DNA of 64,000 bases from Chryseobacterium lacus. GTDB taxonomy: Bacteria; Bacteroidota; Bacteroidia; Flavobacteriales; Weeksellaceae. Made by a program: the position numbers and the translations under genes. Under the pieces are notes generated by a model, which saw only the letters and a program-made list of their open reading frames with translations, did no database searches and was not told the DNA's origin. This document shows positions 1 to 64,000 of this stretch, one piece after another; the first letter of the stretch is position 1, and each line of letters starts with the position of its first letter. The stretch spans positions 1-64,000 of the forward strand of contig NZ_QPIE01000005.1 in assembly GCF_003336205.1 (NCBI RefSeq), read 5' to 3'.

Positions 1-12
1 AAATAAATTCTC

Positions 13-20
13 TATATTTG
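13..20 (+). promoter_or_regulatory. Promoter -7 element for the capsule export gene
   Basis: The octamer TATATTTG fits the Bacteroidota -7 consensus TAnnTTTG and ends 12 nt before the ATG at 33, giving a leader of only about nine nucleotides. The -33 element would lie outside the window. Confidence 0.6.
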
Positions 21-32
21 CACAAATTAACT

Positions 33-836
33 ATGAAACACTACATCTCACTCTTTGTTATAGCCTTTTCATCGGCTTTACTCCTGTTTTCATGCAAGCC
101 TAAGGAAAACATGGTGTATCTAGAGCACCAGCGCCAGCAGTACGAGCAACAGGTACAACAGGCTGTGTATCAGGGTTCCCGCCTTCAGGAAGGCGACCTC
201 CTCGATATCAAAGTTACCGCTTATGACGAATATGCCGTCCGCCCCTTCAACTTACACTCCATGAACATGGCCACCAGCTCCGGCAACGCCATCAACAACC
301 AGGCAGCGCAAACTGCCCCGCAGGGGTATTTGGTGGACCGGGACGGAAATATTGTGTTTCCCGTGATTGGAACCATTTTCGTGAAAGGCATGACCAAGGA
401 ACAGCTTCGGGCCGACCTCGAAAAACGGTTGCTGCAATACCTGACCGATCCCCTCGTTACCATCCGTCAGCTGAATTTTAACGTGACCGTATTGGGTGAG
501 GTGAAGCAGCCGGGACAATATACCAGCCCCACCGAAAAAGTAACCCTCTTTCAGGCCATAGGTCTGGCAGGCGACATGACCGATTTCGCAGAAAGAACCA
601 AAGTCACCCTCATCCGTAATGAAGACGGGGTAGAGCAGACCCATGTTCTTGATTTCACCGATAAAAACCTGGTGTCTTCTCCCTACTATTATCTAAGACA
701 GAACGATGTCCTTTATGTGCAGCCCGATGAAATTAAAAAACGGTCTGCCAATGTGGATCCCAACCGGAACCTGTATTTCCAGATCGGAGGCATCGCCATC
801 AGTGTCGCAACTTTAATCATCACCCTGACCCGATAA
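33..836 (+). CDS. wza: Polysaccharide export lipoprotein, Wza type
   Basis: Outer-membrane export channel subunit for capsule or exopolysaccharide. The ATG at 33 is chosen over an in-frame TTG at 18 because it opens a lipoprotein signal: a hydrophobic stretch ending LLLFSC, with Cys21 as the lipidation site. Residues about 90-150 hold the polysaccharide-export (Poly_export) domain, followed by a SLBB-like segment with VLGEVKQPGQY. The last about 20 residues are hydrophobic, as expected for the C-terminal helix by which Wza-like proteins cross the outer membrane. It lies 7 nt before the Wzc-type gene and is the first gene of the capsule locus visible here. Confidence 0.9.
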   Translation: MKHYISLFVIAFSSALLLFSCKPKENMVYLEHQRQQYEQQVQQAVYQGSRLQEGDLLDIKVTAYDEYAVRPFNLHSMNMATSSGNAINNQAAQTAPQGYLVDRDGNIVFPVIGTIFVKGMTKEQLRADLEKRLLQYLTDPLVTIRQLNFNVTVLGEVKQPGQYTSPTEKVTLFQAIGLAGDMTDFAERTKVTLIRNEDGVEQTHVLDFTDKNLVSSPYYYLRQNDVLYVQPDEIKKRSANVDPNRNLYFQIGGIAISVATLIITLTR

Positions 837-843
837 AAACTCC

Positions 844-3198
844 ATGGAATATTTAGATGCAATCCCGGCACAGGAAAAAAACGCAGGCGACCTCAAAAGA
901 CAGATTCAGCGCTACCTGCGCTACTGGCCCTGGTTTCTGGGCACCGTTCTTGTGGCGCTTACGATCGCTTATATTTACCTGAGGTATTCTACTCCCCAGT
1001 ATCTATCCAAATCATCCCTTTATGTTCAGACGACCACAGGAGGAAAAAAAGGAGATTTCACCGGTCTTTCCGATATGCAGGCCATGGCACTGCCTTCAGG
1101 CTTCGGAACCAATGAGGTGGATAATGAAATTTCCATCATCCAGAGCAAGCCGCTCATGCTGAACGTCGTCAAAAAACTGAATCTGGAGGTCAAACTGGTA
1201 AAGGAGGGTAACATTCGGGAAGTGGACTGGTATGTGGGAGCCCCAGTGAAAGGTTCGTTACTGGAATTGAAAAACCCTCGAAACTTCGGTTCCAAAGAAT
1301 ACACGCTCACTCCGTTGAAGGGCAATGCTTTTAAACTCAGCGACGGCAAAAAAGAAATCTCAGGGTATTACGGTACGCCGGTAAAAGACGAGTTCGGATC
1401 TTTTATCCTGCACCGCATTTCGGGTACTGCATTCAACGAACCGGTGAAAATGGTCGTCACCAATCCCCGCATCGTCGCAGACCGCGTAGAGGCTTCCATT
1501 AGCGTAGTCATTCCACAAAAGAAATCCAGCATCCTCGAACTTTCCAGGGTTGGCGCAGATCAGGTCCGTTCAGAAGATATCCTCAATGAAATCATGGCGC
1601 AATACAATGCCGAAGGCATCCGCGACCGGAATGCAGAAGCCGTTGCCACAGCGCAGTTCGTCGACGAAAGGCTGGATCTCATCACTCAGGAGCTGGGCGG
1701 CATCGAATCCCAGAAGGAAAACTTTAAAGAGGCCAACCGCATTGCTGACCTTCAGACGCAGGCACAGCTCAGCCTGCAGAACGCCAGCGAGAATACCAAA
1801 AAAATGATGGATCTCAGCACCCAGCTGGCCATGGTGGATGCCGTTTTGCAGGCCGCCAATTCTTCATCAGGAGAACAGTTGCTGCCCACCAATGTAGGCA
1901 TGCCTTCAGGATTGGATCCCATCATCAATGAATACAACCAGTTGGTCATCACCCGCAACCGGACGGCCAAGCAGGCCACCGGTGCCAACCCTTCCATTCA
2001 GCAGTTCAACAAGGACATCGCTTCTATGAGAGATCTCATCCGCGACAACCTCAGAAAATCCAAAGCCGGCCTCCAACAGGCCATTGGCCAGATCCAGGGG
2101 CAGATCAGCAAATCTTCGGGCGATCTCAGCCGCTTTCCCCAGCAGGAAAGAATGTTCAGAAACATTGAAAGACAGCAGAACCTGAAGGAAGCCCTCTTTC
2201 TCTACCTCCTTCAGAAAAGAGAGGAAACCTCGCTGGCGATGGCTGTCACGGCGCCGAAAGCCAAAGTGGTGAATCCGGCCTATACTCAGGGTGCGCCTGT
2301 AGCCCCGAAAAAGAATATCGTCTATCTTGCGGCGTTATTGCTGGGGTTATTGATACCCGGAGCGATACTCTACACCCGTTTTGCACTGGATACCTATGTG
2401 CATAACCGCAAGCAGATCCGCCAGGCGATTCCTGATGCCGTCATCCTCGGGGAAATTCCCAATGCCGGGAAGGACAGCGATGCGCTCATCAAATACAACG
2501 ATTTCTCTTCTTTTGCCGAAGCTTTCCGGATCATGTTCACCAACATGAAGTTCATGCTGAAAAAAGTGCCTCAGGGCCAGGCGCCCGTCATCCTCGTCAC
2601 CTCCTCGGTGAAAGGGGAAGGGAAAACCACGATCAGTGTCAATACTGCGCTCACGCTGGCACAGAACCGCAAAGTACTCCTCATTGGGGCCGATATCCGG
2701 AATCCGCAGCTGAAGCGTTTCATGGAAGTGACCCGCATCGGGTTGTCCGATTTCCTGGCAGATGCGTCCATGACTGTGCAGCAGGTGATCGCCGTGTCGC
2801 CATTCTCTGAAAAACTGGACATCCTCCACAGTGGCACCATTCCGCCGAACCCGACCGAACTGTTAGACAGCCCGAAATTCGGCACCATGCTCGAGGAACT
2901 GAAAACCCAGTACGATTATATCGTCATCGATACCGCACCGGTGATGATGGTGAGCGACAGCTACAGCCTCATGGAATATGCCGATCTCCTCCTCTTCGTG
3001 ATGCGCGCCGAACACACCGATAAAGAAATGCTGGAGTTCGCCGATCAATTGATGCACGACAAGGCCAAAGGCAAAATGGGCATCGTCCTCAACGACGTTC
3101 AGGACATGCACCTCAGCTACGGCAACAAATACGGCTACGGCTACTACACCGAATCCCGCACCAACAAGAAATCGTGGCTGTCACGGATGAAAATATGA
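844..3198 (+). CDS. wzc: Chain-length regulator with tyrosine autokinase domain, Wzc type
   Basis: Inner-membrane polysaccharide co-polymerase and BY-kinase that works with the Wza channel. A first membrane helix lies near residues 30-50 and a second near 490-515, bracketing a long periplasmic coiled-coil region (Wzz/GNVR type). The cytoplasmic kinase has Walker A GEGKTT (591-596), Walker A-prime VLLIGADIRNP (611-621) and Walker B YIVIDTAP (692-699). The C-terminus has a tyrosine cluster (Y759, Y763, Y765, Y767, Y768), the usual autophosphorylation tail. No cognate low-molecular-weight tyrosine phosphatase is present in the window. Base composition is clearly GC-richer than in the downstream cassette. 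Confidence 0.92.
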   Translation: MEYLDAIPAQEKNAGDLKRQIQRYLRYWPWFLGTVLVALTIAYIYLRYSTPQYLSKSSLYVQTTTGGKKGDFTGLSDMQAMALPSGFGTNEVDNEISIIQSKPLMLNVVKKLNLEVKLVKEGNIREVDWYVGAPVKGSLLELKNPRNFGSKEYTLTPLKGNAFKLSDGKKEISGYYGTPVKDEFGSFILHRISGTAFNEPVKMVVTNPRIVADRVEASISVVIPQKKSSILELSRVGADQVRSEDILNEIMAQYNAEGIRDRNAEAVATAQFVDERLDLITQELGGIESQKENFKEANRIADLQTQAQLSLQNASENTKKMMDLSTQLAMVDAVLQAANSSSGEQLLPTNVGMPSGLDPIINEYNQLVITRNRTAKQATGANPSIQQFNKDIASMRDLIRDNLRKSKAGLQQAIGQIQGQISKSSGDLSRFPQQERMFRNIERQQNLKEALFLYLLQKREETSLAMAVTAPKAKVVNPAYTQGAPVAPKKNIVYLAALLLGLLIPGAILYTRFALDTYVHNRKQIRQAIPDAVILGEIPNAGKDSDALIKYNDFSSFAEAFRIMFTNMKFMLKKVPQGQAPVILVTSSVKGEGKTTISVNTALTLAQNRKVLLIGADIRNPQLKRFMEVTRIGLSDFLADASMTVQQVIAVSPFSEKLDILHSGTIPPNPTELLDSPKFGTMLEELKTQYDYIVIDTAPVMMVSDSYSLMEYADLLLFVMRAEHTDKEMLEFADQLMHDKAKGKMGIVLNDVQDMHLSYGNKYGYGYYTESRTNKKSWLSRMKI

Positions 3199-3284
3199 TG
3201 AGCGAATTTGCTGATAAGCGAAAAAGCGAAAAAGCTAATAAGCAAATTTGCAAATTCGCAGATTAATTAACAAATAACTAAACC
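3199..3284. repeat. Degenerate AGCAAATTCGC-type linker repeat
   Basis: The linker after wzc is made of slightly varied copies of short words such as AAGCGAAAAAGC and GCAAATTTGC. The same words return at 3648-3889, around 17590-17650 and at 26690-27200. No ORF or terminator is evident. Confidence 0.5.
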
Positions 3285-3647
3285 ATGAAACTATTTTATT
3301 TTGAAAAACTGGAGGTGTGGCAAAAGTCAAGAAAACTGACCACTGAAATGTATCGGATGACCGCAAGCTTTCCCTCCGAAGAGAAATTCGGAATGACATC
3401 TCAAATACGAAGAGCCTCAATAAGTATTGTCGCCAACATTGCGGAAGGGATCTCGAGACCCACTGAAAAAGATAAAGCAAGATTTATAGCCCTTGCGTTT
3501 GGGTCAGCAATGGAAGTAATCAGTTTACTCGTTATTGCCCATGATCTGGAATGGATAGGCGAAGAAGTATATGTCAGGCTGAGAGCAGATTTAGAAGAAA
3601 TATCCAATATGCTGAACAGCTTATACAATAAGTTTGGGAAGAATTGA
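3285..3647 (+). CDS. Four-helix-bundle protein (23S rRNA IVS / S23 family)
   Basis: A 120-residue, mostly helical protein. It matches the family found inside 23S rRNA intervening sequences and as free-standing genes, notably through the segment QIRRASISIVANIAEG (about residues 45-60) followed by a conserved helix with FIALAFGSAMEV. The molecular function of stand-alone members is unknown; the related diversity-generating-retroelement protein Avd forms a pentamer, but no reverse transcriptase or template repeat was seen here. It is flanked on both sides by degenerate repeat linkers, which suggests a passenger gene rather than a capsule enzyme. Confidence 0.8.
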   Translation: MKLFYFEKLEVWQKSRKLTTEMYRMTASFPSEEKFGMTSQIRRASISIVANIAEGISRPTEKDKARFIALAFGSAMEVISLLVIAHDLEWIGEEVYVRLRADLEEISNMLNSLYNKFGKN

Positions 3648-3889
3648 AGAGTAAATGAGCTAATAAGCTAATTTGCCGATAAGCAAAAAAGCTAATTTGC
3701 AAAATGAATAAACCCTAAGCGAGTAACGATTAATGAACCTTTATCAGCAAATTCGCAAATCAGCAAATTCGCTTTATAACAACACTCAAACCCTGAAAAC
3801 AAAAATGAAACGCTAAACCCTAAACCCTAACGGGTTAATGGATTAAACGATTAAACGATTAATCGATTAAACAACTAAACAAAAAAACA
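3648..3889. repeat. Low-complexity linker with CGATTAA and AAACCCTAA words
   Basis: This 242-nt linker is built from degenerate short repeats: AGCTAATTTGC-like words, then GCAAATTCGC, then AAACCCTAAACCCTAA, and finally several CGATTAAAC copies running up to the start of the dehydrogenase gene. No -7 element of the TAnnTTTG type and no ORF are visible. Confidence 0.55.
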
Positions 3890-5227
3890 ATGACCCATCA
3901 AATTGCAATCATTGGCTTAGGCTACGTGGGGCTTCCTTTAGCAAGGCTCATGGCCACCAAATTTCCGGTGGTCGGCTTTGATATTCATCAAGAGAGGATT
4001 GCCGAACTGAACTCCGGCACCGATTCGACTTTGGAAGTGGAAGATGACATCCTGAAAGCCGTTCTTGTCAGTGAAAACCCTTTTACAGAACAATCCCCAT
4101 CTCAACAGGTAAGCGATTCATCAGTTAACCCTTCAAAAGGATTGTATTGTTCCGCTGATACAGACGATATCAAAAGTGCCAATATTTACATTGTAACGGT
4201 GCCTACTCCCGTTGACAAGAACAACCGGCCCGATTTAACGCCGCTCTACAAAGCCAGCGAAACCGTAGGCAAGGTGCTGAAAAAAGGAGACATCGTGATT
4301 TATGAATCAACCGTCTATCCTGGCGTTACGGAAGAAGAGTGCGTGCCGGTCCTGGAAAGAGTTTCTGGTTTAAAATTTAATGAAGATTTCTTCTGTGGGT
4401 ATTCGCCGGAACGCATTAATCCAGGTGATAAAGAAAAGACCGTAGAAAAAATTCTCAAAGTGACTTCCGGTTCCACACCCGAAATCGGAGAGATTGTGGA
4501 TGATTTATACAAATCAGTCATCACAGCCGGAACCCATTTAGCGCCAAGTATTAAAGTAGCGGAGGCCTCCAAAGTCATAGAAAACGCGCAAAGAGACATT
4601 AACATCGCTTTTGTAAACGAACTGGCCAAAATCTTCTCTCTGATGGATATTGATACCCACGAGGTGCTCAAAGCCGCCGGCACCAAATGGAATTTCTTGC
4701 CGTTCAAACCAGGCTTGGTGGGCGGACATTGTATCGGAATAGATCCCTTTTACCTCGCACAGAAGGCGCAGGAAATCGGATACTATTCTGAACTGATCCT
4801 GACTGCCCGAAGGGTCAATGATTCCATGGGAGGATTTGTTGCCTCTCAGGTGATAAAACTGATGATTAAAAGTGATATCAGAATAAATGGTGCTGAAATC
4901 CTTATATTAGGTGTTACCTTCAAAGAAAATTGTTCGGATGTGAGCAATACAAAAATTGTTGATGTTGCGAAAGCATTTGAAAGTTACAGTGCGAAGGTAA
5001 CATTGTTTGACCCTTGGGCTAATCCGGAAACGGTGAACAGTCAGTATTGTTTAGACTCTATACAGCATACAAAAGATTTAAATAGTAGCGAATATAAATT
5101 TGATGCGATCGTATTAGGCGTAGCTCATGATGAATTTAAAAGTATGGATTTAGAACCTCTGAAGAAAAAGAATGCTGTGGTTTATGATGTGAAAGGAGTG
5201 TTAGATGAACCGACTGCAAGATTGTAA
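3890..5227 (+). CDS. tviB: UDP-HexNAc 6-dehydrogenase, TviB/WbpA-like
   Basis: NAD-dependent dehydrogenase that oxidises C6 of a UDP-N-acetylhexosamine to the uronic acid. The N-terminal Rossmann motif is GLGYVG (9-14); the central helix region has SPERINPGDK; the catalytic cysteine is C281 in GGHCIGIDP. The length of 445 residues fits the family, with a short variable insert at about 65-86. Closest resemblance is to Vi-antigen TviB and WbpA (UDP-GlcNAc or UDP-GalNAc as substrate), but a WecB-type epimerase at 10354 means UDP-ManNAc is also a possible substrate. The next gene starts 2 nt after the stop. Confidence 0.88.
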   Translation: MTHQIAIIGLGYVGLPLARLMATKFPVVGFDIHQERIAELNSGTDSTLEVEDDILKAVLVSENPFTEQSPSQQVSDSSVNPSKGLYCSADTDDIKSANIYIVTVPTPVDKNNRPDLTPLYKASETVGKVLKKGDIVIYESTVYPGVTEEECVPVLERVSGLKFNEDFFCGYSPERINPGDKEKTVEKILKVTSGSTPEIGEIVDDLYKSVITAGTHLAPSIKVAEASKVIENAQRDINIAFVNELAKIFSLMDIDTHEVLKAAGTKWNFLPFKPGLVGGHCIGIDPFYLAQKAQEIGYYSELILTARRVNDSMGGFVASQVIKLMIKSDIRINGAEILILGVTFKENCSDVSNTKIVDVAKAFESYSAKVTLFDPWANPETVNSQYCLDSIQHTKDLNSSEYKFDAIVLGVAHDEFKSMDLEPLKKKNAVVYDVKGVLDEPTARL

Positions 5228-5229
5228 TT

Positions 5230-5643
5230 ATGGAACCAAAAATAATTCAGCTACCGAAAATCATTGACAAAAGAGGAAATCTCTCGTTTTTTGAAAACCC
5301 GAAGCAACTTCCTTTTGAAATTGCCAGAACCTATTGGATCTATGACGTCCCGGGTGGAGAAACCCGCGGAAGCCATGCGTTTAAAGAGCAACAAGAATTT
5401 ATTGTGGCCTTGTCCGGTAGTTTTGATGTGGTGCTTCATGATGGGGAAAAAGAAGAGCGATTTTCTTTAAACAGGTCTAATTACGGCCTGTATGTCCCCA
5501 AAATGTATTGGAGACGATTAGAGAATTTTTCTACCAATTCGTTAGCACTGATTGTTTCAGACAGAGGGTATGATGCAAATGATTATATACGGGATTTTAA
5601 AGAATTTAAAAACTTGAGAAATGGATCAAAAATCGGTTTTTGA
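5230..5643 (+). CDS. FdtA/QdtA-like cupin, first copy (HAF variant)
   Basis: A cupin of the sugar 3,4-ketoisomerase family that acts on dTDP-4-keto-6-deoxyglucose. The fold shows in YDVPGGETRGSHAF and a YGLYVPKMYWR segment. In FdtA the paired histidines of RGxHAH (H49 and H51) are at the active site; here H49 is present but position 51 is Phe, and the downstream residues are EQQEF instead of ECHQF. It may therefore have altered activity or a partner or structural role with the second copy, which overlaps it by 23 nt. Assignment to the family is firm, the exact reaction is not. Confidence 0.75.
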   Translation: MEPKIIQLPKIIDKRGNLSFFENPKQLPFEIARTYWIYDVPGGETRGSHAFKEQQEFIVALSGSFDVVLHDGEKEERFSLNRSNYGLYVPKMYWRRLENFSTNSLALIVSDRGYDANDYIRDFKEFKNLRNGSKIGF

Positions 5644-6037
5644 ATGTTCGGTAATAGATTTGGGGAAAATCAGTTTTCCCGAAGGAAATCTTACGGTTAT
5701 TGAAAATAATTCGCTATTTCCCTTTGATGTAAAGCGGGTTTTTTACTTATATGATATTGCAGGGGGCGAAAGCAGAGGAGCGCATGCGCACAAAGAATGT
5801 CACCAATTTCTTATTGCAGCTAGTGGAAGCTTTGAAGTTGAATTGGACGATGGAACGTACAAAAGACAAGTTTTTTTGAATCGACCCAATTTAGGTTTGC
5901 ATATACCGCCTGGAGTTTGGGCTTCAGAAGTTAATTTTTCTTCGGGAGCAATTTGTTTGGTTTTAGCATCTCATTGTTATAATGAAGCGGACTATATTAG
6001 GGATTACCAAGATTTTAAAAATTATATCAATGAGTAA
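5621..6037 (+). CDS. fdtA: dTDP-4-keto-6-deoxyglucose 3,4-ketoisomerase
   Basis: The second FdtA-type cupin keeps the full [12 protein letters not shown] motif with H55 and H57, so it is the better candidate for active ketoisomerase, which makes the 3-keto substrate for the aminotransferase at 6491. The start lies inside the end of the first cupin gene (23-nt overlap), and its own stop overlaps the acyltransferase start by 8 nt, so the series is translationally coupled. It could also be QdtA-like (glucose rather than galactose configuration); sequence reading cannot separate the two. Confidence 0.85.
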
Positions 6038-6494
6038 AATTCATCCCTTGTCTGATGTACAGACTGCAAATATAGGAGTTGATACTTACGTGTGGCAGTT
6101 CTGCGTTATTTTGAAAGACGCAGTCATTGGTAATAATTGCAATATCAATTGTCAGGTTTTCATTGAAAACGATGTAATCATTGGAAATAATGTTACGATA
6201 AAACCCGGAGTTCAGATCTGGGATGGAATTCGAATCGAAGACAAAGTTTTTATTGGCCCAAACGTAACTTTTACCAACGATCGTTATCCGCGTTCCAAGC
6301 AATATCCGGAAGAATTTCAACAAACCATCATTAAGACAGGAGCAAGTATTGGCGCAAATGCAACCATTTTGGGCGGGACTACCATTGGCGAAAATGCCTT
6401 AATTGGTGCAGGAAGTGTGGTGACCAAAAATGTTCCGCCAAATGAATTATGGGTTGGAAATCCTGCAAAAAAAATTAGAAATATAAAGAAATGA
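6030..6494 (+). CDS. fdtC: Left-handed beta-helix sugar N-acyltransferase, FdtC type
   Basis: Hexapeptide-repeat acyltransferase expected to acylate the 3-amino group of a dTDP-3-amino-3,6-dideoxyhexose. Repeats such as IGNNCN, IGNNVT, IGANAT and IGENAL run through the chain, with NDRYPRS and a C-terminal VVGNPAK-like end (WVGNPAKKI). The ATG at 6030 (MSKIHPLSD) is preferred over an in-frame ATG at 5982 because family members start there and the longer form would overlap the previous gene by more than 50 nt. The stop overlaps the next ATG by 4 nt. Confidence 0.85.
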
Positions 6495-7591
6495 TTAAAT
6501 TCCTTGACCTGCAAAAAATAAACCTTTCTCATCAAGCAGAAATTGAAGAAAGGCTTTTAAATACTTTCCGCTCAGGATGGTATCTTTTGGGAAACGAAGT
6601 AAAAACTTTTGAAGAACATCTTGCTTCCTATATCGGAGCTAAACACGCCATTGGTGTGGCCAACGGGCTGGATGCGCTGCGTCTTATTTTAAGGGCTTAT
6701 ATTGAAATGGGAGTAATGCAGAAAGGTGATGAAATCATCGTTCCGGCCAATACTTATATCGCTTCTATTTTAGCGATTTCTGATAATGGATTAGTTCCCG
6801 TTCTCGTGGAGCCTTCCCTTTATGATTACAACATTGATGTTACAAACATAGAAGAAAAAATCACGTCTAAAACCAAAGGAATTTTAATTGTTCATCTATA
6901 CGGAAGAGTTGTTTTTTCGGAAAGATTAAAAGAAATTGCTGAAAAGCATCAGCTGAAAATAATCGAAGACAACGCACAAGCCATTGGAGCAGCATGGAAG
7001 GGAATTAAAACCGGAAATTTAGGAGATGCCGCTGGTTTTAGTTTTTATCCCGGGAAAAATCTCGGCGCATTAGGTGATGCAGGTGGCGTAACCACCAACG
7101 ATGAAACATTGGCAAAAAATATCAGAGCTCTTGCCAATTATGGTTCCAACCAAAAATACGTGAACATTTACCAAGGTTTGAATTCCCGTTTAGATGAAAT
7201 CCAAGCGGCCGTTTTAGATGTGAAATTGAATTATATTGATGCAGAAAACAACCGCCGAAAAGAAATTGCAGCACGTTATATTGCAGAAATAAAAAATCCA
7301 AATGTTATTTTACCAGAAAATCCTTGCGACACTGCAGAACACGTTTGGCATATCTTCATCATCAGAACAGAAAACCGTGAAAAGCTACAGAATTATTTAA
7401 CCGAAAATGGGGTACAAACCTTGATTCATTATCCAATTCCACCGCACAAACAAGAAGCCTATAAAGAATGGAATGATTTATCATTTCCCATTACAGAAAA
7501 AATTCATGACGAAGTATTGAGTTTGCCGATAAGTCCGGTGATGAGTGAGGATGAGGTGAGTGCCGTCATTAGTGCATTAAACAACTACTAA
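6491..7591 (+). CDS. fdtB: PLP-dependent sugar aminotransferase, FdtB/DegT family
   Basis: DegT/DnrJ/EryC1 aminotransferase expected to convert dTDP-3-keto-6-deoxyhexose to the 3-amino sugar. The PLP lysine is K189 in [14 protein letters not shown], and the phosphate-binding region includes NGLDALRL near residue 57. Length (366) is normal. With the FdtA and FdtC types directly upstream it completes the last steps to dTDP-3-acylamino-3,6-dideoxy-galactose (Fuc3NAc) or the gluco isomer. RmlA and RmlB, which supply the substrate, are not in this window. Confidence 0.88.
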
Positions 7592-9091
7592 GTGTCAGAA
7601 AACCAATCTTCATACCGTCAAATTATGAAGGCCACCTCTATATTTGGAGGTGTTCAGGTATTTAATATACTTATTCAGATTATCCGTTCTAAAGTTGTAG
7701 CAGTATTATTAGGGCCTACAGGAATAGGAATTTTGGGATTACTACAAACTACTGTCGCACTTATAGGAGCCGCGACTAATTTTGGATTAGGAACCAGTGC
7801 AGTACGTGATATTTCAGCACAACACGCTTCTGGAGATCAAGATAAAGTAAAAGAAATACTCTCAGTTTTCCGAATGCTGGCCTTGGGTACAGGTATACTT
7901 GGAATGTTGGTTACTTTAGTGTTGTCACCCTGGCTCAGCCAAATAACTTTCGGAAATGAGGAGTTTACGTGGGCATTCAGAGTTCTTTCCATTACCTTAT
8001 TAGTTTCTCAGCTTGCAGCTGCACAAACTGCTATCCTCCAAGGTTTACGACGAATACAATTGATGGCAAAGGCAAGCATTTACTCATCTGCACTCGGCTT
8101 GCTGATTACTTTACCTTTTTATTATTTTTTCTCTATCAAAGGAATTGTTCCGGCTTTGCTGCTAACCTCTGGTGTTATTTTCTCTGTACAGTTTTTCTAT
8201 GTAAAAAAAGTGAACATCAGCACCTATTGGCTGCCTTACAGAAAAGCTATCCGGTTAGGCAAGCCGATGTTAAAATTGGGATTTATGCTCAGTTTAAGTG
8301 GGATTATTGTTGTAGCATCATCTTATCTTGTTCGCGTATTTATAGTTCGGTACGGCAACCTTTCTGAAGCGGGACTGTATAACGCAGGATTTTCTATAAT
8401 AACAGTATATGTAGGTATGGTATTTACCGCTATGAGTACAGATTATTTTCCAAGACTCTCGGCTGTGAATATGGAAATGGAAAAATATAATGAACTCATA
8501 AACCAACAAAGTGAAACGGCTTTTTTAATATTGTCGCCCCTTATCTGTGTGTTTCTGATTTTTATCAATTGGGCTATTATCCTCTTATATTCAAATCAGT
8601 TTTTGCCCATCACCGAAATGGTGCATTATGCTATATTAGGAATCTATTTTAAAGCACTCAGTTGGTCTATGGCGTTTCTGATTTTAGCTAAAGGTGATTC
8701 TAAGGCTTTTTTTTGGAATGAATTAGTGGCAAATTTGTATCTTCTTATGTTCAATTGTGCGGGTTATTATTGGGATGGATTGAGAGGTTTAGGATTAAGT
8801 TTTTTAATAGGTTATTTGCTTTATTTCCTTCAGATTTATTTTTTTATTAAATTTAAGTACAATTTTTCCTATAATAAAAAAATGGCAATAATTTTTTTAA
8901 TGCAGCTTCCACTAGGAATTATTTGCTTTTTTGTATATTACTGCTTGCAAGGATTGTGGATGTATATATTAGGGAGTTTTTTAATTTTCATAAGTGGAGG
9001 ATTTTCATTCTATGAAATGAATAAGTCTATGAATTTAGTTCAAAGTATTCAATCTAAGTTTAGGAAAAATGAAAAAAATATCGATGTATAA
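7592..9091 (+). CDS. wzx: O-antigen/capsule unit flippase, Wzx type
   Basis: A 499-residue multi-pass membrane protein of the MATE/PST flippase superfamily that moves the lipid-linked repeat unit across the inner membrane. It has about 12 or more hydrophobic helices and an N-terminal segment typical of O-antigen translocases (SKVVAVLLGPTGIGILGLLQ). The start used here is a GTG that directly follows the stop of fdtB; an in-frame ATG at 7625 (MKATSIFGG) is a reasonable alternative. From here to about 15.3 kb base composition is strongly AT-rich. Confidence 0.88.
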   Translation: MSENQSSYRQIMKATSIFGGVQVFNILIQIIRSKVVAVLLGPTGIGILGLLQTTVALIGAATNFGLGTSAVRDISAQHASGDQDKVKEILSVFRMLALGTGILGMLVTLVLSPWLSQITFGNEEFTWAFRVLSITLLVSQLAAAQTAILQGLRRIQLMAKASIYSSALGLLITLPFYYFFSIKGIVPALLLTSGVIFSVQFFYVKKVNISTYWLPYRKAIRLGKPMLKLGFMLSLSGIIVVASSYLVRVFIVRYGNLSEAGLYNAGFSIITVYVGMVFTAMSTDYFPRLSAVNMEMEKYNELINQQSETAFLILSPLICVFLIFINWAIILLYSNQFLPITEMVHYAILGIYFKALSWSMAFLILAKGDSKAFFWNELVANLYLLMFNCAGYYWDGLRGLGLSFLIGYLLYFLQIYFFIKFKYNFSYNKKMAIIFLMQLPLGIICFFVYYCLQGLWMYILGSFLIFISGGFSFYEMNKSMNLVQSIQSKFRKNEKNIDV

Positions 9092-9149
9092 AAATTTTAT
9101 AAAATGTCTTTTATCGTCAATATAAAGATTACTTTTAAACCCTATCAAT

Positions 9150-10361
9150 ATGAAAGACCATAAAAATTCACAATCTGTAACTTTTTTTTATCCTAGCAAA
9201 GTTGTTGGTGGAGCTGAATTGTTATTTTATAGATTAGCAGTAGCATTATCAAAATTTGAACATTTGAATGTAAATTATATTGATTTCAAAGATGGGTTTA
9301 TAGCCAATGAAATTAGAAAAAGAAACAATCGTATTCATGTAATTATATTTAAGAAAATCAGTAAAATTCATCTTAAGGATACTGTATTAGTTTGTCCTTT
9401 GTCTTATTTATTTGAAGTTATTTTTCATTTGAAAGGAAATTTCAGGATTTTTCTTTGGTCTATACACCCCACTGCTTTGGAAAGTAGAATTATTGCTGTT
9501 CAGAGAAGATCACTCAGAAAGTATAAAAATTCAGAATTTGGAGAAGAATTAGATTTAATGATTAGGAAAGGAGGCCTATACTTTATGGATTTGCCTAATA
9601 GAGATTATCAACGTAATCTTTTTAATCTTAAAAATACTACTGAGGAATATCTTCCCATCTTTGTGCCGGAAACTAGCTTAAAAAAAAAATACAAACAAAT
9701 TGAGAATAATAAAATTAATGTTGGGTGGTTGGGAAGATTATGTACTGAAAAAACCAATGCTTTAATGAATGTTATTGAGCATTGTAATTTATATTTAATT
9801 AAATATCCGGAAATTCATATTACTTTGCATATCATCGGAGACGGAGATGATAAAAAACTTATTGAAAAAACAAGAAAGGAAGAAAGGTTAAATGTTATTT
9901 TGTTGGGAACGTTAACTGGTGCATCATTGTATAATTATCTTATAGAAAATATAGATTTAGTCTTTGCTATGGGAACTTCCATATTAGAATGCAGCAGTTT
10001 AAGTTTAGCAACTGTTGCAGTAGATTTTTCATATTCACCAATTCCAACCTCTAATAAATTTAAGTATGTTTATGAATTGCAGGGCTATTCTGTAGGAGAG
10101 AAATATGATCCATCTAATATTTACAAACATTCTTTTGATGATGTAATAAATGATATAATTTACGGGCAGGTCAAGAATCATGGCTCCCTCTGTTATGAAT
10201 ATTTCAGGAGGAATCATGATATAGAAGCTGTACAGACTAAGTTTATAGAACGATTAACAAAAAATAATCTTTGTTCCAATGATATACAGGAATCAAAGTT
10301 TGCAAAATTTAAATTAAGTGTTTCTTTAAGTAAATTAATTTCATATATTAAAAATGCGTAA
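9150..10361 (+). CDS. Glycosyltransferase, GT4-like
   Basis: A 403-residue GT-B type transferase. The N-terminus FFYPSKVVGGAELLFYRLA resembles the acceptor domain of GT4 enzymes, and the second domain begins with INVGWLGRLCTEKTNALMNVIE and contains a HIIGDGDDKKLIE motif. The usual ExxxxxxxE signature is weak (SILECSSLSLATVAVDF), so sugar and linkage cannot be predicted. It overlaps the next gene by 8 nt. Very AT-rich, as in serotype-specific transferases. Confidence 0.75.
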   Translation: MKDHKNSQSVTFFYPSKVVGGAELLFYRLAVALSKFEHLNVNYIDFKDGFIANEIRKRNNRIHVIIFKKISKIHLKDTVLVCPLSYLFEVIFHLKGNFRIFLWSIHPTALESRIIAVQRRSLRKYKNSEFGEELDLMIRKGGLYFMDLPNRDYQRNLFNLKNTTEEYLPIFVPETSLKKKYKQIENNKINVGWLGRLCTEKTNALMNVIEHCNLYLIKYPEIHITLHIIGDGDDKKLIEKTRKEERLNVILLGTLTGASLYNYLIENIDLVFAMGTSILECSSLSLATVAVDFSYSPIPTSNKFKYVYELQGYSVGEKYDPSNIYKHSFDDVINDIIYGQVKNHGSLCYEYFRRNHDIEAVQTKFIERLTKNNLCSNDIQESKFAKFKLSVSLSKLISYIKNA

Positions 10362-11472
10362 AAATCTCATTATTTTTGGAACAAGACCTGAGGCTATTAA
10401 AATGGCTCCTCTTATTAAAGAATTTAATAATCACCCTGATTTCCAAACTAAAGTTTGTGTAACAGCACAACATAGAGAAATGCTTGATCAAGTATTAGAT
10501 TTTTTTGATTTAAAACCTGATTATGATTTGAATCTTATGAGGCCTAATCAAAATCTTTATAGCTTAACAGCTGATATTATCACTCAGTTAAAAACAGTAC
10601 TTGAGGATTTTGTTCCTAATTTTGTATATGTTCATGGAGATACCACTACCTCAATGGCAGCTAGTATTGCAGCTTTCTATTCGGGTTCCAAGGTTTGTCA
10701 TATAGAAGCTGGTCTACGCACAAATAATAAATTGTCTCCTTTTCCAGAAGAAATTAATAGACAAATAACTAGTAGAATAGCAGATTATCATTTTGCTCCT
10801 ACAGAAATATCTAGACAAAATCTATTGAACGAAGGAATTTCTAAGGATGACATTATTATTACTGGAAATACAGTGATTGATGCATTACTCATTAGTAAAG
10901 AGAGGGTTGCTAACTTAAACAGCAAGGAAATTAATAGTCTTAAAAATTTACTGAACTCAGATAAAAAAACAATTCTTGTCACAGGTCATCGAAGGGAGAA
11001 TCATGGTGAAGGTTTTATCAATATCTGTGAAGCATTAAAACAAATAGCTCTTGAGTTTCCTGATGTGCAAATTGTTTATCCCGTGCATTTAAACCCGCAT
11101 GTGAGAAAACCAGTATATGAGATACTATCAGAGATAAAAAATATCTTTTTAATTTTGCCTTTATCTTATCCTGCATTTGTCTGGATGATGAAAGAATGCT
11201 ATATAATAATAACAGATTCAGGCGGAGTGCAAGAAGAAGCACCAAGTTTAGGAAAGCCGGTTTTAGTGTTAAGGGATACTACAGAAAGACCAGAAGCAGT
11301 ACAAGCAGGTACCGTAATTTTAGTAGGAACGGACAAAAAGAAGATCGTAAATGAAGTTACTGAATTACTTAAAAATAAAAAAAGGTATGCTAAAATGGCG
11401 GAATTACAAAATCCGTATGGAGATGGGAAGGCGTGTAAGAGAATTGTAAATTATATGCAACAAATTTTTTAA
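10354..11472 (+). CDS. wecB: UDP-GlcNAc 2-epimerase, non-hydrolysing
   Basis: Interconverts UDP-GlcNAc and UDP-ManNAc. Family motifs are in order: GTRPEAIKMAPLI (9-21), HGDTTTSMAA, HIEAGLRT, PFPEEINRQ, GHRREN, YPVHLNP, and TDSGGVQEEA near the C-terminus. Length 372 is standard. A separate CapG-type epimerase is at 20717; this copy has the general WecB motifs rather than those of the FucNAc branch, so it most likely supplies UDP-ManNAc, perhaps for oxidation by the dehydrogenase at 3890. Confidence 0.9.
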   Translation: MRKNLIIFGTRPEAIKMAPLIKEFNNHPDFQTKVCVTAQHREMLDQVLDFFDLKPDYDLNLMRPNQNLYSLTADIITQLKTVLEDFVPNFVYVHGDTTTSMAASIAAFYSGSKVCHIEAGLRTNNKLSPFPEEINRQITSRIADYHFAPTEISRQNLLNEGISKDDIIITGNTVIDALLISKERVANLNSKEINSLKNLLNSDKKTILVTGHRRENHGEGFINICEALKQIALEFPDVQIVYPVHLNPHVRKPVYEILSEIKNIFLILPLSYPAFVWMMKECYIIITDSGGVQEEAPSLGKPVLVLRDTTERPEAVQAGTVILVGTDKKKIVNEVTELLKNKKRYAKMAELQNPYGDGKACKRIVNYMQQIF

Positions 11473-11489
11473 ATTAATTTATTACAGAG

Positions 11490-12575
11490 ATGAAAATAAT
11501 TTCTATTTTCTGCAAAGGAAATATAACATATATTCCTCCGGTCTATAATTCAGCGTTAGCTTTGGTGAATGCTGGATATACTGTAAAATTATATGTTGGA
11601 GAGGTACATAATGATACAAAGGTGTTCTTAATGAATCATGGATACGATAGACTTGAAATTATTGACTTTCAACTTCATAAGGAGAATAAACTTAATAAAT
11701 GGAGGAAATTCCGAATAGTTGCCTTTCAAAATCTTGATTATAATACAACAGTCTGGTATGCTACTTTAGATACAGCAATTGCACTATATGGCAACCATAT
11801 GAAAAAGAATAAGTTTATCATTTCTGTTTTGGAACTTTACGATTCTGCAAGTTCTTACACCAGATTTTTTTTAAAAAAAATTCTCCCATTGGCTGCTAAA
11901 GTTGTTGTACCGGAATTTAACCGTGCAGCCATTCTAAAAACATGGTATCACTTGGCCGAATTGCCTGTGGTTTTACCAAACAAACCGTACATCATTGAGC
12001 TTCCGGATGAGAGCGAACATATTATTCAGCTCAAAGAGAAAATTACCCAGTTTGCTAAAGGCAGAAAAATTGTTCTTTACCAGGGTCTCATTACCAGCTA
12101 TCGTAATATTGAGAATGCGGTAAAAGCGGTAGAAATTCTAAAGGAAGATCATTGTGTCGTTCTTATGGGACCGGATTATAATTATGCTGATAAATTGATC
12201 GAAATGGGCGGAACTGATCAGGTTCTATACATTGGGAATGTCAATGCACCGAATCATCTACATATTACAAAGATGGCAGACATTGGTGTTGTCTCTTACA
12301 ATTATATTGATCTTAATAATATATTTTGCGCACCCAATAAGATTTGGGAGTTCGCAGCTTTTAGTAAGCCGATGTTAGGAAACGATATTCCTGGGCTTAA
12401 ATACACGATTGAATCTAACGATGCCGGTATCTGTGCAGATACGCAGAAACTAGAAAGTGTTAAAAATGCATTAGAAGTTATTTCCAGCGATTATGAAAAG
12501 TTTTCAGCTAACGCTTCCAAGTTATTCAATTCAGTTGATCTCAAGAAAATATCAATAAAAATAGTAAATCTATGA
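11490..12575 (+). CDS. Glycosyltransferase, GT4-like
   Basis: A 361-residue GT-B fold protein. The second domain has KIVLYQGLITSYRNIENAVKA, then VLMGPDYNYADKL and YIGNVNAPNHLHI, with the C-terminal pattern APNKIWEFAAFSKPMLGNDIP that corresponds to the nucleotide-sugar binding loop of GT4-type enzymes. The donor is unknown. It overlaps the following acyltransferase by 4 nt (ATGA). Confidence 0.78.
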   Translation: MKIISIFCKGNITYIPPVYNSALALVNAGYTVKLYVGEVHNDTKVFLMNHGYDRLEIIDFQLHKENKLNKWRKFRIVAFQNLDYNTTVWYATLDTAIALYGNHMKKNKFIISVLELYDSASSYTRFFLKKILPLAAKVVVPEFNRAAILKTWYHLAELPVVLPNKPYIIELPDESEHIIQLKEKITQFAKGRKIVLYQGLITSYRNIENAVKAVEILKEDHCVVLMGPDYNYADKLIEMGGTDQVLYIGNVNAPNHLHITKMADIGVVSYNYIDLNNIFCAPNKIWEFAAFSKPMLGNDIPGLKYTIESNDAGICADTQKLESVKNALEVISSDYEKFSANASKLFNSVDLKKISIKIVNL

Positions 12576-13102
12576 ATACGTTTTTGCTGTATCTAACAAA
12601 CCATTTTGTAAAATGCCTACCTTCATCAAGATTTTTCGGTTTAAGGAGGTTTCTATATTCCAAATGTGGTGTACAAATTGGCAAGAATACTAAACTTATG
12701 AATATTAGAATTTCAACAGCTGGTCAGATAATTATTGGAGATAATACCTTTATTGGCGAAAATACATATATTACAGGAGGTAGATGTACTATTGAAATTG
12801 GTAAAAATTGTGACATTTCTCATAATGTAACTATAACGTCTGGTACACATGAAATGGAGCCAGAGAACATCCGAATGGCAGGAAAAGATATCTGTAGGAA
12901 AATAAAAATAGATGATGGAGTCTGGATCGGGATTGGAAGTATTATTCTTCCTGGAGTTATTATAGGAAATAAAGCAGTAATCGCTGCTGGATCTGTCGTT
13001 ACAAAAGATGTTCCTCCATACAGTATAGTAGGTGGCAATCCAGCTAAAATTATTAAGAAATACAATACAGATGAAAAGAAATGGGAAAAGATTTTAAGAT
13101 AG
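12572..13102 (+). CDS. Hexapeptide-repeat acyltransferase, WcaF/maltose-acetyltransferase type
   Basis: A 176-residue left-handed beta-helix protein with repeats IGKNTK, IGDNTF, IGENTY, IGKNCD, IGIGSI, IGNKAV and the C-terminal VVTKDVPPYSIVGGNPAKII. It probably O-acetylates a sugar of the repeat unit. It overlaps the neighbours on both sides (4 nt upstream, 22 nt downstream), indicating co-translation with the glycosyltransferases. Confidence 0.82.
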   Translation: MNTFLLYLTNHFVKCLPSSRFFGLRRFLYSKCGVQIGKNTKLMNIRISTAGQIIIGDNTFIGENTYITGGRCTIEIGKNCDISHNVTITSGTHEMEPENIRMAGKDICRKIKIDDGVWIGIGSIILPGVIIGNKAVIAAGSVVTKDVPPYSIVGGNPAKIIKKYNTDEKKWEKILR

Positions 13103-14124
13103 TTTTTTTAATTATTGATTATGTTCCTCATCAGGTAAATTCAATTTCATCTTTCATTGAATTGTATGATGCGAACATACTTTCTTTTAATGTAGGGAGA
13201 TTTATAAAAAAAGTTCCCTTATTCAAAAATTTTACGAACTTCTATTACAAGGATTTAAAAAAAGAGGATATCTTAGAGAAAATTATAATTTTCCAACCTG
13301 ATATTGTGGTGACTGCAGGCTGGATGATTCCTGAATACAATTGGATCTGTAAACATTTAAAAAAAAGAAGTGCTATCCCGATTGTGGCAATGTCCGACAC
13401 GCCTTGGTACGGTACATGGAAGCAAAAAATAAACACCGCAATAGCTCCTTTTCATATAAAAAAAGCATTCACGCATTTGTGGGTCGCAGGAATCAGACAA
13501 TATGATTACGCTCGGAAATTGGGATTTACAAACCAGAAAATTCTTTTTAATTCGTTATCAGCAAATATAAACAACTTTTATAAAGTTTCAATTGTAGAAA
13601 AAAGAAAAGACTATCCTCGTAACTTTTTATTTATTGGAACTTTCTTACCAGTTAAGGGGTTAGAAAACCTTATAGCAGCTTGGTCATCTATAGAAGATAA
13701 AAAGGGGTGGAGTTTTACGGTTGTGGGTGAAGGTCTGTTGAGAGAAAAATTGTTGACTGCTGATTTCATTGTAAAAAATTTTATGTCTCAGGAAGAACTT
13801 GTTTTACAGCTACAGACTGCAGGTTGTTTTGTTCTTCCATCATTAAAAGAGACTTGGGCAATTGTAATACATGAGGCTGCCGCTGCGGGCCTGCCTATAT
13901 TATGTACAGAAACGTGCGGTGCAGCATCACATTTTGTTATTAGTAATTACAACGGTTACCATATTAAGGATAACTCAGTAATGGATTTGAAAATGAAGCT
14001 TGAAAAAATAATAAATATGGATAATACTGAACTTATTAAATTTAGTGAGCGAAGCAGAGGTTTATCGAACGTTATTAGCCCAGAGATCCATGTAGCAAGC
14101 TTAATGCAATTATTGAATGCTTAA
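13081..14124 (+). CDS. Glycosyltransferase, GT4
   Basis: A 347-residue GT-B transferase. The catalytic half shows FLFIGTFLPVKGLENLIAAW, FTVVGEGLLREKL, and the GT4 signature region VLPSLKETWAIVIHEAAAAG with the two spaced glutamates (E in KETW and in HEAA). Sugar specificity cannot be read. It starts within the acyltransferase gene and overlaps the polymerase start by 8 nt. Confidence 0.85.
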   Translation: MGKDFKIVFLIIDYVPHQVNSISSFIELYDANILSFNVGRFIKKVPLFKNFTNFYYKDLKKEDILEKIIIFQPDIVVTAGWMIPEYNWICKHLKKRSAIPIVAMSDTPWYGTWKQKINTAIAPFHIKKAFTHLWVAGIRQYDYARKLGFTNQKILFNSLSANINNFYKVSIVEKRKDYPRNFLFIGTFLPVKGLENLIAAWSSIEDKKGWSFTVVGEGLLREKLLTADFIVKNFMSQEELVLQLQTAGCFVLPSLKETWAIVIHEAAAAGLPILCTETCGAASHFVISNYNGYHIKDNSVMDLKMKLEKIINMDNTELIKFSERSRGLSNVISPEIHVASLMQLLNA

Positions 14125-15307
14125 GCTTAATCATCTAAATTTAGTTCAGTGTTTGGTGATTATGCTGTTTGCTTTAGCACCTTTTGTCATGTCCATTTCC
14201 AATTCAGAGATGACAGAGATGCTTACTATACGAACATTACCTCCAATCACTTTAACTATTGCCTCTGTAATGCGGTGGATTATATTTTGCATCTTAGCTG
14301 GAGTGTCTATTTTATACCTTAATACAAAGAAGGGGTTTAGGATCACTACACCTGTATATTTCATATCATTATTTTATTTTGTACAATTTTGTTATGCGTT
14401 GGTTGAAGGGGTTGATTATATTCGTTTCTTTTCTTTAAGCGTTTTAAGTTTGCTTCTTCCTCCAATTATAGGATATGCAATAATGCGAAATCGCAGTATT
14501 ACAAAATTTTTCATTTACTGTATTGCATTCTTTATTTTTCTTTCAGTTTTATTAAATGGTCATTTAGTGCTAAGTGGCCATAGGTTTTCGGGCTTTGTCA
14601 ATAATTCTAATGCTTATGGCATTTCTACGGTATTCTGGCTTGTAATTCTGTTTTTGGTAAATCAATCTCAGTCGGTTAATAAAAGATGGTTTTATATTAT
14701 AGGCGTTGCTATTTTTTTAACAATGCTGTTTGCTGGTTCTCGGAATGCGATGGTAGGAGTCTTGCTGATCTTCATTTTGGAGTACTTTAATAAGTTAAAA
14801 TCTTTCATACGTAGCATAGTTTTATTGATTTTACTATTTACTATTGTTTCTTATTTTTTAGATTTATCATTCGTTTTGGGGCGTTTTGAGAATTTGTCAG
14901 GAGCAGCAGCGGATTCAGGAAGAAAAGACATATGGAAGGGTGCCTATTTTGCAATAAATAATAATATGTGGTGGGGCAATGGAATGGATGCAAACGAAGT
15001 GATCGCTGGTACTGGGAACATGCACAACTGCTATATTCGGTTTGTATTGAATATGGGTATAGTTTTTACAGTGCTCTCCCTCCTTATGTATTTCTTATCC
15101 ATCATTACATCATTTACACAAAAACACAAGGTTCCGCTTATTTTGGCAGGGTATCTTGTGGTGTATGCTCTTATGAATCTGGGTGAGGACTATTTTGTCG
15201 GAATCGGTTCGTCAGCCTTTATATACATGTTGTTCATCTATGGATTTATTAATTATTATTTAACAAAGCAGGATGCTGTTACAAATAGTACCACGAAAGT
15301 GAAATAG
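14117..15307 (+). CDS. wzy: O-antigen/capsule polymerase, Wzy type
   Basis: A 396-residue protein with about ten or more hydrophobic segments and the O-antigen-ligase (Wzy_C-like) region: FAGSRNAMVGVLLIF followed by a loop with SGRKDIWKGAYFAI and a GNGMDANEVI...HNCYIRFVLNMG segment. The Arg and His residues in these loops are the usual Wzy/WaaL signature. Wzy proteins diverge greatly, so the assignment rests on topology, these loops and the position next to wzx and several transferases. Confidence 0.85.
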   Translation: MLKLNHLNLVQCLVIMLFALAPFVMSISNSEMTEMLTIRTLPPITLTIASVMRWIIFCILAGVSILYLNTKKGFRITTPVYFISLFYFVQFCYALVEGVDYIRFFSLSVLSLLLPPIIGYAIMRNRSITKFFIYCIAFFIFLSVLLNGHLVLSGHRFSGFVNNSNAYGISTVFWLVILFLVNQSQSVNKRWFYIIGVAIFLTMLFAGSRNAMVGVLLIFILEYFNKLKSFIRSIVLLILLFTIVSYFLDLSFVLGRFENLSGAAADSGRKDIWKGAYFAINNNMWWGNGMDANEVIAGTGNMHNCYIRFVLNMGIVFTVLSLLMYFLSIITSFTQKHKVPLILAGYLVVYALMNLGEDYFVGIGSSAFIYMLFIYGFINYYLTKQDAVTNSTTKVK

Positions 15308-15343
15308 TGCAAACATTTTTATAAATATATTTATTACAAACGT

Positions 15344-16471
15344 ATGAAAATAATTTTCCCCATAGGCGCATTCTTCCCTTGCCAGATCGGTGGCCAGGCC
15401 AGCGCAGTGTACTGGCATGTTTCGGCATTGGGTCAGAAAGATATTGCGTGTGATGTATTTACAACGATGTACGGAATAGACAAGAGTGAGGTCGTGAGTG
15501 ATCAAATTATTCCCACAGACTACGGTAGCGTTTACTATTCGAATAATACCTTCAGTTTAAAGAGTTTGCGTTCTGTTTATGAGCAGATAAAAAAAGCAGA
15601 CCTTATTCATCTAAGTGGAATGTTCAACATTCCCTCCACCATCAGCTTGCTGATGAGATCGCTTCTGTTTCCAAGAAAACCTGTGGTTTGCAGCGTGCAT
15701 GGCGAGCTGAGTCCAGATGCACTCCGCTTCAGCCGTCTGAAAAAACAGCCAACTCTCTTGCTGTACCGGTTACTTTACAAAAGAATTCTTTTTCATGCTA
15801 CGTCCGATAAAGAGAGAGAAGATATAACTGCATTTTTTAAAGGCAGTAAGGTGCTGCAGGTTCCCAATCTGATGCATCCTGCCGATTTTGTGGATAAACC
15901 CAAAAAAAAGCAGTTTTTATTTATGGGCAGAATTCATGAAATAAAAGCCCTTCATAAATTTATTAAAGCGTTGGCTTTAAGTAAATTGTTTAAGAATTCA
16001 GACTTTGTTTTCGATATTGCAGGTTCACACGAAGAAAGACATGAGGACTATTTTCAGGAATTGAAAAAACTTATTACTGACCTTAACCTGGATCACAAGG
16101 TGAAGTTTTCAGGACACATTACCGGAGATGAAAAAGAAAGCAAATATGCAGAATCTTGGTTCTTAGTGCTGCCCAGCGAAAGTGAAAATTTTGGCAATGT
16201 GGTGGTGGAAGCGCTGAATCAAAGGACGCCTGTTTTAGCTTCTTTGGGAACCCCCTGGTCCATTTTGGAAAGTTACCGCTGTGGCTTCCACACGTCCAAT
16301 GTTCCCGAAAATTTGGCTCTGTATATTGACCGCATGATCGCGATAGACAGTGCCGAATATGATGAGTACTGCCAGAATGCTGCAACCTTGGTAAATGAAA
16401 AATTTAATATAGAGACCCAGATATCTGTTTGGACCGAAACCTATAAACAGTTATATTACGCAAAACAGTAA
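15344..16471 (+). CDS. Glycosyltransferase, GT4
   Basis: A 375-residue GT4 protein. The acceptor domain has GGQASAVYWHVSALG and SVHGELSPDALRFSR; the donor domain has FLFMGRIHEIKALHKFIKAL, VKFSGHITGDEKESKYAES and LPSESENFGNVVVEAL with the paired glutamates of the family. It is the last gene of the AT-rich block; base composition rises across it toward capE, which starts 2 nt after its stop. Confidence 0.86.
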   Translation: MKIIFPIGAFFPCQIGGQASAVYWHVSALGQKDIACDVFTTMYGIDKSEVVSDQIIPTDYGSVYYSNNTFSLKSLRSVYEQIKKADLIHLSGMFNIPSTISLLMRSLLFPRKPVVCSVHGELSPDALRFSRLKKQPTLLLYRLLYKRILFHATSDKEREDITAFFKGSKVLQVPNLMHPADFVDKPKKKQFLFMGRIHEIKALHKFIKALALSKLFKNSDFVFDIAGSHEERHEDYFQELKKLITDLNLDHKVKFSGHITGDEKESKYAESWFLVLPSESENFGNVVVEALNQRTPVLASLGTPWSILESYRCGFHTSNVPENLALYIDRMIAIDSAEYDEYCQNAATLVNEKFNIETQISVWTETYKQLYYAKQ

Positions 16472-16473
16472 AT

Positions 16474-17508
16474 ATGAAAATCCAGAATAAAACCCTTCTC
16501 ATCACCGGTGGCACCGGCTCTTTTGGTACAGCCGTATTGAATCGGTTTCTGCACACCGATCATTTCAAAGAAATCCGCATTTTTTCGCGCGACGAGAAGA
16601 AGCAGGACGATATGCGGGTCCTCTATAAAAATGATAAAATCAAATATTACATCGGCGATGTGCGCGATTATTCGAGCGTGGAACCCGCCACCCGCGGAGT
16701 GGATTATATATTCCATGCCGCTGCGCTCAAACAGGTGCCCTCCTGCGAGTTTTTCCCGATGCAGGCGGTGAAAACCAATGTGGAAGGAACCCAGAATGTC
16801 ATCCGCGCTGCGGCGTACAATAAAGTGAAAAAAGTCATCTGCTTAAGTACAGACAAGGCTGCGTATCCCATTAATGCGATGGGCATCTCCAAAGCCATGA
16901 TGGAAAAAGTAGCCGTAGCTGAGTCTCGAAGCCTTACGGACACGGTCGTTTGTCTGACCCGTTATGGGAATGTAATGGCTTCCAGAGGTTCCGTCATCCC
17001 TCTGTTTCTGAACCAGATTAAAAAAGGGGAGAAGATCACCATCACCGATCCCAACATGTCCCGGTTTTTCATGTCGCTGGAAGATGCGGTAGATTTGGTT
17101 TTATTTGCGTTTGAAAATGCCAATCCGGGAGACTTGTTCGTCAATAAAGCACCGGCTGGAAAAATAGGGGATCTGGCGCAGGCCCTCATAGAACTTACCG
17201 GCAAGGAAGTTCCGGTAAAGATTATCGGAACCCGACACGGAGAAAAACTCTACGAAACCCTCTGCACCCGCGAAGAAATGCTGTATGCCGAAGACATGGG
17301 CGATTTCTACCGAATTCCGGCCGACAACCGCGATCTTAATTACGCCAAATATTTCTCCGAAGGAGAACGGGATATTTCCAAAATTGAAGACTACCATTCC
17401 CATAACACCGAACAGCAGGATGTGGAAGGCCTGAAAAAACTCATCTCCACCTTGCCACTTATCCGTAAGGAAGTCTTTGGTGAGGACGTGCAACAGTATG
17501 CGGAGTAG
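16474..17508 (+). CDS. capE: UDP-GlcNAc 4,6-dehydratase/5-epimerase (inverting), CapE/WbjB type
   Basis: First enzyme of UDP-N-acetyl-L-fucosamine synthesis. SDR Rossmann motif GGTGSFG is at 12-18. The active-site stretch STDKAAYPINAMGISK has Met where ordinary SDR enzymes have the catalytic Tyr, a feature of CapE-type dehydratases. Length 344 fits. The rest of the pathway follows as CapF (18432) and CapG (20717), but unlike in compact operons the three genes are separated by 0.9 to 1.2 kb containing repeats and extra genes. Confidence 0.92.
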   Translation: MKIQNKTLLITGGTGSFGTAVLNRFLHTDHFKEIRIFSRDEKKQDDMRVLYKNDKIKYYIGDVRDYSSVEPATRGVDYIFHAAALKQVPSCEFFPMQAVKTNVEGTQNVIRAAAYNKVKKVICLSTDKAAYPINAMGISKAMMEKVAVAESRSLTDTVVCLTRYGNVMASRGSVIPLFLNQIKKGEKITITDPNMSRFFMSLEDAVDLVLFAFENANPGDLFVNKAPAGKIGDLAQALIELTGKEVPVKIIGTRHGEKLYETLCTREEMLYAEDMGDFYRIPADNRDLNYAKYFSEGERDISKIEDYHSHNTEQQDVEGLKKLISTLPLIRKEVFGEDVQQYAE

Positions 17509-17510
17509 TA

Positions 17511-17562
17511 GTTTCACGCAGATGAACGCAGATTTAAAAGCGCAGATGAACGCAGATTTAAA
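17511..17562. repeat. TTTCACGCAGAT repeat, copy after capE
   Basis: The motif CGCAGATGAACGCAGATTTA occurs twice in tandem directly after the capE stop. The same motif follows capF (19595-19645), and its reverse complement ATCTGCGTGAAA is the core of the 90-bp tandem repeat before capG. Confidence 0.7.
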
Positions 17563-17741
17563 TTAAAAAACATCACCGAATTGATCTGCGAAAATAAAAT
17601 CGGCGTGAAATAAGCAAAAAAGCAAATAAGCAAAAAAGCAAAAAAGCTTCATAAACCATTAACCGATTAAACCATTAACCCTTTTCTTGCCTTTTGCCCT
17701 TCAATCGGCGTGAAATAAAAAATAAGCTTAACTACACGAAA

Positions 17742-17780
17742 CTTTTGCCTTTTTACTTTTACCTTTTACCTTTGTCAATA
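17742..17780 (+). promoter_or_regulatory. Promoter-bearing direct repeat, copy 1
   Basis: The stretch contains TTG (17745-17747), a 19-nt spacer and TACCTTTG (17767-17774), a full flavobacterial promoter for the cupin gene at 17805. The same sequence, ending CCTTTTACCTTTGTCAATA, returns before capF at 18388-18413. It could be a decayed repeat that happens to match the consensus. Confidence 0.55.
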
Positions 17781-17804
17781 ATCATTCAGAAACAGTAACC
17801 ATCA

Positions 17805-18209
17805 ATGCTTTTACCAGGAAATAAACACAAAGACCACCGCGGCATTATCACTTACAACAATGATTTCGATGCTTCACAAATTAAGCGGATTTACACCATA
17901 GAGAATCATTCTCCGGATTTTATCCGGGGCTGGCAGGGACATCAAATAGAACAACGATGGTTCGCCGCCATGAGCGGAAGTTTTGAAATTCGGGTGATCA
18001 AGGTGGATGATTTTGATAATCCCTCCAAAGATTTATCTCAGAATAAATATATACTGACCGCGGAGCGATTGGATTTCCTACATATTCCGGGCGGATGCAT
18101 TACAGCAATCCGTGCTCTGGAGGAAAGCAGCAAATTATTAGTACTGGCAGATTATGGCGTCGGCGAAGTACAGGACGAATACCGATACCCGCTGGATTAT
18201 TTTCAGTAA
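17805..18209 (+). CDS. WxcM-like cupin, putative sugar epimerase/isomerase
   Basis: A 134-residue single-domain cupin lying between capE and capF. Visible features are HKDHRGIITYNNDF, IRGWQGHQIEQRWFAAMSG (the Gx(5)HxH-like strand region with H and Q/E residues) and LHIPGGCITAIRAL. It resembles RmlC/WxcM-type sugar-modifying cupins; the location suggests a step in the FucNAc branch, yet CapE, CapF and CapG suffice for UDP-L-FucNAc, so its role is open. It may be an accessory to CapF, which carries its own cupin domain. Confidence 0.65.
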   Translation: MLLPGNKHKDHRGIITYNNDFDASQIKRIYTIENHSPDFIRGWQGHQIEQRWFAAMSGSFEIRVIKVDDFDNPSKDLSQNKYILTAERLDFLHIPGGCITAIRALEESSKLLVLADYGVGEVQDEYRYPLDYFQ

Positions 18210-18212
18210 GAA

Positions 18213-18236
18213 GGGCTTCGACAGGCTTAGCCTGAC
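18213..18236. repeat. REP-like palindrome CAGGCTTAGCCTGAC, copy 1
   Basis: CTTCGACAGGCTTAGCCTGA lies just after the cupin stop. A reverse-complement copy with a few changes is at 23098-23121. The core is a self-complementary REP-like palindrome. Confidence 0.6.
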
Positions 18237-18280
18237 AGGAAAAAGAAAAAGGTAGAAGTTAAAAGTTAAAAGTAAAAGGA

Positions 18281-18320
18281 AAAAGTAAAAAGTAAAAAGT
18301 AAAAAGTAAAAAGTAAAAAG
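18281..18320. repeat. Heptanucleotide tandem repeat (AAAAAGT)n
   Basis: About five perfect units of AAAAAGT follow a less regular AAAAGTTA-rich stretch. The array is non-coding and lies 110 nt before the capF start, upstream of the promoter-like repeat at 18388. Confidence 0.75.
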
Positions 18321-18387
18321 AATCTTATATCTCTTTGCGATCTGTTAGAACCACGTGAAAGAAAAAAATAAACTTAACCATGCGAAC

Positions 18388-18413
18388 CCTTTTACCTTTT
18401 ACCTTTGTCAATA
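18388..18413 (+). promoter_or_regulatory. Promoter-bearing direct repeat, copy 2
   Basis: Contains TACCTTTG (18400-18407), a -7 element about 24 nt before the capF ATG. The sequence CCTTTTACCTTTGTCAATA-like is shared with the region before the cupin gene. A matching TTG at -33 is not seen in this copy. Confidence 0.5.
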
Positions 18414-18431
18414 GAATAAAAGCCAAACCCC

Positions 18432-19550
18432 ATGAAAAAAATAGGAATTACCGGCCAGGAAGGATTTGTCGGAAAACATTTATACAACACCCTTGGATTA
18501 TATCCTGAAGAATTTGAACAAATTCCGTTTGAACGCAACTTCTTTGAATCCGAAGAAAAACTCGACGCCTTTGTTTCCCAATGTGATGTGATTGTTCACC
18601 TGGCAGCGATGAACCGTCACGATTCTGAACAAGTGATTTATGATACCAACGTTGCGTTGGCAAATCAATTAGTAGATTCACTGAAACGAACAGCATCAAA
18701 AGCCCATGTGCTCATTTCATCCTCAACCCAGGAAGAAAGAGATAATCTTTACGGAAAATCAAAACGTGAGTGTAGAGAAGCTTTGGTGAAGTGGGCAAAA
18801 CAAAGCGGAGGTAAAATCTCAGGCCTCATCATTCCCAATGTTTTTGGCGCTTTTGGAAAACCATTTTATAATTCTTTCATTGCCACTTTTTGTCATCAAT
18901 TAACACATGGTGAAACGCCAACGATTGCCAACGACGGCGAAGTAAAGCTCATTTATGTGCAAGAACTGGTGGATCGAATCATTGAGGAAATCAGAAATGG
19001 AAATTCAAGTCCGGAATTATATATAGAACCGACAGCCACCAAAAAGGTATCGGAAGTATTATCTTTATTAACGGAATACAAAACTAAATATTTTGACGGA
19101 GGCGAAATTCCCGTCATCAATAATACGTTCGAACACAACCTGTTCAATACCTTTCGCTCGTATATGGATTATGCAACCCATTTTCCGGTGAAGTTCACAC
19201 AGCACACCGATCCCAGAGGCGCATTTGTGGAAGTCATTCGATTAGGAATAGGAGGGCAATGCTCTTTCTCGACCACAGTGCCGGGAATCACGAGAGGAAA
19301 TCATTATCATACCCGGAAAATCGAAAGATTCGCAGTCATCAAAGGAAAAGCTCTGATCCAACTTCGTAAAATAGATACCGATGAAGTCCTCAATTTCCAC
19401 CTCGACGGCAACGAACCCGCTTATGTAGATATGCCCATCTGGTACACCCACAACATTAAAAACATCGGCGATGAAGAATTGTACACCATCTTCTGGATCA
19501 ATGAACCCTACGATCCCGCCGATGCGGATACGTACTTGCTGGAAGTGTAG
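18432..19550 (+). CDS. capF: UDP-2-acetamido-2,6-dideoxy-hexulose reductase/epimerase, CapF type
   Basis: Bifunctional second enzyme of UDP-L-FucNAc synthesis. The N-terminal SDR domain begins MKKIGITGQEGFVGKHL and includes YGKSKRECRE (the Tyr-Lys pair). The C-terminal cupin has GITRGNHYHTRKIERFAVIKG with metal-binding histidines, and a GDEELYTIFWINEPYDP end typical of CapF. Length 372 fits. It is separated from capE by the WxcM-like cupin and from capG by a GxxExxY gene and repeats. Confidence 0.92.
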   Translation: MKKIGITGQEGFVGKHLYNTLGLYPEEFEQIPFERNFFESEEKLDAFVSQCDVIVHLAAMNRHDSEQVIYDTNVALANQLVDSLKRTASKAHVLISSSTQEERDNLYGKSKRECREALVKWAKQSGGKISGLIIPNVFGAFGKPFYNSFIATFCHQLTHGETPTIANDGEVKLIYVQELVDRIIEEIRNGNSSPELYIEPTATKKVSEVLSLLTEYKTKYFDGGEIPVINNTFEHNLFNTFRSYMDYATHFPVKFTQHTDPRGAFVEVIRLGIGGQCSFSTTVPGITRGNHYHTRKIERFAVIKGKALIQLRKIDTDEVLNFHLDGNEPAYVDMPIWYTHNIKNIGDEELYTIFWINEPYDPADADTYLLEV

Positions 19551-19882
19551 AGGGGTTCTCGCAGATTTGGAAAGGTTCTCAGTAGAAATGTTTTGTTTCA
19601 CGCAGATGTACGCAGATTTAAACGCGCAGATTGCCGCAGATCTTAAAAGCATCATGCAGATGCCTAAAATAACAATCAGCATGAATGTGCGTGAATTAAA
19701 ATTAACTTGAAACAAAAAAACTAAAATGAATCATTAGGAGAACGAAAATCTCCGAGAAACAAAAAACCAGCATGAAACAAAAAACCAGAATGAATCTTTA
19801 TCTGCAAAAAATCAGCATAAATAATTCACGCAAATCTGCGTGAAACAAAAGCATCAAAATAAAAAACCAGAATCCAGACACT
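19551..19882. repeat. Repeat-filled linker after capF with a TTCACGCA hairpin
   Basis: No convincing gene is present in these 332 nt. Positions 19595-19645 hold three variants of CGCAGAT-type words in the same sense as those after capE. At 19825-19844 an 8-bp perfect inverted repeat, TTCACGCA-AATC-TGCGTGAA, joins one orientation of the repeat to the other. Between them lie AAACAAAAAACCAG words. Confidence 0.6.
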
Positions 19883-20260
19883 ATGGAGGAAAATAATATA
19901 TCTTACCTGATCAGAGGATGTATATTTAAGGTCTACAATGCAGTAGGCCCGGGATTATTAGAATCTGCCTATGAGACAGCTCTTGCTTACGAGTTACAAA
20001 AGGCAGGTTTACAAGTTCAAACGCAGGTAGTATTACCCTTTCAATATGAATCAATATCTTTGGATGTAGGTTACAGAGTCGATATTCTGGTAGAAAACAA
20101 AGTGCTCATCGAAGTTAAATCGGTAGAGGAACTGGCAGAAGTTCATTTTAAGCAATTGACTACTTATTTGAAATTGTCAGGTTTAAAATTAGGAATTTTA
20201 GTTAATTTTAATACTGCAGAAATTAATGAGTCCATTAAAAGAGTGGCCAATAAATTATAA
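19883..20260 (+). CDS. GxxExxY protein (PDDEXK-like family)
   Basis: A 125-residue protein carrying the family signature GLLESAY (G24, E27, Y30) and a nuclease-like core with D67 and EVK (77-79), matching the PD-(D/E)xK_3 family. The biological role of these proteins is not established. Like the four-helix-bundle gene at 3285 it sits alone between degenerate repeats inside the capsule locus and interrupts the capE-capF-capG set. Confidence 0.85.
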   Translation: MEENNISYLIRGCIFKVYNAVGPGLLESAYETALAYELQKAGLQVQTQVVLPFQYESISLDVGYRVDILVENKVLIEVKSVEELAEVHFKQLTTYLKLSGLKLGILVNFNTAEINESIKRVANKL

Positions 20261-20283
20261 TCATGTAAATGTAATAAGCTTAA

Positions 20284-20692
20284 TTTGCATCAATAACGCT
20301 GCGAAAATCTGCGTGAAATAAAAAACATGAATCATTGGGAACGAAAATTAGCGAAGATCGGAATCATCATAAATTTGCATCAATAAATCTGCGAAAATCT
20401 GCGTGAAATAAAAAACAAGAATCATAGGAGAAACGAAAATCTGCGAAAATCGAAATCATTATAAATTTGCATCAATAAATCTGCGAAAATCTGCGTGAAA
20501 AAAAACATGAATCATTGGGAAAACTAAAATCTGCGAAAATCGAAATCCGCATAAATTTGGATAAATAAATCTGCGTGAATCTGCGTGAAAAAAAACATGA
20601 AACATAGGAGAAACCAAAATATGCAAAAATCAAAATCATCATAAATTTGCATCAATAAATCTGCGAAAATCTGCGTGAAAAACACCTTGAAA
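20284..20692. repeat. Five-copy tandem repeat of about 90 bp
   Basis: The word ATAAATTTGCATCAATAAAT and the following CTGCGAAAATCTGCGTGAAA-type sequence recur with anchor positions (the G of TTTG) at 20287, 20377, 20469, 20559 and 20649, giving steps of 90, 92, 90 and 90 bp. Copies differ by scattered substitutions. The last copy runs to within about 30 nt of the capG start. No ORF covers it and unit length is far too long for a CRISPR repeat-spacer pattern with unique spacers. Confidence 0.85.
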
Positions 20693-20716
20693 GAAAACAA
20701 TCAGCGAGAACCCACT

Positions 20717-21856
20717 ATGAAAAAACTTAAAGTCATGACCGTCGTCGGTACCCGACCCGAGATCATTCGTTTATCAAGAGTCCTTATGGCGCTCGACCAA
20801 TCCGAAGCCATCGAACACACCATAGTCCACACCGGCCAGAACTACGATTACGAACTGAACCAGATCTTCTTTGAAGATTTAGGCCTACGCAAACCCGATT
20901 ATTTTTTGGAAGCCGCAGGGAAAACTGCCACAGAAACCGTCGGGAACATCCTGATTAAAATCGACCCACTGTTGGAAGAACTACAACCCGATGCTTTTCT
21001 GGTTTTGGGCGATACCAATTCGTGTCTGTGTGCGATTCCTGCCAAAAAGCGTCACATCCCGATTTTCCACATGGAAGCAGGTAATAGATGTTTTGATCAG
21101 CGGGTTCCTGAGGAAACCAACCGCAAAATTGTGGATCACGTCTCTGACATTAACCTCACCTATTCCGATATAGCGCGAGAATATCTATTGAGAGAAGGCC
21201 TTCCCGCCGACCGCATCATCAAGACCGGTTCGCCCATGTTTGAAGTGCTGAACCATTATTTGCCTCAAATCAAAGCTTCGGACGTGTTAAAGAAACTGAA
21301 CCTGGAAAAAGGAAAATATTTTGTGATTTCTTCGCACAGGGAAGAAAACATCAATTCGGAGAAGAACTTTCGTGGGTTGATGGGCTCCCTGAATGCGATC
21401 GCTGAAAAGTACGGATATCCGGTGATTGTTTCCACGCATCCGCGAACCCAGAACATGATCAATAAAATGCAGATCGAAATGCGGCCCGAAATCCAATTGC
21501 TGAAACCCCTCGGTTTCCACGACTATAATGCACTGCAAATGCACTCCTACGCCGTATTGTCCGACTCCGGCACCATTTCTGAAGAATCCTCAATTCTGAA
21601 CTTCAGAGCCTTGAACATTCGCCAGGCGCACGAAAGGCCGGAAGCCATGGAAGAAGCATCGGTCATGATGGTCGGCCTCTCACCGGAAAGAATCCTTCAG
21701 GGTCTCGTGCAGGTGCTGTGCCAGGAAGTCGGTGACACCCGCAACTTCAGGCCGGTAGCCGATTACTCGATGCCGAATGTATCGGAAAAAGTGGTGAGAA
21801 TTATCCTGTCGTACACGGATTATGTGAAAAGAACTGTTTGGTCTGAAAAAATATAA
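20717..21856 (+). CDS. capG: UDP-N-acetyl-L-fucosamine-forming 2-epimerase, CapG/WbjD type
   Basis: Third enzyme of UDP-L-FucNAc synthesis, a WecB-family 2-epimerase. Motifs: GTRPEIIRLSRVLMALD, HTGQNYDYELNQIFF, LGDTNSCLCAIPAKK, HMEAGNRCFDQRVPEETNRK, SHREEN, STHPRTQ, SDSGTISEESS. The NRCFDQRVPEE form distinguishes the FucNAc/CapG group from plain WecB. The ATG at 20717 (MKKLKVMTVVGTRPE) is preferred over an in-frame upstream ATG at 20675 that lies in the tandem repeat. One nucleotide separates its stop from the next ATG. Confidence 0.9.
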   Translation: MKKLKVMTVVGTRPEIIRLSRVLMALDQSEAIEHTIVHTGQNYDYELNQIFFEDLGLRKPDYFLEAAGKTATETVGNILIKIDPLLEELQPDAFLVLGDTNSCLCAIPAKKRHIPIFHMEAGNRCFDQRVPEETNRKIVDHVSDINLTYSDIAREYLLREGLPADRIIKTGSPMFEVLNHYLPQIKASDVLKKLNLEKGKYFVISSHREENINSEKNFRGLMGSLNAIAEKYGYPVIVSTHPRTQNMINKMQIEMRPEIQLLKPLGFHDYNALQMHSYAVLSDSGTISEESSILNFRALNIRQAHERPEAMEEASVMMVGLSPERILQGLVQVLCQEVGDTRNFRPVADYSMPNVSEKVVRIILSYTDYVKRTVWSEKI

Positions 21857-21857
21857 G

Positions 21858-23060
21858 ATGAATGTACTTTTTCTGACATTGGTAGAAATTAATTCTGTAG
21901 AAGAACGTGGAATTTATCAGGACTTACTGCGAAAGTTCAGGGATGAAGGCCACAGCATCACCATTGTAAGTCCTGTCGAACGGCGGAGAAGCATCAAAAC
22001 AAACCTGACTGTAAAAGAGGGGATTACCCTGCTTCAGGTGCAGACATTGAATATACAGAAGACCAATATTGTAGAAAAAGGAATCGGTACGCTGGCTTTG
22101 GAGTATCAGTATCTCAGAGCTGTGAAGAAGTATCTGATAAAAGAAAAGTTTGATTTGGTGCTGTACTCCACGCCTCCGATTACTTTGGTAAAGGTGGTAG
22201 AATATATTAAGAAAAGAGACGGTGCATTCGCCTACCTGTTGTTGAAGGATATCTTTCCTCAGAATGCGGTGGATATGAAAATGATAGCCGAAAATGGTTT
22301 GATCCACCGTCAATTTCAGAAGAAAGAGAGAAAGTTATACGAGGTTTCAGATGCCATAGGCACCATGTCTCCCGCAAACGCCGAATTCGTTGCACGGAAT
22401 CATCCGTATTTAGATGCTTCGAAAATTGAAGTGAATCCTAACTCTATTGTACCGTTGTATCTGAGCTACACCGAAGAAGAGAAAAAGCGAATTAGACAAA
22501 AGTATGACCTGCCAACGGATAAACGGCTATTGGTTTACGGGGGAAATTTAGGCAGGCCACAGGGCCTGGATTTTTTACTGGAAACCATTACCGCAGTTTC
22601 TTTTGAACAGGCCTTCTTTTTAATTGTTGGTGAAGGGACGGAGTACAACCGCATCCAGCAATGGATGGAGAATAATAGACCTGTCAATGCGAAACTATTA
22701 AGAAAACTGCCCAAAGAAGATTATGATATGCTGCTTTCTTCCTGCGATATTGGGTTGATTTTTTTAGACAGGAATTTTACGATCCCGAATTTTCCGTCCC
22801 GGTTACTCTCTTATCTGGAAATGCAGATGCCCGTGATCGCTGCTACAGACCCGAACACTGACATAGGCGATATCATTGAAAAACACAGATGTGGATACAA
22901 AGTGCCTGCCGGTGACAGAGAACGGATGGTGACAGTAGTGGACTTGTTGATGGATGTGGATCTTGCTCAGTACAGACAGCCCTGTAAAAACCTGTTGGAG
23001 AGCGAATATCATACCCGCCGGTCTTATGATATTATTATGAAATGGTTTCATAAGAAATAA
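21858..23060 (+). CDS. wbuB: Glycosyltransferase, WbuB-like (GT4)
   Basis: A 400-residue GT4 enzyme whose N-terminus MNVLFLTLVEINSVEERGIY and the motifs PPITLVKVVEYIKKR, LLKDIFPQNAVDM, LLVYGGNLGRPQGLDFLL and GDIIEKHRCGYKVPAGD match the WbuB family, transferases described for L-FucNAc in O-antigen loci. Location next to capG supports use of UDP-L-FucNAc as donor; that specificity is an inference. Confidence 0.85.
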   Translation: MNVLFLTLVEINSVEERGIYQDLLRKFRDEGHSITIVSPVERRRSIKTNLTVKEGITLLQVQTLNIQKTNIVEKGIGTLALEYQYLRAVKKYLIKEKFDLVLYSTPPITLVKVVEYIKKRDGAFAYLLLKDIFPQNAVDMKMIAENGLIHRQFQKKERKLYEVSDAIGTMSPANAEFVARNHPYLDASKIEVNPNSIVPLYLSYTEEEKKRIRQKYDLPTDKRLLVYGGNLGRPQGLDFLLETITAVSFEQAFFLIVGEGTEYNRIQQWMENNRPVNAKLLRKLPKEDYDMLLSSCDIGLIFLDRNFTIPNFPSRLLSYLEMQMPVIAATDPNTDIGDIIEKHRCGYKVPAGDRERMVTVVDLLMDVDLAQYRQPCKNLLESEYHTRRSYDIIMKWFHKK

Positions 23061-23097
23061 TTCCACTCCATAATTGGTGGTTATGATCGGGTACCCT

Positions 23098-23121
23098 CTT
23101 TCAGGCTGAGCCTGACGAAGC
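23098..23121. repeat. REP-like palindrome, inverted copy 2
   Basis: CTTTCAGGCTGAGCCTGACG contains the perfect inverted repeat TCAGGCT-G-AGCCTGA and is the reverse-complement relative of 18213-18236. Confidence 0.6.
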
Positions 23122-23134
23122 CTTCTCACCCTTT

Positions 23135-23257
23135 AAATCCCGGCACATTTTACTTCGGATCTAAAGGGAGCTGTGCCGTGATTTTTTATCTCACCAACAG
23201 GTAAGGGAATAGATTTTTCTCACCCTTTAGGGTTGGGGGAAAAGAAAAATCGGTTCC
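23135..23257. repeat. Composite hairpin repeat, copy 1 (elements A and B)
   Basis: Element A (23135-23187) folds through AAATCCCGGCACA and TGTGCCGTGATTT. Element B (23206-23257) folds through GGAATAGATTTTTCT and AGAAAAATCGGTTCC around a CACCCTTTAGGG core. A second, diverged copy is at 26747-26954. It lies between the WbuB-like and sugar-transferase genes. Confidence 0.7.
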
Positions 23258-23341
23258 AGTACAATCAAATCCAAGCCATTAACCGATTAATGTTTAACCA
23301 TTTTTCCTTATTTTAGCCCTCTAAACCATGAACTCCCTTCC

Positions 23342-23950
23342 ATGTACAAAAATGGATTAAAACGCTTCTTCGATTTTTTGGCCGCTTTCACAGGCTTGCT
23401 CATTTTAAGCCCCGTATTTGTGCTGGTAACGGTTGGCTTGTATTTCGCTAATAACGGGAAACCTTTTTTCTTCCAGACCCGCCCGGGAAAGAATGCCAGG
23501 CTGTTCCGCATCATCAAGTTCAAAACCATGAATGATAAAAAGGATGCGCAGGGACAGTTGCTGCCCGATGCGCAGAGATTAACCAAAATAGGGAATTTTG
23601 TGCGCAAAACATCTTTGGATGAAATCCCGCAGCTGATCAATGTCCTGAAAGGGGAGATGTCATTAATCGGTCCCCGGCCGCTGCTTCCGGAATACCTGCC
23701 GCTTTATTCGCCTGAACAGTACCGCCGGCATGAAGTGCGTCCCGGGATTACCGGCTGGGCACAGGTAAACGGCAGAAACGCCATCAGTTGGCAGCAGAAA
23801 TTTGAGTATGATGTCTGGTATGTAGATCACCTGAGTTTTACTCTGGATCTGCGCATTCTTTTCCTCACCCTGAAAAAAGTGGTCATCAGTGAAGGAATCA
23901 ACACGGATGGGCAGGCCACTACCGAACGTTTTAAAGGAAATGCGATATGA
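23342..23950 (+). CDS. Initiating sugar-1-phosphate transferase, PglC/WcaJ family
   Basis: Transfers a sugar phosphate from a UDP-sugar to undecaprenyl phosphate and so starts repeat-unit assembly. It is the short (202-residue) monotopic form: one N-terminal hydrophobic segment (about 13-35), then FKTMNDKKDAQG, the catalytic TSLDEIPQLINVLKGEMSLIGPRPLLPEY region, and RHEVRPGITGWAQVNGRN. It overlaps the acetyltransferase by 4 nt (ATGA), as in the PglC-PglD arrangement. Confidence 0.9.
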   Translation: MYKNGLKRFFDFLAAFTGLLILSPVFVLVTVGLYFANNGKPFFFQTRPGKNARLFRIIKFKTMNDKKDAQGQLLPDAQRLTKIGNFVRKTSLDEIPQLINVLKGEMSLIGPRPLLPEYLPLYSPEQYRRHEVRPGITGWAQVNGRNAISWQQKFEYDVWYVDHLSFTLDLRILFLTLKKVVISEGINTDGQATTERFKGNAI

Positions 23951-24534
23951 TTATATTTGGAGCCAGTGGACACGCAAAAGTCATCCTGGATATTTTGCTC
24001 GCAAACAAAAGGGAGGTAGAGAAAATCGTTGATGATGCTCCTCCGGTGGAGGAGATTTTCGGCATTCCGGTTGAACGCTGTGTTGAAGTGTACCCTGAAG
24101 AATCCGAGGCCGTCATTGCCATTGGCAGCAATACAACCCGGAAAAAATTCGCTTTGAAGTATCCGTTGCACTATATGAGCGCGGTTCATCCGGCCGCAAC
24201 GGTATCGCCCTTTTCAAAGGTAGGCGATGGTACCGTAGTCATGGCCTATGCCGTCATCAATCCCGGAGCGCAGATCGGGCAGCACTGCATCATCAACACG
24301 GCGGCCGTCGTAGAGCACGACTGTGAGCTGGCAGACTATGTTCATATTTCCCCGAATGCAGCACTGGCAGGAAATGTCACTGTAGGCGAAGGCACCCATA
24401 TTGGCATCGGAGCCTGTGTTATTCAGGGCATCACCATCGGCCAATGGTGCACCATCGGTGCCGGAGCGGTCATCATCCACGATGTTCCGGATGGCACCAC
24501 CGTGGTCGGAAATCCCGGCAGAATCGTGAAGTAA
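23947..24534 (+). CDS. Sugar O/N-acetyltransferase, PglD/NeuD family
   Basis: A 195-residue two-domain acyltransferase. The N-terminal Rossmann-like half starts MIIFGASGHAKVILDILLAN, typical of NeuD/PglD; the second half is a hexapeptide beta-helix with VEHDCELADYVHISPNAALAG and a TTVVGNPGRIVK end. PglD acetylates the 4-amino group of UDP-4-amino-4,6-dideoxy-GlcNAc. The aminotransferase that normally makes this substrate (PglE) is often adjacent but is absent here; the next 446 nt hold no gene. Confidence 0.85.
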   Translation: MIIFGASGHAKVILDILLANKREVEKIVDDAPPVEEIFGIPVERCVEVYPEESEAVIAIGSNTTRKKFALKYPLHYMSAVHPAATVSPFSKVGDGTVVMAYAVINPGAQIGQHCIINTAAVVEHDCELADYVHISPNAALAGNVTVGEGTHIGIGACVIQGITIGQWCTIGAGAVIIHDVPDGTTVVGNPGRIVK

Positions 24535-24800
24535 TACCCGAGTTCTTACCCTTTCAGGAAGGTGGCTTCATGCTGTTCACCTTTGAATCGGAACAAAAAA
24601 TGGATCAAAAAAAACAGATTTTCCATCAGAAAAAGGTAATAATGGTAGGTTTTTTGGTTGAAAAACAAGTTTTTAGGGAGGAATTCGGTACAAAAAAAGC
24701 AGAAAAAGTTTAATAAAAGGTGGGGGAATCAGAGGTTCTGACAAAAAATGACGGTGTTTTTGGGTGAAAATAGTTCGCCAAGAGAGTGAAAAATGGTTGT

Positions 24801-24890
24801 ATGCAAGAAAATTTGGGTTCGTAAGGACGAAAAAAAATAATGTAAAGACGAAAAAAAAGTCTATAAGGACGAAAAATAAATCCATATGTA
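24801..24890. repeat. Period-21 repeat with phased A-tracts
   Basis: TAAGGACGAAAAA-like words begin at 24822, 24843 and 24864, exactly 21 bp apart, with weaker matches on each side. Each unit holds an A-tract of 5 to 8 bases, so tracts are phased at two helical turns and may bend the DNA. The surrounding region 24535-24980 has no supported gene. Confidence 0.6.
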
Positions 24891-24927
24891 CAAAATTTGG
24901 TCTGAAAAACGTAACTTTACGGCACAA

Positions 24928-24958
24928 AAGAGCCCGACTTAAAAAGCCGGGACTCACA
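24928..24958 (-). terminator. Rho-independent terminator of the HU-like gene
   Basis: Read on the minus strand: CCCGGCTTTTTAAGTCGGG followed by CTCTTTT. The arms pair over eight positions with one mismatch, 23 nt after the stop at 24981. Confidence 0.8.
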
Positions 24959-24980
24959 ATCAAGCATTCAGGTCGTGCGG

Positions 24981-25367
24981 CTACACGTCCTGAACTTTTT
25001 TTACCGGGGCTATGGCCACCGTACGTTTCAACAACGGAGAAGGCGAGAAGATAATGCGCTTCTTGGTCACGTGTGACGCAGTCAGCTCTTCAGCAGTATC
25101 GGTTCCTGTTCCGCTCAGTGAAGGGCGGAAGGTTCCCAGATCTCCGAATTTCACGATGTATCCTTCCTGCAGATACTTCAGCAGTGATTTTTCCAGGCCG
25201 AAAAGCACGGCACGGATGTCCACACTGTTCAGCGTGGAAGCATCCGACAGCTCGTCGGAAATGGTTCGTACATCGATGGTTCCTGTGCTTTTCACCAGCG
25301 GATAATACTTCTTGGGATCATCCGGTAACAAAGGGTTTCGTCTTTCGACGGCTTTAAAAGTAATCAT
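24981..25367 (-). CDS. HU-like DNA-binding protein (HU-HIG type)
   Basis: A 128-residue nucleoid-associated protein of the Bacteroidota HU-like family, longer than classical HU (about 90). The HU core is recognisable in DPKKYYPLVKSTGTIDVRTI, NSVDIRAVLFGLEKSLLKYL and GDLGTFRPSLSGTGTDT. The ATG at 25367 (MITFKAVERR) is chosen over an upstream in-frame codon since it begins the conserved domain. The likely promoter is about 310 nt upstream inside the shared dyad at 25661, so the transcript has a long leader carrying a duplicated element. Divergent from the XRE regulator, next to the capsule locus; a role in capsule control is possible but unproven. Confidence 0.82.
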   Translation of the reverse strand: MITFKAVERRNPLLPDDPKKYYPLVKSTGTIDVRTISDELSDASTLNSVDIRAVLFGLEKSLLKYLQEGYIVKFGDLGTFRPSLSGTGTDTAEELTASHVTKKRIIFSPSPLLKRTVAIAPVKKVQDV

Positions 25368-25404
25368 AATAAATCTTTTTAAAATATTTAAAATTAAAAT
25401 TGAG

Positions 25405-25475
25405 TGGCTGCCAGGCTTGACCATTCAGCGGTGGCGCAGTTTGTTGTGTGAACCTGTAATGTTGGTCGGTTCGTG
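25405..25475. repeat. HU-leader element, copy 1
   Basis: About 65 bp containing ACCATTCAGC, GTGAACCTG and GGTCGGTTCG in this order. A hairpin GAACC-N13-GGTTC occurs at 25450-25472. Copy 2 begins about 120 bp downstream on the + strand. Confidence 0.7.
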
Positions 25476-25524
25476 AAATTCCTAAGTTGTGCATAACTTA
25501 ATTTTTAAATCAAAATAATCTTTG

Positions 25525-25597
25525 TGATGTCCGGGCTTTACCATTCAGCCGGGGTGATCTGTTCTCTTGAGTGAACCTGGAATGGTGGTCGGTTCGT
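25525..25597. repeat. HU-leader element, copy 2
   Basis: Same order of conserved blocks as copy 1, three bases longer between ACCATTCAGC and GGTCGGTTCG. The hairpin GAACC-N13-GGTTC is kept at 25573-25595. On the minus strand ACCATTC and GAATGGT can also pair. Confidence 0.7.
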
Positions 25598-25638
25598 TGA
25601 TGTCTATATCATTTTTTGCTTATTTAATGTTAATGTTT

Positions 25639-25669
25639 TTGCTAATCCAAACTATATTATGTATCTTTG
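25639..25669 (+). promoter_or_regulatory. Promoter of the XRE regulator
   Basis: TTG at 25639-25641, a 20-nt spacer and TATCTTTG at 25662-25669 give a good flavobacterial promoter; the leader to the ATG at 25744 is about 70 nt. Confidence 0.7.
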
Positions 25670-25684
25670 TCGATACAAATATAC
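25661..25684. promoter_or_regulatory. 24-bp dyad operator between the divergent HU and XRE genes
   Basis: The sequence follows GTATnTTTGTnnnnACAAAnATAC: nine of twelve base pairs are symmetric. It covers the + strand -7 element (25662-25669) and the minus strand -7 element TATATTTG (25683 down to 25676), which has a possible minus TTG at 25708-25706 after 22 nt. An autoregulatory operator bound by the XRE protein is the simplest reading. Confidence 0.6.
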
Positions 25685-25743
25685 AAAATTGTTTTTAATA
25701 AAAAACAAATGTACTATAAAAAACACATGTTATTTAAAAAATC

Positions 25744-26529
25744 ATGGATACAGGTGAAATTATTAAAGGAATAAGAACCAAACACGGATTGACGCAGAAC
25801 GAGTTTGCGGAACGTCTTTCCATCAGCAGAAGTGCACTGACACAGCTGGAAGCGGGGAATACGAAGCCTTCTTTTGATGTCGTAAGAATTCTGGCGGAGG
25901 ATTTTGACATGAACCCTTCCAGATTCTTCCCCGGAAAAACGTCCGCGAAGGGTACCCGCAAGGAAATCGCTGCAAGCCAGATAGAGGCAGTTCTGGAGTT
26001 CTATCGCAAGCATTACGGCATCATGTACAACGAAATAATGGAGAGCCGAATGATAGAGTTTTTTCTAAAAATTGAGTCGGACAACCAAAAAGATCCGGTA
26101 CTGGGTGACGTCTATAATATTTACAAAAAAGTACGCAGGATTACCGAAAAATTGGAAAGAGATTTTATAGATCCGCTCAAACGCCATCTCCATACCATGA
26201 AGACCTTAAAGAAATTGAAAGAGGAAGGTATTGTGGAAGAACTCAATAAAGAAGCGACTGAAACCAGAGAAAACCTGAATATGAACCTGCAGATCATTTT
26301 CAGGGATGCGTGGCTGTTCATGAATATGTACGGGAATAAGCTGTCTGAACTGCCGGATGTACTTACTGAGCCACAGATAGAGTTACTAGAGCATAACAAC
26401 GAACACCAGAAAATCATAAAATACAGTCAGGAAAAATACCTTAATGCCTTTCTGTACCTCCTGAAAAACGTAAAAAATCTGGAGCAGGTAGAAGAATACT
26501 TCGATAGCGAAACGTTCTGGCGGGAGTAG
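25744..26529 (+). CDS. XRE-family transcriptional regulator
   Basis: A 261-residue protein with an N-terminal lambda-repressor-like HTH: IIKGIRTKHGLTQNEFAERL, SISRSALTQLEAGNTKPSF (about residues 6-60). The C-terminal 180 residues are rich in charged helices (for example RRITEKLERDF, LKKLKEEGIVEELNKEATE) and are likely coiled-coil or a dimerisation part; I do not recognise a ligand domain. Divergent from the HU-like gene across a shared operator. Confidence 0.85.
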   Translation: MDTGEIIKGIRTKHGLTQNEFAERLSISRSALTQLEAGNTKPSFDVVRILAEDFDMNPSRFFPGKTSAKGTRKEIAASQIEAVLEFYRKHYGIMYNEIMESRMIEFFLKIESDNQKDPVLGDVYNIYKKVRRITEKLERDFIDPLKRHLHTMKTLKKLKEEGIVEELNKEATETRENLNMNLQIIFRDAWLFMNMYGNKLSELPDVLTEPQIELLEHNNEHQKIIKYSQEKYLNAFLYLLKNVKNLEQVEEYFDSETFWRE

Positions 26530-27478
26530 GAGACACTATCCCTTAAAGTGTGTAAGTTGAAAAGTTGGGGCTTGGATTTTATAATCTGAGCCTTTTTTCA
26601 AAAATAAGCATAAATTGGTTTAAAACAATTCCCCCGCTGCGCAAGTCTCCTGATTTTGAGCTACTCCCGCATCTCCCTATTAACCAGCGATCAGCAAATT
26701 TGTATATAAGCGAATTCGCAAATCAGCAAATGCGCAAATCCACACCAAAATCCCGAAACATTTTACCCCGCCCAAAAAGGAGCTGTTCCGGGATTTTTCA
26801 TTGCTGCAGATAGCTAATGGGCAAATAAGCGAATAAGCAAATCTGCTCCTCTAGCGATTAACCCGTTATCGATTATAAACCCTCATAGCACCGACCGCAG
26901 CAAAGGAACAGATTTTCTCACCCTTTAGGGCCGGGGTAAAAGAAAATTTGTTCCTGTGAAATGGCTTGTAAACGATTTTACCTGCAAAAACCACCCCGTC
27001 ATCCTCCTGTCGTCGGACGCCACCCCTCCGGAGGAGGGGAATATTTCAGCCACTTTTGTACCGGAGGGAGAACATTTACTTTTTCTAAACGAGTAAACGA
27101 TTAATCAATCAGCAAATTCGCAAATTCACTTTTTATAAACAACTAACCCTTAAACGATTAAACCCTTAAACAATTAACCGATTAACCAGCAATCAGCAAA
27201 TAACCGGCTTTCATGGGTTGAATTTTATCAATGATAATGATTTTTATATGTTTGAGAGCCAGATGGATTGGCTCAAAGTCAGGAAATCGAAGATTCGACG
27301 AAGTCAGACTTTGCGCAGCGGGTGGATGGAGGGGAGATTATAGTCGGTCACAGGTTTCGCATTTATCAAACTTAATTATTATCTGCATTCAATGTTCATT
27401 GAACTGTGCTTTTAAATACACCTTGCGATAGATATTTTCTCACGGATTGATCAGTTCCTGTTTCCTCAATTTCTAACT
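26530..27478. other. Gene-free region of repeats and hairpins
   Basis: About 950 nt without a supported gene. It contains degenerate AGCAAATTCGC-type linker words (26693-26740, 26819-26845, 27105-27200), the second composite hairpin repeat (26747-26954), a perfect CCCCTCC-GGA-GGAGGGG hairpin (27023-27039), CGATTAAC-type words (27090-27185) and a stem CAAAGTC/GACTTTG enclosing a TCGAAGATTCGA hairpin (27274-27313). Short ORFs here lack any family resemblance. Confidence 0.6.
26747..26954. repeat. Composite hairpin repeat, copy 2
   Basis: Element A (26747-26798) pairs AAATCCCG and CGGGATTT ends, with AACA against TGTT; element B (26905-26954) pairs GGAACAGATTTTCT with AGAAAATTTGTTCC at 13 of 14 positions and keeps the CACCCTTTAGGG core. 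About 106 nt separate A and B here against 18 nt in copy 1. Confidence 0.7.
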
Positions 27479-27955
27479 TTATTTTTCCAAAAATACTGTC
27501 TCCTGTTTTGTAATCGCTTTTGTCAAGGTTAATTTCGTATGGAGAATTTTATATTTGGTGGAATTTGTGTCGGATGCATTATCAGTAAAATTGTTAACTT
27601 CTGTTCTGAAACGGTTTCCGATTTTATAAATTTCTACGTTCACACCGTTGTAGCCGGTAGATAGATTGAATGTCAGAAATTGAAGTGGGATTGGTCTTTT
27701 AGCAAGTTGAGAATAAAATGTGAAAAATACCTCATCATTATTATCTGGTTTTTCATTCAAATAAAAATCAGTATTAGCAGATTCAGTTCCTTTTCTAAAG
27801 CTATAAAATACCGACAACTTTTTGGATTTGAGTTGGTCTATTTCATGTGAATACTTTATTTTTTCGTCCATAAAAATGCTATCGGGAAACAACATCAAAA
27901 ATGAACATCTCCAGATGATCGTAAGGATTACCACAATGAAGATGAATTTTTTCAA
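27479..27955 (-). CDS. Hypothetical membrane-anchored or exported protein
   Basis: A 158-residue protein of unknown function. The N-terminus MKKFIFIVVILTIIW is a signal peptide or membrane anchor. The start codon is TTG at 27955 because no ATG is in frame before the hydrophobic segment; the next ATG would cut through it. The rest is polar with beta-strand-like stretches (LQFLTFNLSTGYNGVNVEIY). It lies 110 nt after another small exported unknown on the same strand. Confidence 0.6.
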   Translation of the reverse strand: MKKFIFIVVILTIIWRCSFLMLFPDSIFMDEKIKYSHEIDQLKSKKLSVFYSFRKGTESANTDFYLNEKPDNNDEVFFTFYSQLAKRPIPLQFLTFNLSTGYNGVNVEIYKIGNRFRTEVNNFTDNASDTNSTKYKILHTKLTLTKAITKQETVFLEK

Positions 27956-28065
27956 TATTCTGTTTATTTAAGAATCATTTTTATTTTCCGGGCTTATTCA
28001 TGAATTGAAGCTGACGAAATACCTCCATCTCTTTATCAGGAATATTATCTTTTTGAACGAAATTC

Positions 28066-28548
28066 CTATTTAATTCGGTTATAAACATATTTTTTTTGAG
28101 TAGTTTTCCAGTCCAGAAACCCAATCAGTAAAACTGCACCACTTCGGCTTTCAACAGTATTAATAATAAGATTATTATCTGCATCTATGGACAGATAGAG
28201 TTTTTTTGTGTCTAATGATCCGAAAATATAAGGAATTAAGAGTGGCTTGGTGTTTTTGTTTTTTAATAAATATGAATTGTTTTCTACGGTGTATTTATAG
28301 GTTCTTTCAATCTTTGTGGAATCAATATCATGAATTAAACTGATGGTGAGATACTTTTTATCATTAACTTTAATTTCAAATTTCGAATAATGTTGAATAT
28401 CGCTGCTGAGAGTGTCTTTGGTCAATTGCCGGTTCAATAAAATAACAATATTCTTCGAACTGTTTTCAAATATTCCATCAATCCTTCTTTCTTGCGAAAA
28501 GCAGAGTAATGACTGTAATAAAAATAGAAAAAATAATTCTGTTTTCAT
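28066..28548 (-). CDS. Hypothetical secreted protein
   Basis: A 160-residue protein with an N-terminal signal peptide (TELFFLFLLQSLLCFSQ, cleavage likely after the Gln-rich FSQ). The mature part is rich in alternating hydrophobic and polar residues and resembles small periplasmic or outer-membrane-associated proteins of Flavobacteriia; no domain was recognised. Confidence 0.6.
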   Translation of the reverse strand: MKTELFFLFLLQSLLCFSQERRIDGIFENSSKNIVILLNRQLTKDTLSSDIQHYSKFEIKVNDKKYLTISLIHDIDSTKIERTYKYTVENNSYLLKNKNTKPLLIPYIFGSLDTKKLYLSIDADNNLIINTVESRSGAVLLIGFLDWKTTQKKYVYNRIK

Positions 28549-28683
28549 AAAGCAATGGACTGGAACTGTTAGTCAACTCCAAATGTAATGATTTGTTTGG
28601 AACTCTTATGGCTTACAATTTTACCAATATTTTTATTTTTTTATTGAATTGTGGAAGATTGAATAACCCCCTGAATACAGTTA

Positions 28684-28715
28684 CAAAAAAACCTCCGGAA
28701 AAATCCGAAGGTTGT
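28684..28715 (-). terminator. Terminator of the E2 gene
   Basis: On the minus strand AACCTTCGGA-TTTT-TCCGGAGGTT is followed by a run of T; nearly perfect 10-bp stem, 22 nt after the stop codon. Confidence 0.85.
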
Positions 28716-28736
28716 AGTAATGTTGATCACTTCTTT

Positions 28737-30056
28737 TTAGATCTCTGTATTCAGATCCCAGTTTTCAAGATAATCGTGAACGTGCTTCAGAAACATACCA
28801 CCTAAAGAGCCGTCTACAACACGGTGATCGTAGGAATGCGACATGAACATCAATTGGCGGATGGCGATCATATCGCCGTCCGGAGTTTCCAGAACTGCCG
28901 GTTTTTTTACGATGGCTCCGATGGCCATAATGGCAACCTGAGGCTGCGGAATAATCGGTGTTCCCATCAGGTTTCCGAAACTTCCTACGTTGGAAATAGT
29001 GTAAGTGGCACCCTGAGTATCTTCCGGTTTCAGTTTTTTATTTCTTGCGCGGTCGGCAAGGTCATTAATGGCTTTTGCCAATCCGGAAAGTGAAAGTTGG
29101 TCGGCATTTTTGATGACCGGAACAATCAGGTTGCCGTCCGGAAGTGCCGTAGCCATTCCGATATTGATGTTTTTCTTTTTAATAATTTTATCGCCATCCA
29201 CCGAAATATTGATCATCGGATAATCCTGAATGGCCTTAACGATTGCTTTTACAAAAATAGGCATGAACGTCAGTCTTTCGCCTTCGCGTTTTTCAAAAAT
29301 CGCTTTGTTTTTGGCTCTCCATTTCACCACGTTGGTGACGTCGGTTTCGATGAAGGAAGTAACGTGCGGTGAAGTGCGTTTGGAATTCACCATGGCATCA
29401 GCGATAATTTTACGCACCCTATCCATCTGTATGATTTCATCTCCTTCTCCCACTTTTACAGAAGCAGCCGGTGTTGCTGCAACCGGTGTCGGAATTGGTG
29501 TCGGGGTTGATGGTTGAGGTGTTGCTTTGTCAGTACTTCTGCCGGCAATAAATGCGAGAATATCTTCTTTAGTAATTCGGCCTTCCATCCCGCTCCCCTG
29601 AATGGTATTGAGTTCCGCTTCGGAAATGTTTTCCTGCTGAACAATGGATTTCACCAGTGGCGACAGGTACAGATCTCCTGAATATACTGCCGCAGGTTGT
29701 GTTCTTTCCAAAGGTTTTTCCAGTTCTGCAATATCCTGGGCTGCCGGAATTTCTGTTTTTACTTCTTCGTGAGATTTAGGCTCCTGAGGTTGTTCGGCAA
29801 CGGTTTCGCCTTCGCCGGCAATTTCCAGGATGGCGATGGCTTCGCCAATTTTGGCTACTTCATCTTTTTGTTTCAGGATCTTTACAATTTTCCCGGAAAC
29901 AGGGGTCGGAACATCAGAATCCACCTTGTCTGTCGCAATTTCAACAACGGAATCGTCCTCGTTTACGGTATCACCTTCATTGTACATCCAGCTGATGATG
30001 GTAGCTTCCATCACTCCTTCTCCCATAGATGGAAGTAATAATTTGTATTCTGCCAT
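28737..30056 (-). CDS. 2-oxo acid dehydrogenase E2 acyltransferase (lipoate-dependent)
   Basis: Core acyltransferase of a 2-oxo acid dehydrogenase complex, most like the branched-chain or acetoin/pyruvate-type enzymes of Bacteroidota. Domain order: one lipoyl domain (about 1-78, lipoyl lysine K44 in EIATDKVDSD), Pro/Ala/Thr-rich linkers, an E3-binding domain (about 131-168, LSPLVKSIVQQENI...GRITKEDI) and the catalytic domain with H411 and D415 in SYDHRVVDG. No E1 or E3 gene is adjacent. The odhB-type E2 is a separate gene at 50688. Confidence 0.88.
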   Translation of the reverse strand: MAEYKLLLPSMGEGVMEATIISWMYNEGDTVNEDDSVVEIATDKVDSDVPTPVSGKIVKILKQKDEVAKIGEAIAILEIAGEGETVAEQPQEPKSHEEVKTEIPAAQDIAELEKPLERTQPAAVYSGDLYLSPLVKSIVQQENISEAELNTIQGSGMEGRITKEDILAFIAGRSTDKATPQPSTPTPIPTPVAATPAASVKVGEGDEIIQMDRVRKIIADAMVNSKRTSPHVTSFIETDVTNVVKWRAKNKAIFEKREGERLTFMPIFVKAIVKAIQDYPMINISVDGDKIIKKKNINIGMATALPDGNLIVPVIKNADQLSLSGLAKAINDLADRARNKKLKPEDTQGATYTISNVGSFGNLMGTPIIPQPQVAIMAIGAIVKKPAVLETPDGDMIAIRQLMFMSHSYDHRVVDGSLGGMFLKHVHDYLENWDLNTEI

Positions 30057-30074
30057 GTGGTTTTTTGATTTTTA

Positions 30075-30082
30075 CAAAGATA
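30075..30082 (-). promoter_or_regulatory. Promoter -7 element of the E2 gene
   Basis: Minus-strand TATCTTTG, ending 18 nt before the ATG at 30056. No clear TTG at the proper distance. Confidence 0.5.
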
Positions 30083-30117
30083 AAAAAATCTTCAATATTT
30101 TTGGGAATCCTGCAATT

Positions 30118-30945
30118 TTAGTCTTTATGGAACTCTACGTAGATTCTTTCTCCGATATTTAATCCAAAAAGAGTATGGGCTCCGTTCTTAATATTTCCTT
30201 TGTAAATGGTGAGTTCCAGCAGTCCGGCTTCGTTGAAAATGGCTGCAGGTTTGCCGTGAAATTCTGTTTCGTTTTCCCATTCGGTGACCAGTCCTGTGTA
30301 GCCGGAATATATTTTTGAAAGGGCCAGATTCCTGAATTTAATAGTGAATCTATCAAAAATCACGTAATGTTCTTCAAAATACGCTTTGCTGATATTGGAA
30401 ATAATATTGCCAAAATTATCAATATACAATACCTCTCCGAAAATCATGTGATCTGTAAATCCTGCATTGGGAAAGGAAAGTTGTTTGGGCGTTGTATATT
30501 TCCTTCCGATCACTTCCGGCAAACCGCCATTGTGCAAATGAACGGCCGCAGGAACCAAAACATCTGCAGCAGCAAACCTAACGATATCGTCGAAACGGGT
30601 ATTGTAAGTAATTTCATAAACGGTTTCCGGTTTGATATCAAAAAAAATAAGACTCAGCACGCCATTGTCTGCCGCGATGAAATAATGTCCGTCGGCCTTA
30701 TAAATAATACATTTTCTGTCTTTATGGTAAAAACTGTCCACCGCAATAATATGAATGCTGCCTTTTGGGAAATGATGATAGGCATTCTTTACGATATAAG
30801 CCGTCTGTTTCAGGTTGTAAGCCTGTATTTCATGGCTGATATCCAGAATGGTGATGTCCGGATTCAGAGAGATTATCCTGCCTTTCATCGCAGCTATGCG
30901 GTGGTCGGTATTTCCGAAATCGGAAGTCAGGGTAATCACAGGCAT
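30118..30945 (-). CDS. S-adenosyl-L-methionine hydroxide adenosyltransferase (DUF62)
   Basis: Hydrolyses SAM to adenosine and methionine with water/hydroxide as nucleophile; related to SAM-dependent halogenases. N-terminal signature ITLTSDFGNTDHRIAAMKG and a later ADNGVLSLIF segment match the family. The ATG at 30945 (MPVITLTSD) is the usual family start; an in-frame ATG at 30969 would add eight residues. Length about 275. It sits between the E2 gene and phoH (divergent). Confidence 0.85.
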   Translation of the reverse strand: MPVITLTSDFGNTDHRIAAMKGRIISLNPDITILDISHEIQAYNLKQTAYIVKNAYHHFPKGSIHIIAVDSFYHKDRKCIIYKADGHYFIAADNGVLSLIFFDIKPETVYEITYNTRFDDIVRFAAADVLVPAAVHLHNGGLPEVIGRKYTTPKQLSFPNAGFTDHMIFGEVLYIDNFGNIISNISKAYFEEHYVIFDRFTIKFRNLALSKIYSGYTGLVTEWENETEFHGKPAAIFNEAGLLELTIYKGNIKNGAHTLFGLNIGERIYVEFHKD

Positions 30946-31077
30946 GGGAATTGTTTTAAAGAAATGCAAATTTAACCCAAAAAAAATAGAATTAAAAATG
31001 GATTATGAGAAGATTTTTTTCTCGTTTCCAAAATTAATTTTAAATTTAAGAATTATTACAATTATTAAAAATACTGA

Positions 31078-32037
31078 ATGTTTGAACTGAACTATGAACT
31101 TGCAGGAATTGATCCCAAAACTTTTTATGGTGTTAATAATCAATTTTTTAATCTTATAAAATCAAGTTTTCCAACGCTGAAAATCACCGGCCGCAACAAT
31201 CTGATTTTTGCCATGGGAAATCAGGAGGTTTTGGATGTGTTTGAAAACAAGATGGATGATGTGGTGAGTTTCATCTCCCGACACAACACCATTTCGCTGA
31301 AAGACGTAGAGAATATTCTTAATATTAAAGATGAAACAGAAAAAGAGTTGGTTTTTGATCATGATATTATTGTAAAAGGCGTCAACGGGAAAATCATAAA
31401 AGCCAAAACCACCAATCTGAAGAAACTGGTAAAAGAATCCGAGAAAAAAGATATGGTATTTGCTATCGGTCCTGCCGGAACGGGAAAAACCTATACTTCG
31501 GTTGCCTTGGCTGCAAGAGCATTGCGGGATAAACAGGTGAAACGAATTATCCTGACACGCCCAGCTGTAGAAGCCGGCGAAAGCCTCGGATTTCTTCCCG
31601 GCGACCTGAAAGAGAAAATGGATCCTTATCTGCAGCCTTTGTACGATGCACTCCGCGATATGATTCCTCATGAAAAACTCGAGAATTTTATTGAGAAGAA
31701 AGTTATCGAAGTAGCTCCACTTGCTTTTATGAGAGGAAGAACGTTGGATGAAGCCTTCGTTATTTTGGATGAAGCCCAGAACACCACCCATTCTCAGATG
31801 AAAATGTTCCTCACCAGAATGGGAATGAATGCGAAATTCATCATCACCGGCGATCCGAGTCAGGTAGATCTTCCATTACGCCAGAAATCCGGTTTGCGGG
31901 AAGCCATGAGGATTCTAAAAGAGGTGCAGGAAATTGGTTTCGTACACCTGACCGAAGAAGATGTTGTTCGGCATCCGGTGGTGAGAAAAATCATCAATGC
32001 GTATAACGCGGAAGACAAAAAGAAACAGGAAGATTAA
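31078..32037 (+). CDS. phoH: PhoH-like ATPase
   Basis: Cytoplasmic P-loop ATPase of the PhoH/PhoL family, linked to RNA metabolism and ribosome function in other bacteria. Walker A is GPAGTGKT (131-138) and Walker B is AFVILDEAQNTT; ITGDPSQVDLP is a further family motif. The N-terminal part (about 30-110) resembles the KH-like segment of PhoH proteins. A terminator follows. Confidence 0.9.
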   Translation: MFELNYELAGIDPKTFYGVNNQFFNLIKSSFPTLKITGRNNLIFAMGNQEVLDVFENKMDDVVSFISRHNTISLKDVENILNIKDETEKELVFDHDIIVKGVNGKIIKAKTTNLKKLVKESEKKDMVFAIGPAGTGKTYTSVALAARALRDKQVKRIILTRPAVEAGESLGFLPGDLKEKMDPYLQPLYDALRDMIPHEKLENFIEKKVIEVAPLAFMRGRTLDEAFVILDEAQNTTHSQMKMFLTRMGMNAKFIITGDPSQVDLPLRQKSGLREAMRILKEVQEIGFVHLTEEDVVRHPVVRKIINAYNAEDKKKQED

Positions 32038-32065
32038 ATAAAAATACCCGTTCTTTTGAAAGCAT

Positions 32066-32096
32066 AAAACTCTTAAATCATTTAGGAGTTTTTTTT
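32066..32096 (+). terminator. Terminator after phoH
   Basis: AAAACTCTTAAAT-C-ATTTAGGAGTTTT followed by more T: a 13-bp stem with one wobble. Confidence 0.85.
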
Positions 32097-32218
32097 GTGC
32101 AGAAGTTACAGAATCAACCTTTTTCACGGTTTGTGAAGTCCTGGGCAGATTTTCTGAGAATTCCCGTTTCAACGCCCCGAAATGTTAAAAATTTATTAAA
32201 ATGTTTCAGGAAAATTAT

Positions 32219-32226
32219 TATATTTG
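32219..32226 (+). promoter_or_regulatory. Promoter -7 element of secDF
   Basis: TATATTTG matches TAnnTTTG, 27 nt before the ATG at 32254. Confidence 0.6.
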
Positions 32227-32253
32227 CCGACTATAATTAAATGCTGTATTACA

Positions 32254-35166
32254 ATGCAAGGAAAAGGATTTATTACGCTTATTGCGGTTATTCTCGGTTT
32301 GATCTGTATTAATGAACTGCTGCCTACCTGGTATTCAGGGAAGATAGAAAGACAGGCGACAGAACTTTCAGCAGGGGATCCTGTTAAATATCAGAAAGAA
32401 ATCGAAAGGCTTTCTAAAGACACTTTAGATTTGGGTTTTAATAAACTTTATTACACCAAAGCCAAAGAAAAGGAGATGAAACTGGGTCTGGATTTGAAAG
32501 GAGGAATTAATGTGCTTTTGGAAATTAACCAGAGAGACCTCATTAACAACCTGACCAACTATTCCGAAAACCCGGTGCTTATCGAAGCGCTGAACAGAAC
32601 GGATGAAGTTCAGAAGAAATCTACCGGTTCTTATATCGACAATTTCTTTGTTCAGTTTGATGAAGTAAACAAAGAGAAAAATACCAACCTGAAACTTGCA
32701 GACCCTGAAATCTTCGGAAATCCTAATCTTTCCGAAATCCGTTTCAATACCAGCGACGAGGAAGTAAAAAGAATTGTAAAAAACAGAATAGAACTATCCA
32801 CAGGTACGGCGTATGAAGTAATCAGAACCCGTATCGATAAAATGGGAGTTACCCAGCCTAATGTACAGCGGGTTCCCGGAACCGGAAGAATTTCCGTGGA
32901 AATGCCGGGTGTAAAAGATATCGACAGGGTGAAGAAAATGTTGCAGACCTCTGCAAAACTTCAGTTCTGGGAAGTGCAGCAGGCTCCGGAAATTTTCCCT
33001 TATTTTGAACAGCTCTCTACTGTAATTTCCCTGAAAGGAGATTCAATTGGTGTAGCTAAAAATACAGATTTTCTCAAGCTTCTTCAGATCAATACGCTGG
33101 CTACAACAGGTGTAGCGAATGTGAAACTTTCAGATACAGCTACCGTTAATAAAATTCTGAATCATCCTATTGCAAAAAATGCCCGCCCTGCGAATATCAA
33201 ACATACCCAATTCATGTGGGGATATAAACCTGATGTCGGAAACGAGGGTAATCTTGTATTGTACGCCATCAGAGGAAATGCTTCCCAAAAAGCGCCTGTA
33301 GATGGTGCTGTTGAATCAGCAAACATCAGTTATGACCAGCTGGGAAGGGTAGTGGTGGATATGCAAATGGATTCCAAAGGAGCGAAAGACTGGAAAACGA
33401 TGACTGAAAAGAATGTCGGAAAACCGGTAGCCGTTTCATTGGATAATGTAGTTTATACTGCTCCGAATGTGAACGAAGCCATCCCAAGCGGAAGAACACA
33501 AATATCCGGGAATTTCTCTCAGGAAGAAGCACAGGATCTGGTAAATGTTCTGGGAGCAGGAAAATTGCCTGCAGGTGCAAAAATCGTTCAGGCAGAAGTA
33601 GTAGGGCCATCTTTGGGAGCTGAATCGATCGAGTCTGGAATGTGGTCGTTCGTCATCGCCTTCCTGATCATTGTTGTTTATTTGATTTTCTACTACGGTG
33701 GAGCCGGTATTTATGCGGTGATAGCGATGCTCATCAACCTGTTTTTCCTGATGGGAATTATGGATTCTGTTGATGCCACGCTTACGCTTCCTGGTATTGC
33801 CGGGGTTGTACTGTCCATGGCGATGGCCATTGACGCCAATGTTATTGTATATGAACGTACCAAAGAAGAATTGTTCCTCGGTAAAAATATAAAAGAAGCC
33901 TACAAAGAAGGTTTCAATTTCTCGCTTTCGGCGATTATTGACGGAAATATTACGTCCTTACTAACCGCAATTGTACTTTATGTGTTCGGGACAGGGCCTA
34001 TCAAAGGATTTGCCGTAACCTTGGGAATCGGTATCGTGATGTCCATGTTTACTTGTGTGCTTTTGACGAGAGTGATGATCTTCAGTCGTTTGGAAAAAGG
34101 AAAAGGACTGTCTGTCTGGACACCTTTAACCAAGAATTTATTCAGAAATACCTGGATCGATTTTATCGGAAAAAGAAAATATGCTTATATCATTTCTGCC
34201 GTAATTACCCTAGTCAGCCTTGGATCTATTTTCACACAAGGATTTAAATTTGGGGTTGATTTTAACGGAGGAAGAAGTTATGTAGTGCGTTTTGATCAGT
34301 CCGTTCAGTCTGCAAAGGCAGATGAGAGCCTGCAGAAAATGTTCGTGAATAAAGACGGCGACCAGAGTGCTGTGGATGTGAAAACCTTCGGATCTGACAA
34401 TCAACTGAAAGTAACCACCGATTATAAGATTGACGAAGAAAGTGTGGAAGCAGATATGGAGGTGGAACAAAAGCTTTTTGAAGGCCTGAAACCATTCCTG
34501 CCAAAAGATGCCACCATTGATTCTTTCAAAAGTTCTGGCGATGAAGCGTATGGAATTATCAGTTCTGTGAAAGTTGGGCCTACCGTCGCAGACGATATTA
34601 AAACAGGTGGAGCTTTTGCCCTTATCATTTCGCTTGTCGGGATTTTCCTGTATATTCTATTGAGGTTTAAGAGATGGCAGTTTTCCACGGGTGCTGTGGC
34701 CTCACTGTTGCATGATGCCATCGTGATTTTGGGAGCATATTCTATCCTGAGAAATGTGATGCCTTTCAGTATGGAAATCAATCAGGATTTTATTGCAGCG
34801 ATATTGACAGTTTTAGGATATTCCATTAATGATACCGTAATTATCTTCGACAGAATCCGGGAATATCTGAGAGAGAAAAAATCGCTTACTCTGGAAAGTC
34901 TCTTCAATGATTCTATTTCCAGCACATTGGGAAGAACCTTCAACACGGCATTTGCAACCTTCTTAGTAATCCTTGCCATCTTCATTGTAGGAGGCGAGAA
35001 CCTGAGAGGATTTATGTTTGCACTTCTCATCGGAGTCGGATTTGGTACCTATTCCACTTGGTTTATTGCTTCAGCAGTCACTTATGATTTGCTCAAGAAA
35101 AAAGGCGGCGAAGAAGCGACAAAGAAACTTGCCCAAAAGTTTGAAAAAACAAAAGAAGAACAGTAA
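32254..35166 (+). CDS. secDF: Fused protein-export membrane protein SecDF
   Basis: Proton-driven accessory of the SecYEG translocon, SecD and SecF in one chain as usual in Bacteroidota. An N-terminal helix (residues about 5-25) precedes KLGLDLKGGINVLLEI, the P1 domain, then the SecD membrane block (VVGPSLGAESIESG, AMAIDANVIVYER). The SecF half begins near residue 630 (FKFGVDFNGGRSYVV) and ends with GYSINDTVIIFDRIRE. The ATG at 32254 (MQGKGFITL) is taken rather than an upstream TTG that overlaps the -7 element. Confidence 0.93.
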   Translation: MQGKGFITLIAVILGLICINELLPTWYSGKIERQATELSAGDPVKYQKEIERLSKDTLDLGFNKLYYTKAKEKEMKLGLDLKGGINVLLEINQRDLINNLTNYSENPVLIEALNRTDEVQKKSTGSYIDNFFVQFDEVNKEKNTNLKLADPEIFGNPNLSEIRFNTSDEEVKRIVKNRIELSTGTAYEVIRTRIDKMGVTQPNVQRVPGTGRISVEMPGVKDIDRVKKMLQTSAKLQFWEVQQAPEIFPYFEQLSTVISLKGDSIGVAKNTDFLKLLQINTLATTGVANVKLSDTATVNKILNHPIAKNARPANIKHTQFMWGYKPDVGNEGNLVLYAIRGNASQKAPVDGAVESANISYDQLGRVVVDMQMDSKGAKDWKTMTEKNVGKPVAVSLDNVVYTAPNVNEAIPSGRTQISGNFSQEEAQDLVNVLGAGKLPAGAKIVQAEVVGPSLGAESIESGMWSFVIAFLIIVVYLIFYYGGAGIYAVIAMLINLFFLMGIMDSVDATLTLPGIAGVVLSMAMAIDANVIVYERTKEELFLGKNIKEAYKEGFNFSLSAIIDGNITSLLTAIVLYVFGTGPIKGFAVTLGIGIVMSMFTCVLLTRVMIFSRLEKGKGLSVWTPLTKNLFRNTWIDFIGKRKYAYIISAVITLVSLGSIFTQGFKFGVDFNGGRSYVVRFDQSVQSAKADESLQKMFVNKDGDQSAVDVKTFGSDNQLKVTTDYKIDEESVEADMEVEQKLFEGLKPFLPKDATIDSFKSSGDEAYGIISSVKVGPTVADDIKTGGAFALIISLVGIFLYILLRFKRWQFSTGAVASLLHDAIVILGAYSILRNVMPFSMEINQDFIAAILTVLGYSINDTVIIFDRIREYLREKKSLTLESLFNDSISSTLGRTFNTAFATFLVILAIFIVGGENLRGFMFALLIGVGFGTYSTWFIASAVTYDLLKKKGGEEATKKLAQKFEKTKEEQ

Positions 35167-35190
35167 TACACTGTTGATATGAATACAAGA

Positions 35191-35218
35191 AATGTCCTCT
35201 AATTTGAGGGCATTTTTT
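35191..35218 (+). terminator. Terminator after secDF
   Basis: ATGTCCTC-TAATTT-GAGGGCAT followed by TTTTT, with one G-T pair. Confidence 0.8.
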
Positions 35219-35250
35219 AATTTTAAATCAGATTCAGTTGTGCAATTATT

Positions 35251-35258
35251 TATTTTTG
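35251..35258 (+). promoter_or_regulatory. Promoter -7 element of the MFS gene (possibly leaderless)
   Basis: TATTTTTG ends four nucleotides before the ATG at 35263, so transcription would begin at or next to the start codon. Confidence 0.5.
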
Positions 35259-35262
35259 CATC

Positions 35263-36492
35263 ATGAAAAAAAAGCAAAAGCCGGCAGCAATTGGTTTTAT
35301 ATTCATTACGCTGCTTATTGATATCACCGGATGGGGAATCGTAATTCCGGTAGCTCCGAAGCTTATTCAGGAGCTCATCGGTAATGCCGATCTTTCTGTT
35401 GCGGCACAATACGGCGGCTGGCTTGGGTTTTTATATGCTTTCATGCAATTTCTGTTTGCGCCGGTTTTGGGAAACCTCAGCGATCGGTTTGGGAGAAGGC
35501 CTGTTATTTTATTTTCTTTATTTGGATTCTCGCTTAACTTTTTCCTGCAAGCCTGGGCGCCCACTATTATGTGGCTTTTCATAGGCCGTATTTTCTCCGG
35601 GATTACCGGTGCGAGCATTACTGCAGCCAGTGCTTATATTGCGGATATTTCTGATGACAGCAATCGTTCAAAGAACTTCGGAATGATCGGTGCCGCATTT
35701 GGCCTCGGTTTTATTCTTGGCCCCGTTATCGGTGGGATTTTGGGACAGTACGGAGCCAGAGTTCCCTTTATTGCAGCCGGAATTTTATGTCTTGTCAATT
35801 TTATTTACGGAGTTTTCGTTCTTCCTGAAAGTCTGGATACGGAACATCGTCGCAAGTTCAGTTTTAAAAGAGCCAATCCCATCGGAACTTTGTTGAATAT
35901 CAGGAAATATCCGTCTATTATTTATTTGATGGTTGCCTGGTTTCTCGTGTATATTGCGGCGCATGCAGTGCAGACCAACTGGCCGTATTTCACGATGTAT
36001 GTTTTCAATTGGGATGAAAAAATGGTAGGGATTTCCTTAGGCGTGATGGGTGCTGCCACAGCTTTGGTTCAGGGTTATTTGATAAGAAAAGTACACCCCA
36101 GATTTGGCGCCGAACGCAGTATTTTGTACGGAATTATAATGTATGGAATCGGGATGCTGCTTTTTGCTTTTGCAAATCAGGGATGGATGATGTTTGCCAT
36201 CTTACTGATTTACTGTCTTGGAGGTATCGCCGGCCCAGCATTACAATCGGTGATTACAGCCAAAGTTCCGGCCAATGAACAAGGCGATCTTCAGGGTGCG
36301 CTCACGTCAGTGGTGAGCATTACTTCCATCATCGGGCCACCGTTGATGACCAACAGTTTTTATTATTTTACCCACGGTTCGGCGCCTTTTCGTTTTCCAG
36401 GAGCGCCGTTCTTTCTCGGATTTCTGATGATGGCAGCGAGTGCTTTCTTTGTATATATGGTATTTAGGAGAAATTCCCGAAGAAAGATTTAA
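35263..36492 (+). CDS. MFS exporter, TCR/Tet type
   Basis: A 409-residue 12-helix drug:H+ antiporter of the major facilitator superfamily. The first helix region FIFITLLIDITGWGIVIPVAP and motif A GNLSDRFGRRPVI between helices 2 and 3, then GFILGPVIGGILG (motif C), are typical of the DHA1 TetA-like group. Substrate is unknown; resemblance to TetA does not prove tetracycline transport, and unmodified chromosomal homologues are common in Flavobacteriia. Confidence 0.87.
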   Translation: MKKKQKPAAIGFIFITLLIDITGWGIVIPVAPKLIQELIGNADLSVAAQYGGWLGFLYAFMQFLFAPVLGNLSDRFGRRPVILFSLFGFSLNFFLQAWAPTIMWLFIGRIFSGITGASITAASAYIADISDDSNRSKNFGMIGAAFGLGFILGPVIGGILGQYGARVPFIAAGILCLVNFIYGVFVLPESLDTEHRRKFSFKRANPIGTLLNIRKYPSIIYLMVAWFLVYIAAHAVQTNWPYFTMYVFNWDEKMVGISLGVMGAATALVQGYLIRKVHPRFGAERSILYGIIMYGIGMLLFAFANQGWMMFAILLIYCLGGIAGPALQSVITAKVPANEQGDLQGALTSVVSITSIIGPPLMTNSFYYFTHGSAPFRFPGAPFFLGFLMMAASAFFVYMVFRRNSRRKI

Positions 36493-36551
36493 GATTATTT
36501 TTAATATAATTCAGACTATAAATGAATATTTGGTAAAAAGCATCATTAAGT

Positions 36552-37265
36552 TTACTTTTTTAATATCTTTTTTATTAAGAATTGCCGGTCATTTTTAATA
36601 GTCACAAAATAAATTCCTGTAGAGAAATGGGAAATATCAATAGAATATTCCCGATTGTTTTTAAGGCTTTCTTCCATAATTTTTTTCCCTGAAGAATCTG
36701 TGATGAATAAAGAAAGTTTATCGTTGGAACTTTTTGTTTTTATGATGAAGTAATCTGAAATAGGATTGGGTACGATTTGAAGATCTGAAAGTGAAAAATC
36801 TGCTGTCGAAAGATTGCTGCTCCAGAAATAGGCTTTGTCACCGTTGGGATTGGTAACTGTCAATCTTAAAATAGTGTTGATGTTTTCGATAAGATAAGAA
36901 TACGTTGGGTAGAACCCTGATGTGGTATCAGTGCCAAAAAATATTCCAAAATATTTACTTTCGAAAGTATTATAATCATCATAAGGTGGAGTATTCGGAC
37001 AATTTCCTAAGGTAGTTCCGGCGTTTGAAAAAGTAATAATACTGTTGTCAAAAGAAATAGTCGCATTGAGATAATTACACAAACTGGTCACCAAAGTACT
37101 GGAAGAAAATTGCGCTGTGGTATTGGCACCGGCAATGGTGTTGGGATGTGGATAGTCCACATTATTGAGGGTTAATTTTTCTAAATACCAAGTGTTGTTC
37201 ACTAAATCGGATTGTTGCGCCTGAATGAAAATCCCCCAAAACAATACTAAAAATAAAGTTTTCAT
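36552..37265 (-). CDS. Type IX-secreted protein with C-terminal sorting domain
   Basis: A 237-residue exported protein. An N-terminal signal peptide (KTLFLVLFWGIFIQA, cleavage before QQ) is followed by a domain beginning NNTWYLEKLTLNNV that recalls META/heat-shock HslJ-like domains. The last about 75 residues form a type A sorting domain: LQIVPNPISDYFIIKT, LFITDSSGKKI, YSIDISHFSTGIYFVTI and a basic KKILKK end. It should be exported by the type IX system, of which PorQ is encoded at 59273. Confidence 0.85.
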   Translation of the reverse strand: MKTLFLVLFWGIFIQAQQSDLVNNTWYLEKLTLNNVDYPHPNTIAGANTTAQFSSSTLVTSLCNYLNATISFDNSIITFSNAGTTLGNCPNTPPYDDYNTFESKYFGIFFGTDTTSGFYPTYSYLIENINTILRLTVTNPNGDKAYFWSSNLSTADFSLSDLQIVPNPISDYFIIKTKSSNDKLSLFITDSSGKKIMEESLKNNREYSIDISHFSTGIYFVTIKNDRQFLIKKILKK

Positions 37266-37509
37266 ATTTTAATTCTTTATGAGGTTTTAATGTTTATCAT
37301 TTTTCATTCAAACTAAAAAATACAGTGAGTTCAAAATGAGTGAGTTTACGAATCAAAGCTACTAAATCGTGATGAATTAAAATTACTTTTCCGCGCAATA
37401 TTTCGAAAACCTTTTAGGTTTATTTTAAAATTATCTCTTTCAAAGATTACATTTGAAGTGTGATCATGAGAAGGTTTTGAAATAGTTTTATTTTTCTGAT
37501 CAAAAAGAG

Positions 37510-37517
37510 TAATTTTG
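37510..37517 (+). promoter_or_regulatory. Promoter -7 element of tatA (possibly leaderless)
   Basis: TAATTTTG matches TAnnTTTG and ends four nucleotides before the tatA ATG. Confidence 0.5.
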
Positions 37518-37521
37518 CGCT

Positions 37522-37848
37522 ATGGAATTAGGATTTAGTGAGATTTTAGTCATTATGCTGGTGATCGTGGTGCTCTTCGGACCGGATAAAATTCCGCAGA
37601 TTGCGAGAGATTTAGGTTCAGGAGTCCGAAAAATGAAAGGAGCCGTGGAAGATATCAAAACAGAAATTCTGAAAGAAACGGATAATCCTGTTTCCGAAAT
37701 TAAAAGAGAAATCGAAAAAGTAAAAGAAGCTGCTCAGGAATATGACCTTTCACAGACGATAAAGAATTCCGAAGCTGAAGTTAAAATACAGAAACAGGCA
37801 CAGGAAGAGCAACTGAAAGATTCTCACACCGGTCCGGTAAGCCGATAA
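37522..37848 (+). CDS. tatA: Twin-arginine translocase subunit TatA/E
   Basis: A 108-residue TatA-family protein: short N-terminal helix (FSEILVIMLVIVVLFG, about 5-20), the FGPDKIPQIARDLG hinge and amphipathic helix, and a charged C-terminal tail (KREIEKVKEAAQEY). The conserved Phe-Gly pair at the hinge is present. tatC is not nearby. The stop is 2 nt before the PAP2 gene. Confidence 0.92.
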   Translation: MELGFSEILVIMLVIVVLFGPDKIPQIARDLGSGVRKMKGAVEDIKTEILKETDNPVSEIKREIEKVKEAAQEYDLSQTIKNSEAEVKIQKQAQEEQLKDSHTGPVSR

Positions 37849-37850
37849 TC

Positions 37851-38417
37851 ATGCAGGAATTTATTGAAAAAGACAGAGAAATTTTCCTTTACCTTAATAC
37901 CTTGGGAAGTCCGGAATTTGACCCGTTTTGGTCGTTGATTTCGGGAAAATGGATCTGGATTCCGCTGTATATTATTTTTCTTTATTTGCTTTTCAAAAAT
38001 TATAATTGGAAAGGACTCCTGTATATTGTGATTTTCATTGCCTTGGGAGTGACGGTTTCAGACCAGCTTTCGGGAATTTTCAAATACGGTATCGCCAGGC
38101 TTCGTCCTTGCCACGATGCGGATTTAACTCCGGCCATGCGAATTGTAGAATGTGGCGGACAATTCGGTTTTTATTCCGCACACGCATCCAATACGTTTTT
38201 TATCGCTTCTTTTATGACGATGATGCTGAAAGGCCGGTACGGATGGTTTCCTTTTTTCCTCTTTTTCTGGGCTGCAATAGTTTCCTATAGTCGCATTTAT
38301 CTGGGTGTTCACTTTCCCGCAGATGTGTTGATGGGAGCTGCGGTAGGCTTTCTTTTGGGTGGTTTTTTTGCGACACTCAGCCTGAAAGCCATTCGAAAAC
38401 AATCGGTTTTAAACTAA
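37851..38417 (+). CDS. PAP2-family membrane phosphatase
   Basis: A 188-residue acid-phosphatase-fold membrane protein, likely acting on undecaprenyl pyrophosphate or a phospholipid. Motifs: KYGIARLRP (K78 to P86), SAHAS (H111, in place of the more common PSGH) and SRIYLGVHFPADV (R148, H154, D158). About five membrane helices. Coupled with tatA (2-nt gap). Confidence 0.88.
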   Translation: MQEFIEKDREIFLYLNTLGSPEFDPFWSLISGKWIWIPLYIIFLYLLFKNYNWKGLLYIVIFIALGVTVSDQLSGIFKYGIARLRPCHDADLTPAMRIVECGGQFGFYSAHASNTFFIASFMTMMLKGRYGWFPFFLFFWAAIVSYSRIYLGVHFPADVLMGAAVGFLLGGFFATLSLKAIRKQSVLN

Positions 38418-38452
38418 AAAAAGTTTCCTGAATTCTCCAAAAACCTTTCTGT

Positions 38453-38788
38453 TTATATTCGGTTTTCAAGTTGTTCCATGCCTTCCGGTGTCACCATATC
38501 GTAATTCCATGCGGGATCGAAAGTAAGTTCAATTCGGGTTTCCAGTTCAGGGAATTCCTTTTCTAGCGCATTTTTCACACCCGTTTGTATGGCTTCTCCC
38601 ATGGGACAAAACCGCGTTGTGAGCGTCATCAAAACTTCGGTTTTATTTTCCTCATCATTGAATTCCACTTCATAAATTAATCCCAAATCCACCACATTCA
38701 CCATCAGTTCAGGATCCAATACTTCGTACAGTGCGTTTCGGGCTCTTTTTTTTCTTTCGTTATCTCGGTCGTTAGGATCTATTGTCAT
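38453..38788 (-). CDS. MIP18-type metal-sulfur cluster assembly factor
   Basis: A 111-residue DUF59/MIP18 protein related to PaaD and SufT, which help mature Fe-S proteins. Motifs: YEVLDPELMVNVVDLGLIYEV and TLTTRFCPMGEAIQ with the conserved Cys. The ATG at 38788 (MTIDPNDRD) is preferred over an upstream in-frame start. Only one nucleotide separates it from the membrane-protein gene, so it is the last gene of the Rrf2-linked operon; this supports an Fe-S repair theme. Confidence 0.87.
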   Translation of the reverse strand: MTIDPNDRDNERKKRARNALYEVLDPELMVNVVDLGLIYEVEFNDEENKTEVLMTLTTRFCPMGEAIQTGVKNALEKEFPELETRIELTFDPAWNYDMVTPEGMEQLENRI

Positions 38789-38789
38789 T

Positions 38790-40046
38790 TTATTTTGTTT
38801 TATGTAATAATAATTTGAACACATTCACACAATACAGCACTGAAACGGCCAGCCACAACAGCAAACCGATTCGGATGACCGGCAAATATTGCGCGATAAT
38901 TCCTGTGGCCAGAATCAAAAGTGCTGCAATGAAAATACGGAATTGCCAAATGGTTAGTTTTTCACTGTAAAGGTGTTTGGGCAACGGTACCTTCACTTTT
39001 CCGGAAAGATGTTTGTAATGTCCGTTCCAAATGATGAAAGGCAAAGTTTTAAAAGTTTTTCCTAAAATAATACTGGTGATCCATCCCATAAAAAGCAGCG
39101 TTCCATACAGCATCGTCCATTGATAACCTTGTGAATAATAAACCATCGGAATCATCAACAAGGAAATAATGAGACATAAGAAAGACAGAAAAGAATGCTT
39201 CATCAGCAACTCTATTTTCTTTCTCAACCGGTTTTTAAAAGCATCGTAAAGATACAAAAGCCAACTCAGAATTCCCGTGAAAACCAATGCCGCATACAGC
39301 AAACTTCTGTAGGAAATTCCGAAAAAATAGCCGTCCAGAAGGAAAAGGATTAATCCCAAATTTTGGAAAATAAAAGCGGATTTCAGTAGTTTTTCTTTCG
39401 TCGATTTTCCCAGAAGAAACATCGGAACCAGTTTGGTGCTTACGCCTGTTATCAACTGTAGAAACCATCCTCCCAATCCGGCGTGAGCATGAAGTTTCAG
39501 AATCTGCAAATGTTCTTTTTCAAAAAAAGGAAAGCTGAGATTGATGGCGAGTAATAAACCGATAACCACCGTGATCAGAAGCCATATTGCAGAGCTGGAA
39601 ATAAATAATTTTTGGATTGAATATTTGCTGCATATATTGCTTGTTTTTAGAACATTAGTAATAAACAGTAGTACAGAAAAAACGATCAAAATACCACCCG
39701 AAATCATTATCCACCCGGTATTGAGATTCCAGAAAGTGGTAGTGAGCAATGCAACTCCGGCAGTGAGTGTGTACCAACTGAAACTTGCCCATCTTTCACT
39801 GTACAGATCTTGTTCGCAAATGACCGGCAAAAGCTGATATGCTGCGCCGAAAATAATCATCGTTCCCCATCCCAGGGCAGCCAAATGTACGATTGTGAGC
39901 AAATGCGGACTGAAATAATGCCCGGTGAAAACCTCAGGATTCAGTACCATCACCGTGCAGAGAATCACGAAAACCACTGCTCCTGTTGCGTAAAACGGGA
40001 GTATGGCACTGTTGGCCGGAGCTTTTCCGATACTGATGTCTGCCAT
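38790..40046 (-). CDS. Twelve-helix membrane protein, haem-copper-oxidase subunit I-like
   Basis: A 418-residue integral membrane protein with about 12 hydrophobic segments. Histidine-bearing helices IVHLAALGWGTMIIFGAAYQ (H54) and LHAHAGLGGWFLQLITGV (two His near residue 183) look like haem or metal ligands as in the oxidase subunit I/NnrS-like superfamily, and TKLVPMFLLG and FKTLPFIIWNGHY are further conserved-looking loops. No Cu-site motif was identified and no partner subunit gene is present. Its stop touches the DUF1858/DUF2249 gene start without gap, so it belongs to the hemerythrin operon; a role in nitric oxide handling is inferred. Confidence 0.6.
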   Translation of the reverse strand: MADISIGKAPANSAILPFYATGAVVFVILCTVMVLNPEVFTGHYFSPHLLTIVHLAALGWGTMIIFGAAYQLLPVICEQDLYSERWASFSWYTLTAGVALLTTTFWNLNTGWIMISGGILIVFSVLLFITNVLKTSNICSKYSIQKLFISSSAIWLLITVVIGLLLAINLSFPFFEKEHLQILKLHAHAGLGGWFLQLITGVSTKLVPMFLLGKSTKEKLLKSAFIFQNLGLILFLLDGYFFGISYRSLLYAALVFTGILSWLLYLYDAFKNRLRKKIELLMKHSFLSFLCLIISLLMIPMVYYSQGYQWTMLYGTLLFMGWITSIILGKTFKTLPFIIWNGHYKHLSGKVKVPLPKHLYSEKLTIWQFRIFIAALLILATGIIAQYLPVIRIGLLLWLAVSVLYCVNVFKLLLHKTK

Positions 40047-40880
40047 TTATTTTTTGAATATCAGCATTTTGACATTTCCTTCGTCCACAGAATAAATATG
40101 AACCTCAAACTCCTTGTCGGCCAGTTCTTCCAAAAGATAAACAGGTACTCTTTTGTGATGAATGTACAACGCATGATCCTCCGGAAGATGTTCCAGTTCC
40201 GACAAGATGGCTTCCATCGGGCCGGGCATTTCTAAAGCTCTTACATCAATTTCGCACAGCTGTTCCGGAGAAAATCGGGAATAAATTTCGCCAAAACTTT
40301 CTTCATTGTGCATCAGTAGTTTTTCTTCTGATGATGTTGGCACAACTTTCTCCTGTTTTTCTTTCTTCAAAAAATAAGTGTAAAACAGTTTCTCACTTTT
40401 ATTTTCTGTGAAAGTATCTTCGGCTTTTTCCTGCTTCAAAAGATGAATTAAAGGGGTGGGAATAAAACTATTGATAATACAAAGGATTTTTCCCGAAGGT
40501 GTTTCTTTGAAACGGTGCAGAATTTCTTTCAAAGGATCCGCTCCGTTATCGATGATAGGGCGAACATCATAAAAATCAATTTCCGATTCTGTCGTTTTTT
40601 GTAACCATTCCGGTTTGTTTTCAACTGAAGCAATTTCCTTTTCAGAAATCGTTTCTTCAAAATGAAAATCGAGCGGCAACAATACCCTTATAAAATCTTC
40701 CACGGTTGCGCCTCCCATTTTTGCAGCTTCCGCGATCGTTACCCTTGACGCCATGATTTTCCTGAGAATCGGGTTTTTCAGCTTTTCCAGTGGTTTGGCA
40801 ATCGAAGCAATCGCATTGATGCTTTCAGGATTTTCTTTGATAAGCTCTGAAATTTTTGTTTTTTCAGTAATGGTTTTCAT
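40047..40880 (-). CDS. DUF1858-DUF2249 protein
   Basis: A 277-residue cytoplasmic protein. Residues about 1-67 form a DUF1858 domain (ISELIKENPESINAIASI...MASRVTIAEAAKMGG), and the C-terminal about 70 residues a DUF2249 domain (IDVRALEMPGPMEAILSELEHLPEDHALYIHH). A middle segment FYDVRPIIDNGADPLKEILHRF looks like a degenerate second DUF2249. These domains often travel with hemerythrins and RIC proteins. The start at 40880 overlaps the hemerythrin stop by one base (TAATG). Confidence 0.82.
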   Translation of the reverse strand: MKTITEKTKISELIKENPESINAIASIAKPLEKLKNPILRKIMASRVTIAEAAKMGGATVEDFIRVLLPLDFHFEETISEKEIASVENKPEWLQKTTESEIDFYDVRPIIDNGADPLKEILHRFKETPSGKILCIINSFIPTPLIHLLKQEKAEDTFTENKSEKLFYTYFLKKEKQEKVVPTSSEEKLLMHNEESFGEIYSRFSPEQLCEIDVRALEMPGPMEAILSELEHLPEDHALYIHHKRVPVYLLEELADKEFEVHIYSVDEGNVKMLIFKK

Positions 40881-41368
40881 TATGGTGTATTTTCTTTTGC
40901 CCAAAATTCATCATGATAATTTTCCTCAGCATTATGTTCTTCTCCGTGAAGCTGTCGTCCGATTTCTGCTAAATATTCTTCAGATAAATGCTCCTCAAGA
41001 TATGGAAAAAGCTCACGTTCCTCGTAACGCGTATGTTGATTTACCAGATCTGAAAGTTGAAGAATAGCCTCATTCACTTTTTCCTCATTCCGAAGACTGA
41101 TTTCATTTATTTTTGAAAGAATACGCTGATGTTCAGTCAGGGCTCTTGCCACCATTGGATCCGATGTTTCCACAAAAAGCAGTTCTTCTTCAGTTTTAAA
41201 ATGGGGCAGCATGTGATTTTTCCAAAACCAGTGAATATAATTTTTCATTCTGGCCGCAGAAACTTCTTTTTTTACTCCTTGTTTCAGTTTCCAGCAGAAC
41301 AATAATGTTGCGTGATGCTCGCGGGAAACAGGCATCAGGTTTTCATTTCGTTTGATGGGTTTGTTCAT
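40880..41368 (-). CDS. Hemerythrin-domain protein
   Basis: A 162-residue four-helix protein with hemerythrin-like iron ligands: SREHHATLLF, FWKNHMLPHFKTEEELLF, ALTEHQRIL and NQHTRYEERELFPYLEE. Expected to bind a di-iron centre that senses or scavenges O2 or NO. The ATG at 41368 (MNKPIKRNE) avoids an overlong N-terminus. It follows the RIC-like gene by 36 nt. Confidence 0.85.
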   Translation of the reverse strand: MNKPIKRNENLMPVSREHHATLLFCWKLKQGVKKEVSAARMKNYIHWFWKNHMLPHFKTEEELLFVETSDPMVARALTEHQRILSKINEISLRNEEKVNEAILQLSDLVNQHTRYEERELFPYLEEHLSEEYLAEIGRQLHGEEHNAEENYHDEFWAKENTP

Positions 41369-41404
41369 TTTCTTTTGTTTTTTAAATTCGACTCCAACCA
41401 ACTT

Positions 41405-42577
41405 TTACAGATTGGCGAGTTCGGCATCCAGTTTCACCGCTTTCGGGAAAAGAATGTTGTTTTCCAGATGTAAATGAGTCAAAAGATCATTTTCAAATTC
41501 CTGCATTTTGGAGAACAGATACTGATAAGAATTGCAGGCATTTTCAGGAATAGCGTAGTTGTTGGTTATTCTTCTGAAAAAACTCAGATCTTCTCCTGCA
41601 ATTTCGTGTTCTTTTTTCAAAATCAAAATAGGATCATTCAAAGTTCCGACTTTATAATTCGTTTCAAAGGAAGCATCATTTTTCTTAGCAATCGCTTGTC
41701 TGATCGCCGGAAACAGTGCATCTTCTTCTTTCACGATATGATCCAGCAAATCCTGAAGAAAATGATGGGTGCTGGTACTCAGTCGGTGTAGTTCCGGGTT
41801 GCTGTCTCCGTGATGTTCCGCTACTTTTTGCACGAGATCATTCAGCATTTCAGCGTTGTCTTTGATGTACTGATGATGGGTATTCAGGATATAATCCAGA
41901 AGAAAATTCAGTTCCCATTTGTCAGGATCCAAAGCAGGCGCAGTGATTTTTTTGCTTTCCTCCAATGCAGTTTTATGTGTTTCCCCGGTTTCAGAACTGG
42001 CTTCTTTTGCATCTCCACAACTGAAAATAATGCCTTTTTCTTTCAAAAGTTCCGCTTTTTTAATATCCTGAACTGCAATACCTGATTTTTGCTGGCTTTC
42101 AGAAGTAAGGTTTTTTTCAATTTTCACAACAAACCATTCGGGTCCTGTTTCCAGATATTCCCAAGTGAAAATATTGCCTCTTTCGGCGATCATTTCATAG
42201 TATAAAGGTTTAGGATCGTGGTCGTTTTCGATGATAAAACTATCGCCCGGATTCAGTTCGTCAAAATGTTTAAAAACCGTTGGATGTTTCAGTCTGGGTT
42301 CTATTTTTGTGACATCTACTTTTTTAATTTCTGAAACATTTTCCGCCGGATTTTTCGCTATCTGAACAAGATATAATTCCGGTCCTTTTTCCAAATATTC
42401 CCAGGTGAAAATCGGCCCTCTTTCTGCAATCAGTTCATAATACAGTGGTTTTGGATCGTGATCATTTTCGATGATAAAACTCTCGCCAGGTTCCAGTTCA
42501 TCGAAGTGTTTAAAAATTGTAGAATGTTTGTGACGTGGTTCAATTTGGGTGACATTAAGGGTTTGTACAGTTACCAT
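41405..42577 (-). CDS. Double DUF2249 / RIC-like hemerythrin protein
   Basis: A 390-residue protein. Residues 9-76 and 89-156 are two DUF2249 domains, nearly identical over the core FIIENDHDPKPLYYE and exactly 80 residues apart. A linker with FSCGDAKE (C187) follows where RIC/ScdA proteins have a Cys-Cys motif. The C-terminal half (about 225-385) is a hemerythrin-like RIC domain with NTHHQYIK, AEHHGD, STHHFLQDLLDHIVKEEDALFP, ILKKEHEIAGE and LTHLHLENNILFP. RIC proteins repair NO-damaged Fe-S clusters. First gene of a five-gene operon, 66 nt after rrf2. Confidence 0.85.
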   Translation of the reverse strand: MVTVQTLNVTQIEPRHKHSTIFKHFDELEPGESFIIENDHDPKPLYYELIAERGPIFTWEYLEKGPELYLVQIAKNPAENVSEIKKVDVTKIEPRLKHPTVFKHFDELNPGDSFIIENDHDPKPLYYEMIAERGNIFTWEYLETGPEWFVVKIEKNLTSESQQKSGIAVQDIKKAELLKEKGIIFSCGDAKEASSETGETHKTALEESKKITAPALDPDKWELNFLLDYILNTHHQYIKDNAEMLNDLVQKVAEHHGDSNPELHRLSTSTHHFLQDLLDHIVKEEDALFPAIRQAIAKKNDASFETNYKVGTLNDPILILKKEHEIAGEDLSFFRRITNNYAIPENACNSYQYLFSKMQEFENDLLTHLHLENNILFPKAVKLDAELANL

Positions 42578-42603
42578 TTTATTAAATTTTAGATATGAAT
42601 GTT

Positions 42604-42630
42604 TATAATAGGATGAATTTGTCTTAATTT
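42604..42630 (-). promoter_or_regulatory. Putative Rrf2 operator before the hemerythrin operon
   Basis: TCTTAATT (42622-42629) with an 8-nt spacer and a weaker partner arm (42606-42613, five of eight matches) repeats the arrangement seen before rrf2. It lies in the 66-nt gap upstream of the operon start. Confidence 0.4.
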
Positions 42631-42643
42631 AAAATAAAAAAAA

Positions 42644-43075
42644 TTATTCTCTTTTCAGGAGTAATTTTTCATTCTGAGGAGATTTGAACTGGTCTAAAGT
42701 CGTTTTTCCGTAAATCTCATACAATTTATTTCTGGCCTCTTTGTATTCATTGTGAATAGGGCAGGGATTATCCTCGGAGCAGGAAGCCAATCCAAGTCCA
42801 CAACCTTCGAACATTTTATTGCCGTCTATAGCACGAACGATATCGGCAAGCGAAATTTTGGCTTTTTCATTATTGATGTAAAACCCCCCGTATCTCCCCT
42901 TGGATGATTGCAAAAACCCTTGTCTGCTGAGATTTTGTAAAATCTTGGCAACGAAAAGCTCTGGCGATTGGATGTTCTCAGAAATTTGTTTGATGTTCAC
43001 CATATTTCCGTCCTTCGATTGCTGGGAAATATAGATCATAGCTCTGAGTGCGTATTCGCAGGTTTTAGACAACAT
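42644..43075 (-). CDS. Rrf2-family regulator, NsrR/IscR-like with three cysteines
   Basis: A 143-residue winged-helix regulator: MLSKTCEYALRAMIYIS, VNIKQISENIQSPELFVAKILQNL and SSKGRYGGFYI. C92, C99 and C105 (C-x6-C-x5-C) provide the ligands expected for an Fe-S cluster, close to the NsrR and IscR patterns. Given the RIC and hemerythrin genes downstream, NO or Fe-S status is the likely signal. Confidence 0.88.
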   Translation of the reverse strand: MLSKTCEYALRAMIYISQQSKDGNMVNIKQISENIQSPELFVAKILQNLSRQGFLQSSKGRYGGFYINNEKAKISLADIVRAIDGNKMFEGCGLGLASCSEDNPCPIHNEYKEARNKLYEIYGKTTLDQFKSPQNEKLLLKRE

Positions 43076-43091
43076 ATTTATAATTATAAAG

Positions 43092-43131
43092 CAAAGATAA
43101 ATATTTTAATTAAGATAAAATAGTCTTAATT
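43092..43131 (-). promoter_or_regulatory. rrf2 promoter and perfect 8-8-8 dyad
   Basis: Minus-strand -7 TATCTTTG (43099 to 43092) is 17 nt before the ATG. Just upstream, at the -33 position, AATTAAGA (43108-43115), eight bases and TCTTAATT (43124-43131) form a perfect inverted repeat, a good autoregulatory site. Confidence 0.6.
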
Positions 43132-43188
43132 GTAAATATTGAATATGAAATAAATCAGTCGATGAGATTAGCAGTGCTAAATATAAAT

Positions 43189-43219
43189 GTTAGTATAGTC
43201 TAACTTTTTAATATATTTG
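43189..43219 (+). promoter_or_regulatory. TonB-receptor promoter with upstream dyad
   Basis: -7 element TATATTTG (43212-43219) lies 19 nt before the ATG at 43239. The dyad GTTAG-N6-CTAAC (43189-43204) covers the -33 region and may be an operator; a second small one, TTAGC-AGT-GCTAA, is at 43168-43180. Confidence 0.5.
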
Positions 43220-43238
43220 CAGATCGTATTCCTATCCT

Positions 43239-45356
43239 ATGAAGAAAATTAAGAGGAAAGTGGCTTTTCTATTTCTATTGAAAAGCACAGTATTTATATA
43301 TTCACAAGTTGTTGTAACAGACAGTTTGCAGATCCCTGTTCAGGATACTTTAAAGATTCAACAGCAGCAAAACCGTATTTCCGAAGTGGAGGAAGTCGTT
43401 ATTTCCGGAACCATGAAACCGGTGAAACGGCTGGACAGTCCCGTTCCCGTGGAAGTGTACAGCCAAAATTATTTCAAAAAAAATCCAACGCCTTCTGTTT
43501 TTGATGCGTTTCAGACGGTTAACGGTGTTCGGCCTCAGTTGAACTGTAATATCTGCAATACGGGAGATATTCACATTAACGGATTGGAAGGGCCTTACAC
43601 CATGATTCTCATCGACGGAATGCCGATTGTAAGCTCGTTGGGAACTGTTTATGGATTGTCTGGAATTCCAAATTCAATGATTGAAAGAATTGAAATTGTA
43701 AAAGGGCCGGCTTCTTCTCTTTATGGAAGCGAAGCCGTTGGCGGACTCATCAATGTCATCACCAGAAAACCTCAAAATTCTCCGTTATTTTCTGCTGATT
43801 TCATATCTACTTCGTGGGGTGAATATAATTTGGATATTGGTTTTAAAAATAAACTGGGTAATAAAACCGATGTCTTGACCGGAATAAATTACTTTAACTT
43901 TCAGAATAAAATAGATGAAAATAAAGATGGTTTTACAGATGTGACGCTTCAGGACAGAATTTCGGTTTTTCAGAAGTGGAATTTTGAAAGGGCAGAACAG
44001 CGTGCTTTTAGTTTTGCGACAAGGTATTTATACGAAGACCGTTGGGGCGGAGATGTGAACTGGAATAGATCAGAACGTGGCGGAAACCGAATTTATGCCG
44101 AAAGCATTTACACGAACAGAGCGGAACTTTTCGGAAATTATCAGCTTCCGCTTCAGGAGAAAATTCATTTTGGGTTTTCAGCTGTTCATCATGCGCAGGA
44201 CAGTCGATATGGAACTACATCTTATATTGCAAAGCAGCAAATTGGTTTCGGGCAATTGCTTTGGGACAAAAAATTAGGAAATCACGACCTGCTCGCGGGC
44301 GCTTCTCTGCGATACACTTTTTATGATGATAATACTCCGGCCACTGCGAATATGCAGGCAGGAAATCAGCCGGAAAAGGTTTGGCTTCCCGGGTTTTTTG
44401 TTCAGGATGAAATTAAGATATTCGATCGGCATCAATTACTTCTTGGATTTCGGTATGATCATCATAACATTCACGGAAATATATTTACTCCAAGATTTGC
44501 GTATAAATTGCCATTGAGTGAAACTTCACTTTTCCGGCTGAATGCAGGAACCGGATTTCGGGTAGTGAACTTATTTACTGAAGATCACGCTGCGCTTACC
44601 GGAGCCAGAGATGTGAAAATTATTAATGATTTGAAACCTGAAAAATCTTATAATATTAATCTGAATTTTGTTAAAAAATTCTATATGGATTCCGGAAGTT
44701 ATTTCGGATTGGAAGCAACAGGTTTTTACACGTATTTTAGGAACAGAATAGTTCCGGATTATACTTCCGTTCCCAACAGTATTGTGTATGATAATATTCA
44801 CGGAAATGCGATCAGCAAAGGAATCAGCCTGAATGCGGACCTGGATTTCAGGAGCGGACTGAAACTGATTTTAGGAGCTACTTTCATGGAAAATACGATT
44901 ACTGAAAACGGAATCACAGAACAGCAAATGCTGACTGAAAAAGTAGCGGCAACTTGGGTGGTTTCGTATTCCATAAAACCGTTGAATCTCAATATCGATT
45001 ATACCGGAAATCTTTATGGGCCAATGCGTTTGCCTTTGGCAGGAGATTTAGACCCGAGGCCGCCGCTTTCGCCTTGGTGGAGCATTCAGAACATTCAGTT
45101 CACTTTCACAGGGTTCAGAAGTTTTGAACTGTATGGCGGTGTGAAAAACATCCTGAACTGGACGCCAGCAAAACGAATTCCTTTCTTGATTGCCAGAACC
45201 CATGATCCTTTTAATGAAAATGTAATTTTCGATCCCACAGGAAATGCAGTTTCTACGCCGGAAAATCCTTATGCGCTAACGTTTGATCCTTCTTATATGT
45301 ACGCACCCAATCAGGGAATTAGGGCTTTTTTGGGACTTCGGTTTAAATTAAATTAA
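43239..45356 (+). CDS. TonB-dependent receptor with CxxC plug motif
   Basis: A 705-residue outer-membrane transporter. A signal peptide (to about FIYSQ, residue 23), a TonB-box-like VEEVVISG (50-57), the plug (SVFDAFQTVNGVRPQ, LIDGMPIVSSLGTVYGLSGIP, IERIEIVKGPASSLYGSEAVGGLINVITR) and a barrel ending in phenylalanine-rich GLRFKLN are all present. The plug carries C103 and C106 (CNIC), unusual for siderophore receptors and suggesting a metal or thiol-reactive ligand. The next gene, 1 nt away, is a thioredoxin-like protein. Substrate is not established. Confidence 0.88.
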   Translation: MKKIKRKVAFLFLLKSTVFIYSQVVVTDSLQIPVQDTLKIQQQQNRISEVEEVVISGTMKPVKRLDSPVPVEVYSQNYFKKNPTPSVFDAFQTVNGVRPQLNCNICNTGDIHINGLEGPYTMILIDGMPIVSSLGTVYGLSGIPNSMIERIEIVKGPASSLYGSEAVGGLINVITRKPQNSPLFSADFISTSWGEYNLDIGFKNKLGNKTDVLTGINYFNFQNKIDENKDGFTDVTLQDRISVFQKWNFERAEQRAFSFATRYLYEDRWGGDVNWNRSERGGNRIYAESIYTNRAELFGNYQLPLQEKIHFGFSAVHHAQDSRYGTTSYIAKQQIGFGQLLWDKKLGNHDLLAGASLRYTFYDDNTPATANMQAGNQPEKVWLPGFFVQDEIKIFDRHQLLLGFRYDHHNIHGNIFTPRFAYKLPLSETSLFRLNAGTGFRVVNLFTEDHAALTGARDVKIINDLKPEKSYNINLNFVKKFYMDSGSYFGLEATGFYTYFRNRIVPDYTSVPNSIVYDNIHGNAISKGISLNADLDFRSGLKLILGATFMENTITENGITEQQMLTEKVAATWVVSYSIKPLNLNIDYTGNLYGPMRLPLAGDLDPRPPLSPWWSIQNIQFTFTGFRSFELYGGVKNILNWTPAKRIPFLIARTHDPFNENVIFDPTGNAVSTPENPYALTFDPSYMYAPNQGIRAFLGLRFKLN

Positions 45357-45357
45357 A

Positions 45358-45831
45358 ATGAGAAAATTGGGTTTCAGATTTATAATTTCCTCGATATTGT
45401 TTTTGCCTGTCTTTTTCTTCGGTCAATTACAACTTTATGATTTTAGTGAACGCCATGTTTTACAACTTGAAAAACCAAAAAATACCGTGATTTTCATTTA
45501 TACAGATTGGTGCCGATATTGCGAAAACATGAAACAAACTACCTTTAAACAAAAGGAAATTATCAACGTATTGAATCAGAATTTCTATACCATATTTCTG
45601 AATGCGGAAGAAAAGAAAAACATCTTTTTTTCTGGAAAATCATATCGGTTTCTGCCTTCCGGATTCCAGACCGAAGTTCATGAACTGGTGCTGTCATTAG
45701 GAACTGCCGATAACCCACTTTTTTATCCCGCGATTGTTATCATTAACGGAGATGATCAGGTGATTTTTAGGCAAAGTGGATTTCTTACTGCAGTGGAGTT
45801 TCGTGCGATTCTTTCTCATTTCGCAAAATAA
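45358..45831 (+). CDS. Exported thioredoxin-like protein
   Basis: A 157-residue protein with an N-terminal signal or anchor (LGFRFIISSILFLPVFFFG) and a thioredoxin fold: FIYTDWCRYCENMKQTTF with C52 and C55. The later part (PAIVIINGDDQVIFRQSGF) corresponds to the cis-Pro side. It starts 1 nt after the TonB-receptor stop, so a role in reducing or loading the CxxC of that receptor is plausible but inferred. Confidence 0.8.
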   Translation: MRKLGFRFIISSILFLPVFFFGQLQLYDFSERHVLQLEKPKNTVIFIYTDWCRYCENMKQTTFKQKEIINVLNQNFYTIFLNAEEKKNIFFSGKSYRFLPSGFQTEVHELVLSLGTADNPLFYPAIVIINGDDQVIFRQSGFLTAVEFRAILSHFAK

Positions 45832-45852
45832 TCCTGTTGGTTTCTTTTCTGA

Positions 45853-45884
45853 TTGTTTTTCTTTCGGTAAAATCATTATTTTTG
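45853..45884 (+). promoter_or_regulatory. Promoter of the SRPBCC gene (possibly leaderless)
   Basis: TTG at 45853-45855, 21-nt spacer and TATTTTTG at 45877-45884, which ends four nucleotides before the ATG at 45889. Confidence 0.65.
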
Positions 45885-45888
45885 CGGA

Positions 45889-46926
45889 ATGCGTTGGTTC
45901 AGGTTCGGATTGTTTTTCGTGATTTTATTGTTGGGAATTTATGCCGTTTTCATGTATTTTGTTATGGATGAAAGCAAATCCTTCACGATTGAAAAGGAGA
46001 TTAATTATCCAATAGATAAAATATATCCTCAGTTTAATAATCTTCAGGATTTCACCAAGTGGAATCATTATTTTTCGTCCAAAGCCCTTTCCTTGGTGTA
46101 TTACAGGCCTTACGAAGGAAAAGGTGCAGCCGTGAGTTTTAGTGATGAAAAAACAGAGAAACAAGGTGAATTGACGATTCGTTATCACCACTCAAACCAT
46201 TCTATTCGCTATCAATTGTTCGAAGGAAATAACAATCATCCGACACTTATTGATGTTAAATTCAAAGCCATTTCGCCGGATAGAACCAAGATTCAGTGGA
46301 AAATTCACACGCCCAAACAAAGCGTTATGAATCGGGTTTCTCATTTATGGTCCGAAGATAAATTTGCAGAAGATATTGACAAAAGCATGGCAAGCCTTAA
46401 AAATCTGATGAGCAATAAAGTGGAAAGAGACCAGTTTCTTACAGGGATTAAATATGACAGCATTGTGGTGGAGCAGCATGAAACCCAACTGTTAGTAGGA
46501 ATTAATGTTTCAGCGTCCAACAGAAAAGATGCGCTTTATAAAAACATTGTCCTGAACCATAATAAAGTGTATAATTTCATCACAACAGATCTGGACAGAA
46601 ATGAAGATGAATTTGGTTTTCCGGTTTTAATTACAGATCCGGATAACTTTCGCGATAAAGAAGTTTCCTATTTTATCGGAATGCCACTTTCCCGAAAAAT
46701 CACCATCTCAGACAATAACTTCAGTTACAGGCAGATTCCCCCTTCACAGGTTTATTCATTATATTATAAAGGAAGTTACGACAATCGGAAAAAATCTATA
46801 GACCAGCTTCTTCAAAAAGCCAGAAAAGACACCCTCATCGGAGGTGATATTTACCAAGTATTTCTGGAAGCTCCACAAGAAGGAAAAGATGTTTTAATGA
46901 AACTCATTTTGCCTGTCCGAAGATGA
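45889..46926 (+). CDS. SRPBCC-domain membrane-anchored protein
   Basis: A 345-residue protein with one N-terminal helix (FGLFFVILLLGIYAVFMYFV), then an SRPBCC/polyketide-cyclase-like domain (FTIEKEINYPIDKIYPQFNNLQDFTKWNHYF). The second half (about 190-345) resembles the GyrI-like/effector-binding fold by its layout, without a firm match. Function unknown. A terminator follows. Confidence 0.72.
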   Translation: MRWFRFGLFFVILLLGIYAVFMYFVMDESKSFTIEKEINYPIDKIYPQFNNLQDFTKWNHYFSSKALSLVYYRPYEGKGAAVSFSDEKTEKQGELTIRYHHSNHSIRYQLFEGNNNHPTLIDVKFKAISPDRTKIQWKIHTPKQSVMNRVSHLWSEDKFAEDIDKSMASLKNLMSNKVERDQFLTGIKYDSIVVEQHETQLLVGINVSASNRKDALYKNIVLNHNKVYNFITTDLDRNEDEFGFPVLITDPDNFRDKEVSYFIGMPLSRKITISDNNFSYRQIPPSQVYSLYYKGSYDNRKKSIDQLLQKARKDTLIGGDIYQVFLEAPQEGKDVLMKLILPVRR

Positions 46927-46965
46927 TATTTGTCATGTTATGAAGCGTGACGGTATTTTTATGTG

Positions 46966-46992
46966 AAAGCGGTGTCGCTGTCGCTTTTTTTT
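46966..46992 (+). terminator. Terminator before sucA
   Basis: AAAGCG and CGCTTT arms around GTGTCGCTGT, followed by a T run. Confidence 0.7.
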
Positions 46993-46994
46993 AT

Positions 46995-47002
46995 TAAATT
47001 TG
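46995..47002 (+). promoter_or_regulatory. Promoter -7 element of sucA
   Basis: TAAATTTG matches the consensus, 46 nt before the ATG; no clear -33 TTG. Confidence 0.45.
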
Positions 47003-47048
47003 ACATTTAATTTTTAGCAAATACACTAACACAGAATTTACTGTAATA

Positions 47049-49838
47049 ATGGACAGATTTTCGTTTCTGAATGCCGCGCATTCCCAACTTATTGAGGACT
47101 TATACCAACAATACAAAAAATATCCGGATTCTTTAGAACCATCGTGGAAGGCTTTTTTTCAGGGATTTGAATTTGCTCAGGAAGATTATGGTGACCAGGA
47201 TTCTTCTTCAGCATCTGTAGTTCAGTATGCAGCGCAGACTGAAAACAGCAAAGAGATATCTGAAAATGTTAAAAAAGAATTTAAAGTTCTGAATCTAATC
47301 GATGCCTATCGCTCGAGAGGACATATGTTTACCAATACGAATCCTATTCGCGAAAGAAGACATTATGAGCCAACGCTGGATATTGAAAACTTCGGACTTA
47401 CCGAAGAAGATCTGAACCAGACGTTCAACAGTGCTACAGAAATAGGAATTGAAACTGCTGCGACTCTGAAGGAGATCATTGCCCGTCTCGAAAAAGTTTA
47501 TTGTGGATCCATTGGTGTAGAATACATGCACATTCATGATGTTTCTGAGAAAATATGGATCAGAAAATGGCTTCAAAGCAGCGAAAACCAAGCAGTGCTG
47601 ACAGAAGAAGAAAAAATAGAAATCCTTCATAAACTCAATCAGGCCGTTGCTTTTGAAAATTACCTTCATACGAAATTTGTAGGGCAGAAGCGGTTTTCAC
47701 TGGAAGGGGGCGAATCCCTGATTCCGGCGTTAGATCAGCTCATTACACGTTCCTCTCAATTGGGCGTGGACGAGGTAGTTCTTGGAATGGCGCACAGAGG
47801 AAGGCTGAACGTATTGACCAATATTTTTGGGAAATCCTATAAAGCCATTTTTTCAGAGTTTGAAGGAAAAGAATTTGAAGAAGATGTTTTCTCAGGTGAT
47901 GTGAAATATCACTTAGGTTCTTCTAAAAAAATAAAAACCGCTTCCGGAGAAGAGGTATCCATCAATCTTACCCCAAATCCTTCACATCTGGAAACCGTAG
48001 CAGCCTTGGTGGAAGGAATTTGCCGGGCTAAAGTGGATGATAAATATAAAGATTTCAAAAAAGTTCTTCCGATTATCATTCATGGCGATGGTGCTATCGC
48101 AGGACAGGGAATTGTGTATGAAGTAGCGCAGATGATGAATCTGGAAGGCTACAGAACCGGAGGAAGTGTTCATATCGTGATCAATAATCAGGTTTCATTT
48201 ACCACCAATTTCCATGATGCCCGTTCATCCGTATATTGTACAGATGTCGCTAAAGTTACTGGTTCGCCGGTTATGCACGTGAATGCCGATGATGTGGAAT
48301 CTGTGGTTCACGCCATTCGTTTTGCTGCAGAATTTCGTGCAGAATTTGGCAAAGATGTTTATATCGATCTTTTAGGATATAGAAAATACGGGCATAATGA
48401 GGGTGACGAACCTCGTTTTACCCAACCGAATTTATATAAAATAATTTCGAAACACCCCAATCCAAGAGAAATCTACAAAGATCTCCTGAAGAAAGAAAAT
48501 GTTGTTTCCGATGATAAACTCAAAGCAATGGAAGCTGAGTTTAAAGCATTGTTGGACAAGGATTTTGATGCTTCTAAGGAGATTCAGAAAAACACGATGG
48601 ATGTTTTTATGGGCGATGATTGGAAAGATTTCCCGCTGTGCAGCAAAGGAGCACTTCAGGAAAATATGGACACCAGTTTCGATATTAATAAATTGAAAGA
48701 ACTGGCCGTGAAAATGTCAACACTTCCGGCTGATAAGAAATTTATCAATAAAGTTTCTCGCCTTTTTGAGCAGCGTCTGAAAATGATCGATGCCAATACA
48801 ATAGATTGGGCTTTGGGAGAATGGTTGGCGTATGCGTCTTTGCTGAGTGAGGGCAAAAATATAAGAATTTCCGGCGAAGATGTGGAAAGAGGAACTTTTT
48901 CTCACCGTCATGCGATTGTTAAAACAGAAGATACCGAAGAAGAATATATTCCGTTGCGTCACATTTCTGAAAGCAGATTTGATATTTACAATTCCCACCT
49001 GTCCGAATACGGGGTTTTAGGATTTGATTATGGTTATGCTATGGCATCGCCTAATACGCTTACCATTTGGGAAGCACAATTTGGGGATTTCGTGAACGGT
49101 GCACAGATTATTGTAGATCAATATCTGGCAGCAGCCGAAGAAAAATGGAAAATTCAAAACGGCCTCGTTATGCTGCTTCCGCATGGTTCGGAAGGGCAGG
49201 GTGCTGAACATTCTTCGGCGCGCCTTGAGAGATTCCTCGGACTGTGTGCGAATGAAAATATGATTGTGGCCAACTGTACCACACCTGCCAATTTCTTCCA
49301 TATTTTGAGAAGACAGTTGGCTTTTGGTTTCAGAAAACCGCTCGTAGTAATGTCGCCAAAATCATTGCTGAGGCATCCTAAAGTGATTTCTACTTTTGAA
49401 GATTTGGCGGAAAATAGTTTTCAACCTATTATTGATGATGCAACTGCAGATGCGTCCAAAGTGAGCAAACTGGTTTTATGTTCAGGGAAAATATATTATG
49501 AACTATTGGCTAAAAAAGAAAAATTGGGTGCAGAGGATGTCGCTTTGGTGCGGATAGAACAACTTTATCCGTTGCATGCTGAAAGTTTAGAAGGAATTTT
49601 AACCAAATATTCCGGACGAAAAGAAATCATCTGGGCTCAGGAAGAACCGGAAAATATGGGAGCATGGAGTTATATCCTCCGAAACTTCCGCGACACAGGA
49701 ATTCAGGTTGTAGCACCAGTTCCAAGTGGTGCTCCGGCGCCGGGAAGCCATAAGATGTTTGAAAGAATCCAGAATGGCGTCATCAACAGAGTTTTTGACT
49801 GTGATGATGAACCGGAAAGCAGACCAGTAACAGCGTAA
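47049..49838 (+). CDS. sucA: 2-oxoglutarate dehydrogenase E1
   Basis: Thiamine-diphosphate-dependent E1 of the TCA-cycle 2-oxoglutarate dehydrogenase complex. The N-terminus FSFLNAAHSQLIEDLYQQY is the E2-binding start typical of OdhA/SucA; AHRGRLNVL, HGDGAIAGQGIVYEV and the ThDP site follow; the C-terminal half has LPHGSEGQGAEHSSAR and AQEEPENMGAWSY. Length 929 is standard. sucB lies 850 nt downstream, separated by a reversed toxin-antitoxin pair. Confidence 0.95.
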   Translation: MDRFSFLNAAHSQLIEDLYQQYKKYPDSLEPSWKAFFQGFEFAQEDYGDQDSSSASVVQYAAQTENSKEISENVKKEFKVLNLIDAYRSRGHMFTNTNPIRERRHYEPTLDIENFGLTEEDLNQTFNSATEIGIETAATLKEIIARLEKVYCGSIGVEYMHIHDVSEKIWIRKWLQSSENQAVLTEEEKIEILHKLNQAVAFENYLHTKFVGQKRFSLEGGESLIPALDQLITRSSQLGVDEVVLGMAHRGRLNVLTNIFGKSYKAIFSEFEGKEFEEDVFSGDVKYHLGSSKKIKTASGEEVSINLTPNPSHLETVAALVEGICRAKVDDKYKDFKKVLPIIIHGDGAIAGQGIVYEVAQMMNLEGYRTGGSVHIVINNQVSFTTNFHDARSSVYCTDVAKVTGSPVMHVNADDVESVVHAIRFAAEFRAEFGKDVYIDLLGYRKYGHNEGDEPRFTQPNLYKIISKHPNPREIYKDLLKKENVVSDDKLKAMEAEFKALLDKDFDASKEIQKNTMDVFMGDDWKDFPLCSKGALQENMDTSFDINKLKELAVKMSTLPADKKFINKVSRLFEQRLKMIDANTIDWALGEWLAYASLLSEGKNIRISGEDVERGTFSHRHAIVKTEDTEEEYIPLRHISESRFDIYNSHLSEYGVLGFDYGYAMASPNTLTIWEAQFGDFVNGAQIIVDQYLAAAEEKWKIQNGLVMLLPHGSEGQGAEHSSARLERFLGLCANENMIVANCTTPANFFHILRRQLAFGFRKPLVVMSPKSLLRHPKVISTFEDLAENSFQPIIDDATADASKVSKLVLCSGKIYYELLAKKEKLGAEDVALVRIEQLYPLHAESLEGILTKYSGRKEIIWAQEEPENMGAWSYILRNFRDTGIQVVAPVPSGAPAPGSHKMFERIQNGVINRVFDCDDEPESRPVTA

Positions 49839-49865
49839 CTGTTTATAAAAATAGTAGATTATAGA

Positions 49866-49897
49866 AAAACACGGTTTAATTTGCCGTGTTTTTTTGT
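49866..49897 (+). terminator. Terminator after sucA
   Basis: AAAACACGG and CCGTGTTTT arms around TTTAATTTG, then a T run; strong 9-bp stem. Confidence 0.88.
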
Positions 49898-49975
49898 TTA
49901 AAATTTTTAAAAATAAATCTGCTTATTGTAAGTATTAGCCAGAACTGAATGAACTATGAAATTTAAAAGAAAATT

Positions 49976-50290
49976 TCAAAGCAACTTTACCAGATCCGAA
50001 TGGCTGTTGGTGATAAATGTAACCATAAACCGGTTGTCGGATCTTTCGAAGAAAATATACCAGGTGGTATTTTGATTGGCTTTATAGAAGATGTATTCGG
50101 AACCAAGGCTCGAAAGCTTTTCAGGAGTTTGTTTTGCAGGGAAAATAGGAAGATTGTATTCGATGAAATCTATCAAATCATCCACATATCTAAAAGAACT
50201 TTCTACGAAACTGAAATAATTTTTCTCAAAGAGAATCAAAGATAATTCATTGAGATATTTTTCAACTTCCGGCAAATACTGAACAATCAT
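49976..50290 (-). CDS. RelE/ParE-like toxin
   Basis: A 104-residue protein of the RelE/ParE superfamily: helical N-terminus (YLPEVEKYLNELSLILFE) and C-terminal strands ending TWYIFFERSDNRFMVTFITNSHSD. Expected to act on mRNA at the ribosome or on gyrase; which is not readable. The ATG at 50290 overlaps the antitoxin end by 4 nt. Antisense to the sucA-sucB direction. Confidence 0.8.
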   Translation of the reverse strand: MIVQYLPEVEKYLNELSLILFEKNYFSFVESSFRYVDDLIDFIEYNLPIFPAKQTPEKLSSLGSEYIFYKANQNTTWYIFFERSDNRFMVTFITNSHSDLVKLL

Positions 50291-50484
50291 TCTTTCCACG
50301 GTAAGGTTTTTAGATACTCTTTCGCCCTTTTCTTCAATTCTTCTCCGGTTATACCTCTTTGCCATTCTTTTTCAAAATCAAAATCTTTCCTTTTTCGAAT
50401 TTTGTTGATTTCCTCAATAATGGCAGGATTTTCCAAAGAATTAATCCATTTAATAATTTCGTTTTTTTCTGCGGCTAAATTCAT
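50287..50484 (-). CDS. Antitoxin of the RelE/ParE-like pair
   Basis: A 65-residue, highly charged helical protein (AAEKNEIIKWINSLENPAII ... GITGEELKKRAKEYLKTLPWKE). The C-terminal half is the likely toxin-binding tail. The ATG at 50484 is chosen; a TTG nine bases upstream is in frame. Precedes and overlaps the toxin gene, as in type II systems. Confidence 0.75.
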   Translation of the reverse strand: MNLAAEKNEIIKWINSLENPAIIEEINKIRKRKDFDFEKEWQRGITGEELKKRAKEYLKTLPWKE

Positions 50485-50687
50485 TACAGACAATTATTTA
50501 GTAACAAATATAACGATAATCTTAGATATTTATTACTGTTTCCGAACAAAGTACCTAAACTCATTAATTCAATTAATATTCTACCAACTTTCTTCTTTCA
50601 CGGAACAGGAAAAATGTTTAAATTAGCACTTTCAATTTTTCACAAAAGTGATACGATAAACTGTATTGTAAAAGCAAAATTCCAGAT

Positions 50688-51923
50688 ATGTCAGTATTAG
50701 AAATGAAAGTCCCTTCGCCGGGAGAATCGATTACAGAAGTCGAAATTGCCACCTGGCTTGTAAAAGACGGAGATTATGTAGAAAAAGATCAGCCGATTGC
50801 CGAAGTGGATTCAGATAAAGCAACGCTTGAACTTCCAGCAGAAGAAAGTGGAATCATCACCCTGAAAGCAGAAGAAGGCGAACTGGTACAGGTAGGCCAG
50901 GTAGTTTGCCTCATCGACAGAGAAGGTAAAAAACCAGAAGGTGCAACAGAAGAGAAGCCAGCCTCAAAATCTGATGAAAAACCAGCCGAAACTCCAAAAC
51001 CTGAACCCAAAAAAGAGGAGCCGAAAACACAGGCTACTTATGCTACAGGAACACCGTCTCCGGCTGCGAAAAAAATTCTTGACGAAAAAGGAATGGACAC
51101 TTCCCAGGTTTCCGGTACAGGAAGAGACGGAAGAATAACCAAAGCAGATGCGGAAACGGCTTCAGTTCCTGCCATGGGAACTCCCGGAACAAGCGGATCC
51201 AGAGCACAAACGACCACTAAGCTTTCGATGCTGCGTAGAAAACTGTCAACACGTTTGGTTTCAGTGAAAAACGATACGGCGATGCTGACGACCTTTAACG
51301 AGGTAGATATGTCTGAAATTTTCAGAATCAGAAAACAATACAAAGATGAATTTGCTGCTAAACACGGTATTGGATTAGGATTTATGTCCTTTTTCACCAA
51401 AGCTGTGACGAGAGCGTTGCAAATGTATCCCGACGTAAATGCTTCTATAGACGGAGATTTCAAAATAAATTATGATTTTTGTGATATTTCTATCGCAGTT
51501 TCCGGACCGAAAGGACTGATGGTTCCTGTGATGAGAAATGCCGAAAACATGTCTTTCAGAGGAGTAGAAGCCAATATCAAAATGCTGGCCGATAAAGTAA
51601 GAGAAGGAACCATTACCGTTGACGAAATGACCGGCGGAACCTTTACCATTACCAACGGAGGCGTTTTCGGTTCCATGCTTTCTACACCGATTATTAATCC
51701 ACCACAATCTGCAATCCTTGGAATGCATAATATCATCCAAAGGCCCATTGCCGTGAATGGTGAAGTGGTAATTCATCCGATGATGTATGTTGCCATGTCT
51801 TACGATCACAGAATTATTGACGGAAGAGAAAGTGTGGGATTTCTGGTAGCAGTTAAGGAAGGAATCGACAATCCAGTGGAAATTCTGATGGATGGCGATG
51901 AAAGAAAAGCTCTGGAACTTTAA
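50688..51923 (+). CDS. sucB: 2-oxoglutarate dehydrogenase E2 (dihydrolipoyl succinyltransferase)
   Basis: Succinyltransferase core of the 2-oxoglutarate dehydrogenase complex. One lipoyl domain (about 1-76; lipoyl lysine K44 in [13 protein letters not shown]), an Ala/Pro/Lys linker, an E3-binding domain (about 118-155, [14 protein letters not shown]...[10 protein letters not shown]) and the catalytic domain with H374 and D378 in [12 protein letters not shown]. Length 411 fits OdhB/SucB. A terminator follows at once. Confidence 0.94.
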
Positions 51924-51945
51924 TCTCATTTAACTCACAATATGC

Positions 51946-51974
51946 ATCCCGTCTCAAAAAGGCGGGATTTTTGT
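51946..51974 (+). terminator. Terminator after sucB
   Basis: ATCCCGTC-TCAAAAA-GGCGGGAT followed by TTTTG. Confidence 0.82.
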
Positions 51975-51995
51975 ATACAGAGTAAAAAAAATACT

Positions 51996-52382
51996 ATGTT
52001 CTCGAAAACTACATTCCAGATTAAAGTTTCAGTGATTCCGGAATACGACATCAAGAATAGTTTTCCGTCTGATAACCGCTTCGTTTTTAAATATCATATT
52101 ACGATTGAGAATCTCAGCCAGGAATCTATCGTCGTACTGAGAAGAAAATGGCTCATTTACGATGTTGGGTTTGGGTTTACCGAAGTCAGTGGAAATGGTA
52201 TTATTGGACTTACGCCTGAAATAGAGCCTGGACAGCAATTTACCTATTTTTCTAATGTCATGTTGCGCTCTGGTGTAGGGAGTATGAGCGGTAAATATTT
52301 TGTAAAAACAAGTGGGGATGATGTGGGTTTTGAAATTGATATACCGCGATTTAATCTGTTGGCTCCCGTTTTATCCAACTAA
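51996..52382 (+). CDS. apaG: ApaG (Co2+/Mg2+ efflux-associated) protein
   Basis: A 128-residue fibronectin-III-like protein of the ApaG family: FQIKVSVIPEYDIKNS, FKYHITIENLSQESIVVLRR, a degenerate pyrophosphate-binding-like GNGIIGLTPEIEPGQQFTY and GSMSGKYFVKT. The ATG at 51996 (MFSKTTFQ) excludes an upstream in-frame ATG located in the sucB terminator. Confidence 0.88.
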   Translation: MFSKTTFQIKVSVIPEYDIKNSFPSDNRFVFKYHITIENLSQESIVVLRRKWLIYDVGFGFTEVSGNGIIGLTPEIEPGQQFTYFSNVMLRSGVGSMSGKYFVKTSGDDVGFEIDIPRFNLLAPVLSN

Positions 52383-52384
52383 TT

Positions 52385-52942
52385 TTAAAGTTCTTTTAAA
52401 TTCTTTTTCAGAACGTCATTAATTTCGTCGTTTCGGGTGAGCATCAATTGATTGAAAGCCAGAATGGATAACTTTGCACACGCTTCTGCATCATCCCCGG
52501 CCCGGTGGTGATTGAAATTTATCTGATGAATTGTAGCCAGATTTTTCAGTCCATAACTGGGAAGTCCTTTCCACGATTTTCGAGCTAACTGAACAGAGCA
52601 TAAGTATTTTAATTTAGGCTTGAAAAGTCCGTAATAATCTAAACAACCCCGAAGAACACCGGCATCAAAACCCGCATTATGAGCAATCATCAGATTACCA
52701 TAGAGTAAACTTTCGGCTTCATACCAGATTTCATCGAAAGTGGGAGCATCCTGCACGTCTTCCGGGTAAATGCCATGTACAGCGACGTGATGCCTGTTGA
52801 AATACGGAAATTGAGGCGGTTTTATCAACCAGGTTTTGGTTTCAACAATTTCTCCATTTTCTACTACACAAATGCCCATTTCACAAGCCGAACTGCGGTC
52901 ATGATTTGCTGTTTCAAAATCAACAGCACAAAAATCCATCAT
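52385..52942 (-). CDS. 3'-5' exonuclease, DnaQ-like
   Basis: A 185-residue DEDDh exonuclease. Exo I is FCAVDFETANHD (Asp and Glu), Exo II lies in MIAHNAGFDAGVLRG and Exo III in HHRAGDDAEACAKLS (His and Asp). It resembles the stand-alone DNA polymerase III epsilon-like domain proteins. Start overlaps the stop of the upstream hydrolase gene. Confidence 0.87.
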   Translation of the reverse strand: MMDFCAVDFETANHDRSSACEMGICVVENGEIVETKTWLIKPPQFPYFNRHHVAVHGIYPEDVQDAPTFDEIWYEAESLLYGNLMIAHNAGFDAGVLRGCLDYYGLFKPKLKYLCSVQLARKSWKGLPSYGLKNLATIHQINFNHHRAGDDAEACAKLSILAFNQLMLTRNDEINDVLKKNLKEL

Positions 52943-53706
52943 TAAAGTATTCTTTGTATTTCGTGGTTAAATTCTTTAAATTTCATCAGATCATCATGGC
53001 TGCCGCCTTTTATTTCGATAAATTTTTTCTCTAAATCAGGTTTTTCTTGCTGTAATACTTCAAATAATTTCTTCCCGGATTTTAATGGAACTACTAAATC
53101 CTTATTGCCATGAAATTGATAAACAGGGCAGTTGACGGCTGTAATATTTTCATTGGAGAGAAAATGATACGCCATTTTGGGCGATATTTTTTCCGTCGTG
53201 GAGTAGGGAAGCCAACGACTGGCGATATCCTGCAGATTGTAAAATGTAGATTCCAGAATCAGCTGTTGTGGTTCATTATCTGCGGCCATTTTCACAGCAA
53301 AACTTCCGCCCAAACTTCTACCATAAACAATGATATTTTCTTCGCCGTATATTTCTTTCAGGAAATTATAGCAAAACTGTGCATCCGAAAAAAGATAGTT
53401 TTCCTGTCGTGGACCTGTGCTTTTTCCGTATTGTCGGTAATCCATCACGAAAACATCATACCTAAACCTGGTGAATTCAGAAGCGATCTTTCCCCAGCGC
53501 ACCAAATTATCCGCATTGCCATGATAATAGAGAATTACACCTTTGGGATTTTCGACTTTGAAATGTAGTGCGTTTATCTTTCCATTGTGCGGAGTCCGGA
53601 ATACATGTTCCCTGAAATTTAAAGGAAAATCAAAAACATAATCATCCGGTAATTTCACGGGCAAAAAGACGATTTTTTCCTGGAGATAATGTAAAATTTT
53701 GGCCAT
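52942..53706 (-). CDS. Alpha/beta hydrolase (BEM46-like), copy with HG motif
   Basis: A 254-residue serine hydrolase. Oxyanion motif YYHGN (H62, G63), nucleophile S131 in VYGRSLGGS, acid in HGNKDLVVP and the His in GGSHDDL. No signal peptide is evident. It is a paralogue of the next gene upstream (53724), sharing MDYRxYGKSTG and YGRS regions, with a 17-nt gap. Substrate unknown. Confidence 0.85.
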   Translation of the reverse strand: MAKILHYLQEKIVFLPVKLPDDYVFDFPLNFREHVFRTPHNGKINALHFKVENPKGVILYYHGNADNLVRWGKIASEFTRFRYDVFVMDYRQYGKSTGPRQENYLFSDAQFCYNFLKEIYGEENIIVYGRSLGGSFAVKMAADNEPQQLILESTFYNLQDIASRWLPYSTTEKISPKMAYHFLSNENITAVNCPVYQFHGNKDLVVPLKSGKKLFEVLQQEKPDLEKKFIEIKGGSHDDLMKFKEFNHEIQRIL

Positions 53707-53723
53707 TTATTTCGGTAAACTTT

Positions 53724-54590
53724 TTAATTTCTGTGGTTGATATTTAAACTCGTATGCTGGTAATTAATTTCACGTTCAGGTTCTTCAACATCTTCGAATA
53801 TTTCATCCAAGACTTTATGATATTCTTTAAACTTATGAACATCAACATGTCCGGCCTTTAAAATAATATAAAGCCTTGTATTTTCCGGCTGAATTTCCGA
53901 AAGTTCTATAGCCGTTTTTACGGGAACCAGCCTGTCGTCGCTTCCATGGATGATTTTTATCGGACAGTGAACCTTTCTCAAATACTTGTAGGTTGGCAAA
54001 TTAAAACGAACAAAATATTTGGCGGGAATCCAGGGCAAATAGCGGTTCACGGCACGTTCGAGGCTGTAAATAGGAGAGTTGAGAATCAAAAGCCTTGGAT
54101 TGTTATTGGCAGCCAACATGGAAGCAAAACCTGTACCTATACTCCTCCCGTAAACAATAATTCTTTCCTCCGGAACTTGCTGTTTTACAAGATTATAAAC
54201 AAACTGAATGTCATATTTCAATCCGTCTGAAGTTCGTTTGCCGGTACTTTTCCCAAAACCTCTGTAATCCAACATAATGACATCATAGTTCAACCTTGTA
54301 AAATCAATGGCGAATTTTCCCCACCCCTTGATACTTTTCGTATTTCCCTTGAGATAAAAAACAATACCTTTCGTGTTCTCAGATTTGAAATGGAGGTAGC
54401 TGATCTTGACGCCAGGTTCGGTCTCAGCCTCCAATTCTTCAACGGTGAGTTGGTCGTAGGCAAATTTAAAATCAGGAGGAAGTTTTTCAGGATGAAAGAA
54501 AAATTTTTGTTGAAAAAAATAAATAATCAATCCTAAAAATAAGGTGACCAGAATAATGATGACGGCAATATTGTAAAGATCAATTTTCAT
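53724..54590 (-). CDS. Alpha/beta hydrolase, membrane-anchored paralogue (KG variant)
   Basis: A 288-residue paralogue of the neighbouring hydrolase, with an added N-terminal membrane helix (about 8-26). Nucleophile S150 in VYGRSIGTG, acid in HGSDDRLVP and His in AGHVDVHKF are intact, but the usual HG of the oxyanion loop is KG (K81-G82 in FYLKGNTKS). It probably retains activity; substrate unknown. Confidence 0.83.
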   Translation of the reverse strand: MKIDLYNIAVIIILVTLFLGLIIYFFQQKFFFHPEKLPPDFKFAYDQLTVEELEAETEPGVKISYLHFKSENTKGIVFYLKGNTKSIKGWGKFAIDFTRLNYDVIMLDYRGFGKSTGKRTSDGLKYDIQFVYNLVKQQVPEERIIVYGRSIGTGFASMLAANNNPRLLILNSPIYSLERAVNRYLPWIPAKYFVRFNLPTYKYLRKVHCPIKIIHGSDDRLVPVKTAIELSEIQPENTRLYIILKAGHVDVHKFKEYHKVLDEIFEDVEEPEREINYQHTSLNINHRN

Positions 54591-54644
54591 TTTTTATACC
54601 TGACGATATAAAAATACTAAAACCGTTTTACAAAGGATAAAAAT

Positions 54645-55616
54645 TTATAAAAAATGTTTAAAAACCAGCCATTTTTCCTGATAATATTTTCTTATCTGAT
54701 GTTTTTGTCTCCGCCGCCAAGTTTCGGGAAGTTGTGCATAAAACCCAATATGAGAGCGAACTACAGCCCAGAGATGCGAAAAACCATGCCTGAATGCAAA
54801 CTGAATTCCTGCGATACCATCCAAACTGAGCCTGAAAAAAAGTAGCCAAAGCAAATTTGGAAAAGGGAGATTCTTCAGCATCATCGAGAGATTATTTCTA
54901 AAATTCAAAAAAGTTTTCTCAGGATTCTGATTGCTGAGCGTTCCTCCGCCAACGTGATACACAGCAGATTTTCCCGTGTACATGATTTTTTTTCCCGAAT
55001 TTTTCAATCGCCAGCACAAATCTATTTCTTCCTGATGGGCAAAAAAACGTTCATCGAAACCGCCCTGTTCCCGGAAATCTTTACTCCGGATAAAAAGTGA
55101 ACAGCCTGAAGCCCAGAAAATTTCCGTTTCATCATCATATTGTCCTTTATCTTCTTCGATAGAATTAAAAATTCTGCCACGACAGTAGGGAAATCCTAAA
55201 TTATCGATAAAACCTCCTCCAGCACCTGCGTATTCAAAGAAATTTCTATTATGATAGGAGAGGATTTTAGGTTGTGCAGCGGCAATAGATTGGTCTGAAT
55301 CAAACAGAGCGATCATCGGTGGAATCCAATTCTGGGTAACTTCTACATCAGAATTAAGAAGACAATAAATTTCTGCATCTATGTTTTTTAATCCTGAATT
55401 GTAACCCGCAGCAAAACCTTCATTTTTGGAATTCTGAATAACCTTTACTGAAGGGAAATTATTCTCAACAAAAGTGACAGAATCATCTTCGGAAGCGTTG
55501 TCAATGATATAAGTATCTGCTTCCGGAGAATGCTGAACGACGATGGGAAGAAATTTCTCCAGCCATTTTTTTCCGTTCCAATTCAGTATTGCAATAGCCA
55601 ATCGGTTCTTATTCAT
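54645..55616 (-). CDS. Glycosyltransferase family 2
   Basis: A 323-residue GT2 enzyme, rhamnosyl- or WcaA-like: LAIAILNWNGKKWLEKFLP, NASEDDSV, NEGFAAGYNSGL, the metal-site LLNSDVEV, and WASGCSLFIR, GGFDERFFAHQEEIDLCWR. A C-terminal hydrophobic segment may contact the membrane. It overlaps the LpxL-like gene by 8 nt, so an envelope-lipid or surface-glycan target is likely. Confidence 0.87.
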   Translation of the reverse strand: MNKNRLAIAILNWNGKKWLEKFLPIVVQHSPEADTYIIDNASEDDSVTFVENNFPSVKVIQNSKNEGFAAGYNSGLKNIDAEIYCLLNSDVEVTQNWIPPMIALFDSDQSIAAAQPKILSYHNRNFFEYAGAGGGFIDNLGFPYCRGRIFNSIEEDKGQYDDETEIFWASGCSLFIRSKDFREQGGFDERFFAHQEEIDLCWRLKNSGKKIMYTGKSAVYHVGGGTLSNQNPEKTFLNFRNNLSMMLKNLPFPNLLWLLFFRLSLDGIAGIQFAFRHGFSHLWAVVRSHIGFYAQLPETWRRRQKHQIRKYYQEKWLVFKHFL

Positions 55617-56484
55617 CGTATTTTTTTATAGCGTGAGCGTATTTCCATTTTCTGTGGCTCCAGAGATAATTGTCGGGTCTTCTGCGGATAGAATTTTCCA
55701 GAAGCTGATGAAATTTTTTCACAATTTCATTTTTTTCAAACTTTTCATTTTCCGGTTCTACACGATAATAATTGACTTGGTAGTATCCTCTTTTCACTTT
55801 CTTCACATCGCAATACACGAAAACCAAATCCATCTTGGCCGCCAGCTTATCATATCCCACAAATACCGGTGTTTTCTGGTTCAGGAATTTCAGTCCGTAG
55901 CTCACTTCAGAAACGTGCGGCGTCTGGTCTGCCACAAACATATAAATCGAGTTGCCATCATTAGGAGACCGCAGCATGTGTTTCACCACTTCTTTCGCTT
56001 CTAAAGCTTGATTCCCGTGAGAATTTCGGATTATTTTCAGTTTTTCTTCCCAAAACTGGCTCTGCATTTTACGGTAAACAGGATGGCTGTTTTCCTGAGG
56101 AAGATTGGTGGCCAAAGCGGTGAACCATTCCCAATTGAAAACGTGTCCGGTGAGCATGATGACATTTTTGCCTTCTTTTTTAGCATTCCGGAAAACATCC
56201 TGATTCAGGTGTTGAACTCTTACTTTAAGTTCCGTACTGGAAACGGTGAAAGATTTAAGCGTCTCCACTAAATAATCGGAGAAATTAATATAAAATTTTT
56301 TCTTGATTTTTTTTAATTCTGAATTGGTCTTTTCTGGGAAGGAATTTTTCAAATTATTCATTACCACAGTTTTACGATAGCCAATAATATAGAATAAGAA
56401 AAAGAAAATAATATCAGAAAATAAATAGAGTACCCTCAGCGAAAGTCTCGAAAACAACAGTATAATCCTAAAAAAGAGTTCCAT
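55609..56484 (-). CDS. Lipid A-type acyltransferase, LpxL/HtrB family
   Basis: A 291-residue LPLAT acyltransferase. An N-terminal helix (LFFRIILLFSRLSLRVLYLF and next) is followed by the catalytic HX4E motif H114-VFNW-E119 in LTGHVFNWEW and the SIYMFVADQTPHVSEVSYGLKFL block. Likely adds a secondary acyl chain to lipid A or an ornithine-like lipid. ATG at 56484 (MELFFRII) preferred over an upstream in-frame ATG. Confidence 0.86.
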   Translation of the reverse strand: MELFFRIILLFSRLSLRVLYLFSDIIFFFLFYIIGYRKTVVMNNLKNSFPEKTNSELKKIKKKFYINFSDYLVETLKSFTVSSTELKVRVQHLNQDVFRNAKKEGKNVIMLTGHVFNWEWFTALATNLPQENSHPVYRKMQSQFWEEKLKIIRNSHGNQALEAKEVVKHMLRSPNDGNSIYMFVADQTPHVSEVSYGLKFLNQKTPVFVGYDKLAAKMDLVFVYCDVKKVKRGYYQVNYYRVEPENEKFEKNEIVKKFHQLLENSIRRRPDNYLWSHRKWKYAHAIKKYDE

Positions 56485-56564
56485 AAACTGTTGCAAATGT
56501 AGCGATATTAAAAAGATTGGAAAACTTTTTGCAGGCATAAAATCTTATTGTAATTTGCATTATT

Positions 56565-57143
56565 ATGAAAAAAATTCACCTTGCGTTTTCGCTAATGATC
56601 TCCAGTCTTTTAATTTCCTGTTCACAAAAAACAGAAAACAGTGCAGATCAGTATGTTTCCAAAGATTCTGTGATATCTGAATCGGATAGTGCAGCGGTAA
56701 AAGCGGAGCGAAAAAAGGTTCAGGAACAGGAAAAAGCCAAATTGGACAAACCTTACCGGGAAGATGAAAATGCTGAGGAAAAAATAGAATCACTCATCAA
56801 ACAGGCGCAGGCAGAGAATAAAAACATCATTTTACAAGCTGGAGGAAATTGGTGTATCTGGTGTCTTCGATTTAATGATTTTGTTCAAAAGACTCCGGAA
56901 CTGAAAAAACTGACAGCTGATCATTATCTGTATTATCATCTGAATTATTCGCCGAAAAATAAAAACGAAAAAGTATTCAACAGATATGGAAATCCCGGCG
57001 AAAAATATGGTTATCCTGTATTTATTGTTTTGGATAAAAACGGAAAATTAATCCACACTCAGGACAGTGCTGTTTTGGAAGACGGAAATGGCTACGATCT
57101 GGAAAAAGTGAAAACTTTCTTCACCCAATGGATTCCGAATTAA
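56565..57143 (+). CDS. Thioredoxin-like lipoprotein
   Basis: A 192-residue lipoprotein: signal ending LLISCSQK with C19 as lipidation site, a charged Glu/Lys helix (AAVKAERKKVQEQEKAKL), then a thioredoxin domain with AGGNWCIWCLRFNDF. The later YGYPVFIVLDKNGK contains the cis-Pro region. Faces the periplasm from the inner or outer membrane. Substrate unknown. Confidence 0.85.
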   Translation: MKKIHLAFSLMISSLLISCSQKTENSADQYVSKDSVISESDSAAVKAERKKVQEQEKAKLDKPYREDENAEEKIESLIKQAQAENKNIILQAGGNWCIWCLRFNDFVQKTPELKKLTADHYLYYHLNYSPKNKNEKVFNRYGNPGEKYGYPVFIVLDKNGKLIHTQDSAVLEDGNGYDLEKVKTFFTQWIPN

Positions 57144-57165
57144 CATACCATTAAACAGAATAAGA

Positions 57166-57202
57166 AAACCGTTTCTGCTAATCAGAAACGGTTTCGCTTT
57201 TT
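57166..57202. terminator. Bidirectional terminator between convergent genes
   Basis: AAACCGTTTCTG-CTAAT-CAGAAACGGTTT is a perfect 12-bp stem followed by CGCTTTTT on the + strand; it serves the lipoprotein gene and probably also the minus-strand gene ending at 57201. Confidence 0.9.
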
Positions 57203-57698
57203 AAATAAGTTGTTCCATACTGGAAACACTTTTATTTTTCTGATATTCTTCAAGTTTTTTTCTGATAAAACGGAGCGCAAATGGCGCAATATAAATCAGC
57301 GCAATGCCGATGAGCTTTTTCTTCCAGCTGGAACTTTTGATATTATTCTTGGCGAAATTCCCTACAAATGCGACTGCCCACAGTTTTAAAGCGTTGTCTA
57401 CAACGCCTCCTTTTATCGCGGTATCCGCAATACTCATGAAAGTGCTTTTGCTTATAATTTGATTCTTGACTTCTCCGGTGATGCGGCGAACAATTTCATT
57501 CTTTTTCAGAGTGATCTTTTTTTCACCTTGCTCATCCAGTTCTTCTTTCAGGAACTGGTCGGTATAACCATTGGTGAAGGCACTCAAACTTCTTTTTGCG
57601 TTATTAAAAGTGAGCAGATCTTCTTTATCGGCAATTTCCTTTTTCAGAAGTTCCTTTTTTCTGCGAAGTTCATCGAGGCTGTTATATTTATAAGACAT
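57201..57698 (-). CDS. Hypothetical protein of the YtxH/holin-like cluster
   Basis: A 165-residue protein of unknown function. The N-terminal third is a charged helix (SLDELRRKKELLKKEIADKEDL) and the C-terminal part has one hydrophobic stretch (KKLIGIALIYIAPFALRFI). It lies 1 nt after the holin-like gene. Probably a membrane-associated partner in that set. Confidence 0.65.
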   Translation of the reverse strand: MSYKYNSLDELRRKKELLKKEIADKEDLLTFNNAKRSLSAFTNGYTDQFLKEELDEQGEKKITLKKNEIVRRITGEVKNQIISKSTFMSIADTAIKGGVVDNALKLWAVAFVGNFAKNNIKSSSWKKKLIGIALIYIAPFALRFIRKKLEEYQKNKSVSSMEQLI

Positions 57699-57699
57699 A

Positions 57700-58008
57700 T
57701 CAGTCGTTTAGAGATTGTATTATTTTATTGGCTACTAAAGTTTTAATCGTTTTTTTACTCAGGAAAATGATCAGCATCAAAAGCAGGTAAAAACCCGCCA
57801 TGATCAGAATTCCGTAAGCATAATTTCCGAGGTAATATCCTATCAGTAATCCTAAACCTATATTCAACAATATGAGAAAAAACAACATACAGACTGACAG
57901 AAGTACAATAATGGAAATGGTTCCAGCTGTAACAGAAGTCTTTTCTGTTGCTTCCATTTTCAGAAGGTCTATTCTCTGGGAAGCATAATCTTTTAATATG
58001 TCCAACAT
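57700..58008 (-). CDS. Phage holin-superfamily-like membrane protein (Phage_holin_3_6 type)
   Basis: A 102-residue protein with two hydrophobic helices (TISIIVLLSVCMLFFLILLNI and AYGILIMAGFYLLLMLIIF) after a short amphipathic N-terminus DYASQRIDLLKMEATEK. This fits the DUF1469/holin-like family common in non-phage genomes next to YtxH proteins; no phage genes are present here. Confidence 0.75.
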   Translation of the reverse strand: MLDILKDYASQRIDLLKMEATEKTSVTAGTISIIVLLSVCMLFFLILLNIGLGLLIGYYLGNYAYGILIMAGFYLLLMLIIFLSKKTIKTLVANKIIQSLND

Positions 58009-58030
58009 GGTTTTTTGTTTTAAGTTATAA

Positions 58031-58055
58031 AAAAAGGAACTTTTCGTTCCTTTTT
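58031..58055 (-). terminator. Terminator after the YtxH gene
   Basis: AAAAAGGAAC-TTTTC-GTTCCTTTTT, a perfect 10-bp stem. It separates the YtxH gene from the two downstream genes, so these may get less transcript or use read-through. Confidence 0.8.
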
Positions 58056-58077
58056 ATTTGATCTGTGAGGACACTTT

Positions 58078-58461
58078 TTATCTCTTTAGTCCGTCCAGTT
58101 CTGATTCTACATCTTTTACAACATCCGTTGCCTGTGCTACAGCCTGATCTTTATATTTTCCGTAACCTTCCTTTACAGTGCTCGCTACATTGTTGACGGT
58201 TTCTTTAAAAGTAGATGAAATATTTCCGTACTGGTCTTTTACTTTTTCAGAAACATCGTGGTAGGTTTCTTTCGCTTTTTCAGACAGTTTTCCGTACTGG
58301 TCGGTTGCCTGATCTTTCAGATCATTTGCTTTATCCTTAATTTTTTTTCTTGTTTCTTTCCCTTCTTCAGGTGCGTACAGCATTCCGAGAATTACACCAG
58401 CAGCAGCTCCTGCTAATAATCCTGCTAATACAGCAGATGTGTTGTTGCTTCTTTTTGACAT
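58078..58461 (-). CDS. YtxH-domain protein
   Basis: A 127-residue protein with a small N-terminal hydrophobic helix (AVLAGLLAGAAAGVILGMLYAP, the YtxH domain) followed by a long amphipathic helix of repeated K/D-rich segments (KDQATDQYGKL, KDQYGNIS, KDQAVAQATDV), as in stress-induced YtxH and apolipoprotein-like proteins. First gene of the small membrane cluster. Confidence 0.85.
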   Translation of the reverse strand: MSKRSNNTSAVLAGLLAGAAAGVILGMLYAPEEGKETRKKIKDKANDLKDQATDQYGKLSEKAKETYHDVSEKVKDQYGNISSTFKETVNNVASTVKEGYGKYKDQAVAQATDVVKDVESELDGLKR

Positions 58462-58542
58462 TTTATTTTTATTTTAAGTTATTGTAATTGAGTATCTGCT
58501 GAGTAAAATTACAATTAATATACCAAAAGAACGTCTTCTGTC

Positions 58543-59226
58543 TTAAATATTATTAAAAGTTTTAATGTGTGACAGTATCAGCTGTGTGGTTTCTTTTTTA
58601 GTAAGTTGAGAATTGTCAATCAGAATGGCGTCTTTCGCCTGTATAAGTGGTGCTATCGTACGTTCGCTATCGGTTTTATCTCTGAGTATCAGATTCTCTT
58701 TTACTGAAGCAGCATCTGTTTTGATTCCTAATGACAAAAGTTCCAGATGTCTTCTTTTGGTGCGTTCATCAATACTGGCAGTGAGAAAAAATTTATAGTC
58801 TGCATTCGGCAACACGATAGATCCGATATCTCTGCCATCCATGATGATGCCGCCTTTCTCGGCAATAGACCGCTGGGTGTGCAGCAGGAACTCCCGAACT
58901 TCCGGAAGTGTGGCAATCAAGCTTACATTTTCAGAAATTTCCGGAGTTCTAATTTCGGACGAAATGTCTGTATTATTCAGGAAAAGAACCAACATTCCAT
59001 TGTCTTCTCTAAATTCCAGATTGATTTTATTTAGATTGCTAATCAGTTTCTGTAAGTCGATATTATCCTTTTCATTTTTGCAACATTGCAGTGCAAAATA
59101 GGTAATCCCCCGATATAAAGCTCCGGTATCCATGTGAATAAGGCCCAGTTTTTCCGCAATAACTTTAGAAATAGAGCTTTTCCCTGTAGAAGAGAATCCG
59201 TCAATGGCAATTACTGGCTTTCTCAT
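58543..59226 (-). CDS. cmk: (d)CMP kinase
   Basis: Phosphorylates CMP/dCMP with ATP. P-loop GFSSTGKS (10-17), MDTGALYRGITYFAL, IIMDGRDIGSIVLPNADYKFFLTAS and a KTDSERTIAPL segment are all present. The ATG at 59226 (MRKPVIAIDG) is the family start. Length 227. Confidence 0.93.
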   Translation of the reverse strand: MRKPVIAIDGFSSTGKSSISKVIAEKLGLIHMDTGALYRGITYFALQCCKNEKDNIDLQKLISNLNKINLEFREDNGMLVLFLNNTDISSEIRTPEISENVSLIATLPEVREFLLHTQRSIAEKGGIIMDGRDIGSIVLPNADYKFFLTASIDERTKRRHLELLSLGIKTDAASVKENLILRDKTDSERTIAPLIQAKDAILIDNSQLTKKETTQLILSHIKTFNNI

Positions 59227-59272
59227 TCCACAAAGTTCGTATTTTAAATTGAAAAACCTAAGAAAATGGAAA

Positions 59273-60265
59273 TTAATCGAATCGGTTTCCACTGAGATCT
59301 ATAGAAATTCCCAACATATTCACATTGGAAGCACTGTGATATCTGATATGAGAATAATCGATCACAAATGCATTGAACCTGATCCCGAAACCTGCTGAAA
59401 GTCCGGCAAAACTCCGTTGGTCCAACACGGCAAGTTCACTGCCTCTTTTCACATTATAACCCAATCTTATTCTGAAAGAACTCTCGGGAAACAGTTCAGC
59501 ACCGAAAGAGAAATGATCCATAATTTTTCTGGTAAAGCCTACTTCCTGTCCATTGAGATCCAATTCCGAAGAAATATTAAATTGTTGAAGATCGTGCGCT
59601 GTAATAGTGAGTGCTGCAGGAAATTTCTTTAAAATTTTTGTGTAGCCAAGGTCTATTCTGAAAGGAAGATTTTCCCTTGTTCCATCGAAAGTTTTGAACT
59701 GATAACCGAAATTTCTTGCTGCCAAAGCAAGGGTTTCGTTCGTTTTATCCAAATGATAAGTTACACCGATGGTTCCTGCGACGGCCATGGAAGTATAATT
59801 GTCAATTTTGGAATTAATGACTTGAACACCAGCTCCAATAGTCCATTCTTTTTCAAAATGATAGGCATATCCTGCACCTATAGCAGCGTCGAAAGCACCA
59901 AATTCTCCGTTCTGAAAACCAGCTTCATCGGTTCGTGGCATCTTTCCATAGTCCATATACCGGGCATTCGCAGTAATCATGTGTCCATTCTCAAATACGT
60001 GACCATAATTTAAGGTTCCGTAAGTGGAACCGGCCAGATAACTTGCTGCATTTACAGAAACCTGTTGATGCATGTCTGGATTCAATAAAGCAGGATTAAC
60101 CGCAGCAAAATTGACATCCTTGTCCATGATCGAAATTGCATCGCCTCCCAAAGCAGCTTGCCTTGCGGAAACGGGAAGATTGAGAAAAGGATATACATTT
60201 TCGCCGACTTGCGCTTGCGCAGTCCCTACGTAAAATAAAAGCAATGAAAGGTAAATTTTCTTCAA
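59273..60265 (-). CDS. porQ: Type IX secretion outer-membrane protein PorQ
   Basis: A 330-residue outer-membrane protein of the PorV/PorQ family: signal peptide to AQA, then FLNLPVSARQAALGGDAISI, VNFAAVNPALLNPD and a beta-barrel-like body ending DYSHIRYHSASNVNMLGISI. Required for type IX secretion together with PorU, PorV and PorZ in other species. The start codon is TTG (60265), supported by the signal peptide and the promoter just upstream. Confidence 0.9.
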   Translation of the reverse strand: MKKIYLSLLLFYVGTAQAQVGENVYPFLNLPVSARQAALGGDAISIMDKDVNFAAVNPALLNPDMHQQVSVNAASYLAGSTYGTLNYGHVFENGHMITANARYMDYGKMPRTDEAGFQNGEFGAFDAAIGAGYAYHFEKEWTIGAGVQVINSKIDNYTSMAVAGTIGVTYHLDKTNETLALAARNFGYQFKTFDGTRENLPFRIDLGYTKILKKFPAALTITAHDLQQFNISSELDLNGQEVGFTRKIMDHFSFGAELFPESSFRIRLGYNVKRGSELAVLDQRSFAGLSAGFGIRFNAFVIDYSHIRYHSASNVNMLGISIDLSGNRFD

Positions 60266-60282
60266 CGCAGAATTATGTATTG

Positions 60283-60311
60283 CAAAAATAATCCTTTTTA
60301 AAACTTATCAA
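60283..60311 (-). promoter_or_regulatory. Promoter of porQ
   Basis: Minus-strand TTG (60311-60309), 18-nt spacer and TATTTTTG (60290-60283), 17 nt before the start codon. Confidence 0.65.
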
Positions 60312-60371
60312 AATTTTTAACAAATTATTTCATCTCAAATTCAAATCTTTAAAAAATGTGCTGCTTTTCAT

Positions 60372-60379
60372 TATATTTG
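60372..60379 (+). promoter_or_regulatory. Promoter -7 element of pyrH
   Basis: TATATTTG, 35 nt before the pyrH ATG. Confidence 0.6.
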
Positions 60380-60414
60380 CACCGCACAATTTACAGCAAT
60401 TAATCTTGTATAAC

Positions 60415-61122
60415 ATGAAGTACAAAAGAATCCTCCTGAAACTGAGCGGCGAAGCACTGATGGGAAACCTACCATATGGTATTGATAACGACCGTTTGAA
60501 AGAATATGCGCAAGAAATAAAAAAAGTAGTGGAGGAAGGTTGCGAAGTGGCTATCGTTATTGGTGGCGGCAATATTTTCCGGGGCGTTGCCGGCGCAGCG
60601 AAAGGAATGGACAGAGTACAGGGAGATTATATGGGAATGTTGGCGACAGTAATCAACGGAATGGCATTGCAGGGCGCTTTGGAAGATGCCGGAATTTTCA
60701 CGAGGTTGCAAAGTGCGATTGAAATGGACAAAGTGGCAGAGCCGTTTATCAAAAGAAAAGCAGTTCGTCATTTAGAAAAGGGAAGGGTAGTGATCTTCGG
60801 AGCCGGAACGGGTAATCCTTATTTTACCACTGATACTGCGGCAACCCTGCGTGCAATAGAAATTGGGGCGGATGTAATCCTGAAAGGAACCCGGGTAGAC
60901 GGAATTTATGATTCTGATCCTGAGAAAAATGAAAATGCCGTCAAATTTAATTCCCTTACTTTTGATGAAGTTTTTGAGAAAGGGATAAAAGTAATGGATA
61001 TGACCGCCTTTACCCTGAGTCATGAAAACAAGCTTCCCATCATTGTTTTTGATATGAATAAAGATGGAAATCTCATGAAAATCGTACAAGGAGAAAGAAT
61101 CGGAACTTTAGTAGATTTGTAA
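60415..61122 (+). CDS. pyrH: UMP kinase
   Basis: Hexameric UMP kinase of the amino-acid-kinase fold: [54 protein letters not shown] and [15 protein letters not shown]. The ATG at 60415 is chosen over an upstream in-frame codon near the -7 element. The frr gene follows 23 nt later, the usual pyrH-frr pair. Confidence 0.95.
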
Positions 61123-61145
61123 AATAACATTATCATTTATTAATT

Positions 61146-61700
61146 ATGGAAGAATTAAATATGATTACAGATATGGTAAAGCAGGAAATGGATGCTGCAT
61201 TAAAGCATTTGGATCACGCTTTCCAGAAGATCAGAGCCGGAAGAGCTTCTACTACCATGGTACAGGATGTTATGGTAGAATATTATGGGACAATGACACC
61301 GCTCAATCAGGTAGCCAACGTCTCGGTTCCAGATGCCATGACGATTTCTATACAACCCTGGGACAGAACCGCCATCAATCCTATTGAAAAAGCGATTATA
61401 AATTCAAATCTTGGTTTCGCACCTTCAAATAATGGAGATAGTATCATTCTGAACGTGCCGCCACTAACCGAAGAACGCAGAAGAGACCTCGCAAAGCAGG
61501 CCAAAGCTGAAGCAGAACAAACGAAAGTTACGGTTCGCAATGCACGCCAGGACGGAATGAAGGAACTCAAAAAACTAGAAGGCATTTCTGAAGATTTAAT
61601 AAAAAATGCTGAAAATGAAATTCAGGAACTCACCGATAGTTATGTAAAACTCTGTGATGAGAACCTGAAAATAAAGGAAGCAGACATTATGAAAGTGTAA
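61146..61700 (+). CDS. frr: Ribosome recycling factor
   Basis: A 184-residue RRF: ALKHLDHAFQKIRAGRASTTMVQD, SVPDAMTISIQPWDRTAINPIEKAI, and RDLAKQAKAEAEQTKVTVRNARQDG. Complete. Followed by a hairpin (AACGCC/GGCGTT arms, 61725-61746) that may terminate the pyrH-frr unit. Confidence 0.95.
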   Translation: MEELNMITDMVKQEMDAALKHLDHAFQKIRAGRASTTMVQDVMVEYYGTMTPLNQVANVSVPDAMTISIQPWDRTAINPIEKAIINSNLGFAPSNNGDSIILNVPPLTEERRRDLAKQAKAEAEQTKVTVRNARQDGMKELKKLEGISEDLIKNAENEIQELTDSYVKLCDENLKIKEADIMKV

Positions 61701-61724
61701 TCTTTTACCTATAAAATAATTAAT

Positions 61725-61753
61725 AACGCCGGAGATTTCTGGCGTTCTTGGTT
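61725..61753 (+). terminator. Hairpin after frr
   Basis: AACGCCGGA and TTCTGGCGTT arms pair with one mismatch; the T run after it is weak (CTTGGTTTG). Confidence 0.55.
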
Positions 61754-61936
61754 TGTGAAAATTGAATATAATCGGTAATTTTTAGAGATTCTAATAACGA
61801 AATAATTCGATTATACATTTTTAATATTTGCTGAAATCCCTTTATTACCGAGAATTTGACAGTTTATAATTATTTTAAAGAAGGAAATTCTGATTTTTGT
61901 CATATTAATAAAAACTTAAAATTGGATGCTTTGTCA

Positions 61937-61944
61937 TAAATTTG
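61937..61944 (+). promoter_or_regulatory. Promoter -7 element of the first barrel gene
   Basis: TAAATTTG, 31 nt before the ATG at 61976. Confidence 0.5.
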
Positions 61945-61975
61945 CAGCACTAAATTAAATTAATTTTTAAAAATC

Positions 61976-62632
61976 ATGAAAAAACTGTTTTTAGTTGGTG
62001 CTCTTGCACTTTTCAGCGCTGTTAGTGCTCAGGAATTTAAACCTACTGCAGGTGATGTAACCGTAGACCTAGGTGTTGCAGGTGGATTAGGAAATACTAC
62101 CATCAACCTTCCTGACCAAGGTTTTGGAACAGGTGCAATGTTCAAAGCCAGATATTTCAAAACAGAGAATATCGCTTACAGAGGAACTTTGTTTGTAGGA
62201 AATGTCAGTGAAACTGATAATTCAACTCCAGACATTAAAAAAGAAAATAATTTCTATGGTTTTGGATTAGGTTTCGGTATGGAAAGACACTTCACAGGAA
62301 CTGAAAGATTATCTCCTTATGTAGGTGGTGATGTACTTCTAGGATATGGTTCTATGAACATTAAATCAACTGAAATTACAACAGGTGATGTAGAGGAACT
62401 GAAAGGTCCTGGTGTCTTCAGATTTGGGGTAAGAGGTGTTTTCGGAGCTGATTATTATATCGCTAAAAGAGTATTCTTAGGTGTAGAAGCAGGCCTTGGA
62501 TTAATGTACGAATCAGAAGGTGATACTACATTAAAAAGAACTGGTGATGCTGATGTTGTTACAAAAGGTGGTAGTTCTTTCAGAATTACACCAGAAGTGG
62601 TAACGGGTATCAGAGTAGGATTTGCATTCTAA
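61976..62632 (+). CDS. Outer-membrane beta-barrel protein, paralogue 1
   Basis: A 218-residue barrel. Signal peptide MKKLFLVGALALFSAVSA then QE. Alternating glycine/aromatic strands (FYGFGLGFGMERHF, YVGGDVLLGYG, FRFGVRGVFGADYYI) and a VTGIRVGFAF end. First of three tandem paralogues with nearly the same signal peptide. Confidence 0.85.
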   Translation: MKKLFLVGALALFSAVSAQEFKPTAGDVTVDLGVAGGLGNTTINLPDQGFGTGAMFKARYFKTENIAYRGTLFVGNVSETDNSTPDIKKENNFYGFGLGFGMERHFTGTERLSPYVGGDVLLGYGSMNIKSTEITTGDVEELKGPGVFRFGVRGVFGADYYIAKRVFLGVEAGLGLMYESEGDTTLKRTGDADVVTKGGSSFRITPEVVTGIRVGFAF

Positions 62633-62655
62633 TCATTTGATAACAATAACATTAC

Positions 62656-62684
62656 AAGCCGGCAAAATTGTCGGTTTTTTTTTG
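62656..62684 (+). terminator. Terminator after barrel gene 1
   Basis: AGCCGGC and GTCGG arms (one mismatch) before a run of T. Confidence 0.65.
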
Positions 62685-62714
62685 TTAATTATTAATAAAT
62701 TAATCCTATATTTG
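62682..62714 (+). promoter_or_regulatory. Promoter of barrel gene 2
   Basis: TTG at 62682-62684, 22-nt spacer and TATATTTG at 62707-62714, 29 nt before the ATG. The TTG falls in the end of the preceding terminator. Confidence 0.6.
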
Positions 62715-62743
62715 CCGCTTAATTCTAAAATAAATTAATTATT

Positions 62744-63391
62744 ATGAAAAAACTATTTTTTGTTGGTGCTGTAGCACTTTTCGCTTCTGTAAATGCTCAG
62801 GAAGTTAAATTTGGAGCTAAGGCTGGATACGCAATGTCTACTATCTCAATGTCTATTGATGGATTAGGATTGACTATTAATACCAATTCTAAATCTACTT
62901 TTTATGCGGGAGCTTTAGTTGAATATCAATTAAACGATAAGTTTGCGCTTCAGGGTGAAGTTCTTTATTCACCTTTAGGAGGAGAGTATACAGTTGAAGA
63001 ATCCTTCATGGGAGATAGTTTCAAAGCAACTTCAAAAGTGGATTTAGGAACTTTGCTTATTCCTATAGGTGCTAAATATTATGTATCTGAACAATTTGCA
63101 TTAGGAGCTGGTTTGAATTTTGGGATTATTATGTCTGCGAAAAACAATTATACAGAAACGACTACCGTGGGTGGTGTGACTGAAACCGTATCAACAAGCG
63201 AGGATATGAAAGATGAAATTAATTCTCTGAATCTTGCACCTTATCTTGGAGCAGAATATAACTTATCTAACGGACTGTTTTTCGATGCAAGATATAACCT
63301 TGGAGTTTCTAACCTTGCAAAGGATTCTGGTGAAGGTAAATGGAAAAATAGCTTTTTTCAAATTGGTCTTGGATATAAGTTCGGGAACTAA
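62744..63391 (+). CDS. Outer-membrane beta-barrel (porin-like) protein, paralogue 2
   Basis: A 215-residue OmpX/PorT-like barrel: signal peptide MKKLFFVGAVALFASVNA then QE, followed by FGAKAGYAMSTIS, YAGALVEYQLNDKFALQGEVLYS, LLIPIGAKYYVSEQFALGAG and FFQIGLGYKFGN, where the last residues carry the usual C-terminal aromatic end of barrels. Has its own promoter and terminator. Confidence 0.87.
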   Translation: MKKLFFVGAVALFASVNAQEVKFGAKAGYAMSTISMSIDGLGLTINTNSKSTFYAGALVEYQLNDKFALQGEVLYSPLGGEYTVEESFMGDSFKATSKVDLGTLLIPIGAKYYVSEQFALGAGLNFGIIMSAKNNYTETTTVGGVTETVSTSEDMKDEINSLNLAPYLGAEYNLSNGLFFDARYNLGVSNLAKDSGEGKWKNSFFQIGLGYKFGN

Positions 63392-63408
63392 CCTCTTGAA
63401 TCACAAAT

Positions 63409-63443
63409 AAATCGTCTTGCTTAAGAGTAAGGCGATTTTTTTT
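63409..63443 (+). terminator. Terminator after barrel gene 2
   Basis: AAATCGTCTTGCT and AGTAAGGCGATTT arms, ten or more pairs with one or two mismatches, then TTTTTT. Confidence 0.8.
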
Positions 63444-63501
63444 GTTTTGTATTTAAAATTAATTTTATATTTACCATCTCAACCTAAATGAATAAATTAT
63501 T

Positions 63502-63984
63502 ATGAAAAAACTTTTTTTAGTAGGTGCTTTGGCACTTTTCGCATCCGTGAACGCACAGTCCGGATTTAAAATTGGTGCTCATGTTGGTTTGCCAATGGGA
63601 GATGCTGGTAATGCTTACAGCTTCAATGTTGGTGTTGATGCTGCGTACCTTTTTCCGGTTGCTGAATCCTTTTCAGCTGGTGTAGCTACTGGATATTCTG
63701 CATTCTTAGGTAAAGATGTTGGAGGATTTAAAGTTCCGACACTTGGATTGATTCCAATTGCTGCTACGGGACAATACATGCTTGCAGAACAGTTCAGTCT
63801 TGGTGCTGATCTTGGATATGGATTTTTAATGCAAGATGGAAATAACGATGGTGGATTTTATTACCAACCAAGAGCAACATATCATATTGGAGAAAATATG
63901 GGACTTTCTTTATCATATAAAGGAGTGTCTCAAAAAGGAGGTACAATCGACGCTATCAACTTAGGTTTTGGTTATAGCTTCTAA
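63502..63984 (+). CDS. Outer-membrane beta-barrel protein, paralogue 3
   Basis: A 160-residue short barrel. Signal peptide MKKLFLVGALALFASVNA then QSGFKIGAHVGLP; strands FSAGVATGYSAFLG, GQYMLAEQFSLGADLGYGF and LGFGYSF at the C-terminus. Shorter than its two neighbours, so it may form an 8-strand barrel. A weak -7-like sequence TATATTTA lies near 63470. Confidence 0.84.
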   Translation: MKKLFLVGALALFASVNAQSGFKIGAHVGLPMGDAGNAYSFNVGVDAAYLFPVAESFSAGVATGYSAFLGKDVGGFKVPTLGLIPIAATGQYMLAEQFSLGADLGYGFLMQDGNNDGGFYYQPRATYHIGENMGLSLSYKGVSQKGGTIDAINLGFGYSF

Positions 63985-64000
63985 TTAAATTTAAGAAAAT

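Follow-up and report, generated by a model that had tools for sequence, protein, structure and literature searches.

N2O-reducing Bacteroidota matter in soils and bioreactors, and to our knowledge little is known of how they survive nitric oxide (NO). Equally, we know of no function for the DUF2249 and DUF1858 proteins, which are induced by denitrification in several phyla. The locus described here encodes both domains beside an Rrf2-family regulator, an oxidase-shaped membrane protein and an Fe-S assembly factor, and raises the question of what such a set does. It lies in a 64,000-nucleotide stretch of Chryseobacterium lacus DNA (the window).

Operon organization and conservation

Gene calling on the window yielded a minus-strand operon of six genes (38453–43075), with intergenic gaps from Rrf2 to MIP18 of 66 and 36 nt, an overlap of 1 nt, 0 and 1 nt; the hemerythrin gene starts with ATG. 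The genes, spacings and domain assignments of a previous sequence-only reading all hold in these calls and in Pfam, and the set is a true operon. The features are as follows.

43108..43131, unstranded: predicted palindromic operator AATTAAGATAAAATAGTCTTAATT (24 bp), 34 nt upstream of the Rrf2 start
42644..43075, minus: Rrf2-family regulator, NsrR-like, 143 aa (Pfam PF02082, 2.8e-29; C92/C99/C105)
42606..42629, minus-strand AATTAAGACAAATTCATCCTATTA: predicted second, weaker operator copy, upstream of the RIC-led operon
41405..42577, minus: RIC-like protein, 390 aa, a di-iron protein whose N-terminal part holds two DUF2249 domains of DrpA type (Pfam, DrpA identity, ligands)
40880..41368, minus: stand-alone hemerythrin HHE protein (PF01814, 8.6e-12)
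40047..40880, minus: DrpB-type protein, DUF1858 plus two DUF2249, 277 aa (Pfam, full-length match to Thermus DrpB)
38790..40046, minus: 12-TM heme-copper-oxidase homolog, 418 aa (fold match; H54/H186 in all phyla, H188 in the Bacteroidota set)
38453..38788, minus: MIP18/DUF59 (SufT/PaaD-like) Fe-S assembly factor, 111 aa (PF01883, 1.3e-12; Cys61)

Gene order, on whose conservation in relatives the sequence-only reading had staked its proposal, is retained beyond what chance would give. The DUF1858/DUF2249 gene lies directly upstream of the membrane-protein gene in 63 of 65 relatives and the MIP18 gene directly downstream in 63 of 65, and this triad is kept in 63/65 loci. All six families occur together at a single locus in ten of the 65. 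Rrf2 is linked in only 32/65 loci and the stand-alone hemerythrin in only 15/65, so that neither Rrf2 regulation nor the HHE protein is a universal part of the module.

Regulator and predicted operator

The Rrf2 protein scored above the TIGR00738 cut-off and carries the three cysteines expected of NsrR, with C92, C99 and C105 conserved in at least 90% of 33 sequences; it fell below the NsrR equivalog NF008240 (51.6 bits against a cut-off of 182). Judged from the sequence, these cysteines probably hold an Fe-S cluster. The palindrome upstream of its gene, conserved in relatives, is one of two sites in the genome with no more than three mismatches to TTAAGACAAATTTGTCTTAA. The 24-bp palindrome also precedes the canonical scdA/ytfE gene, identified by Pfam and unlinked in the same genome, and scdA in three relatives, so that an operator stands before both RIC/scdA and the regulator's own gene, as in NsrR systems. 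The second copy deviates from TTAAGA-N8-TCTTAA at two positions and recurs at the equivalent position in loci L003, L006, L008, L011 and L015.

Only the full palindrome was informative for operator inference; the loose pattern TTAAGA-N8-TCTTAA with two mismatches gave 147 genome matches against 504 for the control and was uninformative. Several full-palindrome matches in relatives, inside genes or before unrelated genes, were taken as chance. The operon thus appears to belong to an NsrR-like regulon together with RIC, with NO as the presumed signal.

RIC-like, DrpB-type and MIP18 proteins

Pfam assigned two DUF2249 domains and a Hemerythrin domain (1.7e-46 and 2.8e-16) to the RIC-like protein, each DUF2249 being 54–58% identical to Thermus DrpA. 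Its di-iron ligands (H235, H256, H280, E284, H324, H368, E372) are conserved, with spacings of 21, 24, 4 and 44, 4 that agree with those of YtfE. The protein is below the RIC equivalog TIGR03652 (163 bits vs 204.7) and the DfCCgG motif of ScdA_N has its CC replaced by SC; the canonical RIC of the genome sits at L081.

The DrpB-type protein (DUF1858, 2.2e-12; two DUF2249 stretches, 2.9e-21) has the domain order of Thermus DrpB and matches it along its full length (E 5e-28, 28%), placing it in this group. Foldseek searches with its model (pLDDT 89.6) were uninformative except for DUF1858 (2fi0). In Thermus, the triad adjoins narGHJI and drpAB, and the island runs on to homologs of the membrane protein (E 1e-23) and MIP18 (E 4e-15). 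The available part of the Thermus study describes drpAB as bicistronic and does not treat the genes downstream (PMC6282519). Elsewhere, DUF2249 genes of H. mediterranei rise by 3–9 log2 units under denitrification (PMC11218638), and the Bradyrhizobium DUF1858 gene bsl7085 depends strongly on NnrR (PMC6710368).

The MIP18 protein exceeded the PF01883 gathering score (FeS_assembly_P; 48.2 vs 23.5 bits, E 1.3e-12), retains the conserved C61 and lies under the SufT and PaaD equivalog cut-offs. SufT–DUF1858 fusions exist (PMC4982691), and the theme of Fe-S assembly and repair proposed earlier is supported.

Fold and histidines of the membrane protein

As a single protein, the membrane protein matched Pfam COX1 weakly (3e-7, 30.1 bits, cut-off 34.8), and a genome search in which neighbouring pieces were joined gave 40.6 bits. 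Its AlphaFold model (pLDDT 91) bore out the 12 helices previously predicted and superimposed on CcoN (8smr_E; VIA Z 36.1, rmsd 2.9, 389/418 residues) and on cNOR (4xyd_A; Z 33.6), which identifies the 12-helix subunit I fold of the heme-copper oxidase superfamily. Sequence search of solved structures returned nothing useful, and Pfam gave no NnrS (PF05940) match, whereas a true NnrS from S. meliloti scores 8.4e-114 on that family. Oxidase-like membrane proteins beside DUF2249/DUF1858 genes are annotated as hypothetical.

The six histidines of catalytic subunits (TMH2, TMH6, the TMH7 HH and the TMH10 HxH) are not all present: no TMH7 copper histidines, TMH10 heme pair or FeB/CuB ligands were found in this protein. 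Its earlier description as His-rich holds only in part: of its 11 histidines, just H54, H186 and H188 never vary within the Bacteroidota set, and only the first two keep this invariance in Thermus, rhizobia, Campylobacterota and haloarchaea, H188 being missing from the homologs of other phyla. Profile comparison by hhalign was significant against CcoN (2.1e-6), the helix-2 histidine region being homologous to CcoN helices 9–12; it gave E 0.014 against Bacteroidota qNOR and likewise no clear result against a further family of oxidase-like proteins encoded nearby. Units 2 and 3 each resemble only unit 1, with no profile similarity between them (E 0.19); a 'proline at +22' ruler was valid in CcoN and failed in qNOR and cNOR.

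The internal three-fold repeat suggests that H54 and H186 form one bis-histidine heme site, at an interface that oxidases and NO reductases appear to leave empty. A Haloprofundus homolog also has both histidines of the normal oxidase low-spin site, which fits the pairing rule used here. The best reading is an NnrS-like heme protein outside the NnrS family, with heme occupancy predicted.

Association with denitrification genes

The association with denitrification was borne out by both co-occurrence and neighbourhood. Of the 41 genomes that encode the membrane protein, 38 contain NosZ, NirK or qNOR, against 66 of the 254 that do not encode it (Fisher p 1.4e-16, uncorrected for relatedness), and the triad is found with nosZ, norB, nirK or nar genes, the range of such loci reaching from Bacteroidota to Thermus, rhizobia and haloarchaea. 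In Sinorhizobium and Rhizobium, the triad and its DUF2249 partners adjoin nor, nirK and NnrS genes, and in some relatives qNOR adjoins the module. It may also be that the module is merely carried along as denitrification genes move in a group. The window's own genome contains nirK, norCB and nosZ, and the membrane protein is therefore not its sole NO reductase candidate; the idea of a missing NOR (nirK and nosZ with seemingly no qNOR) was dropped when the COX1 search found the cNOR norCB operon.

Proposed role and alternative explanations

We give about even odds to a reading in which the operon responds to NO and serves denitrifying metabolism as an accessory system, combining DrpA, DrpB and MIP18 functions with RIC and a heme protein; more broadly, the module probably gives general help to bacteria that produce or encounter NO. 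The Rrf2 repressor would occupy the 24-bp palindrome in front of its own gene, the operon and canonical scdA/ytfE, and NO damage to its cluster would derepress all three targets. The induced RIC-type di-iron, DrpA-type, DrpB-type and MIP18 proteins would then act on metal centres that are damaged or incomplete. The oxidase-shaped protein, whose conserved cytosolic loop P336-F337-W340...P354 may be the docking face, would bring these proteins together at the membrane. Its single b-type heme, held by H54 of helix 2 and H186 of helix 6 close to the periplasmic side, might bind NO or carry electrons, without NOR-style NO reduction.

More tentatively, and as a possibility that we hold well below even, the module may exist as a so far unrecognised unit across bacteria and archaea. 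In this view, the only bis-histidine heme of the oxidase-fold protein would lie at EU1/EU2, the third inter-unit site, which is normally empty, and the protein would anchor DrpA, DrpB and MIP18 at the membrane as a station for maturing or repairing metal centres, both of denitrification enzymes and of Fe-S enzymes, under NO. If true, the Thermus DrpA/DrpB 'nitrate sensor' would be reinterpreted as part of a maturation system.

An alternative that we consider unlikely, if still the strongest of the rivals, casts the membrane protein as an NO sink resembling NnrS. Its heme would bind or scavenge NO in the membrane and so lower free NO, the protein would not be directly involved in maturation, and the other genes would repair damage independently. 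The oxidase-like fold with a single conserved histidine pair and a regulatory company equal to that of NnrS in Shewanella (NsrR with dnrN and nnrS) are consistent with it, and NnrS occurs in only 1/295 Bacteroidia genomes and is absent from this one, so that the slot may be filled by the membrane protein. However, true NnrS adjoins the membrane protein in Sinorhizobium and Rhizobium, which argues that the two are not simply exchangeable, and the membrane protein is tied more tightly to MIP18 and DrpB than to RIC. Somewhat less probable still is signal transduction, in which the membrane protein would act as receptor and DrpA/DrpB would detect nitrate or NO and thereby govern transcription, with the enzyme defects as a secondary effect. 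In Thermus, drpAB deletion makes nar induction nitrate-independent, and the authors of that study interpret drpAB as nitrate sensors (PMC6282519); the conserved cytosolic loop of a membrane protein that holds heme would also suit a receptor. Yet the triad conserves MIP18 and neither a kinase nor a DNA-binding partner, an Rrf2 regulator is already present in the window, and a pure sensor leaves unexplained why the double mutants make NarG protein with little activity (PMC6282519).

The sequence-only reading had suggested that NO may be removed at a haem centre; that the membrane protein is a catalytic NO reductase of a new type is the most doubtful reading of all. Although the fold is close to cbb3 oxidase and cNOR, and H188 in the Bacteroidota set, which by the repeat rule would face Y314, could mark a second heme site, H188 is absent from homologs of other phyla, the TMH7 and TMH10 histidine pairs and FeB/CuB ligands are absent, the genome has a separate norCB, and some relatives have qNOR adjoining the module. 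The removal step in the manner of an NO reductase is thus not supported, and the remark that this is not a textbook NO reductase system was right; the NO-linked regulon, seen in the predicted operator common to the operon and canonical scdA, the denitrification link, the Fe-S theme and the gene order are supported. For the DUF2249 and DUF1858 proteins and the oxidase-like membrane proteins beside them, the ties to MIP18, to the RIC/scdA regulon and to one predicted heme site give a concrete, testable role and suggest a second reading of the published Thermus phenotype.

Comparison with known systems

In Shewanella, the predicted targets of NsrR include dnrN (RIC) and nnrS (PMC1274295). The window set resembles NsrR regulons of Shewanella and enterobacteria (dnrN/ytfE and nnrS) in its three-cysteine Rrf2-family regulator, palindromic operator, RIC target and oxidase-like heme membrane protein as co-target. 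It differs in its operator (AATTAAGACAAATTTGTCTTAATT vs gATGyAT-N5-ATrCATc), in a regulator that is not an NsrR equivalog and a membrane protein that is not Pfam NnrS, and in the addition of DrpB and MIP18. The membrane protein shares its fold with CcoN of cbb3 oxidase and with NorB, but lacks their catalytic copper or iron site and TMH10 heme ligands.

Two components are already in the literature: DrpA/DrpB of Thermus and, by citation, DUF2249-linked heme-copper oxidase homologs. Thermus thermophilus shares the DUF1858-DUF2249-DUF2249 architecture of DrpB along its full length and has membrane-protein and MIP18 homologs in the same island, whereas in the window a RIC di-iron protein carries two fused DrpA-type domains and an Rrf2 regulator governs the set. 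The heme-copper oxidase homology proteins of Pei et al. (2014) reportedly have the oxidase fold with three homologous four-helix units, two conserved histidines and DUF2249 neighbours, and as far as that description goes the window protein resembles them in all of these respects; the placement of the histidine pair and the triad with MIP18 and DrpB are worked out here.

Operon layout and conservation of the locus

The sequence-only reading had placed six genes in a compact operon; their strand, order and spacing are borne out on the window sequence, and domain searches returned the domains assigned to each.

38453-43075, minus strand: rrf2, RIC-like gene (two DUF2249), hemerythrin (HHE) gene, DUF1858/DUF2249 gene, membrane-protein gene, MIP18 gene
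41368, minus strand: hemerythrin ATG, the start that yields the 36-nt gap
38790-40046, minus strand: gene for the 418-aa oxidase-like membrane protein
38788, minus strand: MIP18 start codon

The six genes are probably co-transcribed. The host genome (2.38 Mb) belongs to the Kaistella/Chryseobacterium group, and its membrane protein is 97% identical to that of a metagenome-assembled genome (L003). Elsewhere in the window, at 8001-16000, GC drops to 0.31-0.35 against ~0.39-0.42 around it, along a run of same-strand genes of ~340-500 aa that is possibly an acquired cluster.

Scanning species with one genome each, we recovered 65 loci, from Bacteroidota and from genomes of the Chlorobiota/Ignavibacteria type. 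The DUF1858/DUF2249 gene lies immediately 5' of the membrane-protein gene in 63 and MIP18 immediately 3' in 63, the exceptions including a contig end (L016), whereas RIC is nearby in 55, Rrf2 in 32 and a stand-alone hemerythrin in 15. The complete set of six is found in 10/65 loci. The invariant core is therefore the triad of the membrane-protein gene and its two immediate neighbours, with RIC as a frequent partner and the regulator and HHE protein as lineage-specific parts. In two Chryseobacterium-group species, a putative type II NADH dehydrogenase gene, assigned by sequence, lies between RIC and hemerythrin (L010:3180-4451 and L012:3286-4557).

Regulation

The palindrome AATTAAGATAAAATAGTCTTAATT is located upstream of rrf2, with a weaker copy upstream of the RIC operon; twelve sites give the putative operator consensus AATTAAGACAAATTTGTCTTAATT. 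Searching with its 20-bp core at ≤3 mismatches, we found two sites in the host genome, one before rrf2 and the other on contig C12, 46 bp before a canonical ScdA/YtfE gene with a ScdA_N domain. Thirteen related genomes yielded 21 further sites, compared with 6 for the reversed control; of the 23 sites in relatives and host, 12 precede rrf2, scdA or the RIC operon by ≤60 bp, scdA having such a site in three relatives. Together with an Rrf2 protein retaining C92, C99 and C105, the predicted operators are arranged as in an NsrR-type regulon (PMC1274295), although this Rrf2 scores below the NsrR equivalog cut-off and the operator differs from that of NsrR. Nitric oxide would be the signal that induces the operon.

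Two side observations concern other genes near the palindrome. In Kaistella palustris (L014 genome), an azurin-like gene (L101:4552-5133) has the palindrome 66 bp upstream and is a possible regulon member. Diverging from rrf2, a TonB-dependent receptor and a thioredoxin-like gene (43239-45831) have the operator in the common intergenic region at a distance of ~110 bp; in most relatives the two genes are not conserved at this position.

Fold and predicted heme site of the membrane protein

The AlphaFold model built with 60 homologs has 12 helices (pLDDT 91.3, pTM 0.90) and matches CcoN of cbb3 oxidase (Z 36.1, rmsd 2.9 over 389 residues) and cNOR (Z 33.6). At the sequence level, a four-helix unit is repeated three times (unit 1 versus unit 2, E 1.6e-6; versus unit 3, E 1.8e-9), and CcoN helices 9-12 match unit 1 at E 2.1e-6. 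The key helix of each unit ends in a proline, and counting back 22 and 20 residues from this proline gives the two positions at which CcoN has its heme histidines. In oxidases, unit 3 (second position) and unit 1 (first position) together bind the low-spin heme, and the high-spin heme is attached through unit 3 (first position). Across 66 compared sequences (60 from Bacteroidota/Chlorobiota, six from four other phyla), H54 (unit 1, second position) and H186 (unit 2, first position) are always histidine, and no other histidine is invariant. This pair is the oxidase low-spin pair rotated by one unit, which points to a bis-His heme held between units 1 and 2. Haloprofundus fits the same pairing rule: its homolog has two further histidines, one in unit 1 (first position) and one in unit 3 (second position), where oxidases normally hold their low-spin heme. 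In the Bacteroidota set, H188 and Y314 could form a further site.

Conserved charged residues (R273, R275, K276 and the 347-361 loop) and the positive-inside rule suggest that both termini and the P336-F337-W340...P354 loop face the cytosol, with the heme near the periplasmic side; the cytosolic loop may serve as a docking face. A true NO reductase is the least likely role for this protein: its fold is shared with cNOR, but the TMH7 copper histidines and the TMH10 pair are missing, and the host has an ordinary NO reductase, norCB.

Denitrification context

The membrane protein occurs in 41 of 295 genomes of the class. NosZ accompanies it in 35/41 genomes versus 60/254 lacking it (p 3.5e-14), NirK in 9/41 versus 11/254, qNOR in 6/41 versus 6/254, and at least one of the three in 38/41 versus 66/254 (p 1.4e-16), p values that ignore relatedness. 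In Sphingobacteria and relatives, the flanks carry nosZ, nosD, nosF, nosY, nosL, qNOR and anaerobic ribonucleotide reductase, names assigned by reading the sequences. The host itself encodes nirK and nosZ besides norCB, and so can probably make N2 from nitrite.

Another oxidase-like protein of the host, ~405 aa long and matching no Pfam family, is encoded on contig C26 (L074:1521-2738), adjoining the nos cluster and the gene of a Crp-type regulator. Its relatives at L032, L034, L037, L047, L048, L050 and L052 share HSH in the first unit and single histidines in later units.

Homologs in other phyla and comparison with known systems

Distant homologs of the membrane protein occur in 112 plasmid records (tblastn). 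Sinorhizobium pSymA and Rhizobium phaseoli have the order norD - hemN - DUF2249 - membrane protein - DUF2249x2 - MIP18 - NnrS - nirK, and Aliarcobacter has DUF2249-like - membrane protein - MIP18; in Haloprofundus the gene lies near nirK and three DUF2249 genes. The Thermus order is narGHJI - transporter - DrpA - DrpB - 4-TM protein - protoglobin - membrane protein - MIP18, retained without nar in T. brockianus. All these membrane-protein homologs are annotated as hypothetical. In the Thermus DrpB-protoglobin interval, an apparently 4-TM protein of 144 aa (L106:6539-6973) carries HVH at both heme positions, making it a one-unit oxidase homolog next to the three-unit membrane protein.

Thermus DrpB matches the DUF1858/DUF2249 protein at E 5e-28, the membrane proteins match at E 1e-23 and the MIP18 proteins at E 4e-15, and both DUF2249 domains of the RIC-like protein share 54-58% identity with DrpA. 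The Thermus study found that drpAB deletion uncoupled nar expression from nitrate and, as a separate result, left NarG present with low activity (PMC6282519). Uncoupled expression would accord with the rival view of the system as a sensor, low activity of a protein still present with action on enzyme maturation. The membrane protein could instead be an NnrS-like NO sink, which the oxidase-like fold with its conserved histidine pair would suit, but the rhizobial clusters encode NnrS as well. We favour work on metal centres by the operon proteins, because MIP18 serves Fe-S maturation in other systems, with SufT-DUF1858 fusions on record (PMC4982691), RIC acts in repair (PMC9268430) and the Thermus phenotype points the same way.

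A literature search covering few subscription journals found no paper that combines these parts or names the membrane family. Pei et al. 2014, as related in a citing paper, reportedly described DUF2249-linked oxidase homologs. Singly, DrpA/DrpB, RIC, MIP18 and NsrR-like regulation are already known.
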